DNA of 64,000 nt from Ornithinibacillus sp. 4-3 (GTDB lineage: Bacteria > Bacillota > Bacilli > Bacillales > Amphibacillaceae). The notes under the pieces are model-generated. The model ran no database searches and was not told the DNA's origin. It saw only the letters and a list, made by a program, of their open reading frames with translations. Positions 1 to 64,000 of this stretch are shown here, in pieces. A program made the position numbers and the translations under genes. Where the stretch lies: NCBI RefSeq assembly GCF_040958695.1, contig NZ_CP162599.1, forward strand, positions 406,001-470,000, read 5' to 3'. Each line of letters opens with the position of its first letter. Positions within the stretch are counted from its first letter, which is position 1.

Positions 1-2
1 AA

Positions 3-1850
3 GTAATTATTGCCAAACGCATGGTGCACCACCATTCTTTTGAGCAGCTACTAGAATTATATAAAATAAAGGATGGAACAAATATTTATGTTAGTAATAT
101 CAATTATGAAGCTGAGTTATCTTCTATTAAGCTATTAAAAAGCTTGAAGCTAAACCATTTAAATTACATTCCATATCATCAAGCAAATAAAGCCAAAGAT
201 AGTGAAGTTCATATATGCGTCACGTTTGGAAACCCAAACGCTCCAACGGATGTAGCAAGAATTCTTGACTTAGGTCCACGTCAAATTGAATATAGTACAA
301 TTGTAGAAATTGCACAAAGACTTGGAATTTCTGACTACAATATCCATGCCGCAAACAATTCCGCATACATTAAGTCAATTATGAAATCCTCGGACCTTGG
401 TAATTTTGATGAGTTAATTGAACGAAGTAAATATCTTAATGCTATTTTAGGTTATTCACGAGATGGGATATTATTATTAGATAAGGATTTCAAGATTATT
501 TGCTTGAATGAAGAAGCTGCAACGATTATAGCATCACAACAAAATTATGATATTTATGGAAAAGAACTGTCTAAATTGATTCCTACTATGGAAGTAATAC
601 TTTCTGAAAACAATACACAAAAAAATATCCAGTGGAAAAATATAAGAATAAATGGGAAGGTCTACGCTTGTTCAATTGAACATTGGAGAGGAAGAAATGA
701 TGAATACTTGTTAATTATTCACAGAAAAAAAGAAGAAATTCAACTAGATGAGAATAATGATAAAGGGTTCTATTCCCGATATGAATTTAGTGATATTATT
801 ACCCAAAATCAGAATATGAAAGAACTGAAGGAGTTTGCTTCTGCAGTAGCAAAAGGTAATTATAATATAGTTATTTATGGGGAAACAGGCACTGGTAAAG
901 AATTATTTGCGCATTCTATTCACAATGCATCGCTCAGGAGAGGGCGTCCTTTTATTTTTACCAATGTTACAGCATTACCAGATAGTTTAATTGAGAGTGA
1001 ACTGTTTGGATATGAAGAAGGGGCGTTTACGGGTGCAAAAAAGGGAGGAAAGCCAGGATTATTTGAGCTTGCTAATGGAGGAACCATATTTTTGGACGAA
1101 ATTGGTGACCTTTCTCTTTCCTTACAAACAAAATTATTACGAGTAATACAAGAGCGTAGGGTGCAAAGAGTAGGGGGTACCCGGGTTATTTCGCTTGATG
1201 TGAGAATCATTGCTGCAACGAATCGTAATTTATTAGAAATGTGTGCAGAAGGTACCTTTCGAAAGGATTTATATTATCGACTTCATGTAGTACCAATACA
1301 TATTCCGCCACTTCGAGAGCGGAAAGACGATATCCCTTTGCTGATGAATTACTTTTTAAGAGATAATGGTATTGATATAACACTTCTAACACCAAGACTG
1401 TTAAATTATTTGCATGAATATGAATGGGCTGGTAACACGAGGGAATTAGAAAACTTTTGTCAGTATATTACTAGCTTAGTAGATGTTTTTGGGGAAGATC
1501 CAGGAAAGATTGAGCATAAAGGTTTTGACTTCTTACAAGAACGACTAGAGAGCTTCAAAAGATTATTACCGCAGCCAAGTAATTTGGGAATACTTTATCA
1601 GCAGAACCAGGACTATGACCAAGATTTTATTAATATATTACAAATACTGAATCAGGCAGCAAACAACGGGGAAACTATGAGCAGGAATAAAGTGTACGAA
1701 TCTTTAAAAAGTCATCATCCACTTTCCTTACAGCAAACCAGAGATAGATTACAGAAAATGGCAAACAAAGGACTTGTTGTTTCGGGTAAAACAAAGCAAG
1801 GTACCCATATTACAGAAAAAGGGAAAGACTATTTATTTGGGCGAAAATAA
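3..1850 (+). CDS. Sigma-54-dependent activator, 5' end outside window
   Basis: This is an AAA+ enhancer-binding protein for sigma-54 RNA polymerase. The frame is open from base 3 and no ribosome site precedes the first ATG at 21, so the true start lies upstream of the window. Counting from that ATG, residues 1-125 form an uncharacterised sensory region, 130-240 look like a PAS domain, and the AAA+ core follows. Its Walker A GETGTGKE is near 287, the sigma-54 contact loop GAFTGA near 334, and the Walker B with LDEIGD near 358. The arginine-finger region FRKDLYYRL is also present. The C-terminus is not the usual Fis helix. It has about 90 residues with a winged-helix look (LSLQQTRDRLQKMANKGLV, then a wing-like GTHITEKG). 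Its target genes are not evident here. Family assignment is secure; the ligand is unknown. Confidence 0.9.
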   Translation, partial: VIIAKRMVHHHSFEQLLELYKIKDGTNIYVSNINYEAELSSIKLLKSLKLNHLNYIPYHQANKAKDSEVHICVTFGNPNAPTDVARILDLGPRQIEYSTIVEIAQRLGISDYNIHAANNSAYIKSIMKSSDLGNFDELIERSKYLNAILGYSRDGILLLDKDFKIICLNEEAATIIASQQNYDIYGKELSKLIPTMEVILSENNTQKNIQWKNIRINGKVYACSIEHWRGRNDEYLLIIHRKKEEIQLDENNDKGFYSRYEFSDIITQNQNMKELKEFASAVAKGNYNIVIYGETGTGKELFAHSIHNASLRRGRPFIFTNVTALPDSLIESELFGYEEGAFTGAKKGGKPGLFELANGGTIFLDEIGDLSLSLQTKLLRVIQERRVQRVGGTRVISLDVRIIAATNRNLLEMCAEGTFRKDLYYRLHVVPIHIPPLRERKDDIPLLMNYFLRDNGIDITLLTPRLLNYLHEYEWAGNTRELENFCQYITSLVDVFGEDPGKIEHKGFDFLQERLESFKRLLPQPSNLGILYQQNQDYDQDFINILQILNQAANNGETMSRNKVYESLKSHHPLSLQQTRDRLQKMANKGLVVSGKTKQGTHITEKGKDYLFGRK

Positions 1851-1960
1851 TGATGGTAAAATAATTTAGTACCCTAGCGAAACATTCTAAGAACTATAAA
1901 CTTGATTTACTGATGAATTTATCGGAGAATAATTTTAGTAGTGATTTTGGGGGTATACAA

Positions 1961-2494
1961 GTGAAAAAGATAATAATACTTTTATTTCTAGTATTGGCTG
2001 TTTTATTAACTGCTTGTAATAAGAAAAATACGGAAGAGGAATTGAATGGCTTTATTGAAGACTTTAATATAAATGTCCAGGAGACTGATTTTCCAGAAAT
2101 ACAAGAAGAACCTACACAAGAAAAAAAGCAGCAAGATGAACTTTATTGGCAGAGTATATACGAAGTAATTGAAGAAGATAGAGAATTTGAAATCAAAATA
2201 AAATATGATCGTAGGGACAGAATAGTAGGTTATAATGTTTCCATTTATGGGGATTCGGATTTCATCCATTTTGAAGATGAGAATATTAAAATGGGAACTA
2301 TTGTTGCAAAAACATTGGGATTAGACACGGAATTATTTGAAGAAAACGCTCATTATTATGTTGGGAATTTTAACTTTGCTAGTATGGATTCACATGAATA
2401 TGAAGAGAAGGATTATATTATCCAAATTACGGAAAACTCAGATAACCTAAGTGGTCAAGGTCATTTGATTATGGACTTTACAAAAGTAGAATAA
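1961..2494 (+). CDS. Putative lipoprotein, unknown function
   Basis: I do not recognise the family. The GTG start at 1961 is chosen because GGGGG lies 8 bases upstream and the protein then begins with a typical lipoprotein signal: VKK, a hydrophobic run, and the lipobox LLTAC with the modified cysteine near residue 18. The upstream in-frame ATG at 1913 would bury this signal behind 16 extra residues. The mature part is acidic (EEEL, EDFN, QEEPTQEKKQQDE) and ends in a compact region with alternating strands. It is predicted to be anchored to the outer face of the membrane. It stands alone and is followed by a good terminator. Confidence 0.75.
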   Translation: MKKIIILLFLVLAVLLTACNKKNTEEELNGFIEDFNINVQETDFPEIQEEPTQEKKQQDELYWQSIYEVIEEDREFEIKIKYDRRDRIVGYNVSIYGDSDFIHFEDENIKMGTIVAKTLGLDTELFEENAHYYVGNFNFASMDSHEYEEKDYIIQITENSDNLSGQGHLIMDFTKVE

Positions 2495-2532
2495 ATGCTT
2501 GTTATTGCAAATTAGCGAATAGGGTTGTAAAA

Positions 2533-2570
2533 AACTGATTTTAGTTAAAACTAAGATCAGTTTTTTTATG
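2533..2570 (+). terminator. Rho-independent terminator after the lipoprotein
   Basis: A stem of about 12 bp pairs AACTGATTTTAG with CTAAGATCAGTT around a 6-base loop. Seven T residues follow directly. Confidence 0.85.
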
Positions 2571-2591
2571 GAGTAAGAAAGTATAACAAAT

Positions 2592-2832
2592 GCGCAAAAT
2601 AATGCTTGCTCAAAGCTAGCGTTGTCTAGCTCCGAGCTCCAAAAACTAAGAGCTAACGCGAGCCACCCTACAATAAGTCAACATCGGTTCGTGACCTCAC
2701 CGTGTTTCCTATATCTCGGTTGTGCCACTCCAATCTCTACATTTTTACGACGCACAGGATGTGCTAGTGCAGGACGTTGTGCTCGTGACGTCGCGTTCTT
2801 AGCCTGTAAGGGCGCTCTGCGCTTTTCGCTCT
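2592..2832 (+). repeat. Dispersed mosaic repeat, copy 1
   Basis: This non-coding stretch shares long identical blocks with 12083-12282 in the same orientation. The 5' block runs from GCGCAAA through AGCTAGCGTTGTCTAGC and ends at CCACCCTACAATAA (2592-2676). The 3' block is TTAGCCTG followed by GCGCTTTTCG (about 2798-2829). The middle differs between copies. The 5' block can fold, since AGCTAGCGTT pairs imperfectly with GAGCTAACGCGAGC. The module ACAGGATGT plus CTCGTGACGTC is shared with the element near 55.6 kb. An open frame of 79 codons across it is compositionally foreign and unsupported. The rest of the 2495-2939 gap holds the upstream terminator and about 100 AT-rich bases before the ger operon. 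Confidence 0.8.
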
Positions 2833-2939
2833 GTTTTCTTTTAAAAAATAAAACGTTTTAGTTGTATTTTCCTTATGCATATTTCTAGCAAATTTAGTAA
2901 AGGCTAACGGATAGTTCGATGTGGAAGAGGAGTATGGAT

Positions 2940-4031
2940 ATGAATCGTGAGACTATGCCAATTGTTCACTATATATTATTAGCAATGACAGCTATCGGTT
3001 TAAAAACGCATGTAACGATTCTGCCGCCATTGTTGCAGAATGTGGGGCGTGATGCTTGGATATCAGTTGTTATTGCGACTATCCTTATCATACCGTGGGG
3101 ATTAATACTAATATATATTCACCAAGAATCTTATCCAAATGCGTTCCATCAATGGTTAAGAGAGACGAGATCGAATTTTATTTTTCATGCATTTCGTATA
3201 GTATTTCTCATTATTCTTTTGCTATTAGCTGCATTTACAATGCGTGAGACAATTCAATGGGTGAATTCTACTTTCTTGCCAGGCACACCAATCTTTATAT
3301 TGATAATCATATACATCACACTTTGTATTTATTTGGCATCAACAAACTTAGAAACGATTATTATTGCAAATGCGATTGTTCTTTTTGCGGTAATTATTTT
3401 AGGCTTTTTTGTAGCATTTACGAATATGCAAGTGAAGGACTATACTCTGTTACGCCCTTTTTTCGAACATGGATTTGGACCAGTAATTAAAGGTGCAATT
3501 TATCCCGCATCAGGTGTAATAGAAATACTATTGTTTCTATTTATTCAGCATAAATTTAAAGCAAAAGTTCGTTTTTTTCATTATCTAATAGTTGTCGGAA
3601 TATTAATGGGGCTTACCTTAGGGCCTTTAGTTGGATCAATAACAGAATTTGGCCCTGATGAAGCTGCAAATCAATTATATCCTGCATATGAGGAGTGGCG
3701 TTTAGCAAAAATCGGGCGCTTCATTGAACATCTTGATTTCTTTTCTATTTATCAATGGTTAACAGGAGCGTTTATTCGAGTAGGCTTGTTTCTATATATC
3801 ATCACTATTCTGCTTGAATGGGATGGAAAAAGGAAGCGTATTTGGGGATTTTTGGCACCTAGCTTTTTACTCATTACTTCTCTTGTTTTTCTCATTGAAG
3901 AGAAGGCGTTTATATATCTGAAAGGGATGTATGTACTCAGTATTACATTTATTACCTTATTCATTATTTCCTTAATACTTGCCGTGTTTGCATTTATGAC
4001 AAAGATGGCTTCAAGGAGGAAAAAGGCATGA
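2940..4031 (+). CDS. Spore germination receptor B subunit (GerAB family permease)
   Basis: This integral membrane subunit of a germinant receptor belongs to the amino-acid-permease-like spore permease family. It acts in the inner spore membrane in nutrient sensing. The sequence has about ten hydrophobic segments over 363 residues, the usual length. The ATG at 2940 is preferred because AGAGGAG ends 7 bases upstream. ATGs at 2919 and 2934 lie before, or too close to, that site. It is the first gene of a three-gene operon and overlaps the next gene by ATGA. The B-A-C order is less common than the A-B-C order of classical gerA operons. I could not find a convincing sigma-G promoter upstream. Confidence 0.93.
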   Translation: MNRETMPIVHYILLAMTAIGLKTHVTILPPLLQNVGRDAWISVVIATILIIPWGLILIYIHQESYPNAFHQWLRETRSNFIFHAFRIVFLIILLLLAAFTMRETIQWVNSTFLPGTPIFILIIIYITLCIYLASTNLETIIIANAIVLFAVIILGFFVAFTNMQVKDYTLLRPFFEHGFGPVIKGAIYPASGVIEILLFLFIQHKFKAKVRFFHYLIVVGILMGLTLGPLVGSITEFGPDEAANQLYPAYEEWRLAKIGRFIEHLDFFSIYQWLTGAFIRVGLFLYIITILLEWDGKRKRIWGFLAPSFLLITSLVFLIEEKAFIYLKGMYVLSITFITLFIISLILAVFAFMTKMASRRKKA

Positions 4032-5557
4032 ACCAAAAACGAGGAACATCTGCAGAGCAATCAAGTGAATTAGAGACTTATGGTGCCGAAAAAGCTCAGC
4101 AAGAATGGTCTCGAGAAACACTTCAAGGGTTATTTGAAAAATCAGCAGATGTTATTTTTCAAGACTTTACTTTTGGAGAACAAAAGGTCTTATTTATCAC
4201 TTGTGATGCAATGATTGACCAACAGATGCTTCATAGTGTTGTAGTAGAACGAATCAGTAAATTTATAGAGCAAATGAAAAATGATGATTGGGATAAAACA
4301 GATATTTTAGAGCAACTACATGTCCCAGGTTTAAAAGAAATATTAAATAAGCAACAATTAATCACAAGCGTGTATGAGGGTAGCGTGATTCTTTGGATGG
4401 AGGGGAAACAATCACTTTTTTCTGCCAATATTGCCCATAAGCCAAATCGTACCCCGGAAGAGACAAAAACAGAAATTACTGTGAAAGGCCCAAGAGATAA
4501 TTTTATCGAGGATCTTGCAACGAATGTTGCTTTAATTCGTAAGCGATTACCTACTAATTCATTATGTGTGGAGAAATATCAGTTGGGGAGACGGACAAAA
4601 ACTGAGGTATCTATAATGTATTTTGATGATATGGCTAATCCAAAAACTATCAATACGATTAGAGAAAAAATAGAAGCAATAGATGTTGATATTATTTTTA
4701 GCACCTCACTGCTTATGGAACATATTGATAAAACCTCGCGACTTTTTCCAAGACATGATTATACAGGAAGACCAGATTATGTTGTACAATCACTTGCTCG
4801 CGGAAGAATTGTTATTTTAATGGATGGTGTTTCTTATGCAGTTATTACGCCAGTAAATTTATTCCTATTATTTAAAACATCTGAGGATAATGAGTATCCA
4901 GTTATTTATGGTTCATTTGAAAGACTGCTTCGTTTGTCAGGTGTATTAATCGGTACATTATTTCCAGCTTTTTGGTTAGCACTTATGACATTCCACCAAG
5001 ATCAGCTCCCTTTATTTTTATTAGCGACTATTGTTCAATCCAGTTTAGGTTTACCATTCCCAGCGTTGTTAGAAATGTTGTTAATGTTGCTTATGTTTGA
5101 GCTGTTTCGTGAGGCTGGTTTACGATTGCCAGAATCAATCGGTGGGACATTGAGTGTTGTAGGTGGATTAATTATTGGTGATGCGGCGATCCGTGCCGGG
5201 ATCACAAGTCCAGCGATGATTGTTGTTATTGCCATTTCAACTATTGCTACCTTTACATTAGTTAACCAATCCTTAGTAACAGCAGTAAGTGTTGTCCGTT
5301 TCGGCTCCATTTTATTAACAGGTCTTTTAGGCTTATTTGGTTTTTTCATGTCCTTTTATTTCTTACTTGTTTATTTAGCAGGGTTCCGGATTTTTGGTGC
5401 TCCTTATTTAGAAGTAGCAGAACAAATAAATTGGACAAATATAAAGAAAACATTTTTACGCCCTTTACAGAAGGATTTTTACAAACGACCAGAGGAATTG
5501 CGGTCAGCAGATAAAATTCGGGCAAATAACACTCAGCAAAAAGAGGAAGGCCAATGA
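4028..5557 (+). CDS. Spore germination receptor A subunit (GerAA family)
   Basis: This is the A subunit of a Ger-type nutrient receptor. Residues 1-265 form the soluble N-terminal region, with the conserved stretch VKGPRDNFIEDLATNVALIRKRL near residue 155. The C-terminal half carries several membrane segments, including the conserved LPESIGGTLSVVGGLIIGDA region near residue 365. Its 509 residues fit the family. The strong ribosome site GGAGG sits within the end of the B-subunit gene, and the start overlaps that gene's stop by 4 bases, so the two are probably translationally coupled. The germinant it recognises cannot be inferred. Confidence 0.95.
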   Translation: MNQKRGTSAEQSSELETYGAEKAQQEWSRETLQGLFEKSADVIFQDFTFGEQKVLFITCDAMIDQQMLHSVVVERISKFIEQMKNDDWDKTDILEQLHVPGLKEILNKQQLITSVYEGSVILWMEGKQSLFSANIAHKPNRTPEETKTEITVKGPRDNFIEDLATNVALIRKRLPTNSLCVEKYQLGRRTKTEVSIMYFDDMANPKTINTIREKIEAIDVDIIFSTSLLMEHIDKTSRLFPRHDYTGRPDYVVQSLARGRIVILMDGVSYAVITPVNLFLLFKTSEDNEYPVIYGSFERLLRLSGVLIGTLFPAFWLALMTFHQDQLPLFLLATIVQSSLGLPFPALLEMLLMLLMFELFREAGLRLPESIGGTLSVVGGLIIGDAAIRAGITSPAMIVVIAISTIATFTLVNQSLVTAVSVVRFGSILLTGLLGLFGFFMSFYFLLVYLAGFRIFGAPYLEVAEQINWTNIKKTFLRPLQKDFYKRPEELRSADKIRANNTQQKEEGQ

Positions 5558-6708
5558 ATAAACGAATTTTTATGTTACTTTTATTTGTAGGATTCTTATT
5601 TGGATGTGTGGATAAAAAAGAACCAGAACGAATGTTTTATGTGCATGGACTAGGTGTTGATTATCAAGATGGTGAACATATTGTATATGCACAAATAATT
5701 AATTTTGCTAATGTGGCAAAATCAGAACAACCACGAACAGATATTGAACAGTCTGAAGTTATGCAAGGTAGAGGAAAAACGATGGTTGATGCAATATATA
5801 ACTTTTATCGATCTGTAGATGAGTATGTGTATTGGGGAAATTTAACATTTATCGTTTTCTCAGAAGAAGTACTAAAAAACGGGAAGATGAATATGGTTCT
5901 TGAGGCAATCACCAGATTTATTGAGACAAGATATCAGGTTTGGGTATACAGCACAAAAGAACCAGTTGAAGAAGTTTTATTAGTTACACCAATTAATTAT
6001 TCTTCCATTATCTTATCTAAATTGAGTGATCCAGAAAACTCTTTTGAAGTAGATGCATATGTTCACCCAGTGAATATTCGGGAATTATTTATTGGTTTAA
6101 ATGAACCAGGCCATGAGTTGCCTATTCCAGCAGTTGGTATCTGGGACAATAGACAAAATAGTAAAGGAACGAAAAAAGCAGTTGCATATGACGGAGTAGG
6201 GATTATTACAACTACAGGATTTAAAGGAACGATTACAGATGGATCGTTAGAGGGATTCAAATGGATGCATGGGAACACAACAATAGGTGAAGTCACCTTT
6301 TTATATGATACTGAGGATAAAGATACACCGACAGAAATATTAATTAATAAAGTTCGGGTAAAAACAAAGCCTAAAGTAGACGAAGGAGAAATTAAGTTTG
6401 ATGTACAGGTAAAAGTCACTGCTACAGTAAACTCCATTTCTACTAATGCAGATGTAGATGAATTAAAAAAGCGAATTGAAGAAGAAATAAGACGTGAGAT
6501 TCTAGTCACATACCATGCGGCTTTAGAAATTAATGCTGATATTTTCGGTTTTTCTGAACAAGCATATCGGAAAAGTTTTAAAGATTGGAAAAGAGTGGAG
6601 GAAGAGGGTAGAATCCCGTTGACGGAGGACACGTTGGATACAGTTGACGTAAAAGTAACGAAGCTTGTAGGTGGGAAAAAGTTCTTAAACCCATCCATTA
6701 AGAAATAA
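5554..6708 (+). CDS. Spore germination receptor C subunit lipoprotein (GerAC family)
   Basis: This is the Ger(x)C-type lipoprotein subunit of the receptor. The N-terminus is a lipoprotein signal ending in LFGC (cysteine near residue 18). The body shows the family pattern: an early YVHGLGVDY strand, a central domain, and a C-terminal domain with DVDELKKRIEEEIRREI near 300 and FGFSEQAYRKSFKDWK near 335. Its 384 residues are typical. It starts with a 4-base overlap on the A-subunit gene and closes the operon. A weak hairpin AGCGG/CCGCT follows the stop before the convergent minus-strand gene. Confidence 0.94.
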   Translation: MNKRIFMLLLFVGFLFGCVDKKEPERMFYVHGLGVDYQDGEHIVYAQIINFANVAKSEQPRTDIEQSEVMQGRGKTMVDAIYNFYRSVDEYVYWGNLTFIVFSEEVLKNGKMNMVLEAITRFIETRYQVWVYSTKEPVEEVLLVTPINYSSIILSKLSDPENSFEVDAYVHPVNIRELFIGLNEPGHELPIPAVGIWDNRQNSKGTKKAVAYDGVGIITTTGFKGTITDGSLEGFKWMHGNTTIGEVTFLYDTEDKDTPTEILINKVRVKTKPKVDEGEIKFDVQVKVTATVNSISTNADVDELKKRIEEEIRREILVTYHAALEINADIFGFSEQAYRKSFKDWKRVEEEGRIPLTEDTLDTVDVKVTKLVGGKKFLNPSIKK

Positions 6709-6727
6709 TAAAGCGGACATACCGCTA

Positions 6728-7174
6728 TTAGATATGGTCTGAAATCGTTTTATGAAGTAGAGAAGCAAATTTACTCTCATCTTCTTTAGTAAACGGTTTT
6801 GGACCTTTTGTGCGTTGTCCACTTTGACGTGCTTTTGCAGACAGATAACGTTGTTGCAAGAGCTGGTCTATATTGCCTTGATTATATCTAAACCCTTTAT
6901 GATGTAGAACAATACAATTCTTAGCTAGAGCAAGGGAAGCAAGGCCAAAATCCTGTGTGATGATAATATCATTTGGCTGGACCAACTGCATAATTCGGAA
7001 ATCAGCTGCATCTGCACCTTGGTCTACATAAATTGTTTCTACACCAGCTGCTTCTTTTTCGTGTGAAAAATGAGCATAGCTCTTCACAAGCACAACTGGG
7101 ATTTTATATTCGCTTGCAATTGTAATAATTGTATTTTTTACAGGACAAGCATCAGCATCAATAAAAATCTTCAT
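6728..7174 (-). CDS. YaiI/YqxD family (UPF0178/DUF188) protein
   Basis: A 148-residue member of the YaiI/YqxD family, whose function is not firmly established. The diagnostic N-terminus [13 protein letters not shown] is present. So is [12 protein letters not shown], resembling the acidic active-site pattern of PIN-like nucleases, and the family C-terminal segment [16 protein letters not shown]. The start has AAAGGTG 8 bases upstream. It is convergent with the ger operon and divergent from the GntR/ABC operon, with its own consensus-like promoter. Homology is sure; nuclease activity is only inferred from fold resemblance. Confidence 0.9.
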
Positions 7175-7202
7175 GTTTTTTCACCTTTTATCGAGTTAAG
7201 TT

Positions 7203-7238
7203 GCTTGAAATGATACTGTTATCTAGTGTTTTTGTCAA
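7203..7238 (-). promoter_or_regulatory. Sigma-A promoter for the YaiI/YqxD gene
   Basis: On the minus strand a perfect -35 TTGACA (7238-7233) is followed by a 17-base spacer and a -10 TATCAT (7215-7210). This lies about 30 bases upstream of the start codon at 7174. Confidence 0.7.
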
Positions 7239-7272
7239 ATTGTGGATAGCTGACTTTATATTTATTTACCTA

Positions 7273-7310
7273 TTGCAAGGTGGTGAATTTTTGTATATAC
7301 TACATTACAA
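7273..7310 (+). promoter_or_regulatory. Sigma-A promoter with overlapping dyad for the GntR/ABC operon
   Basis: A -35 TTGCAA (7273-7278), 17-base spacer and -10 TATACT (7296-7301) sit upstream of the regulator gene. The dyad TTGTA-N10-TACAA (7291-7310) covers the -10 element and the expected start of transcription. That is the right place for autorepression by the adjacent GntR protein. The promoter also argues against translation from the upstream in-frame GTG at 7280, which would precede the transcript start. Confidence 0.6.
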
Positions 7311-7354
7311 CACTAATGCGCCGAACTACTCTTTGGAGAAAGGGGGATTTTCAG

Positions 7355-7741
7355 TTGATCTTAGATACGGATAGTACAAAACCGATTTATATACAAATTG
7401 CGGAATGGATAGAAACAGAAATTATGAGAGGAAATTTAAAGGAGAATGAAAAAGTGTATTCCCAATATAAACTAGCAGAGATGTTTAATATTAATCCAGC
7501 AACTGCGGCAAAAGGGTTAAACTTATTAGCCGAGGAAAAGGTGCTTTATGATAAACGTGGTCTTGGAAAGTTTGTCGCCGATGATGCGATTACGTACATA
7601 AAGGAAAAGAGAAAAAGCGAGACATTAACAGGCTTAATTCAAGAGCTGGTAATAGAAGCTAATTATTTAAATATTAGTGAAGAAGAATTGATCGATATGG
7701 TTAGGATGATGAAAAGAGAAATGGGGGAGAAAGGAAAATGA
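7355..7741 (+). CDS. GntR-family regulator, YtrA subfamily
   Basis: A short GntR repressor of 128 residues with the wHTH at 10-75 (PIYIQIAEWIETEIMRG, then YSQYKLAEMFNINPATAAKGLNLL) and only a short C-terminal dimerisation tail, as in YtrA proteins. The TTG start at 7355 is chosen because AGGGGG ends 8 bases upstream and it lies downstream of the promoter at 7273-7301. The gene overlaps the ABC ATPase gene by 4 bases. YtrA-type proteins usually repress their own transporter operon, often one that responds to cell-envelope stress or peptide antibiotics. The inducer here is unknown. Confidence 0.88.
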   Translation: MILDTDSTKPIYIQIAEWIETEIMRGNLKENEKVYSQYKLAEMFNINPATAAKGLNLLAEEKVLYDKRGLGKFVADDAITYIKEKRKSETLTGLIQELVIEANYLNISEEELIDMVRMMKREMGEKGK

Positions 7742-8631
7742 GTGTGATCGAATGCAAAAATCTAACAAAAGTATACAAGGATTTTCGTGCATTAGATGAA
7801 TTGAACTGTACGATAAATGAAAAGACAATTACCGGTTTGATAGGGCGTAATGGTGCAGGAAAGACGACGTTATTAAAAATTCTAGCAGGCTATTTGTCAG
7901 AAACCAGTGGAGAAGTACATGTTTTTTCAGAACGGCCATATAATAATTTGTTTGTTTCGGCAAATAGTATTTTAATTGATGATCAAGTTAAATTTTCCAA
8001 TTCATTAACCTTGATGCAAATATTAGAAGAAGCTGAACGTTTTTATGAGCATTGGGACATGGAATTTGCGAAGCGATTATGTAATTACTTTTCTTTTCCA
8101 AAGAACCAACATCATCAATTTTTATCAAAAGGAAGAAAAAGCACATTTAATGCAATTATTGGTCTAGCATCTCGTTGCGAGCTTACGATGTTTGATGAGC
8201 CTATAACGGGAATGGATGCAGCGGTTCGTAAAGATTTTTATCGAGCATTATTAAAGGACTATTTAGAACATCCGCGTACGATTATACTTTCTAGTCACCA
8301 TTTAGATGAAATTGAAGATTTGTTAGAGGATGTTTTACTAATCAAAAATGGGCAAGCATTTTTGCATCTACCAGTTGAAGACTTAAAAGAATACGCAGTA
8401 GGTCTAACAGGAAGAACGGAAGTTGTACAGCAATGGATGTATGACAAAGAAGTATTATATAAAAACCAGATTAGCCCAGATTACACATATGTAGTTGTGA
8501 AAAATAACTTTCCGATAGAGAAAGCTAAGCAATTAGGGATTGAAGTTTCCTCGGTAAGCCCTTCTGATGTGTGTATCTATCTGACGAATGAAACGAAGGG
8601 AGGAATTGATGATGTCTTTAGTAAAAACTAG
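7738..8631 (+). CDS. ABC transporter ATP-binding protein (YtrB-like)
   Basis: A 297-residue ABC ATPase. Walker A GRNGAGKTT starts near residue 36, the signature-like LSKGRKS is near 130, and Walker B LTMFDEP is near 150. The switch histidine lies in ILSSHHLDE near 185. The last 80 residues form the extra domain common in drug- or peptide-type exporters. It works at the inner membrane face with the permease that follows and is translationally coupled to the regulator before it (ATGA overlap). The substrate is unknown; an antimicrobial-peptide or envelope-stress role is an inference from YtrA-type operons. Confidence 0.92.
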   Translation: MSVIECKNLTKVYKDFRALDELNCTINEKTITGLIGRNGAGKTTLLKILAGYLSETSGEVHVFSERPYNNLFVSANSILIDDQVKFSNSLTLMQILEEAERFYEHWDMEFAKRLCNYFSFPKNQHHQFLSKGRKSTFNAIIGLASRCELTMFDEPITGMDAAVRKDFYRALLKDYLEHPRTIILSSHHLDEIEDLLEDVLLIKNGQAFLHLPVEDLKEYAVGLTGRTEVVQQWMYDKEVLYKNQISPDYTYVVVKNNFPIEKAKQLGIEVSSVSPSDVCIYLTNETKGGIDDVFSKN

Positions 8632-9367
8632 CTTAATGGAAAATACATCTAAACAATATAAATATAAACTGCGATCTTTTATCTGGGTGCTTTCTTCCAT
8701 GATGGTAATTCAATTAATTGGTATGGCTTTTTCATTTGGTTCAACGATGTCAACAGGGGGAGGAAATGGCATATACAGCATTAATGTAAGCTATTTTTCA
8801 TCCAATGCAGTTATTATTTTTACTATTTTATGGGTATTTCTTATCTCCTTGCAAATCACATCCGTTACTTATCGAGAAAATGAGTTTATGTTTGTAAGAA
8901 ATAAAACAAGTAATGTATTTTCTGATGTTCTTTTTCTAATGACAGCAAGCATAATTGGAACAGCTACGGCATTATTAAGTGAATATTTAGTTGCTAATAT
9001 TCGTTATTATATTTTCGGTATGGTGAATCTGTTTGGTGAAGGGGTTACACCTACTTTGTTAGAAATTATTTATGGAGTAATTGCATTAGCATTAATACTA
9101 TTTGCATTTAGCATGTTAGGTTATTTAATTGGGGTGCTTGTACAAATAAGTAAACTATTTATCCCAATTATTCCAGCAGTCATTATTGGCTCTATTTATT
9201 TAAGTGAACAAATGAACACCTATGGCGATAATCTTATGATTAAGTTGTTTCAGTTTTATTTCCTAGAATCTAATTTTCTCTTATTTGTACTAAAATTTAT
9301 TGTGTCAGCATTGGCATTTATGTTTATTGCTTTAGGGTTATCGCAACGATTGGAGGTAAGGGAATAA
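8612..9367 (+). CDS. ABC transporter permease, about six membrane helices
   Basis: A 251-residue membrane protein with about six hydrophobic segments and no recognised motif beyond an ABC-2-like layout. Long loops of the bacitracin-exporter type are absent. The start at 8612 has GGGAGG 8 bases upstream; the ATG at 8609 is also possible. It overlaps the end of the ATPase gene by about 20 bases. It probably forms the membrane channel for the ATPase encoded before it. The next gene begins on the last base of its stop codon. Confidence 0.85.
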   Translation: MSLVKTSLMENTSKQYKYKLRSFIWVLSSMMVIQLIGMAFSFGSTMSTGGGNGIYSINVSYFSSNAVIIFTILWVFLISLQITSVTYRENEFMFVRNKTSNVFSDVLFLMTASIIGTATALLSEYLVANIRYYIFGMVNLFGEGVTPTLLEIIYGVIALALILFAFSMLGYLIGVLVQISKLFIPIIPAVIIGSIYLSEQMNTYGDNLMIKLFQFYFLESNFLLFVLKFIVSALAFMFIALGLSQRLEVRE

Positions 9368-10038
9368 TGGGTATTCCAGCTATTTTACTGATTATAATTC
9401 TTATCGTAGGTGTTCTAATTGCTCGAGTTACATTACGAAATAAATTTGTTTTTGGAAAACAAATAAAAATATTATTTTGTAGTTATGTCGTAGTACTACT
9501 TATTTCTTTGATCGTCTCTCTTATCTTACCTAAACAAGTAGGAACATTACCTAAACCGATAGAAACAGATGGTATCCCTACTCTTTATACCTTTTTAGAT
9601 GAAGAGGATCAGTGGGATATGGAAGGTTTGGAAAAATATAAGTTTGATGAAGCGGAATTTCCTTTTAATGAGGAAGAGCTGCATCTGTATGCTGATGGTT
9701 TTACTTATGTGATAGAAGAGCGTCAGGATACGGAAAATAAGCTTGATATTGCTCACTACCGTACATCAACATTTGTGAATGGGATTGATATTAGTCAAGA
9801 GATACCAGAGTTAATTTATGAAGTAAATGATCAAGGTTTATATATAAATCTTGATGAACAAGTTGATCTTGAAATTCGTCAGCAACCTTTCCCGTATCGA
9901 CTATTTTCTGAGAAGCATTCCAATAATGAAAGCTATATGGATGTTCATTTTGGAGATGAGTTGTTCTATATTACGGTGCCTGAGCATGTAACGGTGATTT
10001 ATGAAGAATATATGAATGTGTATTTCAATGAACAATAA
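9367..10038 (+). CDS. Membrane-anchored protein of the GntR/ABC operon, unknown function
   Basis: I do not recognise this 223-residue protein. It has two N-terminal membrane segments (about residues 3-20 and 33-53) and then about 165 acidic, soluble residues with no catalytic motif visible. Its start overlaps the permease stop by one base, so it belongs to the same transcript. A strong terminator follows. It may be an accessory or sensory subunit of the transporter; that is inference from position only. Confidence 0.8.
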   Translation: MGIPAILLIIILIVGVLIARVTLRNKFVFGKQIKILFCSYVVVLLISLIVSLILPKQVGTLPKPIETDGIPTLYTFLDEEDQWDMEGLEKYKFDEAEFPFNEEELHLYADGFTYVIEERQDTENKLDIAHYRTSTFVNGIDISQEIPELIYEVNDQGLYINLDEQVDLEIRQQPFPYRLFSEKHSNNESYMDVHFGDELFYITVPEHVTVIYEEYMNVYFNEQ

Positions 10039-10061
10039 AAGAGAAGAAAAGGATTCTTTTG

Positions 10062-10104
10062 AAAACTTGTGATGCAGGAATTTTCTGTTATCACAAGTTT
10101 TTTA
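10062..10104 (+). terminator. Terminator of the GntR/ABC operon
   Basis: AAAACTTGTGAT (10062-10073) pairs perfectly with ATCACAAGTTTT (10090-10101), followed by a T-run. Confidence 0.85.
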
Positions 10105-10186
10105 GTTGAAAGGGTTGATGAAATCATTCATTGTGGATATACATACTAAAAAAGGATGTTTAAAAAGAAATAAGGAGGAATGATTG

Positions 10187-11113
10187 ATGAATAAGGGAAA
10201 TGCAATTCAACCTGGAGATATGATTGGAGTTGTTGCTCCAGCAAGTCCTGTGAAGGAAGAGGAAGTGTTAAAGGCAAAAGAAGCATTAGAAGCAGCAGGA
10301 TACAAAGTGTTGCTAGGAGAAACATGTTTTACTACATATGGTGGCTATTTAGCTGGTGATGCGAAAATGCGTGCTCAGGAAATTCATGAGATGTTTATGA
10401 ATGATGAAGTTGATGCCATTCTTTGTTTGCGTGGTGGGTACGGAACACCTCAATTATTAAATTTACTAGATTATGAAGTGATTGCGAGTAACCCTAAGTT
10501 ATTTATTGGTTATAGTGATATTACAGCCCTGCATATTGCTTTTCGACAATATGCCAATCTTGCTACGGTTCATGGTCCAATGGCATCAGCATTTCCAACA
10601 TTAGATTCCTATTCTCGAGAATGTTTATTGCATGTGATGACAACAACAGATCCTTTAGGCGAGATTAAAAATCCGCCACAAGAAGAAATTAAAGTGCTTG
10701 TAGAAGGAACAGCAACTGGAGAAATAGTTGGTGGAAATCTATCACTCATTGCAAATACATTAGGCACCCCTTATGAAATTGATACAAAGGATAAAATACT
10801 TTTTTTAGAAGATGTCCGTGAAGCTCCTTATAACGTAGATCGGATGTTGACACAACTTGCCTTAGCAGGGAAATTTTCAGAAGCAGCTGGTATTGTTTTA
10901 GGAACTTGGGAGGAATGCGTACCTAAGGATGAGGAGAAAAGCTTTTCGGTAGAAGATTTATTTAGGGAAATTATTGCACCGTTTGCTAAACCAACGATTT
11001 ACAATTTACAGATAGGTCATAGTGATATTAATATAGCAATTCCATTTGGAGTTAAAGCTAATTTAGATGCAACAAATCAAAAATTAACGATCGTAGAAAA
11101 TGTTGCAAAATAA
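10187..11113 (+). CDS. LD-carboxypeptidase / MccF-like peptidase (family S66)
   Basis: A serine peptidase of family S66. Members cleave the L,D-bond of murein tetrapeptides (LdcA) or inactivate microcin C-type compounds (MccF). The catalytic Ser-Glu-His triad is visible: Ser110 in GYSDITALH, Glu208 in FLEDVREAPYNVDRM, and His278 in IGHSDINIAIPFG. The length of 308 residues is normal. The ATG at 10187 has AAGGAGG 8 bases upstream. There is no signal peptide, so the enzyme is cytoplasmic and suits peptidoglycan recycling. It is monocistronic between two terminators. I cannot separate LdcA from MccF activity by eye. Confidence 0.92.
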   Translation: MNKGNAIQPGDMIGVVAPASPVKEEEVLKAKEALEAAGYKVLLGETCFTTYGGYLAGDAKMRAQEIHEMFMNDEVDAILCLRGGYGTPQLLNLLDYEVIASNPKLFIGYSDITALHIAFRQYANLATVHGPMASAFPTLDSYSRECLLHVMTTTDPLGEIKNPPQEEIKVLVEGTATGEIVGGNLSLIANTLGTPYEIDTKDKILFLEDVREAPYNVDRMLTQLALAGKFSEAAGIVLGTWEECVPKDEEKSFSVEDLFREIIAPFAKPTIYNLQIGHSDINIAIPFGVKANLDATNQKLTIVENVAK

Positions 11114-11118
11114 GAAAA

Positions 11119-11160
11119 TAGCAGTATCTTTTTTAAAAATCAGATACTGCTGTTCTCTTT
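11119..11160. terminator. Bidirectional terminator between convergent genes
   Basis: GCAGTATCT (11121-11129) pairs with AGATACTGC (11142-11150). T-rich tails lie on both sides, so the hairpin can serve the S66 peptidase gene and the convergent transporter gene. Confidence 0.75.
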
Positions 11161-12050
11161 TATTGCAGTGTAACTGGCTGACGTTGCCTGAGTAGATATA
11201 AAAATACGCTAATAATTACAAATACCCCACCAATGAGTTGCCAAGCTGTGAGCTTCTCACCAAGGAGAATTACTGCCAATATACTAGCACCAACTGGTTC
11301 ACCTAACACACTCATAGATACTGTTGTGGTATTGATATAATTTAATAGCCAATTGAAAATGACATGTGCAACGGTTGGAAAAATAGCTAAAAGTAGGAAA
11401 ATACCCCATTCTCTAGTGTTATAATGAAATAATGGCACACTTGTTAAGACATTATAAATAATTAAAAATAGCGCAGCAAAAGAAAAAACAGAAAAGCTAT
11501 AAATCCAATGCGAAACATTTCTAACGATACTTTGTCCAATTAATAAATAACCAACCACTGCTACGACACTTAAAAAAGAAAGAATATCTCCAATAATAGC
11601 TTGTTTGCTAATTGCTAAATCTCCCCAGCCAATCATTACCGCTCCAATAATAGCGATACTAATGAACAGAAGAGAAGTTTTAGAAGTCCGCTCCTTATAT
11701 AAAATAAATCCACCTATAAGAGCAACCACTGGCTGTAAGGTTAATATGATTGTCGAGCTAGCAACGGTTGTTAGCTTTAAAGAACCAAACCATAAGCCGA
11801 AGTGTAAGGCAAGAAAAAGTCCAGAAAAACATAGAAGTAGCCAATCTCTCATCACTAACTTTTTAAATTCCTTACGGTATATCCAGACAAATGGCAGTAT
11901 TAAAATACTAGCAAACACCATACGATACATGCTAATAATGGTTGCTGGAGCATGAGACCATTTTACAAAGATAGCGGAAAAGGAAATACATATAATAGCG
12001 ATAATAATAGGAAGCGCAATAGGCTTTTTCTTTTGTTCTATTTTGATCAC
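11160..12050 (-). CDS. EamA/DMT-family transporter
   Basis: A drug/metabolite transporter of 296 residues with ten hydrophobic segments arranged as two EamA repeats (about 12-140 and 155-285). The repeat ends carry the usual TxxxxLxPVVAxxxGxxxLxE pattern near 105 and again near 255. The substrate is unknown. The start is unclear. The frame begins with a GTG at 12050, but that GTG lies inside AAAAGGTGATC, itself an extended match to the anti-Shine-Dalgarno sequence, and no ATG, GTG or TTG follows at the right distance. The true start may therefore be a rare codon such as the ATA three codons later. The mosaic repeat lies immediately upstream. Confidence 0.88.
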   Translation of the reverse strand: MIKIEQKKKPIALPIIIAIICISFSAIFVKWSHAPATIISMYRMVFASILILPFVWIYRKEFKKLVMRDWLLLCFSGLFLALHFGLWFGSLKLTTVASSTIILTLQPVVALIGGFILYKERTSKTSLLFISIAIIGAVMIGWGDLAISKQAIIGDILSFLSVVAVVGYLLIGQSIVRNVSHWIYSFSVFSFAALFLIIYNVLTSVPLFHYNTREWGIFLLLAIFPTVAHVIFNWLLNYINTTTVSMSVLGEPVGASILAVILLGEKLTAWQLIGGVFVIISVFLYLLRQRQPVTLQ

Positions 12051-12082
12051 CTTTTCTAGTGAGATAAGAAAGCATAAAAATT

Positions 12083-12282
12083 GCGCAAATGAGTGCTTAT
12101 TCAGAGCTAGCGTTGTCTAGCACCGAGCGCCAAAAACTATGAGCTAACGCGAGCCACCCTACAATAAAGAAGACTTGACGATTGACAAGCCGTCAGGCAC
12201 AGACAGAGTCATAGTCGCACTTTCATCGACTAAGTTCGATCACTTCACGTTTTTAGCCTGGCGCGACTTGCGCTTTTCGTTC
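12083..12282 (+). repeat. Dispersed mosaic repeat, copy 2
   Basis: This copy shares the 5' block (12083-12168) and the 3' block (TTTTAGCCTG, then GCGCTTTTCG; about 12251-12280) with 2592-2832 in the same orientation. The middle is different and contains TCGACTAAGTTC, which recurs in the repeat at the right edge of the window. It fills the space between the MFS gene and the DMT transporter gene on the minus strand. Transcription of the DMT gene must pass through it or start within it. Confidence 0.8.
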
Positions 12283-12289
12283 ATACTTT

Positions 12290-13447
12290 TTAAGCTTGTT
12301 TCGCCAACATTGTTTTTCGAGTAATTGAATAAACTGCGGTTGCTAATGCAATAAGTACAATCAATCCACCGATAGAAGCATTATGAACAACAGAAGATTG
12401 ATCAATAACAAAGCCGCCAATAAAGGAGCCAAAAGCAATACCAAAATGTAAAGCGGAATTACATAAGCTTTGCTGAATAGCAGCTGTTTCTGGTGCAGCT
12501 TCAATTAAATAGCTTTGAATAGTTGGAGTGATCGTCCAGCTCAGCATTCCCCAGATAATGACAACCAGTAAGAAAACTGGAAGTGAGAATATCGTATAAG
12601 GAATGGTTAGCATTGCTAAAGCAAAACAAGTAATCACAGTTAGCATAATAGGACGAGAGCCATAACGATCTGTAAGCGTTCCTCCAATTCCTCCCCCAGA
12701 AATAGCAGCAATTCCATAAATGAAGTAAACAACACTCACCATAGTAGGACTTAAACTCATCGTTGTTTTTAAGAAAGGAGTAAAATAAGCGTAAAGTGTC
12801 GTACCTCCTGCTAAAAATAAAAACATAGTAAGATGCGCAAATAAAATTTTATTATTTTTAAGCGTTGCCAGCTGAGCTTTCAATGGAATGGAAGGTGCTG
12901 GTTTGATTTTTTCCATTGCAAAGAAGCTAATAATAATTAAGAAAAATGTTAAAACAGCAATAAATATAAAGGTCGCTCTCCAGCCAAAAGCATTACTAAT
13001 CAATAAACCAATTGGTACCCCAAGCACAATAGATCCACTGATTCCCATGACAACAAGCCCAATAGCTCGACCAACATATTCTCTTTTCACAATGTTTGAA
13101 GCGATTGTTATACAAAGAACAGTTAATAATGAACCACTAGCAGCCGAAATAATTCGCGATAACATGAGAAGTGTAAAGGAAGTACTAGTAATCGCAATAA
13201 TATTTCCGATCAAGAAAACAACTAAAGAAATTAAAGCTAATTTTTTTCTTTCTATATGTGAAGTGGCCACTAGCAGAATTGGTGCAGCTATAGCAAAGGT
13301 TAATGAGAAAATAGAAATAAGTAGTCCAGTTTTGCTTAAGCTGATCTGTAAATCGGTAGCAATTAAATCTAAAATTCCACCAATAATTAATTCAACCATT
13401 CCAACAATGAATGATATGGCAGTAAATAAGTAAACGCGTTTATCCAT
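12290..13447 (-). CDS. MFS efflux transporter, AraJ/PbuE-like
   Basis: A 385-residue major-facilitator protein with 12 membrane segments. Loop motifs typical of the DHA1 group are present (IERKKLALISLV between helices 2 and 3; GGTLTDRYGSRP between 8 and 9). The segment TPTIQSYLIEAAPETAAIQQSLCNSALHFGIAFGSFIGG near residue 310 recalls the AraJ and purine-efflux PbuE branches, so base or nucleoside efflux is possible but unproven. The ATG at 13447 has AGAAGGG about 10 bases upstream. No purine riboswitch consensus is visible in its leader, which is otherwise partly structured. Confidence 0.9.
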   Translation of the reverse strand: MDKRVYLFTAISFIVGMVELIIGGILDLIATDLQISLSKTGLLISIFSLTFAIAAPILLVATSHIERKKLALISLVVFLIGNIIAITSTSFTLLMLSRIISAASGSLLTVLCITIASNIVKREYVGRAIGLVVMGISGSIVLGVPIGLLISNAFGWRATFIFIAVLTFFLIIISFFAMEKIKPAPSIPLKAQLATLKNNKILFAHLTMFLFLAGGTTLYAYFTPFLKTTMSLSPTMVSVVYFIYGIAAISGGGIGGTLTDRYGSRPIMLTVITCFALAMLTIPYTIFSLPVFLLVVIIWGMLSWTITPTIQSYLIEAAPETAAIQQSLCNSALHFGIAFGSFIGGFVIDQSSVVHNASIGGLIVLIALATAVYSITRKTMLAKQA

Positions 13448-13545
13448 AAGAGGTGTTCCCTTCTTAAGTAGTTAATGTTCTAATGAATACTCATACACTA
13501 GCATGCTATCAAATTTATGTATAGAGGTGCAAGAAACAGATTCCG

Positions 13546-13620
13546 ACTCTCAAAATAAAGGTCTATGTAGTAGATACACAAATAGTAATGTTCATCTATT
13601 GCTTGAGAACCTTTAGAGTT
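13546..13620 (-). other. Possible structured leader upstream of the MFS gene
   Basis: In the 360-base gap 13448-13807 the segment 13546-13562 (ACTCT, bulge, AAAGGT) can pair with ACCTTTAGAGT (about 13609-13619), enclosing further short pairings. It would lie about 100-170 bases upstream of the MFS start on the minus strand. I match it to no known riboswitch. The remainder of the gap shows only the forward promoter at 13765. Confidence 0.25.
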
Positions 13621-13764
13621 AAACAGGATATTTAGGTTTTATATCGAATTTAAAAAGTGGATACATTGCACTTCTGGATCATCATAATTGTCATTTTTTA
13701 GACAGAAAAAACATAGAATTTACTTGGTGGCTCATACTATATACAAGTATTTAGCACTTTTTTT

Positions 13765-13773
13765 TGATATACT
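13765..13773 (+). promoter_or_regulatory. Extended -10 promoter for the YisP-like gene
   Basis: TGATATACT gives an extended -10 (TG, one base, TATACT) at 13765-13773. No good -35 lies at the right distance, as expected for this class. It sits 34 bases upstream of the TTG start at 13808. Confidence 0.45.
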
Positions 13774-13807
13774 AATTTTAAGTGGCACTTTCAAGGAGGA
13801 AAAAAGG

Positions 13808-14629
13808 TTGACTAGTGGGTTATCGTTAAAAAAAGATGCAATGCACATGCTGAAGAAGACAAGTAGAACATTTTATATACCGATCAGTTTATTAGGATCT
13901 ACATTAAAAAATACCGTTGGATCTGCTTATTTATGCATGCGTGCAGTAGATGAGATTGAGGATCATGAAGAAATAGATTCGAAAGTAAAACAAGATTTGC
14001 TTTATGCGACAAGCGATTTATTGAAAAATGAATTTGATGAAGCAGCTTATTGTAAATTATTACAACCTTATAAATCCATCTTACCAGAAGTAACCTTGCG
14101 TTTAGGAGACTGGCTGAAAGTTTGCCCAGAAGGAATTGTAGACAAGGTGAAGGAATCTACAAGTACTATGGCTGCTGGAATGGCTGATTGGGCTGGAAAG
14201 AACTGGCAGATAGAAACGAAAGAAGATTTGGATGATTATACTTATTATGTGGCAGGTTTAGTTGGTGTCATGCTTTCTGATATTTGGGAATGGCATGATG
14301 GTACGACAACAGACCGCGAGCTAGCAATTGGTTATGGAAGAGGATTGCAAGCAGTAAATATATTACGTAACCAAGAGGAAGATTTAGAAGAACGTGGTGT
14401 TGGTTTCTTCCCTAAAGGCTGGAGTCGTGATGATATGTTTCATTATGCAGAAAATAATTTAAATGCGGCAGAACAATATATAAAAGATATAAAAGGCAGA
14501 CGTACACTGTTATTCTGTAAGATTCCGCTTTCCCTTGCTGTTAAGACTTTAGACGCAATGCGAGTAGGTAAGGAAAAGATGAGTCGAGATGAAGTAAATG
14601 CTGCAGTTGATGAAATAATAAATAAATAG
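13808..14629 (+). CDS. Squalene/phytoene-synthase family protein, YisP-like
   Basis: A 273-residue member of the all-alpha head-to-head prenyl synthase family. The TTG start at 13808 has AAGGAGG 8 bases upstream; an earlier ATG at 13688 would add 40 unrelated residues and lies before the likely promoter. The first Asp-rich motif is intact, D48EIED52. The second reads N188QEED192 after VNILR, so the first aspartate of the usual DxxxD is asparagine. Length and solitary context match B. subtilis YisP, which is reported to act as a farnesyl-diphosphate phosphatase affecting biofilm rather than as a synthase. No carotenoid or hopanoid genes are nearby. Farnesol production is therefore a plausible but unproven role. 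Confidence 0.88.
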   Translation: MTSGLSLKKDAMHMLKKTSRTFYIPISLLGSTLKNTVGSAYLCMRAVDEIEDHEEIDSKVKQDLLYATSDLLKNEFDEAAYCKLLQPYKSILPEVTLRLGDWLKVCPEGIVDKVKESTSTMAAGMADWAGKNWQIETKEDLDDYTYYVAGLVGVMLSDIWEWHDGTTTDRELAIGYGRGLQAVNILRNQEEDLEERGVGFFPKGWSRDDMFHYAENNLNAAEQYIKDIKGRRTLLFCKIPLSLAVKTLDAMRVGKEKMSRDEVNAAVDEIINK

Positions 14630-14640
14630 ATTGACGTACA

Positions 14641-14690
14641 AAAGAGAATCAAAACTTTGCAAGCTTGAAGTGTAGATTCTCTTTTTTTCT
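14641..14690 (+). terminator. Terminator of the YisP-like gene
   Basis: AAAGAGAATC (14641-14650) pairs with GATTCTCTTT (14675-14684), followed by T residues. Confidence 0.85.
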
Positions 14691-14721
14691 TAAAATACAT
14701 AAATAGATGAGGTTGGTAACG

Positions 14722-15369
14722 ATGTCTATTATTGATAAATTAAAGTTATCGAAATATAAAAATTTGGTTGTTATAAATGAGCCTAAAGATTACCAAGTTT
14801 TCAAAGACTATTCCACTACTTTAGATGGATTGCATGATGCCATCTTTGTTTTTGTAGAAACATTAGAAGAAATGGTTGATCTTACACAAGAAATAATCCA
14901 CCAGCAAAAGCTAGCTGAAAACGGGTATCTGTTTTTCGCATATCCCAAAAAAGGAAATAAACGATATCCTACTTTTATTCATCGTGATGAAATATTTCCA
15001 GCTATGAATGTAAACGAGGAAGGATTTGTTGGTAAAAGCGATTATAAATTTTCGCGTATGGTAAGTATGGATGAAGTATTTACGGTCATTGGTATAAAAA
15101 AAGATACAAAAAAACCAAAGAAGTCAACAGCAGCTAGCCAGCGAGTCGAGGACTATGTGAATAAAGTGGATGATATTAAAGCAATATTAGCAACACATCC
15201 AGAAGAACTCTCCTTTTATAAATCACTTACGCCAGGTTATCAAAAAGACTGGGCGCGTTATATATACTCTGCAAAACAAGAAGCTACACAGCAAAAGCGA
15301 ATAAAGCAAATGATTGATATATTAGCACAAAAGTATAAGTCGATTTCACTATATCAACAGAAAAAATAA
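14722..15369 (+). CDS. YdeI/OmpD-associated-like protein
   Basis: A soluble 215-residue protein. The C-terminal segment LTPGYQKDWARYIYSAKQEATQQKRIKQMI (about 165-197) is the hallmark of the YdeI/OmpD-associated family, linked in enteric bacteria to antimicrobial-peptide resistance. The N-terminal 110 residues resemble a DUF3052-like or methylation-associated domain but I am not sure. The ATG at 14722 is preferred because a GAGG-containing stretch lies 10-14 bases upstream; the ATG at 14707 overlaps that site. No signal peptide is visible. It is probably co-transcribed with the small membrane protein 23 bases downstream. Confidence 0.85.
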   Translation: MSIIDKLKLSKYKNLVVINEPKDYQVFKDYSTTLDGLHDAIFVFVETLEEMVDLTQEIIHQQKLAENGYLFFAYPKKGNKRYPTFIHRDEIFPAMNVNEEGFVGKSDYKFSRMVSMDEVFTVIGIKKDTKKPKKSTAASQRVEDYVNKVDDIKAILATHPEELSFYKSLTPGYQKDWARYIYSAKQEATQQKRIKQMIDILAQKYKSISLYQQKK

Positions 15370-15392
15370 CAACATGGGGAGAGTGAATCTTA

Positions 15393-15752
15393 ATGAAGAA
15401 AAAGTCTCGTTGGAAAAAGATTGTTATTATTATTGCTATTTTCATCATAGGTATAGTTAGTTTTATTTTGTGGTTTGAAAGACACCAAGAGGTAATGGGA
15501 GTGAATTATGTAGTAGAAGATTTTATCAAGGATAATTTTGAAGGTATTGAACATGTTGAAATTAATGAACAGGATCATCCGCTGATATTACCAGACGTCT
15601 TTATCATTACTGGGTATGTAAATAATGATAAAGATATGTCCTTTGATTTAGAGGTTGAAAATAAAAAATATTTGGGTCCAATCTTATCTGTTAATACCTC
15701 GGAAAATTTTCCTGAAATGAAGGAAGAATGTAAAGTAGAGTTTTGTCAGTAA
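15393..15752 (+). CDS. Small single-pass membrane protein, unknown function
   Basis: A 119-residue protein that I do not recognise. It begins MKKKSRWKK, followed by one hydrophobic segment (about 10-28) without a lipobox. An extracytoplasmic acidic domain of about 90 residues follows, containing FIITGYVNND and ending in a pair of cysteines (EECKVEFC) that could form a disulfide. GGGGAGAG lies upstream of the ATG. It is 23 bases after the YdeI-like gene and ends at a strong hairpin. Confidence 0.75.
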   Translation: MKKKSRWKKIVIIIAIFIIGIVSFILWFERHQEVMGVNYVVEDFIKDNFEGIEHVEINEQDHPLILPDVFIITGYVNNDKDMSFDLEVENKKYLGPILSVNTSENFPEMKEECKVEFCQ

Positions 15753-15773
15753 AAATTATATACATAGGCAATA

Positions 15774-15825
15774 AAAAATAGTGAAGGATATTGGATATAT
15801 ATTCCAGTAAACTTCACTATTTTTA
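15774..15825. terminator. Bidirectional terminator
   Basis: AAAAATAGTGAAG (15774-15786) pairs perfectly with CTTCACTATTTTT (15812-15824). The A- and T-rich arms let it work for both the forward gene before it and the minus-strand small gene after it. Confidence 0.85.
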
Positions 15826-15863
15826 AATCATGTAGGGTTTATGAGATTCTACATTGTTTCTAA

Positions 15864-16022
15864 CTATTTAAAAGTACCTCTTGCATGTGAGTTCTGACGA
15901 TATCCAGGTTGTTCCCTTTCTTCCATCTCACGAATTTTGTAATTCCTTCTCTTGCGGTACATGAAACCATTAACAAGGAACAGAATAATAATGAGGATGG
16001 TCATAATACCAATAAACTCCAT
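15864..16022 (-). CDS. 52-residue single-pass membrane protein
   Basis: The start at 16022 is supported by AAGGTGG 7 bases upstream on the minus strand; longer readings upstream lack a ribosome site. The product has one hydrophobic helix (about 3-22) followed by a very basic then acidic tail (YRKRRNYKIREMEEREQ) and a polar C-terminus. No family is recognised. A clear ribosome site and a downstream hairpin make it a credible small gene. Confidence 0.6.
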   Translation of the reverse strand: MEFIGIMTILIIILFLVNGFMYRKRRNYKIREMEEREQPGYRQNSHARGTFK

Positions 16023-16210
16023 ATTGGTACCACCTTTACAGCGAGATTTTCCGTTCTTAGTTCTATATAATAATAATCTACTGAAGAATATTGCGTTTGC
16101 AAACTTTACATTATTCTTACAATTTAATATTGCCACGTTACGCCTGACGTGCTAATATATATCTTTCACAACATATTAAAACTATGAATATGACGATAGG
16201 AGTTATCTGC

Positions 16211-17473
16211 ATGGATAGTAGACAACGATATCAAATACTTTTTAATACAATAAATCAATATAATTCTGGAGAGAAAGGGATTACAAGGATTGCTTATTCT
16301 AATGATGAGCAAACATGTACACATAACTTTATTCATTTATGTAGTACGGAAAATCTGAGTATTCGTTTAGATGAATGTGGGAATGTCATTGCGCGTAGAG
16401 AAGGGAAAATTCCTGGATTACCTCCTGTGATGATTGGTTCACATTTAGATACGGTTTATCAAGGTGGAAAATACGACGGGGTTGTAGGTGTTACTGCAGC
16501 GCTGGAAGTTATTAGACGCTTGAATGAAAAAGAAATTGAAACAGATCATCCGATTGAAATTATCTCCTTTGCTTGTGAAGAATCCTCTCGCTTTGGTGTG
16601 TCTACAGTAGGAAGTAAAGCAATGGCAGGAATGATTGATAAGGAAAAATACCGTAATTTAACAGATCGCGATGGAGTGACAATGGAAAGAGCGTTCACTC
16701 TTTGTGCATTGGACTTCGATGTAGTTGATGAAGCAAGTCGTGTTGATGAAGATATTAAGGCGTTCTTTGAACTGCATGTGGAGCAGGGACCTATTCTAAT
16801 TAATGATGACTTGAAAATTGGTATTGTTACAGGAATTGCAGCACCTGCACGCTATGCGATTAAAGTGGAAGGAACGGCTTCCCATTCAGGTACAACGCCA
16901 ATGAGTATGCGTAAAGATGCTTTCTTAGGTGCTTCTGAAATTGCTTTACAACTAGAGGAAAAAGCAAAAGAAGAGAAAGAGCATGGAACAGTGGCAACAG
17001 TAGGTGTTGTAGATATTGAAGCAGGAGCAATGAATGTTGTGCCAGGAACTGTAGATATGAAGGTAGATATTCGCTCTACTTCTGTTGAATCAAGACAACG
17101 TGTGGTTAATGCATTATATGAAATGGTAAGTCAAATTGAATCAAAACGTAATTTGCATATTACAATAGAGGAAATTAGTGGAGAAGAGCCTGTTCTTTTA
17201 TCAGAGGAAATTAATCAGACATTAGAAGAAATTTGTCGTGAAAAGCAACTGCCTTATACTTTCATGCCGAGTGGGGCTGGACATGATGCGATGAATATGA
17301 CTCGTTTATGTCCAACTGCATTAATTTTCATACCATCTGTTGATGGGCTAAGTCACCATCCTGATGAGTATACAGAGTTAGATGATATTATGAATGGGAT
17401 TGACGTATTAGAAGAAGCAATTATTCGTTTTGCAAGCTCAGACCATCCTATAGAGGGATTAGTAGAAGCGTAA
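16211..17473 (+). CDS. M20-family amidohydrolase (N-carbamoyl-amino-acid hydrolase / allantoate amidohydrolase type)
   Basis: A zinc-dependent amidase of the hydantoinase/carbamoylase branch, 420 residues. Metal-site motifs appear in order: GSHLDTV near 85, the aspartate-bearing YDGVVGV near 97, CEESSRFG near 130, ELHVEQGP near 195, and HSGTTPM in the dimerisation domain near 233. The C-terminal histidine is in SHHPDEYT near 390. Such enzymes hydrolyse carbamoyl amides like N-carbamoyl amino acids, allantoate or ureidoglycolate. The ATG at 16211 has TAGGAG 8 bases upstream. The hydantoinase-like gene at 25.8-27.2 kb could supply its substrate, but the two are not adjacent. Exact substrate uncertain. 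Confidence 0.9.
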   Translation: MDSRQRYQILFNTINQYNSGEKGITRIAYSNDEQTCTHNFIHLCSTENLSIRLDECGNVIARREGKIPGLPPVMIGSHLDTVYQGGKYDGVVGVTAALEVIRRLNEKEIETDHPIEIISFACEESSRFGVSTVGSKAMAGMIDKEKYRNLTDRDGVTMERAFTLCALDFDVVDEASRVDEDIKAFFELHVEQGPILINDDLKIGIVTGIAAPARYAIKVEGTASHSGTTPMSMRKDAFLGASEIALQLEEKAKEEKEHGTVATVGVVDIEAGAMNVVPGTVDMKVDIRSTSVESRQRVVNALYEMVSQIESKRNLHITIEEISGEEPVLLSEEINQTLEEICREKQLPYTFMPSGAGHDAMNMTRLCPTALIFIPSVDGLSHHPDEYTELDDIMNGIDVLEEAIIRFASSDHPIEGLVEA

Positions 17474-17495
17474 TTATTGCTAGGAGAGAATATGT

Positions 17496-17877
17496 ATGAA
17501 GACCTTGGAAGATGTTCTCACAAAAATAAAAGATGAGCGGCAGCGTGAGGTAATGACAGAAGTACTTTCTTGGGTAAGAGAGACATATCAACAGCTTGTC
17601 CCTGCTGTAAAATGGAGCGAGCGAGCCGATGTTCACAAATAACGGTACATTTATCATTGGCTTTAATGCCGCTAAAAAACATTTTGCAGTTGCTCCAGAA
17701 CCAGCAACAATAAAACATTTCATGGATGAGATAGTGGCTAATGAATACTCATATACCACAAGTTTAGTACGTTTTCCTTGGGATCAGCCTGTTAATTATC
17801 ATCTAATAAGTCAATTCATTGAATTTAATATAAAAGATAAAGCGACAAACAAAACCTTTTGGAGATATAGTAAATAA
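17496..17877 (+). pseudogene. ydhG-like (DUF1801 / YdhG-YjbR fold) gene with a 4-bp frameshift
   Basis: The frame starting at ATG 17496, with TAGGAG 9 bases upstream, reads 48 codons (MKTLEDVLTKIKDERQREV... ending AVKWSERADVHK) and stops at 17640-17642. The rest of the family pattern, MFTNNGTFIIGFNAAKKHFAVAPEP through FNIKDKATNKTFWR, continues in the next frame from 17629 to 17877. At the junction lies GAGC repeated three times (17615-17626). Removing one copy restores a single frame reading KWSEPMFTNNGTF. The gene is therefore broken by a 4-bp tandem duplication or is a slippage switch. Intact relatives are small YdhG-type proteins sometimes annotated as iron chaperones. It directly follows the M20 gene and may share its transcript. 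Confidence 0.85.
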
Positions 17878-17900
17878 TCTATTAAATTAAAAATTACTAG

Positions 17901-17938
17901 AGAAGGAGATGTCAATTTCGACATCTCCTTCTATTTGT
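17901..17938 (+). terminator. Hairpin terminator after the ydhG-like pseudogene
   Basis: AGAAGGAGATGTC (17901-17913) pairs perfectly with GACATCTCCTTCT (17920-17932). The T-tail is short. Confidence 0.75.
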
Positions 17939-17987
17939 TGTTACAATAGTATATGTTAAAAGAGGAAAGTATTAGGAGTGTAAATCA

Positions 17988-19181
17988 TTGAATAAAAAAG
18001 ACATCGCAAATTTTCGCAAACAATTAAAAATAAATAATGATTTATTGCGAATAAAAGAACTTTATTATGTTTACGTTATGAAAGAATCGAAAGAGGTTTA
18101 TCATCATCAAAGTGTTCCTTTTGAAATGCTGGAGAAGGAACAACAGGAGTTATTTATCGCGAATTATAAAAAATTATTATCTGGCCATATCGATGAAAAA
18201 TTATTTGCTTTAAAATTCAAGCGGGAAGAAGAAAATAGCCAGCAATTACTTCATCAAGGATTGAATAGTAAAACAACGGAAGAATGGACAGAATATATGC
18301 TTGAGCTTGTTGAGAAAATATTAGCAGGAAAGCAGTTCGAAATGGATACAGTTATTACCTTTATTCGTGGGGATTATATGAAGCCGGTAAAACCTACAAG
18401 TGAAGAATATGAAGAAAGTGACCGAGATCAGGTCTACTCTAATTCCTTTATCCTATGTAGTATTAATAAGACACAGGAGCCGAAAAAAGAATTATTATTT
18501 GATTATATTGAGAAGGAATTTAAATACAATATTATTGTAGATCCAATTATTAATTTAAAGGCACCATTATCAGGTTTTCTTTATCCATGTTTTATGGATA
18601 ACGCAGCAGATGTAAATCATGTGCTTTATGGAACAGGGAAAAAATATGAGCTAGATTATCATTTTATTGAGGAAGTATTGAATGTAGAGGAGGCTACAAC
18701 GGCAGAAGATGATAAAATTGTTTTTGAAGAAGTAGTAAAACATGTGACAGATGATCCGTTAAATACAACTACATTATCGAGTATGTATGAAGAAATTTAT
18801 CGAGTGGTAGAAGAAAATGAAGAAGAGGAACAGGAAGCAAGATTAGATTATCGAGATGTTGAAAAGGTGTTAAAAAATAGTGGAATTACAAATATAGATG
18901 TGGAGGCTGTAGAAACTGCCTTTAAAACAGTTGTGGATGACTCCAGATATGAATTGAAAGCATCAAATGTCGTTCCAAAAGCGACCAGCAAATCGATAAA
19001 AATAAAAACGAAAGTTGCAGATTTATCGATTAGTCCTCAAGAATTAAACCATGTACGTCAAGTAGAGTTTGGTGGTAAGTTATATTTGATGATTGAGCTT
19101 GAAGAAAATACTACTATAGAAGGTTTTGAAATGGCTCCAGAATCATTATTCCGTAAAGGGGAGAATGAGTTGGATCATTAA
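17988..19181 (+). CDS. DUF4317 family protein
   Basis: A 397-residue soluble protein matching the Firmicutes DUF4317 family, which has no known function. The N-terminus MNKKDIANFRKQLKINNDLLRIKELYYVYV and the central LFDYIEKEFKYNIIVDPIINLKAPLSGFLYPCFMD are characteristic. An acidic linker lies near 285 (EENEEEEQEA) and a second small domain fills the C-terminus. TTG start with AGGAG 9 bases upstream. It appears monocistronic. No catalytic motif or signal peptide is visible. Confidence 0.85.
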   Translation: MNKKDIANFRKQLKINNDLLRIKELYYVYVMKESKEVYHHQSVPFEMLEKEQQELFIANYKKLLSGHIDEKLFALKFKREEENSQQLLHQGLNSKTTEEWTEYMLELVEKILAGKQFEMDTVITFIRGDYMKPVKPTSEEYEESDRDQVYSNSFILCSINKTQEPKKELLFDYIEKEFKYNIIVDPIINLKAPLSGFLYPCFMDNAADVNHVLYGTGKKYELDYHFIEEVLNVEEATTAEDDKIVFEEVVKHVTDDPLNTTTLSSMYEEIYRVVEENEEEEQEARLDYRDVEKVLKNSGITNIDVEAVETAFKTVVDDSRYELKASNVVPKATSKSIKIKTKVADLSISPQELNHVRQVEFGGKLYLMIELEENTTIEGFEMAPESLFRKGENELDH

Positions 19182-19249
19182 ATAAAGCAAATGGTATATT
19201 ATTATGAGAATTAAATAATTTAAAGTTCCAGTGAAGAAGGGATTCGAAC

Positions 19250-20731
19250 ATGAGTGAAACAAAGAAATATGAATATTTAGCTGATAATCCAAATGTCAAA
19301 GTACTACCAATTATGCTCTCATTAATCATTGGAGCCTTTTTTGCGATATTAAATGAAACACTACTTAATATTGCTTTAACAACTTTAATGCATGAATTTG
19401 ATGTTCCTATGACAACGGTTCAGTGGATGGCTACAGGATTTATGCTGGTTATGGGGATTGTTATTCCCGGTTCTGCACTGTTATTACAATGGTTTACAAC
19501 CCGACAGTTATTTATAGGAACCATGATTGTCTTTACAGTTGGAACAACGATATGTGCATTAGCACCAACATTTTCTATTTTAATTGTTGGGCGCTTGTTA
19601 CAGGCTTTTGGAACAGGAATGCTTGTACCAATTATATTCAATACATTTTTATTAATCTTTCCACCTCAACGCCGTGGAGCAGTGATGGGAATTGTAGGGC
19701 TTGTTATGATGTTTGCTCCTGCAATTGGACCAACATTATCAGGAGTGATTGTTGAATATTTAGGTTGGAGATATTTGTTTATTTCTGTTATTCCATTTGC
19801 TCTCTTTTCTATTGCTTTTGCATGGAAATATTTAAGAAATGTTGGAGAAGTCACGAAGCCGCGCATTGATATTATTTCACTTGTGTTTTCAACAATTGGA
19901 TTCGGTGGAATTGTGTATGGATTTAGTATGGCAGGAGATCCAGAGATCGGATTTTCACATGCATCTGCTTTTGTACCACTTATTGCAGGAGTAGTAGCTA
20001 TTGTTTTCTTCTGCTTGCGTCAATTTAAACTGGATGAACCAGTATTAGATTTACGTGTGTTTAAATATCCAATGTACACATTAGGAGTAGGGATGTTTGT
20101 TATTATTATTATGGCAATGTTTGCATCGGAAATTATACTTCCCTTTTTCATGCAAGGTCCGTTAGCATTGTCAGCAGCTGCAGCAGGATTAGTATTATTA
20201 CCAGGAAGTATTTTAAATGGTATACTTGCACCGTTTATGGGACATTTATTTGATAAATATGGACCGAAAGTATTAATGATTCCATCTTCAATTGTATTAA
20301 GTGTTACTATTTTCATGCTGACGAGATTGAATATGGATACACCGATATGGATGATTGTAGTTATTTATATATTGCTGATGATCTCCATTTCTGCTATGAT
20401 GATGCCTGCAGAAACAAATGGATTAAACCAATTGCCGAAGAAATTATATCCACATGGGACAGCTGTTATGACTACTTTACAGCCTGTAGCTGGAGCAATT
20501 GGAGTATCTGTATTTGTCAGTATCATGAATGCAAGACAAACACATATTTTAAGCCAAGCAGAAAATCCTTTAGATGAACAAACGATAAATCTTGCAATGA
20601 CATCCGGTTTAAAGCTTGTTTATATCATTGCTCTGATAATGTCACTTTTCACAGTTATTATGGCTTTCTTTGTTTACCGAGCAACACCCCCGCAGGAAGA
20701 AATGCCAGCTACTGAGGGTGAAGTCGAGTAG
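19250..20731 (+). CDS. DHA2-family MFS multidrug efflux transporter
   Basis: A 493-residue proton-coupled exporter with 14 predicted membrane segments, of the EmrB/QacA-LmrB type. The DHA2 signature is visible early: LNIALTTLMHEFDVPMTTVQWMATGFML near residue 40, and GRLLQAFGTGMLVPI near 115. The motif C-like GLVMMFAPAIGPTLSGVI is near 150. The charged C-terminus ends in EEMPATEGEVE. The first 20 residues are polar. Substrates usually include lipophilic drugs; none can be named here. It is followed by a strong terminator and no regulator is adjacent. Confidence 0.93.
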   Translation: MSETKKYEYLADNPNVKVLPIMLSLIIGAFFAILNETLLNIALTTLMHEFDVPMTTVQWMATGFMLVMGIVIPGSALLLQWFTTRQLFIGTMIVFTVGTTICALAPTFSILIVGRLLQAFGTGMLVPIIFNTFLLIFPPQRRGAVMGIVGLVMMFAPAIGPTLSGVIVEYLGWRYLFISVIPFALFSIAFAWKYLRNVGEVTKPRIDIISLVFSTIGFGGIVYGFSMAGDPEIGFSHASAFVPLIAGVVAIVFFCLRQFKLDEPVLDLRVFKYPMYTLGVGMFVIIIMAMFASEIILPFFMQGPLALSAAAAGLVLLPGSILNGILAPFMGHLFDKYGPKVLMIPSSIVLSVTIFMLTRLNMDTPIWMIVVIYILLMISISAMMMPAETNGLNQLPKKLYPHGTAVMTTLQPVAGAIGVSVFVSIMNARQTHILSQAENPLDEQTINLAMTSGLKLVYIIALIMSLFTVIMAFFVYRATPPQEEMPATEGEVE

Positions 20732-20752
20732 AAATAGCTAAATTTACAAAGC

Positions 20753-20792
20753 AATCCCCTTTATCTATAAAAATGATAAAGGGGATTTTTGA
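20753..20792 (+). terminator. Terminator of the DHA2 transporter gene
   Basis: AATCCCCTTTATC (20753-20765) pairs perfectly with GATAAAGGGGATT (20775-20787), ending in TTTTT. Confidence 0.92.
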
Positions 20793-20888
20793 TGAATGAA
20801 TCTCAGTAATTTCTAATGTTTGTCTAAGTTTGCTTTAAGAAAAAGCGGGTAGAGTAGTAGTTAGAAATTAAGATATGGAGGAATAATC

Positions 20889-21275
20889 ATGAAAAAAATT
20901 ACTGCAATATTAATAGGAATGCTTTTATTCGTTAGTGCTTGTGGTGCTGGTGCAGATGGTCGGGAACAAGAAGAGACATTAGCACCTTCAAACACGGAGA
21001 AAGAAAATATGGATTCAGAAGAAAGTGAAGTAGCAGAGAATCTAGAAGAAAAAGAAGAGGATACCACTCAACTTCCAGAATACAGTACTTTAACGGAGCA
21101 GGTAGCCATCGAAGACTTTCAATTACGTATTGTAGAAGATAATCAAGGAAAAAGAGTAATGCTAATTGAAGATGACCAAGGTCAAGAAAAGTATAAATCT
21201 ATTTTTACAAAGAAAAATAATCGTTTGAAAATCATTGAATTTAATAAGGGACAAATTTTTAACGAAGTAATTTAA
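20889..21275 (+). CDS. Small lipoprotein, unknown function
   Basis: A 128-residue protein with a clear lipoprotein signal (MKKITAILIGMLLFVSAC, modified cysteine at 18). A low-complexity acidic linker (about 25-60, rich in Glu and Ser) follows, then a small domain of about 60 residues containing LRIVEDNQGKRVMLIEDDQGQEKYKSIF. GGAGG precedes the ATG. No family is recognised. The layout suggests a tethered extracellular domain on a flexible stalk. Confidence 0.8.
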   Translation: MKKITAILIGMLLFVSACGAGADGREQEETLAPSNTEKENMDSEESEVAENLEEKEEDTTQLPEYSTLTEQVAIEDFQLRIVEDNQGKRVMLIEDDQGQEKYKSIFTKKNNRLKIIEFNKGQIFNEVI

Positions 21276-21356
21276 TGCAGACTTCAGACTAGGATAAGGA
21301 TTTGGATAGAATAGAGAAACATTCTTTTCGTTCGAATTTTTTCCTAGTTTTATTTT

Positions 21357-21596
21357 GTGAAATTAGCTAAAGTCCGTCATGACCTTGCATCAGAAATTGC
21401 TCAAGATAAAATTGATAATTGGTACATTTGGTTAAATACAATGGGAAATTATTATTCTTTAGAAGTATTTGCAGGACTTGGTGAAATGTATGTGGCGGAT
21501 GAACGGTTTACCAAAAATATTGATCAATTTGGTGAAGGGCTCTCATTGTTCAAGAAAGAGGCAATGGCTATTTATGTTAAAAACCAAATTAGATAA
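21357..21596 (+). pseudogene. Remnant of a TipAS-domain (MerR/TipA-type) regulator
   Basis: The 79 codons from 21357 match only the C-terminal part of a TipAS antibiotic-recognition domain. FAGLGEMYVADERFTKNIDQFGEGLSLFKKEAMAIYV is the recognisable core. In intact proteins of the TipA/Mta type this follows a MerR DNA-binding domain and a coiled coil, both missing here. The bases upstream (21276-21356) encode nothing related in any frame and there is no ribosome site before the GTG. I therefore read it as the decayed tail of a deleted gene, not as a working small protein. Confidence 0.7.
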
Positions 21597-21698
21597 AAGC
21601 TCCTTTCCCTTTTTGAACAAAGAGTGGCAATTTACAGCTTTTTAGATGTTTTTTGAGTAAAATGGCTTATAATGTAAAGGAAAGGGGGAGGATCGAAC

Positions 21699-22142
21699 GT
21701 GAAACAAATGTATCAAAATATATTAGTAGCAGTGGACGGATCTGAAGAATCGGAATATGCATTACAAAGAGCAATAGAACTAGCCAAAAAACATGAATCA
21801 GTAATTCATCTCATCCATGTCCTAGAGAATTATAGGTATCCTGGTGATACTGGTTCGTTGCGCAAAGAGAAAGAAACATTCGGAAAACAATTATTGCAAA
21901 AGCTTCAAAAGCAAGCAGAAGAGCAAGGAGCAAAGAAGGTAGAAACAATTTTTGACTTTGGACACCCTCGTTCTATCATTTCTAAAAAGTATGCAAAACA
22001 AGTAGAAGCAGATTTGATTGTTTGTGGAGCTACAGGAGCAAATGCAGTACAAAGATTAATTGGTAGTGTATCGGAATATATTGTTCGAACAGCTAGATGT
22101 GATGTGTTAATTGCTCGTATGCCAGAAGATAAGGTATTATGA
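21699..22142 (+). CDS. Universal stress protein (UspA family)
   Basis: A single-domain 147-residue Usp protein. The N-terminal strand ILVAVDGSEESEYALQRAIELA and the C-terminal ATP-binding signature GATGANAVQRLIGSVSEYIVR (G-x2-G-x9-G-S) are both complete, so it should be of the nucleotide-binding type. The GTG start has GGGGGAGG 7 bases upstream, and a TATAAT at 21668-21673 could be its -10. It stands alone between a regulator remnant and a long palindromic hairpin. Confidence 0.93.
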   Translation: MKQMYQNILVAVDGSEESEYALQRAIELAKKHESVIHLIHVLENYRYPGDTGSLRKEKETFGKQLLQKLQKQAEEQGAKKVETIFDFGHPRSIISKKYAKQVEADLIVCGATGANAVQRLIGSVSEYIVRTARCDVLIARMPEDKVL

Positions 22143-22154
22143 GAAACAATTCAT

Positions 22155-22200
22155 AACTAAATAGCTTCATGTGGCTAATGATGAAGCTATTTAGTTGATT
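22155..22200. terminator. Bidirectional hairpin between convergent genes
   Basis: AACTAAATAGCTTCAT (22155-22170) pairs perfectly over 16 bp with ATGAAGCTATTTAGTT (22181-22196) around a 10-base loop. A T-run is lacking on the forward side. Confidence 0.7.
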
Positions 22201-22229
22201 GGGCTATTATATTTTTATACTAATTTTAC

Positions 22230-23066
22230 TTATTTTAAGGTGATTTCATCTAAACGAACAAACTCAAAACCTTGTTCAAGTAGCTTAGGGACAGCGTTGA
22301 TAACACCTTCTGCTGTTCCGCTTTGTGGTTGATTCATATGAAGTAAGGCAATGGATCCAGCTTCTGCTTGAAGGAGCGCGTTTTCCACTTGAGTACTTGT
22401 AAATGTGGCGCCTGCATCTCCTAAGATATCATAATTGACAACTTGATAACCTAATGCATTTGCTAATTCCACGGCAACTTCATCATAGTAGGCAGTGCCT
22501 GAACGGAAATATTTCATTTCTTTACCAATTAACTCTCTTACTGTTTCATGGTTCCCCATAATTTCTTCATATGCTGCTTCAGCGCTTGTTGTGGCGGGAA
22601 TGCCCCAAGCTTCCCCACCATTTACAGATAAAGGTAAATGATCTGTACCATGATTTTCAATTTGGAATAAGGGTTCCTCTGCTAATGTTAGAAAAAGTGC
22701 TTCATTTGCTAAAATCCATTGTTCATTTACAAATAAAGTAGCAGGAATTTTCTCTTCTATTAAAAATGAGATAAGCTCTTCATCGTATTGGCTACCATTT
22801 GGTCCGCCACAGGCGTCAAAGGTTAGAGCAATCTGTTGCTTATTTGTTTGAAAACGATGTTTAACTCCAGTAACATTTTCACCCCATTCGCTCGTGTTAC
22901 GTTGGAAATCTTCTATTTGTATAGTTGTTTCTGGTGGATTAGGAAGCTGTTTTATAACATGTTCAGTTTTCTTTAGAGTTGCAAACTTCGCTTCATTAAG
23001 AGTTTCGTTGTTACAACCGATTAGAACAAGCAAAAAAATAGAGATAATTAAAAGCTTTTTTGGCAT
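22230..23066 (-). CDS. Polysaccharide deacetylase (NodB-type) lipoprotein
   Basis: A carbohydrate esterase family 4 protein of 278 residues, anchored outside by a lipobox LIGC (cysteine near 18). The NodB domain begins near residue 80 with ALTFDACGG, holding the catalytic and metal-binding aspartates. The zinc histidine pair is in ENHGTDHLPL near 140, an RSGTAYYD equivalent of motif 3 near 190, and LLHMN near 240. Such enzymes remove acetyl groups from peptidoglycan or other envelope glycans. The ATG at 23066 is chosen because AAAGGAG lies 8 bases upstream; the GTG at 23075 overlaps that site. Divergent from the DHH-CBS gene. Confidence 0.9.
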   Translation of the reverse strand: MPKKLLIISIFLLVLIGCNNETLNEAKFATLKKTEHVIKQLPNPPETTIQIEDFQRNTSEWGENVTGVKHRFQTNKQQIALTFDACGGPNGSQYDEELISFLIEEKIPATLFVNEQWILANEALFLTLAEEPLFQIENHGTDHLPLSVNGGEAWGIPATTSAEAAYEEIMGNHETVRELIGKEMKYFRSGTAYYDEVAVELANALGYQVVNYDILGDAGATFTSTQVENALLQAEAGSIALLHMNQPQSGTAEGVINAVPKLLEQGFEFVRLDEITLK

Positions 23067-23195
23067 TGGAGTCACTCCTTTGTATAATAAAGGAAAAGGA
23101 TATTATTTATGATATTAACAGGTAATGATTTTTTCAGCCAGTGAACACACCATCTACATAGATAATTAAACGACTTGTAAGGAGGAAAAATAGAC

Positions 23196-25757
23196 GTGCA
23201 AGTAATCATTTCTCATGTAAATACAGATTTCGATGCATTAGCTTCTATGATTGCAGCGAAAAAGCTTTATCCAGAAGCACAAATTGTTATTACAGATAAA
23301 CAAAATGATGCAGTTACTCAATTTTTAAATATATATCGTGATACTTTGCCAATGATGCAAGATCGTTTGGTTGATTGGGATCAGGTAGAAGAGCTTATTA
23401 TTGTTGATGTAGCAGCCTTGGAAAGAACAGGTGATTACAGTAAACAGCTGAATCGTGAAAATTTGACGATTACTATATACGATCATCACCCCAGTAAAGA
23501 TGGCGATATTACTCCAGAGCATGGAAGAATAGAGCCCTTGGGAGCTGCGGTGACATTATTAATTGAAGAAATTCGTAAGCAGCAAATTCCTATTTCTTCT
23601 TTTGAAGCAACTATTTTTGGCTTGGGGATTTATACAGATACAGGTTCGTTTACTTATGCCGGAACGACTGCTAGGGATTTACAGGCAGCAAGCTATTTAA
23701 TGGAACAAGGGATGAACTTAGAAATTATTCAACGCTTTGCTGATCAAATGCTATTGCCAGAGCAACAAGAATTATTCAATCAATTATTTTTAAATACTAC
23801 AGAATATAAAGTGGATGGTTTAAACATTCTTGTTGCCGCCCATGAGCAGCAGAAGTTCCAAGGTGGCTTATCAACACTAACTAGGAAATTATTAGAAATG
23901 ACAGATGCAGATGCCGTCTTAGTAGTTGTTGAAATGCAGAAACGAGTATATATCATTGGACGTGCCAGCTCGAATCGAATTAATTTCTTACCTTTATTGA
24001 AGCTATGGAAGGGTGGGGGACATGAGCAGGCAGGATCTGCAACAATTAAAAATGGGATAATGGCTGAAGTACTCCCAGCTGTTGTAGAGAATATGGAGAT
24101 TATTTTGAAGCCGGCTATTACAGCTAGAGATATTATGACAACACCAGTAAAAACATTAGGGCCCAAAATGACGATTGAAGCAGCTGGAAAACTAATGTAT
24201 CGCTATGGTCATTCTGGTTTTCCAATTGTGGAGGATGGTAAGCTATTAGGAATTATTTCTCGTCGAGATCTTGATAAAGCCAACCATCATGGTTTAGGTC
24301 ATGCACCTGTAAAAGGTTATATGAGTTCGAAAATTGTAACCATTCATCCAGAAACATCGATTGAGGAAATACAAAAAATAATGATTGAACATAATGTTGG
24401 ACGCTTGCCAGTAGTAGAGAATGGGAAGCTAATAGGAATTCTATCTCGGACAAATATTATTGAAGTTCTACATCATAAAAATATAGAAACAAATGCAGTG
24501 AAAACGGAAAAATATGAGCACCAATTAGCTAAAAGAATGGAAGAGCAATTACCACAGGATATTTATGCCCTACTTCAAAAGATTAGTAAAACAGCATCTG
24601 ATGGAAACCTTTCTGTATATTTAATTGGTGGAATTGTGCGTGATATTATCCTAGGTAAACCTAATGATGATGTAGATATTGTTGTAGAAGGTGACGGCAT
24701 TGCTTTTGCACAGCAATTAAAAGAAGGATATGGCGGCGATGTATTAGTACATGAGAGCTTTGGTACAGCTACATGGGAGCATCCTTCTGGAGTGAAAATT
24801 GATGTGACTTCCTCACGTTTAGAATATTATGAGCGTCCAGCTGCATTGCCAGATGTTGAAAAATCAACGTTAAGAGAAGATTTAGAACGAAGAGATTTTA
24901 CAATTAATGCGATGGCTATTTATTTGACAGGAGAAAAATTTGGCGAGATTGTTGATCCTTATTTAGGAGCAAGGGATATAAAGCAAAAGACTATTAAAGT
25001 CTTGCATAATTTAAGCTTTGTTGAAGATCCAACACGTATTTTTAGGGCAGTTCGATTTGAAACACGCTTTGGATTTAAAATGGATAATCAAACAGAAAGT
25101 TTAGCAGTACAAGCAATGCCAGGAATTAAGGAATTATCTGCGAATCGAATTTTGTACGAAATGGAGAAGATGTTTAATGAAATAGCTCCAGAGCGTACGA
25201 TTCAGCGTTTATTTGAATTAGGTTTTTGGCAGCAATATGACATTAGTAAGCAAGCAGCAGCAAGCAGTTGTATACATGTAAAGCGCTTAAAAAGTATATA
25301 TGAAACACACTCAAATCTTGGAGATAAAAATCATTGGTTTTCTTATTTTCTTATTCCCTTTTATAAAGCAGGCCAGTTGAAACAGGCAAAACAGTTTGCA
25401 TTAACAAAGAAGGAAGGGAAATTACTTCAAGAAATTACAGAGCTAACGTCATATGTAGAGTGGAGAAATAGTAGCACGATTGCCGAGCTACATCAACAAT
25501 TAAAAATATATTCGAATGATGCTATTCTATTTATGCTAGCAGATGAGACACAAGATTTTCAGCAATTTGTTCTTTCCTATTTGGAAAAGGCACAGAACCT
25601 CCCAGTATATTTAACAGGAGCAGACCTTATTAAAAAAGGCTTGAAGCCGAGTGCTGCTTTTTCAAAGATTCTTTTTGATCTAGAAGTAGCAATACTGAAT
25701 AATGAAGTGGCCTCAAAAGAGATGGCTGAACAATGGCTGGAAGAATATTTGGTATAG
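23196..25757 (+). CDS. DHH-CBS-tRNA nucleotidyltransferase fusion, probable A-adding enzyme
   Basis: An 853-residue multidomain protein. Residues 1-300 form a DHH phosphoesterase with DHHA1 (HVNTDFDAL near 8, D96HHP, GGGHEQAGSAT near 272). Two CBS domains follow (about 310-365 and 372-430). From 465 there is a class II tRNA nucleotidyltransferase head: LIGGIVRDIILGKPNDDVDIV with the catalytic DxD near 490, RRDFTINAMA near 565, and EDPTRIFRAVRF near 610. An RNA-binding helical body completes it. Aquifex has an enzyme of similar architecture and size that adds only the terminal A to tRNA, with a separate CC-adding enzyme. By analogy this is likely A-adding. GTG start with AAGGAGG 10 bases upstream. 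Confidence 0.92.
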   Translation: MQVIISHVNTDFDALASMIAAKKLYPEAQIVITDKQNDAVTQFLNIYRDTLPMMQDRLVDWDQVEELIIVDVAALERTGDYSKQLNRENLTITIYDHHPSKDGDITPEHGRIEPLGAAVTLLIEEIRKQQIPISSFEATIFGLGIYTDTGSFTYAGTTARDLQAASYLMEQGMNLEIIQRFADQMLLPEQQELFNQLFLNTTEYKVDGLNILVAAHEQQKFQGGLSTLTRKLLEMTDADAVLVVVEMQKRVYIIGRASSNRINFLPLLKLWKGGGHEQAGSATIKNGIMAEVLPAVVENMEIILKPAITARDIMTTPVKTLGPKMTIEAAGKLMYRYGHSGFPIVEDGKLLGIISRRDLDKANHHGLGHAPVKGYMSSKIVTIHPETSIEEIQKIMIEHNVGRLPVVENGKLIGILSRTNIIEVLHHKNIETNAVKTEKYEHQLAKRMEEQLPQDIYALLQKISKTASDGNLSVYLIGGIVRDIILGKPNDDVDIVVEGDGIAFAQQLKEGYGGDVLVHESFGTATWEHPSGVKIDVTSSRLEYYERPAALPDVEKSTLREDLERRDFTINAMAIYLTGEKFGEIVDPYLGARDIKQKTIKVLHNLSFVEDPTRIFRAVRFETRFGFKMDNQTESLAVQAMPGIKELSANRILYEMEKMFNEIAPERTIQRLFELGFWQQYDISKQAAASSCIHVKRLKSIYETHSNLGDKNHWFSYFLIPFYKAGQLKQAKQFALTKKEGKLLQEITELTSYVEWRNSSTIAELHQQLKIYSNDAILFMLADETQDFQQFVLSYLEKAQNLPVYLTGADLIKKGLKPSAAFSKILFDLEVAILNNEVASKEMAEQWLEEYLV

Positions 25758-25760
25758 AAA

Positions 25761-25796
25761 AGCTTGGAGGAAATTTTTCCTCCAAGCTCTTTTAGT
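25761..25796. terminator. Bidirectional terminator between convergent genes
   Basis: AGCTTGGAGGA (25762-25772) pairs with TCCTCCAAGCT (25779-25789), then CTTTTAG. The hairpin reaches the stop region of the minus-strand hydantoinase-like gene. Confidence 0.82.
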
Positions 25797-27186
25797 TATT
25801 TGCTTCTATAAACTTTCCTGCTAGAATATCACCAACAACCCCATTTTTCATAATTGTTGTTCCATTAACAATGGTTGCAACAGGAGCAGCGTTTAATTGA
25901 AATCCGTCATAAGCAGTTACTTTACTCTTACTATGTAATTTCTCACGCTCAATGGTTGCTTGTTTATCCATATCCACAATGGTGAAGTCAGCATCTGCTC
26001 CAACTTGAAGAGCGCCCTTCTGTGGATAAACACCAAATTGCTTCGCTGGATTTTCAGAAAGCAAAGCTGCTACATGCTGTAAGGTAATTTTCTCTTCGGC
26101 AGCAGCATGAATCATTAATGGTGCCAGGGTCTCTACACCACACATGCCTGAAGGTGTGTTCCATAAATCACCATCTTTTTCTTCTGGAGTATGTGGTGCA
26201 TGGTCTGAGCAAACGATTGATATGGTACCATCAAGTATGCCTTTCCATAATGCATCCTGATCTTCTTGACGCTTAATTAACGGATATACTTTCATAGATG
26301 TACCGACTTTATCAAAGTCCTCATTCGTTAAAAATAAGTAATGTGGACATGTTTCTCCAGTAATAGGATAGCCTTCTGCTTGAGCTTGGCGAATAAGCTC
26401 GACCCCTTCAGCAGTACTAATATGAAGTACATGTAATCTTGCACCAGTAGCTTTTGCGAATTCGATTCCTGTTTGAATCGTAGTTGATTCGGCAATGTTT
26501 GGACGTGATTGTAGGACCGTCTCATAGTCAGCTTTGCCAGTACGCTTCATTTTCTTCGTTAAATAATTGATTAGGTCACTGTTTTCTGCATGGATGGATA
26601 TTGTTTTGCCAGTCTTTGCTACTTCTTCAAAAATTTGATATACTTCTCCATCATTACATGGTGGAATAACATTTTCCATTCCATCCTCGTAATTATAAAT
26701 AAGTGCAAAGGTATTTTTATCAATCGCATAACCCCAGAAATATTTATAGCCAATAACACCTAATTCATCTAATTCCTTAAGGTTTTCCATATTTAAATCA
26801 CCTAAGCAAATGCCCCAAACACCAAAATTAACATGTGCCTTACTTTGGAAATTTTTCACTTGTTTATGGAAGTTTTCTTTATTATTAATTGGTGGATTTG
26901 AATTTGGCATTTCAAAAATCGTAGTAATTCCGCCAGCCGCTGCAGCGCGAGTAGAATGGAAGAAATCTTCTTTATGTGTTGCGCCACCATCACGGGAGTG
27001 GACATGTGTATCTATTAATCCAGGTAAAACATATAATCCGGAAGCATCTGTGATTTCTTTTGCTTCTCCATTAAATGCTTCTTTAGAAATACGAGAGATT
27101 TTCCCGTCTTTAATGTAAATGTTTGCTTGATAGATTTCATTAGGTGTAACAATCTCACCATTTAAAATGACATGGTCCCAAGTCAA
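25792..27186 (-). CDS. Cyclic amidohydrolase (dihydropyrimidinase / allantoinase / dihydroorotase superfamily)
   Basis: A 464-residue binuclear-metal hydrolase that opens cyclic amide or ureide rings. Visible metal-site elements are DTHVHSRDGG near 60, the probable carboxylated lysine in GYKYFWGY near 150, the histidine in HAENS near 200, HVLHIST near 255, and the aspartate in SDHAPH near 325. GETCPHYLFLT near 280 is typical of allantoinases and hydantoinases. The TTG at 27186 has AAGGAG 8 bases upstream; the GTG three codons earlier is inside that site. It is divergent from the AAA+ regulator gene and heads the catabolic cluster. Allantoinase and hydantoinase cannot be told apart by eye. Confidence 0.9.
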   Translation of the reverse strand: MTWDHVILNGEIVTPNEIYQANIYIKDGKISRISKEAFNGEAKEITDASGLYVLPGLIDTHVHSRDGGATHKEDFFHSTRAAAAGGITTIFEMPNSNPPINNKENFHKQVKNFQSKAHVNFGVWGICLGDLNMENLKELDELGVIGYKYFWGYAIDKNTFALIYNYEDGMENVIPPCNDGEVYQIFEEVAKTGKTISIHAENSDLINYLTKKMKRTGKADYETVLQSRPNIAESTTIQTGIEFAKATGARLHVLHISTAEGVELIRQAQAEGYPITGETCPHYLFLTNEDFDKVGTSMKVYPLIKRQEDQDALWKGILDGTISIVCSDHAPHTPEEKDGDLWNTPSGMCGVETLAPLMIHAAAEEKITLQHVAALLSENPAKQFGVYPQKGALQVGADADFTIVDMDKQATIEREKLHSKSKVTAYDGFQLNAAPVATIVNGTTIMKNGVVGDILAGKFIEANN

Positions 27187-27249
27187 TGCTAACACTCCTT
27201 ATCTATTGCTTATTTGTACGATCCATTGTTTCTTTAGTATAATTTTTTT

Positions 27250-27403
27250 GATTGGGCAAATCTAAGTCTTTATGTACTTAAAGTAAGTCTAAAGAGACTT
27301 TTTAATTCGTTTTTTGTTTTGATAATATTAATTCAATGAAATTTCTTAAAATTAAAAAGACGACAGTTTACACTTCTCAAAAGATATTAATAATTGCCCA
27401 ATC
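27250..27403. promoter_or_regulatory. Symmetric inverted 10-mer pair in the divergent promoter region
   Basis: GATTGGGCAA occurs at 27250-27259 and its exact reverse complement TTGCCCAATC at 27394-27403. Each lies 61-63 bases before one of the two divergent start codons (27186 minus, 27465 plus). A third near match, ATTGGGAAA, is at 27428-27436. The arrangement suggests binding sites for the neighbouring regulator acting on both genes. No -24/-12 sigma-54 promoter was found in this region. Confidence 0.4.
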
Positions 27404-27464
27404 TATCATATGGTCGTCTAAGTTTTCATTGGGAAATGTTAATAGAAGAAAGGTGTGAACATTT

Positions 27465-28778
27465 ATGAAACAAGATATTTTTAATAAGCACTTTTTTAAA
27501 GAGATTTTAGATCATGCCACTTATGAAGTGTTTGTTACAGATTCTGATGGAGTAGTTTTGTATATCAACAATCTTTGCCAAGAGTTTTATGGAGTGGGTC
27601 CTGAAGAAATCATTGGAAAAAACGTAAGAGATCTCGAAGACGATTTATTTTATCCTTCTGCAACTTTACAAGTATTAAAATCGCATCAACATATTGAACT
27701 CATGCAAAAAACTGCAAAAGGAAAAAGGCTGTTTGTACAAGCAAAGCCGATATTTGCAGAAAATGGCGATCTCCTCCAGGTGATTAATTATACAAGAGAG
27801 CTTATTAATACGATGAAGCTTACAAAACAAATTAATTTACTTGAAGGACAGCTGAAGGAAAAGAGTAAGCCGCAACAAGATCCAAGCTTTTATAAATTGA
27901 TTGCAAAAAATGAAGTAATGAAAAACACAGTTGAATTAATGATGCGCTCAGCACGTACAGAAAAGCCAATTTTAATTCGTGGAGAAACAGGGGTAGGGAA
28001 GAGTTTAATGGCTCAACGAATTCATTATTTAAGTCACCGTAACCGTAGTCCATTTCGACAAATTAATTGCGCGAATTATTCAGAGACAGTCTTAGATAAT
28101 GGAGAAGAGCTAGTTCAATTAATGAATGGTGGTACGCTCTATCTAGATAACATCGATGAAATGACAATGGAAATGCAATCCAAACTTCTGCATTTCATTG
28201 AAAACAAACGAAACATCCCATTAGATGGCGGGCAAATCAACGCAGATATCCGCTTTGTATCCTCGACAAAGAAGGATCTTTTAGCTCTAGTTCGTGAAGG
28301 AAAGTTTCGCGAAGATCTCTACTACCGTTTAAATATTATACCCATAGAAATACCACCCTTACGTCAGCGCCAAGAGGATATCTACCCCTTAACAATGGAG
28401 TTTTTATCAAAGTTCAATGAAGAATATAGTCGTTCTGTAAGTATTTCTGCTTATGTAAGAAATGCATTTTATGAATATGAATGGCCTGGAAATATTCGTG
28501 AATTAGAAAATCTAATTGAAAGACTTGTGATTGTGACAGAGGGGTCTGAAGTAAAGTTAAGTCAATTACCATCTAGTGTGAAATTAGGCTCTATCTCAAA
28601 GGCAAAAACATTGCCAGAGAAAATGGCGCAGCTAGAGCAATCATTAATATTAGAAGCATACGATATTTACCACTCTAGCTATAAAGTGGCAGAAAGTTTA
28701 GGAATTAGCCAATCAGCAGCAACAAGAAAAATAAAAAAATACGTTAAATGGAACGAAAAAACACATTTTGAGGAATAA
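27465..28778 (+). CDS. PAS-AAA+-Fis regulator lacking the sigma-54 contact loop
   Basis: A 437-residue protein laid out like a sigma-54 activator: PAS domain (about 10-115), linker, AAA+ core and a C-terminal Fis-type helix-turn-helix (about 383-428, KVAESLGISQSAATRKIKKY). Walker A GETGVGKSL starts near 173. The stretch that should hold GAFTGA is missing: INCANYSETVLDNGEELVQL runs directly into MNGGTLYLDNIDE. The Walker B acidic pair DE is replaced by DN. The second region FREDLYYRLNIIPIEIPPLRQR is kept. It therefore cannot contact sigma-54 in the usual way and may not hydrolyse ATP. It probably senses a small molecule through PAS and acts with sigma-A polymerase, as TyrR-like proteins do. 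It is divergent from the cyclic amidohydrolase gene. Confidence 0.88.
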   Translation: MKQDIFNKHFFKEILDHATYEVFVTDSDGVVLYINNLCQEFYGVGPEEIIGKNVRDLEDDLFYPSATLQVLKSHQHIELMQKTAKGKRLFVQAKPIFAENGDLLQVINYTRELINTMKLTKQINLLEGQLKEKSKPQQDPSFYKLIAKNEVMKNTVELMMRSARTEKPILIRGETGVGKSLMAQRIHYLSHRNRSPFRQINCANYSETVLDNGEELVQLMNGGTLYLDNIDEMTMEMQSKLLHFIENKRNIPLDGGQINADIRFVSSTKKDLLALVREGKFREDLYYRLNIIPIEIPPLRQRQEDIYPLTMEFLSKFNEEYSRSVSISAYVRNAFYEYEWPGNIRELENLIERLVIVTEGSEVKLSQLPSSVKLGSISKAKTLPEKMAQLEQSLILEAYDIYHSSYKVAESLGISQSAATRKIKKYVKWNEKTHFEE

Positions 28779-28794
28779 AAATAACTTATTTACT

Positions 28795-28850
28795 TATAGT
28801 GTGTGTTCAAAAAGGTCATTTTTGTTGGACTTTTCGAACATCCTCTTATA
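28795..28850 (+). repeat. Palindromic repeat with TGTTCAAAAAG arms, copy 1
   Basis: A 56-base element starting TATAGTG and ending CTCTTATA. TGTTCAAAAAG (28804-28814) faces CTTTTCGAACA (28830-28840), so it can form a hairpin. The same element recurs at 41493-41546, and single half-elements occur at 55361 and 63897. It lies between the regulator and the following amidohydrolase gene. Confidence 0.85.
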
Positions 28851-28933
28851 TGAACATACGATTAATCTTAATATTAGTCAGGAATCATATCCGACTAATG
28901 GAAAATATGCCATTTTTACAAGGAGGAATTAGC

Positions 28934-30358
28934 TTGAATGTTGATACGTTAATTATCAATGCAGATTTATTTACGATGCAAGGAGAAGGGGTAGGCTATG
29001 TTGACTGTGGTGCAGTAGCGATTGATAAAGGAAGAATTATCGAAGTTGGATCAACAGAAGCATTACAAAAAGAGTTTAATGCCGAAGAAACGATTGATGC
29101 GACAAATATGATGGTTTTACCAGGTTTTGTCGATGCACATATGCATACATACTGGGCGATTCTACGCGGTGTGGCACAGGATACACATAACTGGATGCTA
29201 AGAGGAGTAGAGCCGTTTCGACCATATTTAACCGATGAAAATATGACTGCTGGAGCAAAAATGAATGTTTTGGAAGGATTAGCTACTGGAACAACTACAT
29301 TTTGTGATTACACATTCCCGGCATTAGATTCGGCGAAATTCTTCCATGAAATTGGTGTTAGAGCTTGTGTTACTGGATTTGTTCGTGAAGTTCCAAAGGT
29401 ATTAGATAAATTAGAAGTTGGTGAGCTATATCCTTTTGATCCTAGCTTTGGAGAATATACATTAAACCGAAATCTAGAGCTTATTGAAAAGTGGCATGGT
29501 AAAGATAATAACCGAATTCAAGCATTACTTGGACCTCAGGGGCCAGACTTTATGAGTGCTGAATTTATGAAAAAGGTTAAGAATCTAGCAACAGAAAAAG
29601 ATGTAAAAATACATATGCATGTAGCACAATCCACTCGTGAAACAGAACAGATTCTGAAGCGATATAATAAGCGTTCGATTGCTTTACTTGATGAATTAGG
29701 ATTCTTAGATGAATCATTAATTGCTGTCCATTTGACAGATGCAACAGAAGAAGAAGTGAAATTACTTGTAGATCGTAATGTCTCCATGGTTGTTTGTTCT
29801 GGTTCTATTGGAGTTATTGCAGGTAGAGTACCACCAGCCTATTCCTTTATTAAAGCAGGTGGAAATGTTGGTTTAGGTTCTGACCAAGCATCTGGTAATA
29901 ACTGTAACCAAGTAATTAATGAAATGAAGTTAACAGCATTATTTAATAAAGTGAAATATACGGATCCTGAAGTAATCCCTGCTTGGAAGGCTTTAAGAAT
30001 GGGAACGATTGAAGGTGCTCGTGCAGTAGGACTTGGGGATGAAGTTGGATCACTAGAAAGAGGTAAGAAAGCAGATATTATCTTTGTTGATCTAGGTACA
30101 AGAACGATGCAGCCTGTGATTAAAAAACCAATGCGAAATCATGTACCGAATCTAGTATATTCAGCTAGAGGAGACGAGATTAGAAGAGTCATGGTAGATG
30201 GAAAAACATTATTCTTAAATGATGAGTATTTAACGGTGAATGAAGCGGAAATCATGAGTGATGCCCAAAAGTTTGCTACAGAATTAACAGACCAAGTTCG
30301 AGAAGAAGATTTTAAGAATACTAAGAGCTATGAACTAATGCAAAATGGAAAATTATAA
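28934..30358 (+). CDS. Amidohydrolase of the deaminase/chlorohydrolase group (TrzN/SAH-deaminase-like)
   Basis: A 474-residue single-metal TIM-barrel amidohydrolase. The ligand set is visible: VDAHMHTYW near 66-72, HMHVAQS near 230, VHLTDAT near 265 and the aspartate in GSDQASGNN near 315. Relatives deaminate or dechlorinate N-heterocycles (S-adenosylhomocysteine/methylthioadenosine deaminases, guanine-type deaminases, triazine hydrolases). The usual SNN after that aspartate is GNN here, hinting at a distinct subgroup shared with the paralogue at 34.8 kb. The TTG at 28934 has AAGGAGG 7 bases upstream; an ATG-led extension to 28799 runs through the palindromic repeat and is rejected. Substrate unknown. 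Confidence 0.9.
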   Translation: MNVDTLIINADLFTMQGEGVGYVDCGAVAIDKGRIIEVGSTEALQKEFNAEETIDATNMMVLPGFVDAHMHTYWAILRGVAQDTHNWMLRGVEPFRPYLTDENMTAGAKMNVLEGLATGTTTFCDYTFPALDSAKFFHEIGVRACVTGFVREVPKVLDKLEVGELYPFDPSFGEYTLNRNLELIEKWHGKDNNRIQALLGPQGPDFMSAEFMKKVKNLATEKDVKIHMHVAQSTRETEQILKRYNKRSIALLDELGFLDESLIAVHLTDATEEEVKLLVDRNVSMVVCSGSIGVIAGRVPPAYSFIKAGGNVGLGSDQASGNNCNQVINEMKLTALFNKVKYTDPEVIPAWKALRMGTIEGARAVGLGDEVGSLERGKKADIIFVDLGTRTMQPVIKKPMRNHVPNLVYSARGDEIRRVMVDGKTLFLNDEYLTVNEAEIMSDAQKFATELTDQVREEDFKNTKSYELMQNGKL

Positions 30359-30532
30359 ATAGACCTTTGATGTTACTAAAACATCTATCAAGGTTCTCTA
30401 CTATAGGCGAGAGCGATCCCTTGTTCTAAGTAAGAGCATAGAACTGACAATCTATCTATCAAAAATTCTTTGATGGATATGATAGAAGGAAAAAATGATA
30501 ATAGTCTAAGAAATAACGGAGGGAAAAGATAT

Positions 30533-31276
30533 ATGAGTATGAATCAGAAAGGTTTTGAAATTTTTGCTAATACGTTTTCAGTGGCGGGGATTTGTGAGAA
30601 AACAGGAGCTGTAGGAGCAATTGTTACTACAAGTGCACCTGCAGTAGGGGCCCGTGTACCAAAATGCAAAAAAGGTAAAGGTGTAGTTTTATCACAGAAC
30701 ATGACAGATCCAAGATTAGCAAGTGCTGGAATGGCGATGTTAGATCTCGGATATGATGCAGAGTCAGCTGTTAATGCGATGAAAGCGGTAACACCATATC
30801 CGGAGTATCGTCAGCTTGCTGCAGTAGATATGTCAGGTAAATCTTCTGCTTATACAGGAGAGAAAGCATTTGGACCTTATCAAGGGCAATTTTGTGGTGA
30901 GTATGTAGCTTCTATTGGAAACTATTTATGTACTCCAGAAATTCCCGAAGCAATGGGTAAACATTTTCTAGAAAAGGCAGATTTACCACTTGCAGAGCGC
31001 CTTATCTCTTCTATTGAGGTAGGTTTTGAACTAGGTGGAGAAATCGGCCCAGAACATTCTATCGCATTAGTTGTTTACACAGATTACGAGTTCCCATTAA
31101 TTGATCTAAGAGCAGATTATTGTGATGATCCTTTAGCAGAGTTAAAGAGATTATGGGGAGTTTGGAAAGAGGAAGCAAAAATATATGAAACAAATGCAGT
31201 AGAACCACCTAAACGTTACAAAGAAAGAGAAGAATACTACGAATCTTTACACGCAATGCGTAAGGAGAAAGAATAA
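30533..31276 (+). CDS. DUF1028 family protein (putative Ntn-hydrolase)
   Basis: A 247-residue DUF1028 protein. Diagnostic parts are NTFSVAG near 13, SAPAVGARVP near 35, VLSQNMTDPRLASAGMAML near 55, and the C-terminal DLRADYCDDPLAELKRLWGVW near 208. The family has an N-terminal-nucleophile hydrolase fold and often sits beside amidases and oligopeptide transporters; no substrate is established. GGAGGG lies 9 bases before the ATG. The conserved Thr14 is not second after Met as in most relatives, so 13 residues would have to be removed for it to act as nucleophile. A weak hairpin (30363-30394) separates it from the upstream amidohydrolase gene, and the two are probably co-transcribed. Confidence 0.88.
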   Translation: MSMNQKGFEIFANTFSVAGICEKTGAVGAIVTTSAPAVGARVPKCKKGKGVVLSQNMTDPRLASAGMAMLDLGYDAESAVNAMKAVTPYPEYRQLAAVDMSGKSSAYTGEKAFGPYQGQFCGEYVASIGNYLCTPEIPEAMGKHFLEKADLPLAERLISSIEVGFELGGEIGPEHSIALVVYTDYEFPLIDLRADYCDDPLAELKRLWGVWKEEAKIYETNAVEPPKRYKEREEYYESLHAMRKEKE

Positions 31277-31311
31277 ATATTCCAATCTCCATTTTTAATG
31301 ATGTTAGATAG

Positions 31312-31345
31312 TATCCAGAAAGCCTAATTAGGGGTTTTCTGGATA
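31312..31345 (+). terminator. Hairpin between the DUF1028 gene and the first binding-protein gene
   Basis: TATCCAGAAA pairs with TTTTCTGGATA (31335-31345), with an inner CCT/AGG. T-residues do not follow immediately, so read-through or an mRNA-stability role is possible. Confidence 0.5.
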
Positions 31346-31388
31346 GCTTATCATAAATCTTTTTTATAAAAAGAAAGGGGAGGACATA

Positions 31389-32999
31389 ATGAAAAAGCAA
31401 TATTTATTATTGTTAGCTACTATTTTTGCCTTGTTTTTAATAGTAGCAGGTTGTAGCTCTGAATCAGAGGATGATAAAGATTCAACGACTGATGATTCAG
31501 GAGAAACAGCTGAAAATGAGGATGAGCAAGAAGAAGCAAAGGGAGGAGAATTACGAGTTGCATTATCTGCCCAACCTGCTAACCTCGATCAACCTATGTC
31601 AACAAATACATCAACTAGAGATGTATCTCGACTGATTTTTGAGACCCTACTTACTACTAACTCCAAATTCGAACCAGTACCAATGCTTGCAGAATCATAT
31701 GATATCAGTGAGGATGGATTAGTTTATACATTCAAATTAAGAGAGGGCATTAAATTCCATAATGGAGAAGAAATGGATTCTGAAGATGTAGTTGCTTCAA
31801 TGGAACGGTGGTTAGAGGTATCTACCATCACAGGTTCTATTTTTGAAAACTCAAAATTTGAAGCAACAGATAAATATGTAGTGGAATTAACATTGCAACG
31901 GCCTTATGGGCTAGCAGCTGAAACATTAGCTTCTACAAAAATGGCCCCTGCAATTATGCCAAAAGAAATAATTGAAAATGTATCTGATGCAGGTGTAACA
32001 GAATATATCGGTACAGGTCCATTTAAGATGGAAGAATGGAGAACAGATCAATATATTCATTTAACAAAATTTGAAGATTATCAGGCTTTAGATGAAGAGC
32101 CAGACGGTTTGGCAGGGAAGAAGGAAGCGCTAGTAGATGATATTTACTTCGAATTTGTTTCGGATGCAGCAACACGTTTAGCAGGATTACAAACAGGAGA
32201 ATATGATGTTGGTTATGCATTTCCATTTGATAATTATGAAATGCTAGATGCTGATGAAGAAACAGAGTCTATATTAGAAGGAGCTGGAGAGCTTGTCCTA
32301 ATTTATAACAAATCAGAAGGTTTAGCCTCTAATTTTAAAATGAGACAAGCAATTAATGCAGCTTTAGATATTGAAAAGATTTTACTAACGGCATTTACGA
32401 ATGAAGATTTATATGTAATGAGTTCAAGCTATATGAATCGTTATATTGAGAAATGGGTTAGCGAAGCTGGATCAGAATTCTGGAATATTAATGATCCGGA
32501 ATTAGCGAAAGAATTGCTAGAAGAAGCGGGATATGATGGGGAAGAGTTTATCCTAATGACAACAAGAGATTATCCGCATATTTATAATGCGGCAGTAGTT
32601 GTTCAAGAGCAATTATCAAACATTGGAATGAATGTAAGTTTAGAAGTGTATGATTGGCCGACATTAGCGGATAAACAAAATAAGCCAGGGGAGTGGGATG
32701 CATTTGTTAATGGATTAACACCTGTAACTACCCCTCCTCAGTTAAACCATATTAATCCAACCTATTCACGCGGGGTTCAAAGTGATGAAATTCTAGATAT
32801 GATGAAACAGTTAGAAGAAGCACCAACTTTCGAAGAATCGAGAGAAATTTGGGATGAAATACAGGGATACGCTTGGGAGCATCATTTACCTGTTACCAAC
32901 TTTGGTGGTTATCATTCCCTTTATGGGGCTAGAACAAATGTATCTGGATTCCATACATTCCATGGCGGAGTATTTTGGAATGTATCTGTTGATAAGTAA
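31389..32999 (+). CDS. ABC transporter solute-binding lipoprotein, family 5 (OppA/DppA-like)
   Basis: A 536-residue extracellular binding protein with a lipoprotein signal (LIVAGC, cysteine near 22) and an acidic linker. The SBP family 5 body contains GGELRVALSAQPANLDQP, the lobe motif YTFKLREGIKFHNGEEMDSEDVVAS, and GTGPFKMEEW. Family 5 proteins bind oligopeptides, nickel complexes, opines or glycosides. No permease or ATPase gene is adjacent, so it must use a transporter encoded elsewhere. A close paralogue follows directly. AAAGGGGAGG precedes the ATG. By context the ligand may be the compound degraded by the flanking amidohydrolases. Confidence 0.93.
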   Translation: MKKQYLLLLATIFALFLIVAGCSSESEDDKDSTTDDSGETAENEDEQEEAKGGELRVALSAQPANLDQPMSTNTSTRDVSRLIFETLLTTNSKFEPVPMLAESYDISEDGLVYTFKLREGIKFHNGEEMDSEDVVASMERWLEVSTITGSIFENSKFEATDKYVVELTLQRPYGLAAETLASTKMAPAIMPKEIIENVSDAGVTEYIGTGPFKMEEWRTDQYIHLTKFEDYQALDEEPDGLAGKKEALVDDIYFEFVSDAATRLAGLQTGEYDVGYAFPFDNYEMLDADEETESILEGAGELVLIYNKSEGLASNFKMRQAINAALDIEKILLTAFTNEDLYVMSSSYMNRYIEKWVSEAGSEFWNINDPELAKELLEEAGYDGEEFILMTTRDYPHIYNAAVVVQEQLSNIGMNVSLEVYDWPTLADKQNKPGEWDAFVNGLTPVTTPPQLNHINPTYSRGVQSDEILDMMKQLEEAPTFEESREIWDEIQGYAWEHHLPVTNFGGYHSLYGARTNVSGFHTFHGGVFWNVSVDK

Positions 33000-33032
33000 C
33001 TCGTTTTTTAATAAAATAAAATGATTTTAATA

Positions 33033-33066
33033 GCAAGCAAGGGATTTCTGTATCCTTGCTTGTTCT
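33033..33066 (+). terminator. Hairpin between the paired binding-protein genes
   Basis: CAAGCAAGGGAT (33034-33045) pairs with ATCCTTGCTTG (33052-33062), followed by TTCTCCTT. Confidence 0.6.
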
Positions 33067-33128
33067 CCTTAAATCATATATGTAATTCTTTACAAACAAG
33101 ATAAAACACAAAGAGAGTGGGAAAAATT

Positions 33129-34709
33129 TTGAAAATGAAATCAAAGTTTTTACAAGTATTGATGTTGTTATTAGTTCTTACCTTAGTTGCATGTAACTCT
33201 GATTCTTCTAAAAATGAAGAATCAAATACAGAAAATGAAAATGTTGATTTAGACGGTGAAATTAGAATCGCGTGGAATGGTCAGCCTCCAGTGCTCGATC
33301 CACATATTAGTATTTCTGATATTATTGCAAACACAATGCGTCATGTATATGATACTTTATTGACAATCGACTCTGAGTATAATGTGAAACCATCCTTAGC
33401 AGACTCTTGGGAGGTTAGTGAGGACGGTAAAACATATACCTTTAAATTAAGAGAAGGTGTAACATTCCATAATGGGAAGGAATTAACCTCTGAAGATGCT
33501 GTAGCTTCAATGAACCGCTGGAAGGATTCATTGGGAAGTAGAGGAGTATTTGCAGATGCAATTTTTGAAGAAGTTGATAAATATACGCTAGAATTACGTT
33601 TACCTGAACCATTATCAGTTGCATTAACTGTTTTAGCCTATTCTAATGGTGGATTTGCTGCGATTATGCCTAAGGAAGTTATTGAAAATGCACCAGAAGA
33701 AGGTATCAATGAGCATATTGGTACAGGACCCTTCCAATTTGTAGAATGGAAACAAGATCAATATATTCATTTAACAAGATATGATGATTATGTGCCAAGA
33801 GAAGAACCTGCAGATGGTTTATTTGGTAAGAAAGAAGCTTTAGTGAAGGATCTTCGTTACTTCTTTGTTCCAGATGCTTCTACACGTGAAGCTGGTATTC
33901 TATCTGGAGAATATGATTTTGCTCATGCTATTCCATATGATAGTGCAGAAAGATTGGAAGAATCTGATGGTGTTGTTAACTATACATATCCAGGAGCATT
34001 CCTAAGCCTTCATTTCAATAAAAAGCAAGGAATTTTCCAGGAGAAAGAAGCTCGTCAAGGAGTAGCAAAAATGCTTGAGTTAGAAAGTATTTTAAAAGCA
34101 GGATATGTTGATCCTAAATACTATATTCTAAATCATAATACGATGATGGAATATCAACATACACAATGGTATAGTGATGCTGGTAAAGACAAGTATAATA
34201 TTAATGATCCAGAACAAGGTGTGGAGCTATTAAAAGAAGCGGGTTACGATGGAGAGGAATTAACTCTATTAACCACTCGTGATTATGATGACCAATATTA
34301 TGGTGCAGTTGTAATCAAGGAACAATTAGAACAAGCAGGTGTTAAAGTCAATTTGGAAATCTATGATTGGCCAACACTACTTGGAAAAGTTTATGAAGAA
34401 GATGCCTATGACATGTTCTTAATGGCAAATTCCATTGTTGCCGAACCATCCTCAAGCCCATACTTTAATCCAGATTATTCTGGTTGGCCAAATGATCCAG
34501 AAATGGACGAGCTAAGAATGGAATTTAGAGGAAAGATGACAAAAGAAGAAGCAATGCCAGTTTATGATGAATTACAAGAATGGCTCTATGATTATGTACC
34601 TGCAGTAAAAATTGGTGATTATAACCGTGTATCTTCAGCACGAGATACGATAGAGAATTTCCAGTATTTAGATGGTGTTATTTTCTGGAATGTAACAAAG
34701 AGTGAATAG
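33129..34709 (+). CDS. Second ABC solute-binding lipoprotein, family 5 (tandem paralogue)
   Basis: A 526-residue paralogue of the preceding protein. Both share the order DxxVASMxRW, GTGPFxxxEWxxDQYIHLT, PDGLxGKKEALV and the C-terminal VxFWNVxxxx. The lipobox is LVAC, with the cysteine near residue 22. The TTG at 33129 is preferred, 7 bases after GTGGG; the ATG at 33135 is an alternative. The two binding proteins differ most in the middle lobe, so they may bind related but different ligands for one unseen transporter. It is followed by a terminator and the convergent second amidohydrolase gene. Confidence 0.92.
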   Translation: MKMKSKFLQVLMLLLVLTLVACNSDSSKNEESNTENENVDLDGEIRIAWNGQPPVLDPHISISDIIANTMRHVYDTLLTIDSEYNVKPSLADSWEVSEDGKTYTFKLREGVTFHNGKELTSEDAVASMNRWKDSLGSRGVFADAIFEEVDKYTLELRLPEPLSVALTVLAYSNGGFAAIMPKEVIENAPEEGINEHIGTGPFQFVEWKQDQYIHLTRYDDYVPREEPADGLFGKKEALVKDLRYFFVPDASTREAGILSGEYDFAHAIPYDSAERLEESDGVVNYTYPGAFLSLHFNKKQGIFQEKEARQGVAKMLELESILKAGYVDPKYYILNHNTMMEYQHTQWYSDAGKDKYNINDPEQGVELLKEAGYDGEELTLLTTRDYDDQYYGAVVIKEQLEQAGVKVNLEIYDWPTLLGKVYEEDAYDMFLMANSIVAEPSSSPYFNPDYSGWPNDPEMDELRMEFRGKMTKEEAMPVYDELQEWLYDYVPAVKIGDYNRVSSARDTIENFQYLDGVIFWNVTKSE

Positions 34710-34721
34710 AAAGCATATGAA

Positions 34722-34770
34722 AGAGGCATCGCAGGGAAATTTGACATTTTCCTGTGATGCTTCTTTGTTA
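34722..34770. terminator. Terminator at the end of the forward catabolic genes
   Basis: The segment 34722-34739 (AGAGGCATCGCAGGGAAA) pairs with 34747-34764 with three wobbles. It is shared by the convergent amidohydrolase gene. Confidence 0.8.
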
Positions 34771-34780
34771 TATATTTATA

Positions 34781-36208
34781 TTACAGTAGCCCTTCCTTAA
34801 CCATTTTTAAAATATCACTATCCGCTTTTAAAATATCGTCTGTCGATAATTTAACAACTTTCTCAGCAGCGGCTTGAGCCTCTGTTAGTGCCGTTTTCTC
34901 ACAAACAGTTAGAACTTCTCGATCATTCATAATGATTTTCCCATCAATCATCACAAGATCTACTTCACTACCATTCGCAGAGTAAACGAGGTTTGGTACA
35001 ATATTTCGAATCGGATAATTTAAGACTGGGAAAAATGCCGGTGTATCTAAATTTACTAAAATAATATCTGCTTTCTTTCCATCCTCTAGTGAACCAATTT
35101 CATTTTCCATTCCTAATACTTTAGCAGATTCAATTGTTGCCATTCGTAGTGCCTGTGTTGCATTAAAAATTCTTGGATCTTGATATTTCACTTTGTTTAA
35201 AATGGCAGCAAACTTCATTTCATTAAACATATTATTACAGTTGTTTCCAGCGGCTTGATCTGAGCCAAGGCAAGCTGTACCACCAGCATCAATAAATGTT
35301 TGCACTGGAGTTACAATACCATCAATAATCCCAATACTTCCAGCACAGTAAGTCATTTTCGCTCCACTTTTTGCGATTTTTATCGTTTCTTCTTCTGTAG
35401 CTTCTGTTAGGTGGACTGCAATTAATCGTTCATTTAACATACCCAGCTCTTCTAAAAATGGAATGGAGCGTTTTTGATAACGTTTTTCCATTTGTAATGT
35501 TTCCCTATCACCTTGAGCTACGTGCATATGTATTAATGTATCTAATTTCTCTGCTTGGTTTTGGACCTCCTTTAGCAGTTCGATGCTTAGCATATCTGGA
35601 CCTTGAGGACCCAGCATTACATTAATACGACCATCATCTTTCAGGTGCCATTCATGATAAAGTTTTAAAGCTCTTTCATATTTTTCCTGACCGAGTGCAG
35701 GATCAAATGTATACAGATCAGTAACAGGATTATCACCTAGATTATTTGGTAGCTCATTCACTGTTTCAGCTACTTTTGCTCGGGCACCGATTTTCGAATA
35801 GTTTTCAACAAGCTCATTCATGTGGAGATCATAATCACCAAAAGTTGTTGTACCAGCCTTAATTCCTTCAATGATATTTACTAAAGACCCTTTTTTCGTT
35901 TCTTTCACATCGATGTGCTTTTTAAATGGCCATAAACCCTTTTGCATCCAGTGTGACATATCTTGTGCAACACCTCTGAACATAGCGAGTCCAGTGTGGA
36001 TATGAGCATCAATAAGCCCAGGCATTATTAATTTATTGCCAGCATCAATAAGTGTCTCTGCCTGATAAGCTGCAAGTATTTCATCTTTTATGCCGACTTT
36101 AATAATTTTATTTCCCTGTACTGCGACTGCGCCATTCTGAACGTATCCAACACCTTTTCCTTTCATTGTTAACATATGATTACTACTAATGATGTAATCT
36201 ACCTTCAA
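34781..36208 (-). CDS. Second deaminase/chlorohydrolase-type amidohydrolase (paralogue)
   Basis: A 475-residue paralogue of the enzyme at 28.9 kb, alike along its whole length by eye. It has DAHIHTGL near 66, a GPQGPD stretch near 198, HMHVAQGDRET near 226, VHLTEAT near 262, and GSDQAAGNN near 312 with the metal aspartate. Like its paralogue it has GNN where SAH-deaminase-type enzymes usually have SNN. The start is TTG at 36208 with AAAGGGG about 9 bases upstream. It closes the catabolic cluster on the minus strand. Two diverged copies around paired binding proteins suggest two substrates or two steps of one pathway. Confidence 0.9.
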   Translation of the reverse strand: MKVDYIISSNHMLTMKGKGVGYVQNGAVAVQGNKIIKVGIKDEILAAYQAETLIDAGNKLIMPGLIDAHIHTGLAMFRGVAQDMSHWMQKGLWPFKKHIDVKETKKGSLVNIIEGIKAGTTTFGDYDLHMNELVENYSKIGARAKVAETVNELPNNLGDNPVTDLYTFDPALGQEKYERALKLYHEWHLKDDGRINVMLGPQGPDMLSIELLKEVQNQAEKLDTLIHMHVAQGDRETLQMEKRYQKRSIPFLEELGMLNERLIAVHLTEATEEETIKIAKSGAKMTYCAGSIGIIDGIVTPVQTFIDAGGTACLGSDQAAGNNCNNMFNEMKFAAILNKVKYQDPRIFNATQALRMATIESAKVLGMENEIGSLEDGKKADIILVNLDTPAFFPVLNYPIRNIVPNLVYSANGSEVDLVMIDGKIIMNDREVLTVCEKTALTEAQAAAEKVVKLSTDDILKADSDILKMVKEGLL

Positions 36209-36350
36209 TGTTTTCTACCCCTTTATCATTTAATTGGCTATATAATTTTATCTTTCTTAATTATCGCACAAATTGGTTTTGATTTGCAGTGTTTGTTAGA
36301 CTTCTGTTTTTTAATAGAATAAAAGATTAAGAATTAATATAAAAATAAAA

Positions 36351-36395
36351 TTGGCTGGTTTAAGCCCAGTACAATACTGAACTCAAACCAGCCAA
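36351..36395 (-). terminator. Terminator of the MscS-like gene
   Basis: TTGGCTGGTTT (36351-36361) pairs perfectly with AAACCAGCCAA (36385-36395). On the minus strand it runs into a T-rich tail, fitting the channel gene ending at 36471. Confidence 0.85.
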
Positions 36396-36470
36396 ATAGC
36401 TCCATCATAAACCTCTAATACTATGCTTTTTTAGTGGCTTTCTGTAGGTTAAACGTATTATCAATAAATA

Positions 36471-37700
36471 TTACTCTTTCTTCTCAAAATTCCTTTGTAC
36501 TTTCTCTAAAGTGTTTTTGGCAAATTCACGACCACCAAGGCCAAATGAAACTGCAAAAGCAACCATTAAACCACCAAGAATGAGTAAGAAAGCTTTATTT
36601 ACAATACTTGTTGCGAAATGAAGCTGATCTAACGTCATAAAGATCGCAAATGCAATAATTACACTTTTGATTAAAATAGCGGAAAGCGGACTATTTGTAT
36701 TATTTTTAATCCAATTGCCAACTAAGTTTGCTAGGAATAATCCGACACCTAAAATTAATAATGCGCTTAGTAAGAATGGTAGATATTGAATAACCGCATG
36801 ACCAATCGTGTTCAATACTTCTAAATTAATAATATGTAGTGCTTCCACCGTAAAGAATAAAACAATGAAGATTTGTACAAGTGTACCTAGGGCTTTTGCT
36901 AAATCAAATTTAGGTTCAGTAGTATTTCCAAAACCTAAAGATTTAAAGATTTGGCTAATCCCTACACCCTGTAATAGATTTGTTAGTAAGTTACCCAAGA
37001 ATTTCCCGATGTAATAACCAACAACGATTAATACAGTAGCAACAAAAATATTTGGAATTGCTGTTAGGACATCACTTAAAACAGATTGAATTGGATTTGA
37101 GATACTAGCAATATTCAATGCTTCTAATCCAATAGTAACGAAAGGAATTAAAACAAAAATATAAATAATATTAGACAGCACAGTAGATAAAGTAGTTTGT
37201 GCTTTTTGTTCTTCTCCTACTTGATTAGGGTTTACTTTCCTAAATAATTTATCAAGTTTTACCGTATTGAAAAATTGCTTAAACAGCTCTTTTACTAACT
37301 TGGCAACAAACACACCAATGATAATAATAATAGCTGCAGCTAGGATGTTCGGAATATAATTTAGAAATTGACTCATCATATTCGAGATTGGGGCTGACAC
37401 TTCTGTCATATTTAATGCATTAAATACGGAAGGTAAGAAGAGGACAAAAACTAAAATATAAACCAGCTTTCCTATTTGATTTAATAAGTTCTCTGCTTCT
37501 GGCTCGTCTTTAAATAAATTGGTTTTAGTTAATGCTTTCCCAACACCAATTTTAACAAATGCTTTTTGAATAATAGCCTTAGCAACTACAGCAATACCCC
37601 AGGCTAGTAACAACAATAAGATTGCTTTAATAACATTGGGCAGCTCCATTAATAAGCTGTCAAACATACTTTCGAAACTAAATGTTAAATCATCAAACAT
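36471..37700 (-). CDS. Mechanosensitive-channel family protein with TM-helix repeats (CmpX-like)
   Basis: A 409-residue membrane protein built from repeated conserved TM-helix units, each carrying the IPNILAAxIIxxxGxxxxKxxxxL pattern (near 115, 210 and 305). It ends in VAFAVSFGLGGREFAKNTLEKVQR, which resembles the MscS pore-exit segment. No large cytoplasmic beta domain follows, unlike true MscS. Similar proteins are annotated CmpX or YugH-like. A role in osmotic or membrane-stress response is inferred. GGAGG precedes the ATG. It is monocistronic. Confidence 0.88.
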   Translation of the reverse strand: MFDDLTFSFESMFDSLLMELPNVIKAILLLLLAWGIAVVAKAIIQKAFVKIGVGKALTKTNLFKDEPEAENLLNQIGKLVYILVFVLFLPSVFNALNMTEVSAPISNMMSQFLNYIPNILAAAIIIIIGVFVAKLVKELFKQFFNTVKLDKLFRKVNPNQVGEEQKAQTTLSTVLSNIIYIFVLIPFVTIGLEALNIASISNPIQSVLSDVLTAIPNIFVATVLIVVGYYIGKFLGNLLTNLLQGVGISQIFKSLGFGNTTEPKFDLAKALGTLVQIFIVLFFTVEALHIINLEVLNTIGHAVIQYLPFLLSALLILGVGLFLANLVGNWIKNNTNSPLSAILIKSVIIAFAIFMTLDQLHFATSIVNKAFLLILGGLMVAFAVSFGLGGREFAKNTLEKVQRNFEKKE

Positions 37701-37774
37701 TTTATTTCCTCCTTATTTTTTTATTTAGTAACTAACACTACTATTAAACGACAAATTTTTCAATTCAAATCATT

Positions 37775-39757
37775 CTAAATATTTCCTTTTATGGATAATT
37801 CGACAAAAAACTCCAATGATTGAGGGTTAGCAAGAGACCCTTTGTTGACTGCTTTTTCGATAGATGCACCCATCAAGATTTTTTTCACAGGTATTTCCAA
37901 TTTTTTTCCATTTAGAGTCATGGGTATTTCCTTCACTTCATAAATTTCAGAAGGAACATGACGTGATGAATATTCTGTCCGGATAGTGTTTTTGATTTTT
38001 TCTTTCATATCGATTGTTAATTTCGTTCCCTCTTGCATAACGACGAATAAGGGGACAAATGATCCACCGTTTTCAGTGGGAAGATCGACAATCAGGCTAT
38101 CCTTGATTTCTGGAATAAGGTCAACAGCACGATAAATTTCACTTGTTCCAATACGGACTCCGCCACGATTGATAGTGGCATCGGAGCGGCCATAAATGAC
38201 ACATGTATGGCGATTAGTGATTTTTAGATAGTCGCCATGTGACCAAACACCTGGACATTGTGTGAAATAACTATCAAGTAAGCGAACGCTGTCTGGATCA
38301 TTCCAAAAATAAATCGGCATACATGGTATTGGCTCTGTAATGACAAGCTCGCCAATCGCATCCGTCTGTGGTTCATTTTCATCGGAAAAACTTTCGATCT
38401 TAGCTCCAAGCCCGCGGCATTGTAATTCACCAGCATAGACTGGTAGGGTAGGAGACCCAAGAATAAATGCGGTACAAACATCCGTTCCACCACTAATGGA
38501 AGCAAGCCAAAGATCCTTCTTGATATGCTTATAACACCAAGCAAATCCTTCAGGAGGAAGTGGAGAACCTGTTGAACTAATGCATTTTAATGCCTGAAGG
38601 TCATATTTTTCCTTAGGGTGACTTTCGTCTTTCATACAGTTCATTAAAAAGCCGGCACTTGTACCAAAGGTGGTCATCTTTGTCTTTTCTGCGAATTCCC
38701 ATAGGAAATCAGGTTTTGGATATGTTGGGTTTCCATCGTATAAAATAATGGTAGATTTTGTAAGAAGTGCTCCAACTAGGAAATTCCACATCATCCAGCC
38801 TGTTGTTGTATACCAGAAAAATCTGTCTCCCTTTTTTAGATCCATATGAAATGTATTTGCTTTAAAATGCTCTAATAAAATCCCCCCTTGACTATGGACA
38901 ATTGGTTTTGGCTTTCCAGTTGTTCCAGAAGAGAATAAAATCCATAAAGGAGCATTAAAGGGAACATGATGATAAGTTAATTGTTCGACAGATTTTTCTT
39001 TTAAAACCTCTTCCCATAGGATTCCGTTTTTAAACATATTTTTATTTACTTGTTTATTTAAATAAGGAATAGCAATTGTTGCTTCAAGTGAAGGTAAGGC
39101 TGCTTGGATATCCTGAATGACTTGAGCGCGATCAAAGGGCTTCCCACCATAGATATACCCATCTACAGTAATCATTATTTTTGGTTGAATTTGTTGAAAA
39201 CGTTCGATCACACTTTGTTTACCAAATTCAGGCGGTGCACTTGACCAGATTGCACCAACACTTGCTGTTGCTAAAAATGCGACAACTGCTTCATAAATAT
39301 TTGGTAAATATGCAGCAACACGATCTCCCTCTTTTACTCCTAATTGATGGAAGGTTTGTTGCATGGCAATCGTATCTTGATAAAGCTGTCCCCATGTTAC
39401 CTCTGTTGTTTCTTTAGTTTCAGATGCATGAATTATTGCAATATCGTCCCAATCAGCATCTTGAAAGATATGCTCGGTATAATTTAATGTAGCCTCTGGA
39501 AACCATTTCGCATCAGGCATTTTTCGTGTAGTTAAGATAGTTTCGTAAGGATGTTTTGCTTGAATGTTAAAATATTGCCAAATAGACTCCCAAAAAGCTT
39601 CGATGTCTGAAGTAGACCATTTCCACAGGGAATGATAATCATTAAAGTTAAGTTGTTTATGTTCATGAAGCCAATTCATATAAGGCTTAAGATTAGCTTG
39701 TTGTATCCATTGCTGATTTGGCTCCCATAATAATGTTCCTTCTTTTATTTGAACCAT
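37775..39757 (-). CDS. Acetoacetyl-CoA synthetase
   Basis: A 660-residue acyl-CoA ligase of the ANL superfamily, with the length and N-terminal LWEPNQQWIQQANLKPYMNWL typical of acetoacetate-CoA ligase. The AMP-binding P-loop is LFSSGTTGKPKPIVHSQGG near 270. GGTDVCTAFILG near 427, the adenylate-binding WSHGDYL near 500, and the C-terminal lysine region TLNGKKLEIPVKKIL near 620 are intact. It activates acetoacetate to acetoacetyl-CoA with ATP in the cytoplasm, for ketone-body or polyhydroxyalkanoate use. GGAGGG precedes the ATG. No partner thiolase is adjacent. Confidence 0.92.
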   Translation of the reverse strand: MVQIKEGTLLWEPNQQWIQQANLKPYMNWLHEHKQLNFNDYHSLWKWSTSDIEAFWESIWQYFNIQAKHPYETILTTRKMPDAKWFPEATLNYTEHIFQDADWDDIAIIHASETKETTEVTWGQLYQDTIAMQQTFHQLGVKEGDRVAAYLPNIYEAVVAFLATASVGAIWSSAPPEFGKQSVIERFQQIQPKIMITVDGYIYGGKPFDRAQVIQDIQAALPSLEATIAIPYLNKQVNKNMFKNGILWEEVLKEKSVEQLTYHHVPFNAPLWILFSSGTTGKPKPIVHSQGGILLEHFKANTFHMDLKKGDRFFWYTTTGWMMWNFLVGALLTKSTIILYDGNPTYPKPDFLWEFAEKTKMTTFGTSAGFLMNCMKDESHPKEKYDLQALKCISSTGSPLPPEGFAWCYKHIKKDLWLASISGGTDVCTAFILGSPTLPVYAGELQCRGLGAKIESFSDENEPQTDAIGELVITEPIPCMPIYFWNDPDSVRLLDSYFTQCPGVWSHGDYLKITNRHTCVIYGRSDATINRGGVRIGTSEIYRAVDLIPEIKDSLIVDLPTENGGSFVPLFVVMQEGTKLTIDMKEKIKNTIRTEYSSRHVPSEIYEVKEIPMTLNGKKLEIPVKKILMGASIEKAVNKGSLANPQSLEFFVELSIKGNI

Positions 39758-39808
39758 ATTTATCCCTCCAGAAAATGATAGATTAATCTTTATTATAGGA
39801 AAGCGTAT

Positions 39809-39838
39809 TTTTCATGTAAAGCTGATGTTTGTTATAAT
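39809..39838 (+). promoter_or_regulatory. Probable promoter for the DUF2332 gene
   Basis: A consensus -10 TATAAT (39833-39838) lies 18 bases after a weak -35 TTTTCA (39809-39814). Transcripts would begin near 39845, downstream of the in-frame ATG at 39825, which supports the later start. Confidence 0.45.
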
Positions 39839-39878
39839 GATAGAAAAGACTGAAAATTATTGCAAAGGGGTTAAGCTG

Positions 39879-40907
39879 ATGCTGGAGGAATTAACGAGGA
39901 AGTTCACTACTTTTGCAGAAAAGGAGTGTAAGGGAACAAGTGATTTATATGAACGGTTAGCTTTAGAGGTGGCAGAGGATGTAGAGTTATTAAAACTAAG
40001 CGCTCATGCGCAAGCATCTCAGCCTGTTCCTAATATGTTATTTGGTGCTGTACACCATTTATTATTGCAAGGTACAAAGCATGAATTAGCTGAATATTAT
40101 CCCAGTATAACTGAAGCACCACATAGTGCTTCCAGTGCATTTTATGAATTTCAAGATTTTTGTAAGAAATACAGACATGAAATAATAGAAATATTAGCAA
40201 CAAAAAGTGTCCAAACAAATGAAGTGGGTCGATGTGCATATTTATATCCAATCTTCTCTTTTATTTTTGAGCAGGTTCAAACACCGCTTGCATGTATAGA
40301 AATTGGAACAAGTGCAGGCTTGCAGTTACTATGGGATCAATACCGTTATGATTATGGAACTGGATCTTATTTTGGAAATAAAACGTCTGATGTGACGATT
40401 TCAGCAGAAATAAAAGCAGCGAAATTGCCTGCTTTATATGAACAGATTCCAGTCGAAGAGCGGATTGGGATTGATTTAAATATTAATGATTTAACAGTAG
40501 AAGAAGATTTGCAGTGGTTACTTGCTTTAATTTGGCCAGAACATCATAGCAGGAGAAATATATTCCAGCATGCTGCTAAGTATGTTCAAAAAGCTTCTCT
40601 GACATTAGTCGAAGGAGATGGGGTAGATTTATTACCAGAGCTAGCTGAACGTATAGCAGAAAATGCAACAATTTGCGTTTTTCATACACATGTAGCAAAT
40701 CAAATCCCTGAAGAGAAGAAACATATGTTAATGGAGAGGGTTTGGGAAATTGGTCTGAGCCGTAATATTTTTCATATTTATAATAATATGTGGGATCGGG
40801 ACTTGCATGTTGATGCTATTATTGACGGGGAATTAAGCGAGCAGCTTGCTTGTAAAACAGATGGTCATGGGCGTTGGTTTACTTGGGAAAAGAAACAAAA
40901 TGGATAG
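39879..40907 (+). CDS. DUF2332 family protein
   Basis: A 342-residue DUF2332 protein. Signature parts include the N-terminal FAEKECKGTSDLYERLALEVAED, ASQPVPNMLFGAVHHLLL near 45, the nucleotide-binding-like IEIGTSAGLQLLWDQYRYDYG near 145, and VFHTHVANQIPEEK near 270. The glycine-rich strand-turn suggests a methyltransferase-like fold, but no function is established. The ATG at 39879 has AAAGGGG 8 bases upstream. Its stop codon lies within the left arm of the terminator shared with the convergent DJ-1/PfpI gene. Confidence 0.88.
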   Translation: MLEELTRKFTTFAEKECKGTSDLYERLALEVAEDVELLKLSAHAQASQPVPNMLFGAVHHLLLQGTKHELAEYYPSITEAPHSASSAFYEFQDFCKKYRHEIIEILATKSVQTNEVGRCAYLYPIFSFIFEQVQTPLACIEIGTSAGLQLLWDQYRYDYGTGSYFGNKTSDVTISAEIKAAKLPALYEQIPVEERIGIDLNINDLTVEEDLQWLLALIWPEHHSRRNIFQHAAKYVQKASLTLVEGDGVDLLPELAERIAENATICVFHTHVANQIPEEKKHMLMERVWEIGLSRNIFHIYNNMWDRDLHVDAIIDGELSEQLACKTDGHGRWFTWEKKQNG

Positions 40908-40940
40908 AGCGAGGCATAAGCCTGTCTATCCATTTTACCT
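40897..40940. terminator. Bidirectional terminator overlapping the DUF2332 stop codon
   Basis: AAAATGGATAG (40897-40907) pairs with CTATCCATTTT (40926-40936), with an inner AGGC/GCCT pairing. Confidence 0.82.
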
Positions 40941-40946
40941 GTGTTC

Positions 40947-41468
40947 TTATTTATCAAGATGTTTAATATATTCTTTCATATATGCTGGCATGTCTGCTGG
41001 GCTACGACTGGAAATGAAATTATCATCTACACAGCACAGTTGATTCACCCAATTCGCACCAGCATTTTTCATATCATCTTTAATGGCGGGGGTACTAGTA
41101 ACGGTTCTTCCTTTAAGCACATCAGCTGACACAAGCACCCAGCCGGCGTGGCAAATAGAACCAATTGTTTTCCCTGCTGCATCTAGCTTTTGTACAAGCT
41201 CTTTTACCTCAGGATAACGTCTTAATTTATCAGGTGCCCAACCACCTGGAATTAAAATACCATCATAATCTTCTGCTTTTACATCAGCATAGCCATAATC
41301 TGTTTTAGCAACTACACCATACTGGCCAGTGTATTCTTTACCAGCTTCTTCGCCAACAATATGGACAGTTACTTCATCTTCTTGAAGTCGATAAATCGGA
41401 TACCATAGCTCTAAATCATTATAATTATTGTCTACAATCGTAATTACTTTTTTGTCTTTTAAGCTCAT
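40947..41468 (-). CDS. DJ-1/PfpI family protein (type 1 glutamine amidotransferase fold)
   Basis: A 173-residue cytoplasmic protein of the DJ-1/PfpI superfamily. The nucleophile-elbow cysteine lies in GSICHAGW near 105-110, and the paired glutamate region in EAGKEYTGQYG precedes it. ILIPGGWAPDKLRR near 72 is typical of PfpI-type proteins. Members act as proteases, glyoxalases or deglycases under stress; which applies here is open. GGAGGAG precedes the ATG. A palindromic repeat sits just upstream. Confidence 0.92.
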   Translation of the reverse strand: MSLKDKKVITIVDNNYNDLELWYPIYRLQEDEVTVHIVGEEAGKEYTGQYGVVAKTDYGYADVKAEDYDGILIPGGWAPDKLRRYPEVKELVQKLDAAGKTIGSICHAGWVLVSADVLKGRTVTSTPAIKDDMKNAGANWVNQLCCVDDNFISSRSPADMPAYMKEYIKHLDK

Positions 41469-41492
41469 TCTATCTATCTCCTCCTATGATTT

Positions 41493-41546
41493 TATAGTGC
41501 ATGTTCAAAAAGGTTATTTTGTTGGACTTTTTGAACAACCTCTATA
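41493..41546 (+). repeat. Palindromic repeat with TGTTCAAAAAG arms, copy 2
   Basis: The arms TGTTCAAAAAG (41502-41512) and CTTTTTGAACA (41527-41537) are exact reverse complements. Ends and core (TATAGTG, ATTTTGTTGGA, CCTCTATA) match the element at 28795-28850 in the same orientation. It occupies the start of the 308-base gap before ddh. The remaining 230 bases are AT-rich with no other feature I can support. Confidence 0.85.
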
Positions 41547-41776
41547 ATAAAGATTATAACGATTGTACCAAAAAAGGCTTTAGACCTGTAATTAAAACGC
41601 TTAGATGTCTTAAGAGGGGATGGGAATTCTAGTTAATAGTATGCTAAGTAGTGATTAAATTAGAGAATATTCTGGTCTTAATTTTTCTAATTCTGTTCGT
41701 TGCGCTGGAAAATAAAAAAAGGTAGTATAAAAGAAAAGTTTTAAATGTGATGGATAAATAAATTGGAGGTAATAAA

Positions 41777-42763
41777 ATGACAGATAAAATTCGTATTGGA
41801 ATTGTTGGTTATGGGAATCTAGGAAAAGGTGCGGAACACGCAATTAAACAACAAGCAGATATGGAATTAGTGGCAGTATTCTCTCGTAGAGATCCATCAT
41901 CTGTCGGTGTTAAGGATCCGAATGTGAAGGTGTTACCTCTTGATGAAGCTGAGAAATATCAGGATGAAATTGATGTAATGATATTATGTGGTGGTTCGGC
42001 AACTGATTTACCAGAACAAACACCGATGCTTGCAAAGCTGTTTAATACAGTAGATAGCTATGATACACATGCGAAAATTCCGGAATTCTTTGCTTCTGTG
42101 GATGAAGCTGCTAAGCCTAATGGAAAAACAAGTATTATTTCTGTTGGATGGGATCCAGGCGTATTTTCTATCAATCGTGTGATGGCTGAGGCAATTCTAG
42201 CAGATGGTGGAACATATACTTTCTGGGGTAAAGGTTTAAGCCAAGGTCATTCTGATGCGATCCGTCGTGTTGATGGGGTAAAAGCAGGTGTTCAGTATAC
42301 CATTCCTTCTGAGACAGCAGTAGACAGAGTTAGAAATGGTGAGAATCCAGAATTATCAACTGGAGACCGTCATACACGTGAATGCTTTGTTGTTGCCGAG
42401 GAAGGTGCAGATCAGGAAAAAATTGAACAAGAAATCAAGACAATGCCAAATTATTTCGATGAGTATGACACAACGGTTCATTTTATTACAGAAGAAGAGC
42501 TAGCACGTGATCATGCTGAGATGCCACATGGTGGATTTGTTATTCGTAGTGGAAATACTGGTGAAGGAAATAATCAGATTTTCGAACTCCGCTTACAATT
42601 AAGCAGTAATCCAGAGTTCACATCTAGTGTACTTGTTGCTTATGCACGAGCAGCATATCGATTAAATAAAGAGGGTCAAACAGGAGCGAAGACAGTGTTC
42701 GATATCGCACCGAATTATATTTCACCAAAATCACCAGCAGATTTACGTCGTGATTATTTATAA
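41777..42763 (+). CDS. ddh: meso-Diaminopimelate dehydrogenase
   Basis: A 328-residue NADPH-dependent enzyme that aminates tetrahydrodipicolinate directly to meso-diaminopimelate, a one-step route to lysine and cell-wall precursors. The Rossmann motif GIVGYGNLGKGAE is near residue 8. FSRRDP near 36, CGGSATDLPEQ near 72, SVGWDPGVFSINRV near 118 and the substrate-binding GLSQGHSDAIRRVDGVK near 150 are characteristic, and the length is exact. GGAGG precedes the ATG. It leads a three-gene operon with an enoyl-CoA-hydratase-like gene 15 bases later and a cysteine-dioxygenase-like gene, an unexpected combination. Confidence 0.95.
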   Translation: MTDKIRIGIVGYGNLGKGAEHAIKQQADMELVAVFSRRDPSSVGVKDPNVKVLPLDEAEKYQDEIDVMILCGGSATDLPEQTPMLAKLFNTVDSYDTHAKIPEFFASVDEAAKPNGKTSIISVGWDPGVFSINRVMAEAILADGGTYTFWGKGLSQGHSDAIRRVDGVKAGVQYTIPSETAVDRVRNGENPELSTGDRHTRECFVVAEEGADQEKIEQEIKTMPNYFDEYDTTVHFITEEELARDHAEMPHGGFVIRSGNTGEGNNQIFELRLQLSSNPEFTSSVLVAYARAAYRLNKEGQTGAKTVFDIAPNYISPKSPADLRRDYL

Positions 42764-42778
42764 AAGGTGGCAATTGAA

Positions 42779-43525
42779 ATGGAAGCTGCTGTTTTATTAG
42801 AAAAAATAGATGAACAACAAAATATTTATCAGTTAACATTCAATCGCCCGTATCAGCTTCATGCGATAGACAGTGAGATTTTAAAGGAATTACAAAATCA
42901 TTTACAAACATTAGCTGAAAAAGAAGTTCAGGCATTAATTATTTCAAGCAATACAGAAAAAGCTTTTTGTGCAGGAATTAATGTGAAGCATATACAAGCA
43001 TTTTCCAATGAAGCGGCAGCAGATTTTTTTAGTGAACTGGCAACAACATTAGAAATATTAGCAGAGACGCATTTCCCGACAATTGCTTGTATATCTGGAT
43101 ATGCTTTTGGAGCAGGTGCAGATATTGCTCTAGCTTGCGATTTACGAATCGCAGCACCATCTGCTAGCTTTCGTTTCCCAGGTCCACAATTTGGACTTGT
43201 ACTAGGGACAGAGCGATTAGTAAATGAAATTGGTGCAGCAAAAGCCAGAGAACTTGTATTAACGAATAAACGAATTTTCGTAGAGGAAGCAAAAGAAATA
43301 GGCCTAGTTCATGATATTCTTTCAGAAGAATTACTGGCTTCTAGCTTAAAAATAGCTCGTGATTTGAACAATGTACCTAAGCATACTTACCAGATGTTAA
43401 AAGAAGTTTGTAGTCAACAATCAGGAGAAAAGTCGGCTGCGAGCTTAGCTAGGGATTCGGTTTTAATAGGAGATTTTCAACAAAGATTCACTAAATATTT
43501 GGATCAGATGAAACAGAAAAAATAA
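42779..43525 (+). CDS. Enoyl-CoA hydratase/isomerase family protein
   Basis: A 248-residue crotonase-fold protein. The oxyanion-hole segments AFCAGINVKHIQAF near 62 and GYAFGAGADIALACDLRIA near 105 are present. The position usually occupied by the first catalytic glutamate (PE) reads PQFGLVLGTERL, a glutamine. The second is kept in ARELVLTN. The enzyme may therefore be an isomerase or another crotonase activity rather than a hydratase. The ATG at 42779 has AAGGTGG 8 bases upstream. It lies between ddh and the dioxygenase gene on one transcript. Confidence 0.88.
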   Translation: MEAAVLLEKIDEQQNIYQLTFNRPYQLHAIDSEILKELQNHLQTLAEKEVQALIISSNTEKAFCAGINVKHIQAFSNEAAADFFSELATTLEILAETHFPTIACISGYAFGAGADIALACDLRIAAPSASFRFPGPQFGLVLGTERLVNEIGAAKARELVLTNKRIFVEEAKEIGLVHDILSEELLASSLKIARDLNNVPKHTYQMLKEVCSQQSGEKSAASLARDSVLIGDFQQRFTKYLDQMKQKK

Positions 43526-43545
43526 GGTGTAATGAGGTGAAAGTT

Positions 43546-44115
43546 TTGTCTAGTGAAATGATGAGTCCAGCATTAGAAAAATTTGTCCAAGGGATTGAGC
43601 AAATTATTCAAGCGGAAACAGATGAGCATATCATTACGAAACAGGTTGCAACACTGACGGAAAGCTTTCTACAGGATAAATCAGCTATTCCCGAAAATAT
43701 GAAGCAACCGAACCCAAATAAATATACTTTATATCCATTATATATTGATCCCGAAAATCGATTTTCTATCGCTTCTGCCGTATGGGATGTAGGGCAAGCA
43801 ACTCCAATTCATGATCATCAGACCTGGGGAGTTATTGGAATTGTTCAAGGAGCAGAGAATGAAGTACATTTTTCCATTCCAGCTGTAGGTAAGCAACCAG
43901 AGCAATTGGAGAAACGAGTACTTAAAACAGGGGATGTTGCCATCTGTTGTACGACAGATCAGGATATTCACCAAGTTTCCTGCGCATCATCTGTTCCTTG
44001 TGTAGGTCTTCATGTGTATGGTGCTAATATAGGGGAAATTAAAAGGTATATGTATGATGCAAAAACAGGTGAACGAAAAGAAGCTGTTACTGCATGGGAT
44101 CCAATACCTCAATAA
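43546..44115 (+). CDS. Cysteine dioxygenase-type cupin (thiol dioxygenase)
   Basis: A 189-residue thiol dioxygenase of the cysteine dioxygenase type I family. The non-haem iron ligands are His89 and His91 in PIHDHQTWGVIGIVQG and His142 in DIHQVS, matching the 3-His facial triad. It oxidises cysteine, or 3-mercaptopropionate in related bacterial enzymes, to the sulfinate. I cannot decide between substrates by eye. The TTG at 43546 is chosen because AGGTG lies 6 bases before it; the GTG at 43537 is inside that site. It is last in the ddh operon and is followed by a terminator. Confidence 0.88.
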   Translation: MSSEMMSPALEKFVQGIEQIIQAETDEHIITKQVATLTESFLQDKSAIPENMKQPNPNKYTLYPLYIDPENRFSIASAVWDVGQATPIHDHQTWGVIGIVQGAENEVHFSIPAVGKQPEQLEKRVLKTGDVAICCTTDQDIHQVSCASSVPCVGLHVYGANIGEIKRYMYDAKTGERKEAVTAWDPIPQ

Positions 44116-44119
44116 AAAA

Positions 44120-44165
44120 TGGCTAGGATTAGACATTAGTTTGTCTTCTCCTGGCCGTTTTTTCT
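44120..44165 (+). terminator. Terminator of the ddh operon
   Basis: An interrupted stem pairs GGC-AGGA-GACA (from 44121) with TGTC-TCCT-GCC (ending 44155), followed by GTTTTTT. Confidence 0.78.
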
Positions 44166-44166
44166 A

Positions 44167-45306
44167 TTATTCTGTTGATTTTGTCGCACCCAGCATCTGA
44201 CTCCAAATCGAGCCTTTTGCAGCTTCTCCACCTTTAATTCGCTCTAAAGCCATTCTTATTTGGAGGCGTACTTCAAATTCGGGATCATTTATTGCTTCTT
44301 CAAGAGCTGGAACTGCGGATTCATCGCCTACTTCATATAAATACATAGCTGCGCGCCAACGAACAATTCTGTTTTCATCTTTCAATGTTTCAATCATTTC
44401 AGGCATTGCTTCAGGAAAACCAAGGTCTGATAAACAATCACCAGCAGTACGTCTTACATTTGCTGCTTTATCTTTTAATGCTTTATATAGATAAGGTAGA
44501 ACTTCCTTTTCTTCAATCATTCCTAAATATGCTGTTGCCAATCGGCGAATAGAAGACTTTGTGTCATCTAAAGCTTTATTTAACACTGGGATATCTGCAA
44601 GTGTTGGATCACCTAATCGATCTAATGCAGCATATCGAACACGCCAATCGGGATCTTCTAAGGTTTGTAAAGTGACTTGTTGTTTTTCCTCGACTACATC
44701 TTTTTCAGCAAGTGCATGTTCAACTAATTTTTCTAACCGTTCTTCATCATAGCTGGCTTTTAGTTCTTCTAATACTTCTATACCAATTTCATCTAATGTT
44801 CCGTAACGTACACTTTGCTCTACCCATTTTCGTTCAAAGATGATATTGGTTGTTGGGGTTGTCGCACGTAAAACTGCGTCTGCAAATGCTGGAGGTAAAC
44901 CAACTCGCTTCTCTGTTTCCCCATCTTCTAATTTAATTTGCATAGGTATTTGACGGAACATTTGCAGGAATACACGGACTTCTCCAAAAGCATTATCATT
45001 TTCTTCTATAATATTTGTAGGTTGTTGATCAATATCGGCATCTTTAGTAACGCCGAGTGTTTCTTGAACAGCAGGCAAAATAGCCTCCCAAGCTGTTTTT
45101 GGATTTCGAGCAATAGTGATGAAGTCAACTACTCTATAAATAGAGATGATTCCATCAATTTGCAAAAGATTTTTCGCGTAGTCTGGTGCATTTGTTAAAT
45201 CATCTGTTCTTTTATATTGAAAATAGCTACCATCTGCTAGCATTTCATTAACATTTATTTTCATTGAATGTGGACTTGGGGTTGGTTCAATAGATACAAT
45301 TTTCAT
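44167..45306 (-). CDS. CvfC/YpgR-like protein: Nfu-type N-domain plus HEAT repeats
   Basis: A 379-residue cytoplasmic protein. Residues 1-90 resemble the Nfu N-terminal scaffold domain (IEPTPSPHSMKINVNE near 6, LLQIDGIISIYRVVDFITIAR near 47). From about 205 onwards at least five HEAT-like repeats are visible (DPDWRVRYAALDRLGD, DTKSSIRRLATAYLG, DKAANVRRTAGDCLSD, DENRIVRWRAAMYLYE, DPEFEVRLQIRMALER). The architecture equals B. subtilis YpgR and S. aureus conserved virulence factor C. The biochemical role is unknown; the repeats suggest protein binding. GGAGG precedes the ATG. Confidence 0.9.
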   Translation of the reverse strand: MKIVSIEPTPSPHSMKINVNEMLADGSYFQYKRTDDLTNAPDYAKNLLQIDGIISIYRVVDFITIARNPKTAWEAILPAVQETLGVTKDADIDQQPTNIIEENDNAFGEVRVFLQMFRQIPMQIKLEDGETEKRVGLPPAFADAVLRATTPTTNIIFERKWVEQSVRYGTLDEIGIEVLEELKASYDEERLEKLVEHALAEKDVVEEKQQVTLQTLEDPDWRVRYAALDRLGDPTLADIPVLNKALDDTKSSIRRLATAYLGMIEEKEVLPYLYKALKDKAANVRRTAGDCLSDLGFPEAMPEMIETLKDENRIVRWRAAMYLYEVGDESAVPALEEAINDPEFEVRLQIRMALERIKGGEAAKGSIWSQMLGATKSTE

Positions 45307-45425
45307 AAGAAAAACCTCCTCCGAATATCTCTTAGCGTACTGTTATTATCTTAACAAAGATATCAATAACGTTCCAACGCCGAAAATATTAGAGGAGATT
45401 TTATTTTTTTATTAAATATAAGTTT

Positions 45426-45965
45426 TCAATAATATGGTGAAATAAGAATATATACGAGCACACCGGTTAAACTAACATATAACCAAATAGGCATCGTCCA
45501 TCTTGAAACCTTTCGATGCTTTACAACACTATTCTTTAAACCTAAAACAAGGGAGAATAATGCTAGAACCACAACTACTGGTGCCAAAGTAATATGTGTG
45601 ATTAATACAAAATAATAAATAGAACGTATTATTCCTTCACCGCCAAAAGAAGTGCTTGCAGCTAAGGAGTGATAGGTTAGATAAGAAATAAGGAATAAAG
45701 CTGTTGAAATAAATGCTGCAAAAATAAAATTTCGATGTGTTTTAATATTTTTCTTCAGAATAAAATAAAGAGCGGCTAATAAAAATACAAATGTAAAAGA
45801 GTTGAGTATTGCATTTAGCCTAGGTAATAATGTTAAATCAAATGGAATGTTATGATCTTGTTCTGGAAGAAAAAATAAAACAGCTACAATCACATTTACT
45901 AATATTGCTGTAAAAATAATAAGTGGTGTAAAGTTTTTATCTTTAAATGCTTTTTTGTTTGTCAT
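45426..45965 (-). CDS. DUF420 membrane protein (YozB-like)
   Basis: A 179-residue membrane protein with five hydrophobic segments, matching the DUF420/YozB family. Conserved histidines are visible in THRNFIFAAF near 80, LTYHSLAA near 100 and ITHITLAPVVV near 127, as in small haem- or copper-linked proteins found with cytochrome-oxidase assembly genes, though none is adjacent here. The ATG at 45965 follows GAGGAG closely; the GTG four codons earlier overlaps that site. Function is not established. Confidence 0.88.
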   Translation of the reverse strand: MTNKKAFKDKNFTPLIIFTAILVNVIVAVLFFLPEQDHNIPFDLTLLPRLNAILNSFTFVFLLAALYFILKKNIKTHRNFIFAAFISTALFLISYLTYHSLAASTSFGGEGIIRSIYYFVLITHITLAPVVVVLALFSLVLGLKNSVVKHRKVSRWTMPIWLYVSLTGVLVYILISPYY

Positions 45966-46109
45966 AGTTCTCCTCACTTTAATTAAAGAATTTCATACCT
46001 TACTAAGTATAACAATACTTTTAGTTTTAAAGAAATTTTCAAGTGGTTTTTTGAAAAGTTGTCGAAAAGATTAGAAATGTAGATTCTTTGAAAACCGATA
46101 ACTAGACAA

Positions 46110-46123
46110 TGTAAGCGAATACA
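46110..46123 (+). promoter_or_regulatory. Candidate CcpA site (cre) upstream of ilvB
   Basis: TGTAAGCGAATACA differs at one position from the cre consensus TGWAANCGNTNWCA. Its centre is about 86 bases upstream of the expected transcript start. In B. subtilis CcpA activates the ilv-leu operon from a comparable upstream position. Confidence 0.6.
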
Positions 46124-46166
46124 AGTTAAAACCTTGTTATACCAGGAAGAAAGTTAAAAATAACTG

Positions 46167-46195
46167 TTGACGTTGTTATAAAAACAATGTATGAT
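46167..46195 (+). promoter_or_regulatory. Sigma-A promoter of the ilv-leu operon
   Basis: TTGACG (46167-46172), a 17-base spacer, and TATGAT (46190-46195). Transcription should start near 46202, giving a leader of about 435 bases before ilvB. Confidence 0.78.
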
Positions 46196-46201
46196 AGTTA
46201 G

Positions 46202-46595
46202 CAATATAAAGAAAATAAGTCATCAATGATTTTTAACTATTGAATTTTCTAAAAAATTTCACAATATATAATTCGATGACGGGAGCAAAGGAATAAGGTT
46301 TTTGTATTTACAGAGATCTAGGGTTGCTGGAAGCCTAGAAATACAGCTTATTCTGACATCGTCCCTGAGTGCTGGGTTGAACGGATTTTCCTAATAGGCT
46401 CAGTCAGGTGCTATATGGCACCTGTTATCAAAGGTTGCTATACATTTAGGATAGCAACACAAGGTAGTGTTTCGTAAGGAATACTACAAAACTGGGTGGT
46501 ACCGTGAAAAGTTAGGCTCTTTTCACCCCTAAAATCTGTAAGTATGCATATTTTGCATAGATATTAGGGGTAGAAAAGAGCCTATTTTTATTTTA
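46202..46595 (+). promoter_or_regulatory. T-box leader of the ilv-leu operon
   Basis: Stem I starts near 46277. Nested pairs AATAAG/CTTATT, TGTATTT/AAATACA and CTAGG/CCTAG surround the AGAGA and GGTTGCTGGAA elements. The loop after CTTATT reads CTGACATCG, where ATC (Ile) in the GAC-ATC-G setting is the likeliest specifier; a Leu CTG reading is less likely. The T-box sequence AACTGGGTGGTACCGTG is at 46490-46506. The competing terminator pairs TAGGCTCTTTTC and CCCCTAA with TTAGGGG and GAAAAGAGCCTA (46513-46584), followed by TTTTTATTTT. Uncharged tRNA would favour antitermination and expression of the downstream genes. Confidence 0.93.
46243..46257 (+). promoter_or_regulatory. Candidate CodY box in the ilv leader
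   Basis: AATTTTCTAAAAAAT matches the CodY consensus AATTTTCWGAAAATT at 13 of 15 positions. It lies about 41-55 bases inside the transcript, where CodY could act as a roadblock when branched-chain amino acids and GTP are plentiful. Confidence 0.5.
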
Positions 46596-46636
46596 ACAAA
46601 GAATTATTGTCAAAAATCATGAAGGAGGAACGAAAA

Positions 46637-48361
46637 GTGAATATGGAGGTAGTTAGTGAGATGAACGACACAAAGAAGTCGATGACAGGTGCTGATTTAT
46701 TAATTCAATCACTTGTCGATAATGATGTGGATACAATTTTTGGATATCCAGGTGGCGCTGTACTACCAATTTATGATGCAATTTATCGCAGCGAAGCCGA
46801 ATTTCAACATATACTCTCACGTCACGAGCAAGGTTCTATATTTGCAGCTGAAGGCTATGCACGTGTGACTGGGAGACCAGGGGTAGTCTTAGCTACTTCA
46901 GGTCCAGGGGCTACAAACCTAATTACTGGAATTACAGACGCGATGATCGATTCTCTTCCGTTAGTTATATTCACAGGGCAGGTAGCAAGTCAAGTCATTG
47001 GAACTGATGCTTTTCAGGAATCCGATGTGATGGGCATAACAACACCAATTACAAAATATAACTATCAGATAGATGATATAAGACATTTACCACGTGTCGT
47101 AAAAGAAGCATTTCATATTGCTACAACTGGAAGACCAGGTCCAGTATTAATTGATGTTCCGAAGAATATTTCGGAGGAGATTTCTTTTAAAGAAGCATTT
47201 GGTACTGATTTTTATTTACAAGGGTATCAGCCGACTACGAAGCCAAATCCATTACAAATTAAAAAATTGGCTAAAGCACTTGGTAAGGCGAAAAAGCCTG
47301 TTATTTTAGCAGGTGCTGGAGTCCAGTTTGCTAATGCAAGTGCAGAGTTGAAGGAATTTGCTGAGAAGTTCCAGTTACCAGTAGCAAATACGCTTTTAGG
47401 TTTAGGAACATTCCCAGGAACAAATGGTTTATCTGTTGGTATGGCTGGGATGCATGGGACATATGCAGCGAATATTGCAATTCATGAAAGTGATTTATTG
47501 ATTAACATTGGAGCGCGCTTTGATGACCGCTTAACTGGGAATTTAAAACATTTTGCTCCAAATGCAAAAGTAGCTCATATTGATATTGATCCTGCTGAAA
47601 TTGGCAAAAATGTTTCGACAGAAATTCCGATTGTAGCAGATGCGAAAAAAGCATTAGAAGCGCTTCTGAAAATAAATATTGAGCAGCCAGAACATAAAGA
47701 ATGGTTGGAACGTGTTCAAAAGAATAAGCAAGAGTTCCCGCTTTGGTATGATCGTTCTGAAGATTTAATTTCTCCACAGTGGTTATTAGAGCAAGTTTAT
47801 AAGTTAACTAAAGGAGAAGCTATTGTAACTACGGATGTTGGTCAGCATCAAATGTGGGCAGCACAGTATTACACATTAGATCAGCCTAATAGATGGGTCA
47901 CATCTGGTGGATTAGGATCAATGGGCTTTGGGTTCCCAGCAGCAATAGGGGCTCAGATTGCTTCACCGAAGGATATGGTTATTTCCATTGTAGGAGATGG
48001 AGGATTCCAGATGAACCTTCAAGAGCTTGCTGTAGTCAAGAAGCATAACCTTCCAGTAAAAGTAATTATTGTGAATAATGAAGCACTAGGAATGGTAAGA
48101 CAATGGCAGCATAGCTTCTATGAAGATAGATATTCAGAATCTATTCTAGATCAAAATCCAGATTTCGTTAAATTAGCAGAAAGCTACGGTGTTCGTGGTG
48201 AGCGAGTAACGAAGGAAGAAGATGTTGTAAAAGTATTAGAAGATGTCTTTGCTTACGATGGTCCAGCAGTTGTTGACTGCCGTGTTATCAAGCTAGAAAA
48301 TGTTTACCCAATGGTTGCTCCAGGTAAAGGATCTCATGAAATGTTAGGGGTGACGAGATGA
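46637..48361 (+). CDS. ilvB: Acetolactate synthase, large (catalytic) subunit
   Basis: The ThDP-dependent enzyme that condenses two pyruvates, or pyruvate with 2-oxobutyrate, at the first common step of Val/Leu/Ile synthesis. The 574 residues include [15 protein letters not shown] near 30, the catalytic glutamate in [17 protein letters not shown] near 60, the FAD/regulatory middle domain, and the ThDP motif [13 protein letters not shown]...[16 protein letters not shown] near 455-495. The GTG at 46637 is chosen for the GGAGG 8 bases before it; the in-frame ATG at 46607 precedes that site. It overlaps the small-subunit gene by 4 bases. Confidence 0.96.
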
Positions 48362-48873
48362 AAAGAATTATAACTGCTACTGTACAAAATAGAAGTGGAG
48401 TTTTAAATCGAATTACAGGAATGCTTCAACGTAGACAATTTAACATCGAAAGTATTTCTGTAGGGAAGTCAGAAGTCCCAGGGATTTCCAAAATGACATT
48501 AGTTGTTGAAGTAAGTGATCAGCTTAAAGTAGAACAGCTTACGAAACAATTAAATAAACAAATTGATGTGATTAAAGTAACTGATATTACAGATAAAGCA
48601 ATGGTTGCTCGTGAATTAGCATTAATTAAAGTATCGAGTAATCCGCAATTAAGTGCTGAAATTCAAGGTATTATTACACCGTTTCGAGCGATTGTAATTG
48701 ATATCAGCAAGGATAGCATTACTATCCAGGTTACAGGTAAACCAGGGAAGATTGATGCATTAATTACACTGCTTCGCCCATATGGTATTAAAGAAATCGC
48801 GAAAACAGGACTCACTGCATTTTTGAGAGGACATCAACCAGAAGTTGCAGAACTTGATTCTTTTACAGTGTAA
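48358..48873 (+). CDS. ilvN: Acetolactate synthase, small (regulatory) subunit
   Basis: A 171-residue regulatory subunit (named ilvH or ilvN in different Bacillaceae). The N-terminal ACT domain starts [34 protein letters not shown], with the GVL valine-binding turn intact. The C-terminal half is the small-subunit-specific domain ending [21 protein letters not shown]. It activates the catalytic subunit and gives valine feedback. The start overlaps ilvB by ATGA, so the two subunits are likely made in step. Confidence 0.96.
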
Positions 48874-48912
48874 ATTTTATATTCGTATATAAGGAAGAAC
48901 TTACAATATAAG

Positions 48913-48946
48913 TTTCTCTAACCTGCAGAAAAGCAGGTTGGGGAAA
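48913..48946 (+). other. Stable hairpin upstream of ilvC
   Basis: The segment 48913-48926 pairs with 48933-48946 over 14 positions (AACCTGC with GCAGGTT at the core, then wobble-containing TTTCTC with GGGAAA). No T-run follows, so it looks like an mRNA processing or 5'-protecting structure rather than a terminator. Confidence 0.55.
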
Positions 48947-48993
48947 CGATATAATAGTCATAACATTGCGAGTTTTTCTGAAAATATAATTAA

Positions 48994-50040
<1,047 letters not shown>

Positions 50041-50380
50041 AACAGTAGGGTTTCCTGTTTGAGAGACTGTTAGATTAGAGGGAGATTAAAACTCCCTCTA
50101 ACCCATTAAAGGAGTAAGTGAATAGAAAAGAATGAAGCGCTTTGGAGTAAAGGTAAATATAGAGTATAACTAAAATCATTTCATTATAGATACAATTCCT
50201 AGTGGATAAAGTGACTGCTAATATTTTTCCGATGTTAAAGGAAAAGATATTGCATACAATGTCCTTATGGAAAGATGAATGATAGTTGTACTTATTTTCT
50301 TCCAAAGTGCTTATCTATTCATTAAAGGATTTTAAACATAGTAGATATTAAGTAAGTTGGACATAAAAGGAGAAAATTGT
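50041..50380 (+). other. 340-base spacer where leuA would be expected
   Basis: Between ilvC and leuB there is no gene. B. subtilis has leuA (2-isopropylmalate synthase) here. The spacer holds one perfect 10-bp hairpin, TTAGAGGGAG (50075-50084) with CTCCCTCTAA (50092-50101), without a T-run. The remainder is AT-rich and I see no leuA remnant in any frame. A short minus-strand open frame there has no ribosome site. Confidence 0.7.
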
Positions 50381-51457
50381 ATGCAAAAAGAAATTGTACT
50401 CCTTCCAGGCGACGGAATTGGTAGAGAGATAATGAATTCAGCAAAGGTAGTCTTAGATAAAGTGGCTACTCTTTATAATCATCAGTTTACTTTTCACTCA
50501 CATGCTATCGGTGGAGCTGCTTTAGATGAGCATGGTGTACCTCTTCCAGAAGAGGCCGTGCAAGCATGTAAGACAGCAGATGGTATTTTACTAGGAGCTG
50601 TTGGTGGTAAAAAATGGGAAAGTCTCCCGCCGCATTTAAGACCAGAAAAAGGTTTATTAGAGATTAGAAGTACATTAGGATTGTTTGCAAATTTACGACC
50701 AATTAAAGGTTTCTCTTCTTTACTCCATGCTTCTCCTTTGAAAGAAGAAGTCATAAAAGGAAGCGACATTTTAATCGTTCGTGAATTAACAGGTGGTCTG
50801 TACTTTGGAAAACCGAGTGAGCGTCGTGAAGACGGAGACGCTGCTATAGATACACTGTATTATCATCGCAGTGAGATTGAAAGAGTAGTAGATCATGCAT
50901 TTAAAAGCGCAATGATTCGTGATAAGCATCTTACTTCTGTAGATAAAGCAAATGTGCTTGAATCAAGTCGACTATGGAGAGAAATAGTGGAAGAGAAGAG
51001 CAAAGAATATCCAGAAGTAACTGTAGAGCATGTGCTAGTAGATGCAGCAGCAATGAAGCTGATTACAAATCCAAATAGCTTTGATGTAATGGTAACAGAA
51101 AATTTATTTGGTGATATTTTAAGTGATGAAGCATCTGTATTAACTGGATCCATTGGTTTATTACCTTCTGCTAGTTTAAATGAAGATGGTGTTGGCTTAT
51201 ATGAACCAATCCATGGTTCTGCCCCTGATATCGCAGGTAAGGGAATTGCTAATCCGTTAGGTATGATTCTTTCTGCAGCATTAATGCTACGTCATTCCTT
51301 TGAATTAGAGGAAGAAGCAAAAGCAATAGAAGATGCTGTACAAGAAGCATTAGAACAAGGATATCATACAGCAGATCTTCATATACAAAATGATGGTAAA
51401 CAAGTAGGTACAGAAGAAATGACACAGGTGGTTTTAAATATTTTATCCAAGAAATAA
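50381..51457 (+). CDS. leuB: 3-Isopropylmalate dehydrogenase
   Basis: A 358-residue NAD- and metal-dependent dehydrogenase for the third leucine-specific step. LLPGDGIGREIMNSAKVVLDKV near 7, the substrate arginines in LRPEKGLLEIRSTLGLFANLRPIKGF near 87-112, IVRELTGGLYFG near 137, TSVDKANVLESSRLWREIV near 185 and the metal aspartates in NLFGDILSDEASVLTGSIGLLPSASL near 245 are all intact. The ATG at 50381 has AAAAGGAG about 8 bases upstream; the in-frame TTG at 50357 has none. Confidence 0.97.
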   Translation: MQKEIVLLPGDGIGREIMNSAKVVLDKVATLYNHQFTFHSHAIGGAALDEHGVPLPEEAVQACKTADGILLGAVGGKKWESLPPHLRPEKGLLEIRSTLGLFANLRPIKGFSSLLHASPLKEEVIKGSDILIVRELTGGLYFGKPSERREDGDAAIDTLYYHRSEIERVVDHAFKSAMIRDKHLTSVDKANVLESSRLWREIVEEKSKEYPEVTVEHVLVDAAAMKLITNPNSFDVMVTENLFGDILSDEASVLTGSIGLLPSASLNEDGVGLYEPIHGSAPDIAGKGIANPLGMILSAALMLRHSFELEEEAKAIEDAVQEALEQGYHTADLHIQNDGKQVGTEEMTQVVLNILSKK

Positions 51458-51488
51458 CGAGATTTAGGGATAGATGGAGGTGTATCGA

Positions 51489-52895
51489 ATGACAAAAGCA
51501 AAGACAATTATTGAAAAAATTTGGGAGAAGCATGTTGTTCATCGAGAAGCAGGTAAACCAGATTTATTATATATTGATTTACATTTAATCCATGAAGTTA
51601 CTTCACCACAAGCTTTTGAAGGATTACGTTTAAATAATCGTAAGGTACGTCGCCCAGATTTAACTTACGCAACCATGGATCATAATGTTCCTACGAAAAA
51701 CCGTGAAGTAATTGAAGATGATATTGCAAGAATTCAATTAGAAGTATTGCAGAAAAACTGTGAGGAACATGGTATTGAACTATCGGATATGTTCCACCCC
51801 GATCAAGGGATTGTTCACGTAATTGGACCAGAGCTTGGTTTAACACAGCCTGGTAAAACAATTGTTTGTGGAGATAGCCATACATCGACACATGGAGCCT
51901 TTGGAGCATTGGCGTTTGGGATTGGTACAAGTGAAGTTGAGCATGTATTTGCAACACAGACATTATGGCAACAACGCCCGAAAACTTTAAAAGTGCAAGT
52001 AGATGGAAAGCTAGGACCAGGAGTAACTGCAAAAGACTTAATTTTAGCTATTATCGCTAAGTATGGAGTTAAAGTGGGTACTGGGTATGTTATGGAATAT
52101 ACTGGAGAAGCTATTCGTGACTTCACAATGGAAGAACGAATGACAGTATGTAATATGTCTATTGAAGCAGGAGCTCGTGCTGGTTTAATTAGTCCAGATG
52201 AGAAGACAGTGGAATTTTTACGTGGTAGAAGAGAGGTTCCAAAAGGTGAGGCATTTGATCAACTTGCTGAGGAATGGTTAGCTTTAGCTACAGATGAAGA
52301 TGCGACATATGATCATACAATTACTATTGATGCAACAGAGGTTGAACCACAAGTTACTTGGGGTACAAACCCAGGAATGGGGGCGCCAGTTAGTGGTTCT
52401 ACGCCAAGCTTAGATTCGGTTGAAAATAAAGAAGGTCTTAGCCGTGCATTAGAGTATATGGGATTAAAAGAAAATCAACCAATTACTTCTATTGAAATTG
52501 ACCATGTATTTATCGGATCTTGCACAAATTCTCGCTTAAGTGATTTAAAGAAAGCGGCAGAGATTGTAAGAGGTAAGAAAGTAAAAGATAGTGTAAAAGC
52601 AATTGTAGTTCCAGGATCCTTCTTAGTAAAAATGCAAGCAGAAGAAGAAGGTATTGATAAAATCTTTAAAGAGGCTGGATTTGAGTGGCGTGATGCAGGT
52701 TGTAGTATGTGCCTAGGTATGAATGATGATATTATTCCTCCAGGTGGTCGCTGTGCATCTACTTCAAACCGAAACTTTGAAGGGCGTCAAGGTAACGGAG
52801 CACGTACACATTTAGTTAGTCCAGAAATGGCAGCGGCAGCGGCAATCGAAGGACATTTCGTTGATGTACGTTATTATGCAGGAATTCTTCAATAG
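51489..52895 (+). CDS. leuC: 3-Isopropylmalate dehydratase, large subunit
   Basis: A 468-residue aconitase-family subunit that isomerises 2- to 3-isopropylmalate with LeuD. The iron-sulfur cluster cysteines are in [12 protein letters not shown] near 345 and [10 protein letters not shown] near 405-410. The active-site TMDHNVPT near 60 and [26 protein letters not shown] near 130 are typical. The ATG at 51489 follows GGAGGTG. It lies 31 bases after leuB and 12 bases before leuD. Confidence 0.97.
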
Positions 52896-52907
52896 GAGGT
52901 GGCTTAG

Positions 52908-53489
52908 ATGGAAGCAATTAAAGAACATGTTGGGCTTGTATGTCCATTAAACCGTGAAAATATTGATACAGACCAAATCATACCGAAACAATTTTTGAAA
53001 CGAATTGAAAGAAGTGGATTCGGACAATTTTTATTCTATCATTGGCGTTTTGATGATGATGGGAATAAGCGTCCTGAGTTTCCATTGAACAATCCTAAAT
53101 ATGAGAATGCAACAATATTACTATCTGGAGATAACTTTGGATGTGGTTCTTCCCGTGAACATGCCCCGTGGTCATTATTAGATTATGGGTTTAGAGTAAT
53201 TATCGCACCAAGTTTTGCAGATATTTTCTACAATAATTCTCTGAAAAATGGTATTATTTTAATTAAGGTAGATGAAGAACAAGTAAGTAAGTGGATGGAG
53301 CAAGCTGAAAAAGGTGAGCTTGAGCTGAAAGTAAATTTAGAAACGTTAACAGTAGAAGATGGAAAGAACACAATTTCATTCGATTTCCCAGAATACCATC
53401 AACAGAATATTCTTAATGGCTGGGATGAAATTGCATTAACGCTAAAACAGGAAGATAAGATTACGGAATATGAGAAAACAGCACAATAA
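52908..53489 (+). CDS. leuD: 3-Isopropylmalate dehydratase, small subunit
   Basis: A 193-residue swivel-domain partner of LeuC. NIDTDQIIPKQFLKRIERSGFGQFLFYHWRF near 19 and DNFGCGSSREHAPWSLLDYGFRVIIAPSFADIFYNNSLKNGI near 76-117 cover the substrate-binding and interface segments. GGAGGTGG precedes the ATG. Its 3' end overlaps the longest reading of the threonine dehydratase gene by 20 bases. Confidence 0.97.
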   Translation: MEAIKEHVGLVCPLNRENIDTDQIIPKQFLKRIERSGFGQFLFYHWRFDDDGNKRPEFPLNNPKYENATILLSGDNFGCGSSREHAPWSLLDYGFRVIIAPSFADIFYNNSLKNGIILIKVDEEQVSKWMEQAEKGELELKVNLETLTVEDGKNTISFDFPEYHQQNILNGWDEIALTLKQEDKITEYEKTAQ

Positions 53490-54549
53490 TAATTTGTTAT
53501 TAACCAAGGAGTGTGGATCAATTGGGGATTATCAGTTAACAGGTGAAAGAGTATATCAAGCGGTAGAGAAGCTCAAACCCATCGTTCACCGTACACCGCT
53601 AATCACGTCGGAAACAACGAATAAAATAGTAGGAAAGCACGTCTATTTTAAAATGGAAAACCAACAGAAAACAGGTGCATTCAAATTTAGGGGAGCAACA
53701 TTTAAATTAATGCAGCTGTCGAAAAACCAGTTGAAAAAAGGAGTTATTACAGCTTCTGCTGGTAACCATGCGCAAGGAGTTGCTTATGCTGCTTCAAAAA
53801 TTGGTGTGCAGGCAACGATTTTCATGCCAGAGCAAACACCAACAGCTAAAGTAGAAGCAACGAAAACATATGGAGCAGAGGTAGTGCTAACAGGTGCTTC
53901 CTTCCAAGAAGCGTACGAAGCATCAATGAAGACTCAGCTTCAAACTGGTGCTGTATATGTTCATCCATTTGATGATTACGATATTATGGCAGGTCAAGGT
54001 ACCATTGCGATGGAAATGCTTAAACAAGAAGATCGCATTGATACATTTATTGTGCCAATTGGTGGCGGTGGATTAATTAGTGGTATTGCTGTAGCAGCAA
54101 AACATGTCAATAAGAATATTCGTATCATTGGTGTACAATCACAAAATTCTAGAGCGATGTACAATCTCTATCACAACGAAACACCAAAAGACTATGTGCC
54201 AACACGTACAATTGCAGAAGGAATAGATGTGAAAGAGCCTGGTAAGCTAACTTCGCAAGTTATTCGTGAGTATGTGGATGAAGTCGTAACTGTTACAGAC
54301 GAGGAAATCGCAGCTTCTGTTTTATATATGTTGGAACGAAATAAAACACTCATGGAAGGTGCTGGAGCTGCAGCTTTAGCTGCATTGTTTGCATACACGG
54401 ATCAAATTAAATCAAGATATTGTGGAGTTATAGTTAGTGGAGGAAATATTGATATTAGTTCTATTCCTCATATTCAAAGGTTGGCTGATAATCGTCAACA
54501 AGCGCCGAGGATGGAACCACCAAATTTTAATTCAACAGTCTCTTTATAA
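53470..54549 (+). CDS. ilvA: Threonine dehydratase without an ACT domain
   Basis: A PLP enzyme that deaminates threonine to 2-oxobutyrate, the entry to isoleucine. The PLP lysine is in KTGAFKFRGA near 60, SAGNHAQGVAYAA near 95, the glycine loop PIGGGGLISGIAV near 198, and the terminal SGGNIDISS near 330. Biosynthetic IlvA proteins continue with an ACT-like regulatory domain of roughly 80 residues or more; this one stops about 30 residues after that motif. It resembles catabolic TdcB in size, so isoleucine feedback is probably absent. The start is uncertain. ATG 53470 has no well-spaced ribosome site, whereas AAGGAG (53506-53511) is 9 bases before an in-frame ATT at 53521, immediately before the conserved region. 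Confidence 0.92.
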   Translation: MRKQHNNNLLLTKECGSIGDYQLTGERVYQAVEKLKPIVHRTPLITSETTNKIVGKHVYFKMENQQKTGAFKFRGATFKLMQLSKNQLKKGVITASAGNHAQGVAYAASKIGVQATIFMPEQTPTAKVEATKTYGAEVVLTGASFQEAYEASMKTQLQTGAVYVHPFDDYDIMAGQGTIAMEMLKQEDRIDTFIVPIGGGGLISGIAVAAKHVNKNIRIIGVQSQNSRAMYNLYHNETPKDYVPTRTIAEGIDVKEPGKLTSQVIREYVDEVVTVTDEEIAASVLYMLERNKTLMEGAGAAALAALFAYTDQIKSRYCGVIVSGGNIDISSIPHIQRLADNRQQAPRMEPPNFNSTVSL

Positions 54550-54558
54550 GGTATGAGT

Positions 54559-54595
54559 AGAAAGCGTTAGAATTATTGACGCTTTCTTTTTTTGT
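54559..54595 (+). terminator. Terminator of the ilv-leu operon
   Basis: AGAAAGCGT (54559-54567) pairs with ACGCTTTCT (54579-54587), followed by a run of T. Confidence 0.9.
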
Positions 54596-54618
54596 AAATA
54601 AAAAGATGCCCCTCACTC

Positions 54619-55149
54619 TTATCCCCTGAATTGACATTCTCTTTTCGTCACCACCGTATAATGATGCTCCTCATGAATCTTTAAAAGCTTCATTACTTGC
54701 ATAACATTAGGATATTTAGGCACTGGATCTGGATATCTTATCCAGTAGCATTGCTCTTTTGTAAGCGAACTTACACAAGCTTTCATCTTTTCTGTCTCTT
54801 CCTCCAGCAAATCCCTCAGTTCCTTAAGTGTATATTCCTTCTTCATTTTTGGTTTTAAAATAAAGGGCGCCTTCATTGTCTTTTTACGATAAATATTCTC
54901 CATATCATCTATATACCGTTTCACTTTTGGCCGGCGGAACTTCATATAAAAACATGCTATTGGCAAATAATAGGCTGAGGTAATCCGTGTCAGCTTCAGC
55001 AATAAATAACAATGGTAGATTGATTCTGCAACACTCCATTTATCAGGAACTATCCTTGTATGAATCGATGATTTAAAAAGTTCTGTGTTAAAATATTTAT
55101 TTCTCATTGTCTGGATTTCTTCAAAAAGCGGCCAAAGATCTTGATGCAT
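54619..55149 (-). CDS. DinB-like protein
   Basis: A protein of about 176 residues resembling the DinB superfamily of metal-binding four-helix bundles. VPDKWSVAESIYHCYLLLKL near 35 and the C-terminal HEEHHYTVVTK carry the expected histidines. A basic stretch RRPKVKRY lies in between. The start is uncertain. The frame is open to 55341, but the additional residues look unlike the family and are crossed by a perfect 15-bp inverted repeat, and no candidate start has a well-placed ribosome site. I use the ATG at 55149, just before the DinB-like helix. Related proteins are often thiol transferases or have unknown function. Confidence 0.65.
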   Translation of the reverse strand: MHQDLWPLFEEIQTMRNKYFNTELFKSSIHTRIVPDKWSVAESIYHCYLLLKLTRITSAYYLPIACFYMKFRRPKVKRYIDDMENIYRKKTMKAPFILKPKMKKEYTLKELRDLLEEETEKMKACVSSLTKEQCYWIRYPDPVPKYPNVMQVMKLLKIHEEHHYTVVTKRECQFRG

Positions 55150-55167
55150 GATAATCACAGAACTAAG

Positions 55168-55207
55168 TCGCATTCCTCTCACTTCTTTAGATGTGAGAGG
55201 AATGCGA
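55168..55207. repeat. Perfect 15-bp inverted repeat before the DinB-like gene
   Basis: TCGCATTCCTCTCAC (55168-55182) and GTGAGAGGAATGCGA (55193-55207) are exact reverse complements around 10 bases. No T-run follows on either side. It lies just upstream of the likely coding start. Confidence 0.8.
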
Positions 55208-55360
55208 TAGTTCCTTGCTCCTTTCATATCCGAATCCATCAAATCGTTGCAATAAAGTGAAATGTTTATCATTTCCACCTTGCACCATTCTTCTTCCTTC
55301 TCGGTTTTTAATATCAAAACTTCCTGTTGCTCTACAAGCAACGGTAAATAAAGCTATTTA

Positions 55361-55395
55361 AGTGGGTGTTCAAAAAGTCTAGTAAAAAGGATCAT
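55361..55395 (+). repeat. Half-element of the TGTTCAAAAAG repeat family
   Basis: GTGGGTGTTCAAAAAG (55362-55377) matches one arm of the palindromic repeats at 28795 and 41493. The opposite arm is missing. The downstream bases 55396-55530 hold a small perfect hairpin, GAATCTGTA with TACAGATTC (55490-55514), and nothing else I can identify. Confidence 0.6.
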
Positions 55396-55532
55396 CACCT
55401 TTTAAGAACTCGGACATCTTAGGACTGTGGTTACTCGTCCCACCGAAAACATTTGCTGCAACCTCGCATTTTAACAAAAGAATCTGTACATGGATTACAG
55501 ATTCCCAAAAACAAAGAGGCTAGAGCAAAAGA

Positions 55533-55677
55533 ATTTAGCTAAATTCCAAACATAAATTGTGCAAATAACCGCTTCGAGGGATACAGGATGTATGTCAGGG
55601 TAGGTGTTGCTCTCGTGACGTCTCAAACTACCTCTATCCTTCGCTTCATTCAAATATTGTTTGGATTTCAAGCTTAG
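55533..55677. mobile_element. 145-base palindromic element, MITE-like
   Basis: The ends are imperfect inverted repeats: TAGCTAAATTCCAAACATA at the left (from 55536) and the complement of AAGCTTGAAATCCAAACAATA at the right (to about 55675). Nested inner arms also pair: CGAGGGATACAGG (55575-55587) with CCTCTATCCTTCG (55631-55643). The core CTCGTGACGTC is shared with the mosaic repeat at 2592-2832. It encodes no protein and looks like a small non-autonomous element able to fold into one long hairpin. Confidence 0.55.
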
Positions 55678-55707
55678 TTTTTCCTTCTGTTCCAGCCTCT
55701 TCTTAGA

Positions 55708-57714
55708 TTATAAATATAATTCAAACCACCGACAGATATGACGCAAACGTTCTATTCTTAAACTAGGATCACCGCTTCGACTTAACTCATGATTTGCGTT
55801 TGGAAAACGAATAAATTCAACTTCTTTTTTCAAATGCTTTAAAGCAATGAAAAATTGTTCTCCTTGTTCAATAGGACAACGATAATCTAATTCGCCGTGC
55901 AAGATAAGCAATGGCGTATTTATATTTTTGGCGTATTTAATTGGTGAAAAGTCCCATAACTTTAATGGATCATCTAAGCGTGGTACACCTAATTCCCATT
56001 CTGTAAAGTAATGTCCAATATCACTAACACCATAGAAGCTTAACCAATTACTAATGGAGCGTTGTGTAACGGCGGCTTTAAAACGGTCTGTATGCCCGAC
56101 AATCCAATTAGTCATAAATCCTCCATAGCTACCACCAGTAACACCGAGACGACTTTCATCAATAAAGTCATAATGTGCTAATACATGGTCAACAGCTGAC
56201 ATTAAATCGGTATAATCACTTCCACCATAATCAGTACGAACGGCATCAACGAACTTTTGGCCATAGCCATGACTTCCTCGAGGGTTTGTGTATAAAACTA
56301 CATAACCTTTTGCAGCTAATAACTGCATTTCATGAAAATAAGATTGACCATACATCGCATGTGGCCCGCCATGGATTTCTAATACTAAGGGGTATTTTTC
56401 TCCTTTTTTATAATCAAATGGTTTAAGGAGCCAGCCTTGAATCTTCCATCCATCTTTTGCAGTAAACCAAATAGTTTCTGGCTCACTTAAATGTATCTCA
56501 TCTAACCATTCGCTGTTCTCATCTGTTAATTTAGCTAATTCCTTTCCTTCGACAAAGTGATAAAAGTTACACGGGTTTGTAGGCTCACTAATGCCTAAAA
56601 TAAATTGGTTAGAAGGGGGATGGTAGGAAAATCCAAAGACTTGATTATTGTTAGAATAAAGAGTCTCCATTTTCTTTTCTTTTAAATTTGTTCTATATAA
56701 ATTTGCAGAACCATGATGTGTACCTAAGAAATAAAGTGTTTCCTCATCATCTGACCAGGAAGGACCATCATAAGATTCTCCTAAACGAGTATCCCCAATT
56801 ACACTATTACCAAGTTGTACGTCCCAATTCTTACTTACTGTATCTACTTCTCCAGTTTGTACATTAATGACTATAAGTTCGGATAAAGTGGCAGAAGCGT
56901 AACTATAATCGTGATAGTAGGAAGCAATAAATTTACCACTTGGAGAAAATTTAGCATTTCTAAACATGCCATCCAATGAAACAGCTTTCTTCAATTCATT
57001 CGTTGAGCGATTTAATATGTACAGTGAATGCTGTTGTTGATAGTCGGCATCTTCATCTAAATTAGCGGTAAAAAGAATTAAATTACTATCTGGTGAAATG
57101 TCATGAAATTGATGATTTGTATTTGTCGAAGTAAGTTTTGTGAAAGTGGCTTGCTCGACATTGTAAAGTATAATTTGCTCTCGTTTCTCATCATGAAATC
57201 CTTTAGCATCAGATTTATATTTTAAGTCATTAATAATTAGGGGACTATTTGCTTTTTCTTCAGCTAATTTTTCACGTTCTTCTTTGGATAGTTCACATTG
57301 ATCCTCTACAGAATCATTCATAGCGAGTGAGGCAGAAAAGATAATATATTTTCCATCTTTTGACCAACAAGGTTTAGATGCACCATTTTGAAAAGCAGTT
57401 ATTTGCTGTGCTTCTCCGCCGGCAGTAGATAATAAACAAATTTGTAATACACCACTGCGATTAGATTGAAAAACAATTTGCGAACCATCGGGTGAAAATC
57501 GTGGATGGCTATCGCGTCCATGCTGAAATGTCCATTGTTTTGAGCTACCCTCATTTAAATTTTGCAAAAATAAATGTGATTCATATTTTTTATTATCATT
57601 TACAGTAGTTGATACATACACATAGCTATCTCCGTTTGGCGCAAATTGTGGATCACTATATACATTTAATCTTGTGAAATCAGAGGCTGTAATTGGCCTT
57701 TTGTCATTATACAT
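55708..57714 (-). CDS. S9-family serine peptidase (acylaminoacyl-peptidase / YuxL-like)
   Basis: A 668-residue prolyl-oligopeptidase-family enzyme. Residues 1-400 form a beta-propeller with TolB-like strands (FSPDGSQIVFQSNRSG near 68, ISPDSNLILFTAN near 205). The alpha/beta-hydrolase domain follows. The triad is Ser529 in GGSYGGF, Asp610 in HGELDYRC and His642 in NANHELSR. There is no signal peptide, so it probably trims short or acylated peptides in the cytoplasm. GGGAGGAG precedes the ATG. It is divergent from an oligopeptide-type ABC operon, which may supply its substrates. Confidence 0.94.
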   Translation of the reverse strand: MYNDKRPITASDFTRLNVYSDPQFAPNGDSYVYVSTTVNDNKKYESHLFLQNLNEGSSKQWTFQHGRDSHPRFSPDGSQIVFQSNRSGVLQICLLSTAGGEAQQITAFQNGASKPCWSKDGKYIIFSASLAMNDSVEDQCELSKEEREKLAEEKANSPLIINDLKYKSDAKGFHDEKREQIILYNVEQATFTKLTSTNTNHQFHDISPDSNLILFTANLDEDADYQQQHSLYILNRSTNELKKAVSLDGMFRNAKFSPSGKFIASYYHDYSYASATLSELIVINVQTGEVDTVSKNWDVQLGNSVIGDTRLGESYDGPSWSDDEETLYFLGTHHGSANLYRTNLKEKKMETLYSNNNQVFGFSYHPPSNQFILGISEPTNPCNFYHFVEGKELAKLTDENSEWLDEIHLSEPETIWFTAKDGWKIQGWLLKPFDYKKGEKYPLVLEIHGGPHAMYGQSYFHEMQLLAAKGYVVLYTNPRGSHGYGQKFVDAVRTDYGGSDYTDLMSAVDHVLAHYDFIDESRLGVTGGSYGGFMTNWIVGHTDRFKAAVTQRSISNWLSFYGVSDIGHYFTEWELGVPRLDDPLKLWDFSPIKYAKNINTPLLILHGELDYRCPIEQGEQFFIALKHLKKEVEFIRFPNANHELSRSGDPSLRIERLRHICRWFELYL

Positions 57715-58083
57715 AAAAAGAACTCCTCCCTTTTGGAATCATTTTAAATGGAAAAAATGCACTAGTCAATTATGATGATTCAGTATTATTAGTATTTTTG
57801 GCAAATTTGTTGTCCGGTAATTTAATACCTTTCACATGTTTATTCAATATGCATTCTTAATATAATATTAAAATTTGTCAATGTTTAGTTGGAATTTTTA
57901 GGAAATGTAAATGATTTGAAATAGAAAATGTTTAAAAATGTCGACTTTGCTAAAGAAGAGAGAATTTAAAAACATATTTTAAACACAAAAAGAATAGGAT
58001 ACTTACAGTTGATGGTATTGGCATTTCATAATGTGGTTTTTGATTAGGGAATTATAAAGTATTTTTTAAGAGGGGTGTAATAA
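57715..58083. promoter_or_regulatory. Divergent intergenic region with a weak CodY-like site
   Basis: This 369-base AT-rich region separates the S9 peptidase gene from the binding-protein operon. AATTTTTAGGAAATG (57893-57907) matches the CodY box at 12 of 15 positions, reasonable for peptide uptake genes but weak in such AT-rich sequence. I could not place a convincing promoter. Confidence 0.25.
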
Positions 58084-59745
58084 GTGTCAAAAACTAAAGT
58101 TCTTTTAGTAGCGATTTTATTTCTTTTTTCATTATTAATGGTGGCTTGTTCTGCTGATCCAGATGCAAAATTAAACAAAGACGAAGAAAATAATCAGCCA
58201 TCAGATAATAACTCTGGATCAACAGCAGTGAATAGTGAGACAAAACAAGGTGGAGATTTAGTAATTGCTTCAACATCTAATCCAACGATGTTTAACGAGT
58301 TTTATGCTTCGGATTCTCCAAGTAACACAATCGCGAAATTTATTTATGATAGCTTAATTAAAATTGATGAAAATTTACAACCAATACCATCCTTAGCTGA
58401 AAGCTGGGAATACAATGAAGACGAAATGAAATGGGTTTTTCATTTAAGAGAAGATGTAACATGGCATGATGGTGAACCATTTACAGCAAAAGACGTAGAA
58501 TTTACATACAACATTCCTAAACATGAAGACTATACAGGGCCTAGAACCTCCTTCTTTGCCCCAGCTGAAAAAATTGAAGCAGTTGATGATTATACAGTAG
58601 AAATTACATTTAATGAACCAGATGCAAAATTTTTACCTATTGCATTAGCATTTAATGTTTTACCCGAACATATTTTAGGCGATATTCCAGTTGCAGATTT
58701 AGGAACAGCAGATTTTAATACGAAAAACCCTATCGGTACAGGTCCATTTAAGTTTGATGAATGGAAGCAAGGACAGCATGTTCGTTTAGTAGCGAATGAT
58801 GATTATTTTGATGGTCGTCCAAATTTTGATACTATCACTTCAAAAATTGTGACAGATGATAACGCAATGCTGGCTCAATTTGAAGCAGGAGATATTGATT
58901 TTATTGACGTATCAGATGAAAATTTTAATGTAGCTCAAAAGCTTGCTGATGAAGGGAAAGCAGAATTATTAGTTGTTCCAGCAACAAACTATAACTATAT
59001 TGGATATGATTTAACAAATCCGTTGTTTGAAGACAAACGCGTACGTCAGGCATTAACACATGCTTTAAATCGGGAAGCAATTGTTGAAAATGTGCTTGAC
59101 GGAAATGCCATTGTTTCTGATTCTCCAGGACTACCATTTAGCTGGGCATATAATGAAGATGTACCTAAATTTGAATATGACCCGGAAAAAGCAAAAGCAT
59201 TATTAGAAGAAGCTGGATGGACAGATTCAGATGGGGATGGTGTTTTAGATAAAGATGGTCAGGATTTTGAATTTGAATTAAAGACGAATCAAGGGAATAA
59301 GGTTCGTGAGAAATTATTGGTTATTGCTCAAGAGCAATGGGGAGAAATTGGTGTTAAAGTAACACCAAAAGTTGTTGAATTTAGTGCGTTAAGTGCTGAA
59401 TTGAATGATAAGAATTTTGAGGCATATATTCTGGGATGGGGACTACGTGATGATCCAAGCTTATCTCCATATTTTCACTCAGAAGAAATAGAAAGCGGAT
59501 TTAACCGAGTATCATATTCTAACCCAGAATTGGATGAAGTAATGGAAAAAGGGGATAGCATTATGGACCCTGATGAGCGTGTTCAATACATTGAAGAATC
59601 ACAAGCGATTGTAGCTGAAGATCAGCCATACACATTCTTATATTACCCTAATAGGAACTTGCTTTATAGCAAACAAATTAAAAATGTATTAAGTCACTCA
59701 GGTACAGCTTATTTTGAAATTTATAAATGGTATAAAGAAGACTAA
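58084..59745 (+). CDS. Oligopeptide-type ABC solute-binding lipoprotein (family 5)
   Basis: A 553-residue extracellular binding lipoprotein (lipobox MVAC, cysteine near 22, then an Asn/Asp/Ser-rich linker). Family 5 features include GGDLVIASTSNPTMFN, WVFHLREDVTWHDGEPFTAKDVEFTY and GTGPFKFDEWKQGQHVRL. LLEEAGWTDSDGDGVLDKDGQDF near 375 is a common segment in DppA/AppA types and could bind calcium. GTG start with AAGAGGGG upstream. It is followed by two permease genes, so unlike the binding proteins at 31-35 kb it has a clear membrane partner. Confidence 0.94.
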   Translation: MSKTKVLLVAILFLFSLLMVACSADPDAKLNKDEENNQPSDNNSGSTAVNSETKQGGDLVIASTSNPTMFNEFYASDSPSNTIAKFIYDSLIKIDENLQPIPSLAESWEYNEDEMKWVFHLREDVTWHDGEPFTAKDVEFTYNIPKHEDYTGPRTSFFAPAEKIEAVDDYTVEITFNEPDAKFLPIALAFNVLPEHILGDIPVADLGTADFNTKNPIGTGPFKFDEWKQGQHVRLVANDDYFDGRPNFDTITSKIVTDDNAMLAQFEAGDIDFIDVSDENFNVAQKLADEGKAELLVVPATNYNYIGYDLTNPLFEDKRVRQALTHALNREAIVENVLDGNAIVSDSPGLPFSWAYNEDVPKFEYDPEKAKALLEEAGWTDSDGDGVLDKDGQDFEFELKTNQGNKVREKLLVIAQEQWGEIGVKVTPKVVEFSALSAELNDKNFEAYILGWGLRDDPSLSPYFHSEEIESGFNRVSYSNPELDEVMEKGDSIMDPDERVQYIEESQAIVAEDQPYTFLYYPNRNLLYSKQIKNVLSHSGTAYFEIYKWYKED

Positions 59746-59763
59746 AGCAAAAGTATTAGAAGA

Positions 59764-59798
59764 GGTTGGGCAAATCCTAGTATTTGTCCGACCCTTTT
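59764..59798 (+). terminator. Partial terminator between binding protein and permeases
   Basis: GGTTGGGCAAAT (59764-59775) pairs with ATTTGTCCGACC (59782-59793) with one wobble and is followed by TTTT. Such intercistronic hairpins allow more binding protein than permease to be made. Confidence 0.7.
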
Positions 59799-59827
59799 CC
59801 CATAAATATTGAACAGGAGAGAAGGCA

Positions 59828-60781
59828 ATGATTAGCTACATAATGAGGAGAGTTTTATTAACTATTCCATTATTAATTGGTATTTCCATGGTTTCGTTTG
59901 GCATCATTCATTTAGCACCTGGAGATCCAATTTCTACAATGATGGACGATGTTGGTGTTACTCCTGAAGATAAAGAACGTTTTATGGAAGAGTATGGATT
60001 AAATGATCCAATTCCAATTCAGTATATTCGATGGTTTGGAAATGTAATTCAAGGTGATTTTGGTACGTCCTTAATTAATCAAGGAATTCCTGTTAGTGAG
60101 TTAATTTTAGCTCGATTACCAAACACTTTAATGTTAATGGGAGTTTCTTCACTTATTGCCATATTAATTGCAATCCCTATTGGAATTTGGTCTGCGCGAA
60201 AGCCATATACCCTAAGAGATTACTCTATTACAACATTTTCTTTCTTAGGAATTGCTACGCCTAACTTCTGGTTAGGACTAGTATTATTAATTTTCTTATC
60301 TGTACAGTTAGGTTGGTTCCCTTCTGGTGGTGTAGCTACATTAAATGCTCCATTTAGTATTTGGGATCGAATTCATCATTTAATATTACCGGCTTTTGTA
60401 CTTGCTACTGCAGATATGGCTTCACTTACAAGGTATACACGATCTAGTATGATGGATGTATTAAGTCAAGATTATATTCGAACAGCAAGAGCAAAAGGTT
60501 TTAAAGAGAACAAAGTCGTATATAAACATGGCTTGCGAAATGGTTTAATTCCTGTTATTACGATAATTGGTTTAATGATCCCTTCTTTTATCGGAGGGGC
60601 TGTTGTAACAGAGAAAATTTTTAGTTGGCCAGGAATAGGGCTATTATTCATTGATGCAACATTTCAACGAGATTATACATTAATCATGGCAATTACAATG
60701 ATTTCTGCAACGTTAGTTGTTATAGGGAATTTAATTGCTGATATATTATATGCCGTGTTTGATCCGAGAATTGAGTACTAA
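59828..60781 (+). CDS. Peptide-type ABC permease, OppB/DppB family
   Basis: A 317-residue permease with six membrane segments. The N-terminus MISYIMRRVLLTIPLLIGISMVSFGIIHLAPGDP is the OppB/DppB signature. The coupling (EAA) loop DYIRTARAKGFKENKVVYKHGLRNGLIPVIT near 215 and the C-terminal FDPRIEY are typical. GGAGAG precedes the ATG. It forms a heterodimer with the permease encoded 12 bases downstream. Confidence 0.95.
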   Translation: MISYIMRRVLLTIPLLIGISMVSFGIIHLAPGDPISTMMDDVGVTPEDKERFMEEYGLNDPIPIQYIRWFGNVIQGDFGTSLINQGIPVSELILARLPNTLMLMGVSSLIAILIAIPIGIWSARKPYTLRDYSITTFSFLGIATPNFWLGLVLLIFLSVQLGWFPSGGVATLNAPFSIWDRIHHLILPAFVLATADMASLTRYTRSSMMDVLSQDYIRTARAKGFKENKVVYKHGLRNGLIPVITIIGLMIPSFIGGAVVTEKIFSWPGIGLLFIDATFQRDYTLIMAITMISATLVVIGNLIADILYAVFDPRIEY

Positions 60782-60793
60782 GGAGGGATAAAA

Positions 60794-61693
60794 TTGTCGT
60801 TATCACAGCCGGATATAGCTATGCAAGGGGAAGCGAAATATAAAACTGACTCATTAGGAAAAATTGCCTTACAAAAATTCTTGAAAAATAAATTAGCTGT
60901 AATTGGAGCAATAATTATTATTTTAATTATTGCATCAGCGATTATTGTACCTTGGATAACAGAGTATAATCCAGATAAACAGGATTTACTTAATCAATTA
61001 TCTCCTCCTAGTAAAGAACATCTATTAGGAACGGATGATTTAGGAAGAGATGTGTTTTCAAGACTATTATATGGATCAAGAGTTTCACTGTCGGTTGGAT
61101 TTCTAGCAGTTGCTGGAATGATGATTATTGGCACGGTCATTGGAGCAATTGCAGGTTATTTTGGTGGGATTTTTGATTCGGTACTAATGCGATTTGTAGA
61201 TGTTATTATTTCATTTCCACAAATCTTCTTACTCATTACATTGATTGCTGTTTTACAACCAAGTTTAAACACATTGATTATTGTATTTGCGCTTTTCAGT
61301 TGGACATCTACAGCAAGGTTGGTACGAGGCGAATTCTTATCATTAAGAAATCGGGAATTTGTATTAGCTGCTAGAACAATGGGAATTAGAACATGGAAAA
61401 TTATTTTTAGTCATATTTTACCAAATGCAATGGGACCAGTAATCGTTTCTGCAACATTGCAAATAGGTTATGTAATTCTTGCTGAATCAACATTGAGTTA
61501 TTTAGGGCTTGGTGTCCAACCGCCGACCCCGAGTTGGGGGAATATGCTTCAAAGTGCACAAGATTATAATATTATGTTAAATGCATGGTGGTATCCATTA
61601 TTTCCTGGATTCATGATCTTAATAACGATATTATCGTTTAACTTTGTTGGTGATGGTCTACGAGATGCACTTGATCCAAAGGTTAGAAAGTGA
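60794..61693 (+). CDS. Peptide-type ABC permease, OppC/DppC family
   Basis: A 299-residue permease. A cytoplasmic N-terminus and first helix precede [32 protein letters not shown] near 72, the OppC signature. The EAA loop [30 protein letters not shown] is near 190 and [14 protein letters not shown] closes the protein. TTG start with AAGGAGGG about 7 bases before. No ATPase gene follows; the next gene is convergent. The energising OppD/OppF-type subunits must be encoded elsewhere, as for the two orphan binding proteins in this window. Confidence 0.95.
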
Positions 61694-61750
61694 ATTAACT
61701 TTTTTACAAGGCTACTATCTCAAAAACTACTTCTTTTACTATGACGAAAA

Positions 61751-61793
61751 AACAGCTTCCAGGTTAGAGGTTATCTAACCTGGAAGCTGTTCT
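61751..61793. terminator. Strong bidirectional terminator
   Basis: AACAGCTTCCAGGTTAGA (61751-61768) pairs perfectly over 18 bp with 61774-61791. The A-run on its left gives a T6 tail on the minus strand, so it best fits the convergent ltaS-type gene. Confidence 0.92.
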
Positions 61794-61802
61794 GTTATTA
61801 TA

Positions 61803-63743
61803 TTAATCTGTTAACAAATCTACTTTAGATTTTGCAGGATAGAAGTACTCAGATGTATCAACTGGTTCCCAATCTTCTGTTGGGGTATAGAATCTGAGTA
61901 AGTCACCAAATAGTACTTTGTCTGATAAACTTAGTTCGTGTTCGACTTTTTCACGGACTTGTTGCATTTCTGCAGTTTCTTTTAGCTCCTCACCTGTAGC
62001 TGTATCGTAATATATATCCTTAATATAACTAAATTCTTCGGTGATAAAATCTCCATTACGGAAAGGGACATAGCCTTTATGATTTTCAGAGAACATATCT
62101 GTACCGAACAGAATATAATCTTGCGCTTTGATACCTAAGAGATGTAGCAAGGTTGGCATAGCATCTGTTTGTCCAGAGAATTTAGAAACAGTTCCCATTC
62201 CTTCAACACCAGGAACTTTAATAATGAAAGGAACTCTTTGTAATTGTGCATATTTATATGGTGTAATTTCTTCACCAATAATTTCACTCATTGCTTCGTT
62301 ATGATTTTCGGAAATTCCGTAATGATCTCCATATAAGAAAATAACCGAATCCTCATATAAACCTGATTCTTTTAAGTCCTCAAAGAATTTTTCTAATGCT
62401 TCATCCATATAACGAGCTGTTTGGAAGTAACGATTTACAGAACTACTATTTGTTTCTGCAGGTGCAATCGTAGCGTCACCAGGATCGAGTAAATATGGGT
62501 GATGATGTGTCAATGTCATAAGATGTGCATAGAACGGCTCAGGTAACGATTCTAAATATGGAATAGATTCCTCAAAGAATGGTTTATCCTTTAAACCATA
62601 TCCAATAACTTGTTCTTCACTCATATCGTAATACGTATCATCAAAGAATAAATCAATCGCAAATTGTTTGTATATTTCATCACGATTCCAGAATGATTTA
62701 CTGTCTCCGTGGAAAATTGCATTTGTATATTCTTGTTCTTGTTTCAAGATTGCTGGTAATGCTTGGTACGTATTTTTACTTCTTGTTACGAATGCAGCTC
62801 CTTGTGGAAGCCCATATAAGGAGTTATCCATAATAAGTTCTGCATCAGCTGTTTTTCCTTGTTCGGTTTGATGGAAGAAATTTTCAAAATAGGTAAAGTC
62901 TTTATTATCATTTATCAATGAATTTAAGAAAGGTGTTACTTCTTCCCCGTGAAGCTCATAATTAAGCAAGAAGGATTGGAAAGATTCTAAGTGAATCTTA
63001 ATAACATTCTTCCCTTCTGCTATACCAAAGAGTTCTTCATCTGGTGCTGCATATTTACTTCTTGTATAGTTTTCAACAACTGTTACATCACTACTATCAG
63101 CAAGTACACGCTGTGTGGATGATTTTAAACTTTGAATAGCATCATAGATTTGAAAATTATATGCGCCTAAATATTTTACAATGTAATTACGATCAAAAGT
63201 TCTTTCTAATAGCTGTGGTCTATCTGTTTCTGCTAAATGTAAATTGACAGTAAATGCCAGTGCGCCGGCAGTCAATATAATAGCAGGAGTTCTAAATTTC
63301 ATTCTACTAGTAGACCAATCTTTTCTACTCCAAATGAACAAAGCAATTAGAATAACAATGTCCATCAAGTAAAGCATGTCTGACCATTTTACTAGATCTG
63401 CAATACTAGAGCCTAAACTTCCAAAGTTACTTGTTTGTGTAAGGACTGGCAATGTAATAAAGTCGTTATTAAAACGATAAAAGACAAGGTTAGCGTATAA
63501 TAAAACACCCATAAACATTTGAATCAGAATTATCCATATACCCGCTCTTCTTCCTTTAGCAAATAATGCGATACCTAAGAAGATTAATGCTGAGCTTAAT
63601 GGATTAAAGAATAAAAGGAATTGTTGAAGCTTATTTTGGATCCCTAAGTCGAATTCGTTAACATAAATAAAATAGGATTTAAACCAGAGTAATACTACTG
63701 CAATTATAAAAAATCCCATTTTCGATTGAACGTATTTCTTCAT
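61803..63743 (-). CDS. Lipoteichoic acid synthase (LtaS family)
   Basis: A 646-residue membrane enzyme that polymerises glycerol-phosphate from phosphatidylglycerol on the outer face. Five N-terminal membrane segments (to about 190) precede the sulfatase-fold domain. Metal and catalytic residues appear in HLESFQSFLLN near 250, Thr298 in GKTADAELIMDNSLYGLP (close to Thr300 of S. aureus LtaS), and FLYGDHYGISENHNE near 465. The ATG at 63743 is chosen because AAGAGGTG lies about 7 bases upstream; 16 earlier in-frame codons lack a site. Bacilli often carry several LtaS paralogues, and which one this is cannot be told. Confidence 0.94.
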   Translation of the reverse strand: MKKYVQSKMGFFIIAVVLLWFKSYFIYVNEFDLGIQNKLQQFLLFFNPLSSALIFLGIALFAKGRRAGIWIILIQMFMGVLLYANLVFYRFNNDFITLPVLTQTSNFGSLGSSIADLVKWSDMLYLMDIVILIALFIWSRKDWSTSRMKFRTPAIILTAGALAFTVNLHLAETDRPQLLERTFDRNYIVKYLGAYNFQIYDAIQSLKSSTQRVLADSSDVTVVENYTRSKYAAPDEELFGIAEGKNVIKIHLESFQSFLLNYELHGEEVTPFLNSLINDNKDFTYFENFFHQTEQGKTADAELIMDNSLYGLPQGAAFVTRSKNTYQALPAILKQEQEYTNAIFHGDSKSFWNRDEIYKQFAIDLFFDDTYYDMSEEQVIGYGLKDKPFFEESIPYLESLPEPFYAHLMTLTHHHPYLLDPGDATIAPAETNSSSVNRYFQTARYMDEALEKFFEDLKESGLYEDSVIFLYGDHYGISENHNEAMSEIIGEEITPYKYAQLQRVPFIIKVPGVEGMGTVSKFSGQTDAMPTLLHLLGIKAQDYILFGTDMFSENHKGYVPFRNGDFITEEFSYIKDIYYDTATGEELKETAEMQQVREKVEHELSLSDKVLFGDLLRFYTPTEDWEPVDTSEYFYPAKSKVDLLTD

Positions 63744-63896
63744 AACTTTCACCTCTTTTTCAACGAAGCATTCCTTTATCTCACTTACCAAAATTTAATA
63801 CTAACAAAAAACGATAATATAATCAATAATTTATAAAGAAGACGTAAAAAAATTGTAAAGCGAAAATATGAAATAGTGTGTACTAGGGGATATATC

Positions 63897-64000
63897 CATA
63901 AGAGGATGTTCAAAAAGTTCAACAAAAATGACACGGCGAATAGGGGAACTTCGACTAAGTTCCAACACGTCCTGTGTTGAACGTCGAAGTCACCACATCG
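63897..64000 (+). repeat. Dispersed repeat running off the right edge
   Basis: Bases 63897-63932 (CATAAGAGGATGTTCAAAAAG and the following AACAAAAATGAC) are nearly the reverse complement of the right half of the element at 28795-28850. The continuation holds TCGACTAAGTTC, shared with the mosaic repeat at 12083-12282, and an ACACGTCCTGTGTTGAACG palindrome. It therefore joins the two repeat families in one element, which is cut by the window end. Confidence 0.75.

Follow-up and report, generated by a model that had tools for sequence, protein, structure and literature searches.

An amidohydrolase cluster of Ornithinibacillus sp. 4-3 with a possible role in the hydrolysis of a ring compound to an amino acid

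Introduction

Fermentation of orotate by Clostridium oroticum involves the consecutive action of a dihydroorotate dehydrogenase, a dihydroorotase and a ureidosuccinase. Hydantoinases find industrial use. According to the available text of PMC3546935, their natural function is unclear, and in hyu clusters a hydantoinase and an N-carbamoylase, sometimes accompanied by a racemase, are encoded together. In the reductive uric acid pathway of Escherichia coli, as outlined in the available part of PMC12507026, SsnA and YgfK generate a ureidomethyl-hydantoin, the ring of which is cleaved by HyuA; YgeY, an M20 enzyme, acts at a later stage.

In the current work, a cluster of amidohydrolase and solute-binding protein genes was analyzed in a 64,000-nucleotide stretch (named “the window”) of the Ornithinibacillus sp. 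4-3 genome (assembly GCF_040958695.1, contig NZ_CP162599.1, forward-strand positions 406,001 to 470,000).

Results

Organization of the locus

The open reading frames (ORFs) and protein families reported in the initial annotation were all retrieved at their positions by ORF listing and Pfam profiles, and the locus comprises the following features (window coordinates):

16184-17473, plus strand: M20 carbamoylase (TIGR01879), proposed to perform the last step
25792-27195, minus strand: HYD, cyclic amidohydrolase (PF01979, Amidohydro_1), predicted dihydroorotase/hydantoinase-like ring opener
27250-27403, no strand: candidate operator, a 10-bp perfect inverted repeat consisting of GATTGGGCAA (27250-27259) and TTGCCCAATC (27394-27403)
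27465-28778, plus strand: REG, PAS-AAA+-HTH regulator (PAS, Sigma54_activat and HTH_50 domains)
28934-30358, plus strand (ORF listed from 28799): AMH1, Amidohydro_1 protein (HxHxxQ family), proposed to act as entry enzyme
30533-31276, plus strand (ORF listed from 30470): DUF1028 protein (PF06267), putative Ntn-hydrolase
31312-31345, plus strand: hairpin followed by a U-rich tail in the DUF1028/SBP1 gap (sequence and fold z)
31389-32999, plus strand: SBP1, family-5 solute-binding lipoprotein (PF00496, SBP_bac_5), FLIVAGC lipobox recognized by eye
33117-34709, plus strand: SBP2, family-5 solute-binding lipoprotein (PF00496, SBP_bac_5), LTLVAC lipobox recognized by eye
34720-34766, plus strand: terminator-like hairpin located between the ends of SBP2 and AMH2 (fold z -8.0)
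34781-36208, minus strand: AMH2, second HxHxxQ amidohydrolase (Amidohydro_1), of a separate clade

Based on ribosome-binding sites and the N-termini of homologues, the start of AMH1 was moved inward to a TTG codon at 28934 and that of the DUF1028 gene to an ATG codon at 30533, the latter being located 13 residues ahead of the Thr of a TFS motif. As previously described, REG is divergent from HYD, the two genes being separated by a 269-base gap, and no permease or ATPase ORF is present between SBP1 and SBP2.

Gene neighbourhoods of AMH relatives

The conserved gene neighbourhood that the initial annotation had anticipated was recovered for AMH1, HYD, M20 and a binding protein and not for the regulator. 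All four AMH1-clade loci (L009 to L012, of which L010 to L012 are close kin) carry, near an AMH1 gene (60-69% identity), genes for a family-5 binding protein, an M20 enzyme (47-49% identical to that of the window) and HYD (59-63%); a DUF1028 gene is present in three of them and the regulator gene in none. In four loci of gut Clostridia representing one lineage (L049, L057, L058 and L075), a related AMH gene is accompanied by genes for an aminotransferase, an M20 carbamoylase, a hydantoin racemase, a hydantoinase (505.7 bits in L075, cut-off 393) and an NhaC-type transporter, while L067 combines AMH, hydantoinase and racemase. HYD-like and M20-carbamoylase-like neighbours occur together in 8 of 76 AMH loci, as against 0.95 expected under independence with kinship ignored. 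No HYD-like gene was found within 6 kb in 67 of the 76 loci, nor in any of those of the 24 clade-mates of AMH2 (some of these loci being short), and the link to hydantoins may therefore be limited to a few lineages. One locus of the AMH2 clade (L082) contains a 30% HYD match beyond 6 kb.

It appears rather unlikely that AMH1, AMH2, HYD and the DUF1028 gene serve no single pathway, being instead separate salvage genes gathered by horizontal transfer. Consistent with such an origin, relatives of AMH1 and of the DUF1028 protein occur rarely and patchily (3 and 5, respectively, of 397 genomes of the order, host included), a strong hairpin splits the DUF1028 gene from SBP1, AMH2 and HYD lie on the opposite strand, and conservation of the cluster does not extend to the regulator. 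However, AMH1, HYD and binding protein genes are co-localized in approximately three lineages including the window, with M20 close by in two and DUF1028 in two.

HYD and the M20 carbamoylase

HYD scores 353 bits against the multifunctional dihydroorotase model TIGR00857 (cut-off 279), which places it at subfamily level only. A role as the biosynthetic dihydroorotase was rejected since the host possesses a separate copy (C1:1430580, 34% identical). HYD is present in 25 of the 397 order genomes as compared to the three with AMH1-like genes, and is therefore considered to be independent of AMH1. Among 20 fetched HYD loci outside the AMH1 clade, 11 contain a PyrD-like gene, each of these 11 also encoding an M20 protein of 46-52% identity, and 10 contain a PyrK-like gene. 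The PyrD of one locus (L129) clears its model (366 bits, cut-off 269), the PyrK-like protein remaining under its own (184, cut-off 314). Another HYD relative (L132) is accompanied by an aspartate dehydrogenase (212.3, cut-off 206.55) and an aspartase (761, cut-off 681). No dihydroorotate dehydrogenase gene is found among the genes adjoining HYD in the window. In the HYD tree, P0123/P0181 (13715 bases) and P0014/P0188 (7551 bases) were assumed to lie beside cassette genes solely because of equally long contigs. The HYD and M20 half, which is widespread without AMH, looks like a dihydroorotase plus ureidosuccinase pair.

The M20 protein scores 417 bits against the hydantoinase/carbamoylase amidase model TIGR01879 (cut-off 204). 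It is the closest of four host M20 proteins to those of the AMH1 cassettes, which makes its previously suggested role in the last step likely. Its gene sits 8 to 11 kb off the cluster with unrelated genes intervening. In a 14-row tree the protein pairs with the cassette M20 of H. wakoensis (support 99/96), a pairing left unresolved by the 21-row M20 tree; a second M20 of the H. wakoensis cluster is just 36% identical to it.

An allantoin route, in which HYD would be an allantoinase and M20 an allantoate amidohydrolase, with AMH1, AMH2 and DUF1028 acting on other compounds, is judged improbable. HYD exceeds the cut-off of allantoinase model TIGR03178 (394 versus 357.85), numerous named relatives bear the designation AllB, and M20 exceeds that of the PRK09290.1-5 ‘allantoate amidohydrolase’ model (471 versus 399). 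However, HYD falls far under allantoinase models PRK06189 (386, cut-off 631) and PRK08044 (313, cut-off 688), its closest solved relative is L-hydantoinase 1gkr (288 bits, as compared to approximately 250 for three allantoinases), M20 fails the AllC model TIGR03176 (293, cut-off 598), and the PyrD-like and aspartase genes beside HYD relatives also argue against this route.

Active sites of AMH1 and AMH2

AMH1 and AMH2 share 47% identity, yet are placed in different clades of the tree, so the duplicated pair of the initial annotation was not upheld and local or tandem duplication was ruled out as their origin. The GSDQxxGNN motif noted earlier is genuine, G[ST]DQxxGNN being found in 119 of 120 homologues among the matches listed. 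In all 122 aligned AMH rows the metal ligands HxH, H, H and D are retained (H114, H116, H274, H311 and D362), while the Glu of the HxHxxE motif is replaced by Gln. The His of the HAP motif is replaced by Gln in both window copies, and the 122 rows comprise 111 Gln, 10 His and one Lys. Both the Glu and the HAP-motif His are kept in 5 of 5 solved chains compared, two of which are the same protein or nearly so. In deaminases, the HxHxxE Glu is catalytic and the HAP-motif His pairs with it.

These substitutions make it unlikely that AMH1 and AMH2 are SAH deaminases, an outcome that had been put forward as contrary to the proposed pathway. The SAH/MTA deaminase assignment, suggested by automatic names (a 69% identical relative is called ‘S-adenosylhomocysteine deaminase’) and by similarity at family level, is thus very doubtful, and the 25 best listed NCBIfam matches of each copy are all under cut-off (for example, AMH1 scores 150 against PRK15493, cut-off 779). 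The name SAH deaminase may be questioned for the closest 120 homologues listed, all of which carry the Gln.

Equally doubtful is a reductive uric acid type of route, in which AMH1 as an SsnA analogue would convert a reduced purine to a hydantoin for HYD and M20 as in E. coli: the enzyme classes are alike, with an Amidohydro_1 protein of the TRZ/ATZ kind (SsnA) yielding the hydantoin, a hydantoinase (HyuA) and a downstream M20 enzyme (YgeY) in the available part of PMC12507026, whereas AMH1 and AMH2 reach just 144.5 and 137.6 bits on the SsnA model (cut-off 455.5), AMH1 shares 21% identity with E. coli SsnA, in which HxHxxE is retained, and the host lacks a MoCoBD_1 (XdhD-type) gene, so that the pathway proper is judged unlikely.

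Binding proteins, DUF1028 and regulation

SBP1 and SBP2 score 241.7 and 237.4 bits against PF00496 (Pfam gathering score 32.4). Host OppB and OppC, encoded at 2.61 Mb, share 61% and 68% identity with their counterparts in the H. wakoensis cassette, the next best among the compared sets being 43% and 46% in a comparison with one species and split query genes, and the two binding proteins may share this remote Opp system. The DUF1028 protein scores 180.5 bits against PF06267 (gathering score 26.2). No literature on DUF1028 was found; the present comparison gives it two gene contexts, both with an M20 carbamoylase-like gene.

The non-canonical nature of REG was corroborated, as a 17-column alignment gap is located at the position of the GAFTGA loop and the Walker B motif is changed from DE to DN. 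The host encodes sigma-54, and -24/-12 matches across the window number 32 (27.7 expected), none being located in the divergent gap (27196-27464) at up to two mismatches. Sigma-54 control through REG was rejected given the missing loop and promoter. TyrR-type regulators work without sigma-54 contact; REG is likewise an AAA+ protein without GAFTGA loop and with PAS in front, yet differs in its low score on the TyrR model (205 bits, cut-off 576) and in its altered Walker B motif. GATTGGGCAA and TTGCCCAATC are the sole two exact copies in the window, and no copy at up to one mismatch lies upstream of M20 or AMH2. Since the repeat was picked post hoc, the evidence for an operator is weak. The region 31305-31370 folds strongly (z -5.1), and its hairpin is likely a terminator or attenuator.

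Discussion

Starting from the gene families, active-site substitutions and co-localization observed directly, from which all reactions are inferred, we consider it an evenly balanced proposition that the cluster represents a hydrolytic route by which a ring compound is converted to an amino acid, probably aspartate, through AMH1, HYD and M20. The ring compound would be captured by SBP1 and SBP2 and imported through a shared remote Opp permease/ATPase set. Judging from its neighbours and active site, AMH1 would hydrolyze a bond to leave a cyclic ureide (L-dihydroorotate, for instance, or a hydantoin substituted at position 5), which HYD would open to an N-carbamoyl amino acid before M20 strips the carbamoyl group. 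Considering that HYD relatives adjoin dihydroorotate dehydrogenase-like genes, one of them with aspartase and aspartate dehydrogenase, the products of HYD and M20 are most likely N-carbamoyl-L-aspartate and then aspartate, with AMH1 most likely supplying the cyclic ureide in place of the dehydrogenase. AMH2 would probably target a related compound, DUF1028 may perform some accessory step and REG would work without sigma-54. Comparison of the clusters thus supports the stepwise hydrolysis of a cyclic amide proposed in the initial annotation.

It is conceivable, though highly improbable, that HxHxxQ amidohydrolases free ornithine from 2-(ornithinylamino) cyclic guanidines, these being argininosuccinate anhydrides for the window and arginine glycation products such as MG-H1 for the Clostridial version. 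The five- and six-membered argininosuccinate anhydrides would give 5-carboxymethylhydantoin and L-dihydroorotate, respectively, both being rings of the very type that HYD is expected to open, and MG-H1 would give 5-methylhydantoin, a feed for racemase, hydantoinase and carbamoylase. This reading derives from chemical reasoning, and the points that bear on it are the order of the enzymes and, next to some relatives, transporters of the amino-acid or peptide type; two ring isomers would match two enzymes and two binding proteins. No literature was found linking MG-H1 with hydantoin or joining orotate and argininosuccinate anhydride. If true, ornithine release would represent a natural hydantoin source and a salvage of damaged arginine.

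The occurrence of the AMH family beside hydantoinase, racemase and carbamoylase in some lineages is a pointer to the origin of natural cyclic ureides. The proposed AMH1-type entry enzyme, whose active site is unlike that of the deaminases lending it its name, belongs to a patchily distributed cluster that probably converts a nitrogen ring compound to an ordinary amino acid.

Among known systems, the ergothioneine-route enzymes ErtD and ErtE (NCBIfam) are matched by HYD and M20 at 333 and 408 bits, under the cut-offs of 650 and 520; NF058537 was discarded as an ergothioneine model as it belongs to another family, and no literature on ErtC was found. The step order of C. oroticum orotate fermentation matches that of the HYD and M20 relatives with PyrD-like genes, yet where loci of that type carry PyrD/PyrK-like genes the window has AMH1 and DUF1028 instead, and Opp-type binding proteins as compared to a TRAP-like transporter in 8 of the 20 fetched HYD loci (by eye). 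For hyu clusters, no upstream amidohydrolase supplying the hydantoin is named in the available text of PMC3546935.

Gene content and organisation of the cluster

The host genome (Ornithinibacillus sp. 4-3) consists of a single contig of 3.69 Mb (C1), of which the window represents C1:406001-470000. All genes named in the initial annotation were recovered as open reading frames and by family models: a cyclic amidohydrolase (HYD, 25792-27195, minus strand), a divergent PAS-AAA+-HTH regulator (REG), two HxHxxQ amidohydrolases (AMH1 and AMH2, together AMH), a putative Ntn-hydrolase (DUF1028), two family-5 solute-binding lipoproteins (SBP1 and SBP2) and a carbamoylase-type gene at 16.2 kb (M20). 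Better starts, agreeing with the homologues, are TTG 28934 for AMH1, with AAGGAGGAA upstream, and ATG 30533 for DUF1028, with GGAGGG upstream. DUF1028 and SBP1 are set apart by a strong hairpin, and terminator-like hairpins are located as follows:

25761-25788, before the end of HYD
34720-34766, between SBP2 and AMH2
36351-36395, minus strand, upstream of AMH2, where the adjacent 36471-37700 gene ends

A Bacillaceae-1 RNA (RF01690, 50.7 bits) at 63939-64000 is cut by the window end.

HYD and M20 as a probable pathway pair

The assignment of HYD and M20 as a pathway pair is fairly well supported. Four M20 genes of the carbamoylase type, plus a fifth, weak match, are present in the host. The window M20 shares 47-49% identity with the M20 proteins adjoining HYD in the four loci of the AMH1 clade (L009-L012); the three remaining host copies reach 32-38%. 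In a 14-row tree it pairs with the H. wakoensis M20 (support 99/96); a tree enlarged by further M20s places it within their 18-row group, away from the other host copies (93/99), and does not resolve the pairing with H. wakoensis.

At E <= 1e-120, 25 of 397 genomes of the order, host included, carry a HYD relative, and none of the other 24 belongs to the host's own family. A relative of 68% identity, filed under Ralstonia pickettii amid Bacilli sequences, carries a doubtful name. Twenty of 28 HYD places were fetched (L127-L146), with M20 relatives (33-52%) in 14 of them. PyrD-like genes were counted in 11/20, PyrK-like, nitroreductase-like and PGA_cap-like genes in 10/20 each, and TRAP-type transporter genes and a PucR-like regulator in 8/20 each, these labels being derived from clustering, with PyrD, PyrK-like, nitroreductase and regulator model-checked on L129 only and PGA_cap and TRAP assigned by eye. 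The L129 PyrD-like protein scores above PRK07259 and TIGR01037, and its PyrK-like protein under its cut-off. In L132, aspartate dehydrogenase and aspartase genes sit between M20 and HYD, with Opp-type genes beyond HYD.

Eleven loci (L127-L129, L135-L141 and L143) combine M20, PyrD-like and HYD genes. Most of them add a PyrK-like gene, and many the nitroreductase, TRAP-type transporter, PGA_cap-like protein and PucR-like regulator; this gene set is suggestive of a catabolic route for orotate or a related pyrimidine in Bacilli. Neither the HYD tree nor the M20 tree cleanly separates AMH-type from PyrD-type loci. A CapA/PGA_cap-type protein lies near HYD in both cluster types (L009, 15174-16460, and the 10/20 assigned by eye), its recurrence there being at odds with its capsule-synthesis name.

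AMH1 and AMH2

The two window copies were aligned with the best 120 of 1806 homologues, from 7998 scored candidates. Both retain the amidohydrolase metal ligands, which are invariant in all 122 rows (H114, H116, H274, H311, D362). The Glu of HxHxxE and the His of the HAP motif have roles in deaminases. The former, following the metal-binding His and present in the five solved chains compared, is Gln in 122/122 rows; at the latter position 111 rows have Gln, 10 have His and one has Lys. D250 is invariant, the five solved chains having Tyr at this site. E. coli SsnA, unlike AMH1 and AMH2, retains both Glu and His. From sequence, the Gln/Gln pair would shift AMH chemistry away from nucleoside deamination.

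A 98-row tree groups AMH1 with sequences from Halalkalibacter and Geomicrobium; AMH2 falls among those of Oceanobacillus, Ureibacillus and others. A search of one genome from the same genus and 35 from the same family gave no AMH1 match at E <= 1e-60; at E <= 1e-165, relatives occur in 3/397 order genomes including the host, the other two being of one genus, and all three also carry HYD. Among plasmid records, Dolichospermum CP070234.1 alone carries an AMH1-like gene (E <= 1e-60, 49% identity), and this plasmid is predicted to be conjugative.

Neighbourhoods were counted at 76 loci (74 of 79 kept by one scan, plus two from a separate search). In H. wakoensis (L009), M20, AMH, SBP, OppB, OppC and Opp ATPase genes (the latter by eye) are accompanied by a second AMH, an OCD/mu-crystallin protein (under every NCBIfam cut-off listed), M20, HYD and a PGA_cap protein. 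JMAK1 and two Geomicrobium loci (L010-L012) hold DUF1028, AMH, SBP, M20 and HYD together, with an IclR-like gene ahead (by eye). Four Clostridia loci of one lineage contain an M20 carbamoylase, racemase-like gene, hydantoinase and AMH, with an aminotransferase ahead and an NhaC-like gene in 3/4 (models run on L049 or L075, remaining loci labelled by clustering). In L067, AMH lies with a hydantoinase and a racemase-like gene. Within 6 kb, a HYD-like gene was found at 9/76 loci, an M20-carbamoylase-like gene at 8/76 and both at 8/76, so that the hydantoin association is real and limited to a minority of the family. Racemase-like (7/76), NhaC-like (14/76) and ABC ATPase genes (23/76) also occur within this distance. 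An NhaC-like transporter gene lies directly ahead of AMH relatives at eight Bacilli and Clostridia loci (L028, L030, L032, L039, L060, L061, L073, L075; label Pfam-checked on L032 only). Among the open-literature matches listed, no title or abstract opening described the AMH family together with hydantoinases.

Transport and regulation

SBP1 and SBP2 share 40-42% identity, and the Opp ATPase tail domain has 19 matches in the host genome. Because its OppB and OppC are closest to the H. wakoensis cassette (61% and 68%; next best among nine Opp stretches fetched, 43% and 46%) and SBP1-like binding proteins lie nearby, the Opp set at C1:2.613-2.617 Mb would be the likeliest partner of SBP1/SBP2. 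In the surrounding region (L156, C1:2605000-2622000) this set has glycolysis genes at one flank, and at the opposite flank an M20 peptidase and a transposase. The window's own Opp pair (59.8-61.7 kb) is not close to the cassette (43% and 37%); it belongs to a stretch (58084-61693) encoding a family-5 binding protein, OppB and OppC, followed by a sulfatase-family gene, with no ATPase gene after.

REG keeps its Walker A (GETGVGKS) and lacks 17 alignment columns, GAFTGA among them, with Walker B reading LDN instead of LDE, which bears out its earlier description as a non-canonical AAA+ regulator. Sigma-54 is encoded in the host genome; judged by its sequence, REG should not contact it. The HYD/REG divergent gap contains a perfect 10-bp inverted repeat and no -24/-12 site.

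DUF1028 in a second context

The DUF1028 search yielded 55 matches, 43 of which, counting the host protein itself, show 52% identity or more; named relatives among these carry Bacilli names except one (Rubrobacter). The JMAK1 protein is labelled 'major pilin protein FimA', a doubtful name. At E <= 1e-50, with the host counted in both, DUF1028 occurs in 5/397 order genomes and 1/398 of the phylum sample. A second context comprises flavin reductase, HpaB-like monooxygenase and FAD-synthetase-like protein genes (Pfam on L107 only, L108 and L109 by eye):

L107, 5107-17435, DUF1028-relative cluster
L108, 5680-16462, DUF1028-relative cluster
L109, 5268-9579, DUF1028-relative cluster

A RidA-like gene precedes DUF1028 in L107 and L109, and an M20 carbamoylase-like gene follows it in L107 and L108. 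The latter two also hold a class III aminotransferase and an aldehyde dehydrogenase. This cluster resembles a two-component-monooxygenase ring-cleavage route.

Proposed pathway

In the simplest reading, a single HYD/M20 pair ending in aspartate has two alternative feeds: HYD and M20 would act as one ring-opening, decarbamoylating pair, receiving its substrate through PyrD/PyrK reduction or, alternatively, from AMH1, a plausible candidate for the entry enzyme. Clostridium oroticum offers a parallel to the HYD/M20 reading with the PyrD/PyrK feed; no paper on it was found in the open literature searched. The cluster as a whole would represent a new form of cyclic-ureide catabolism.
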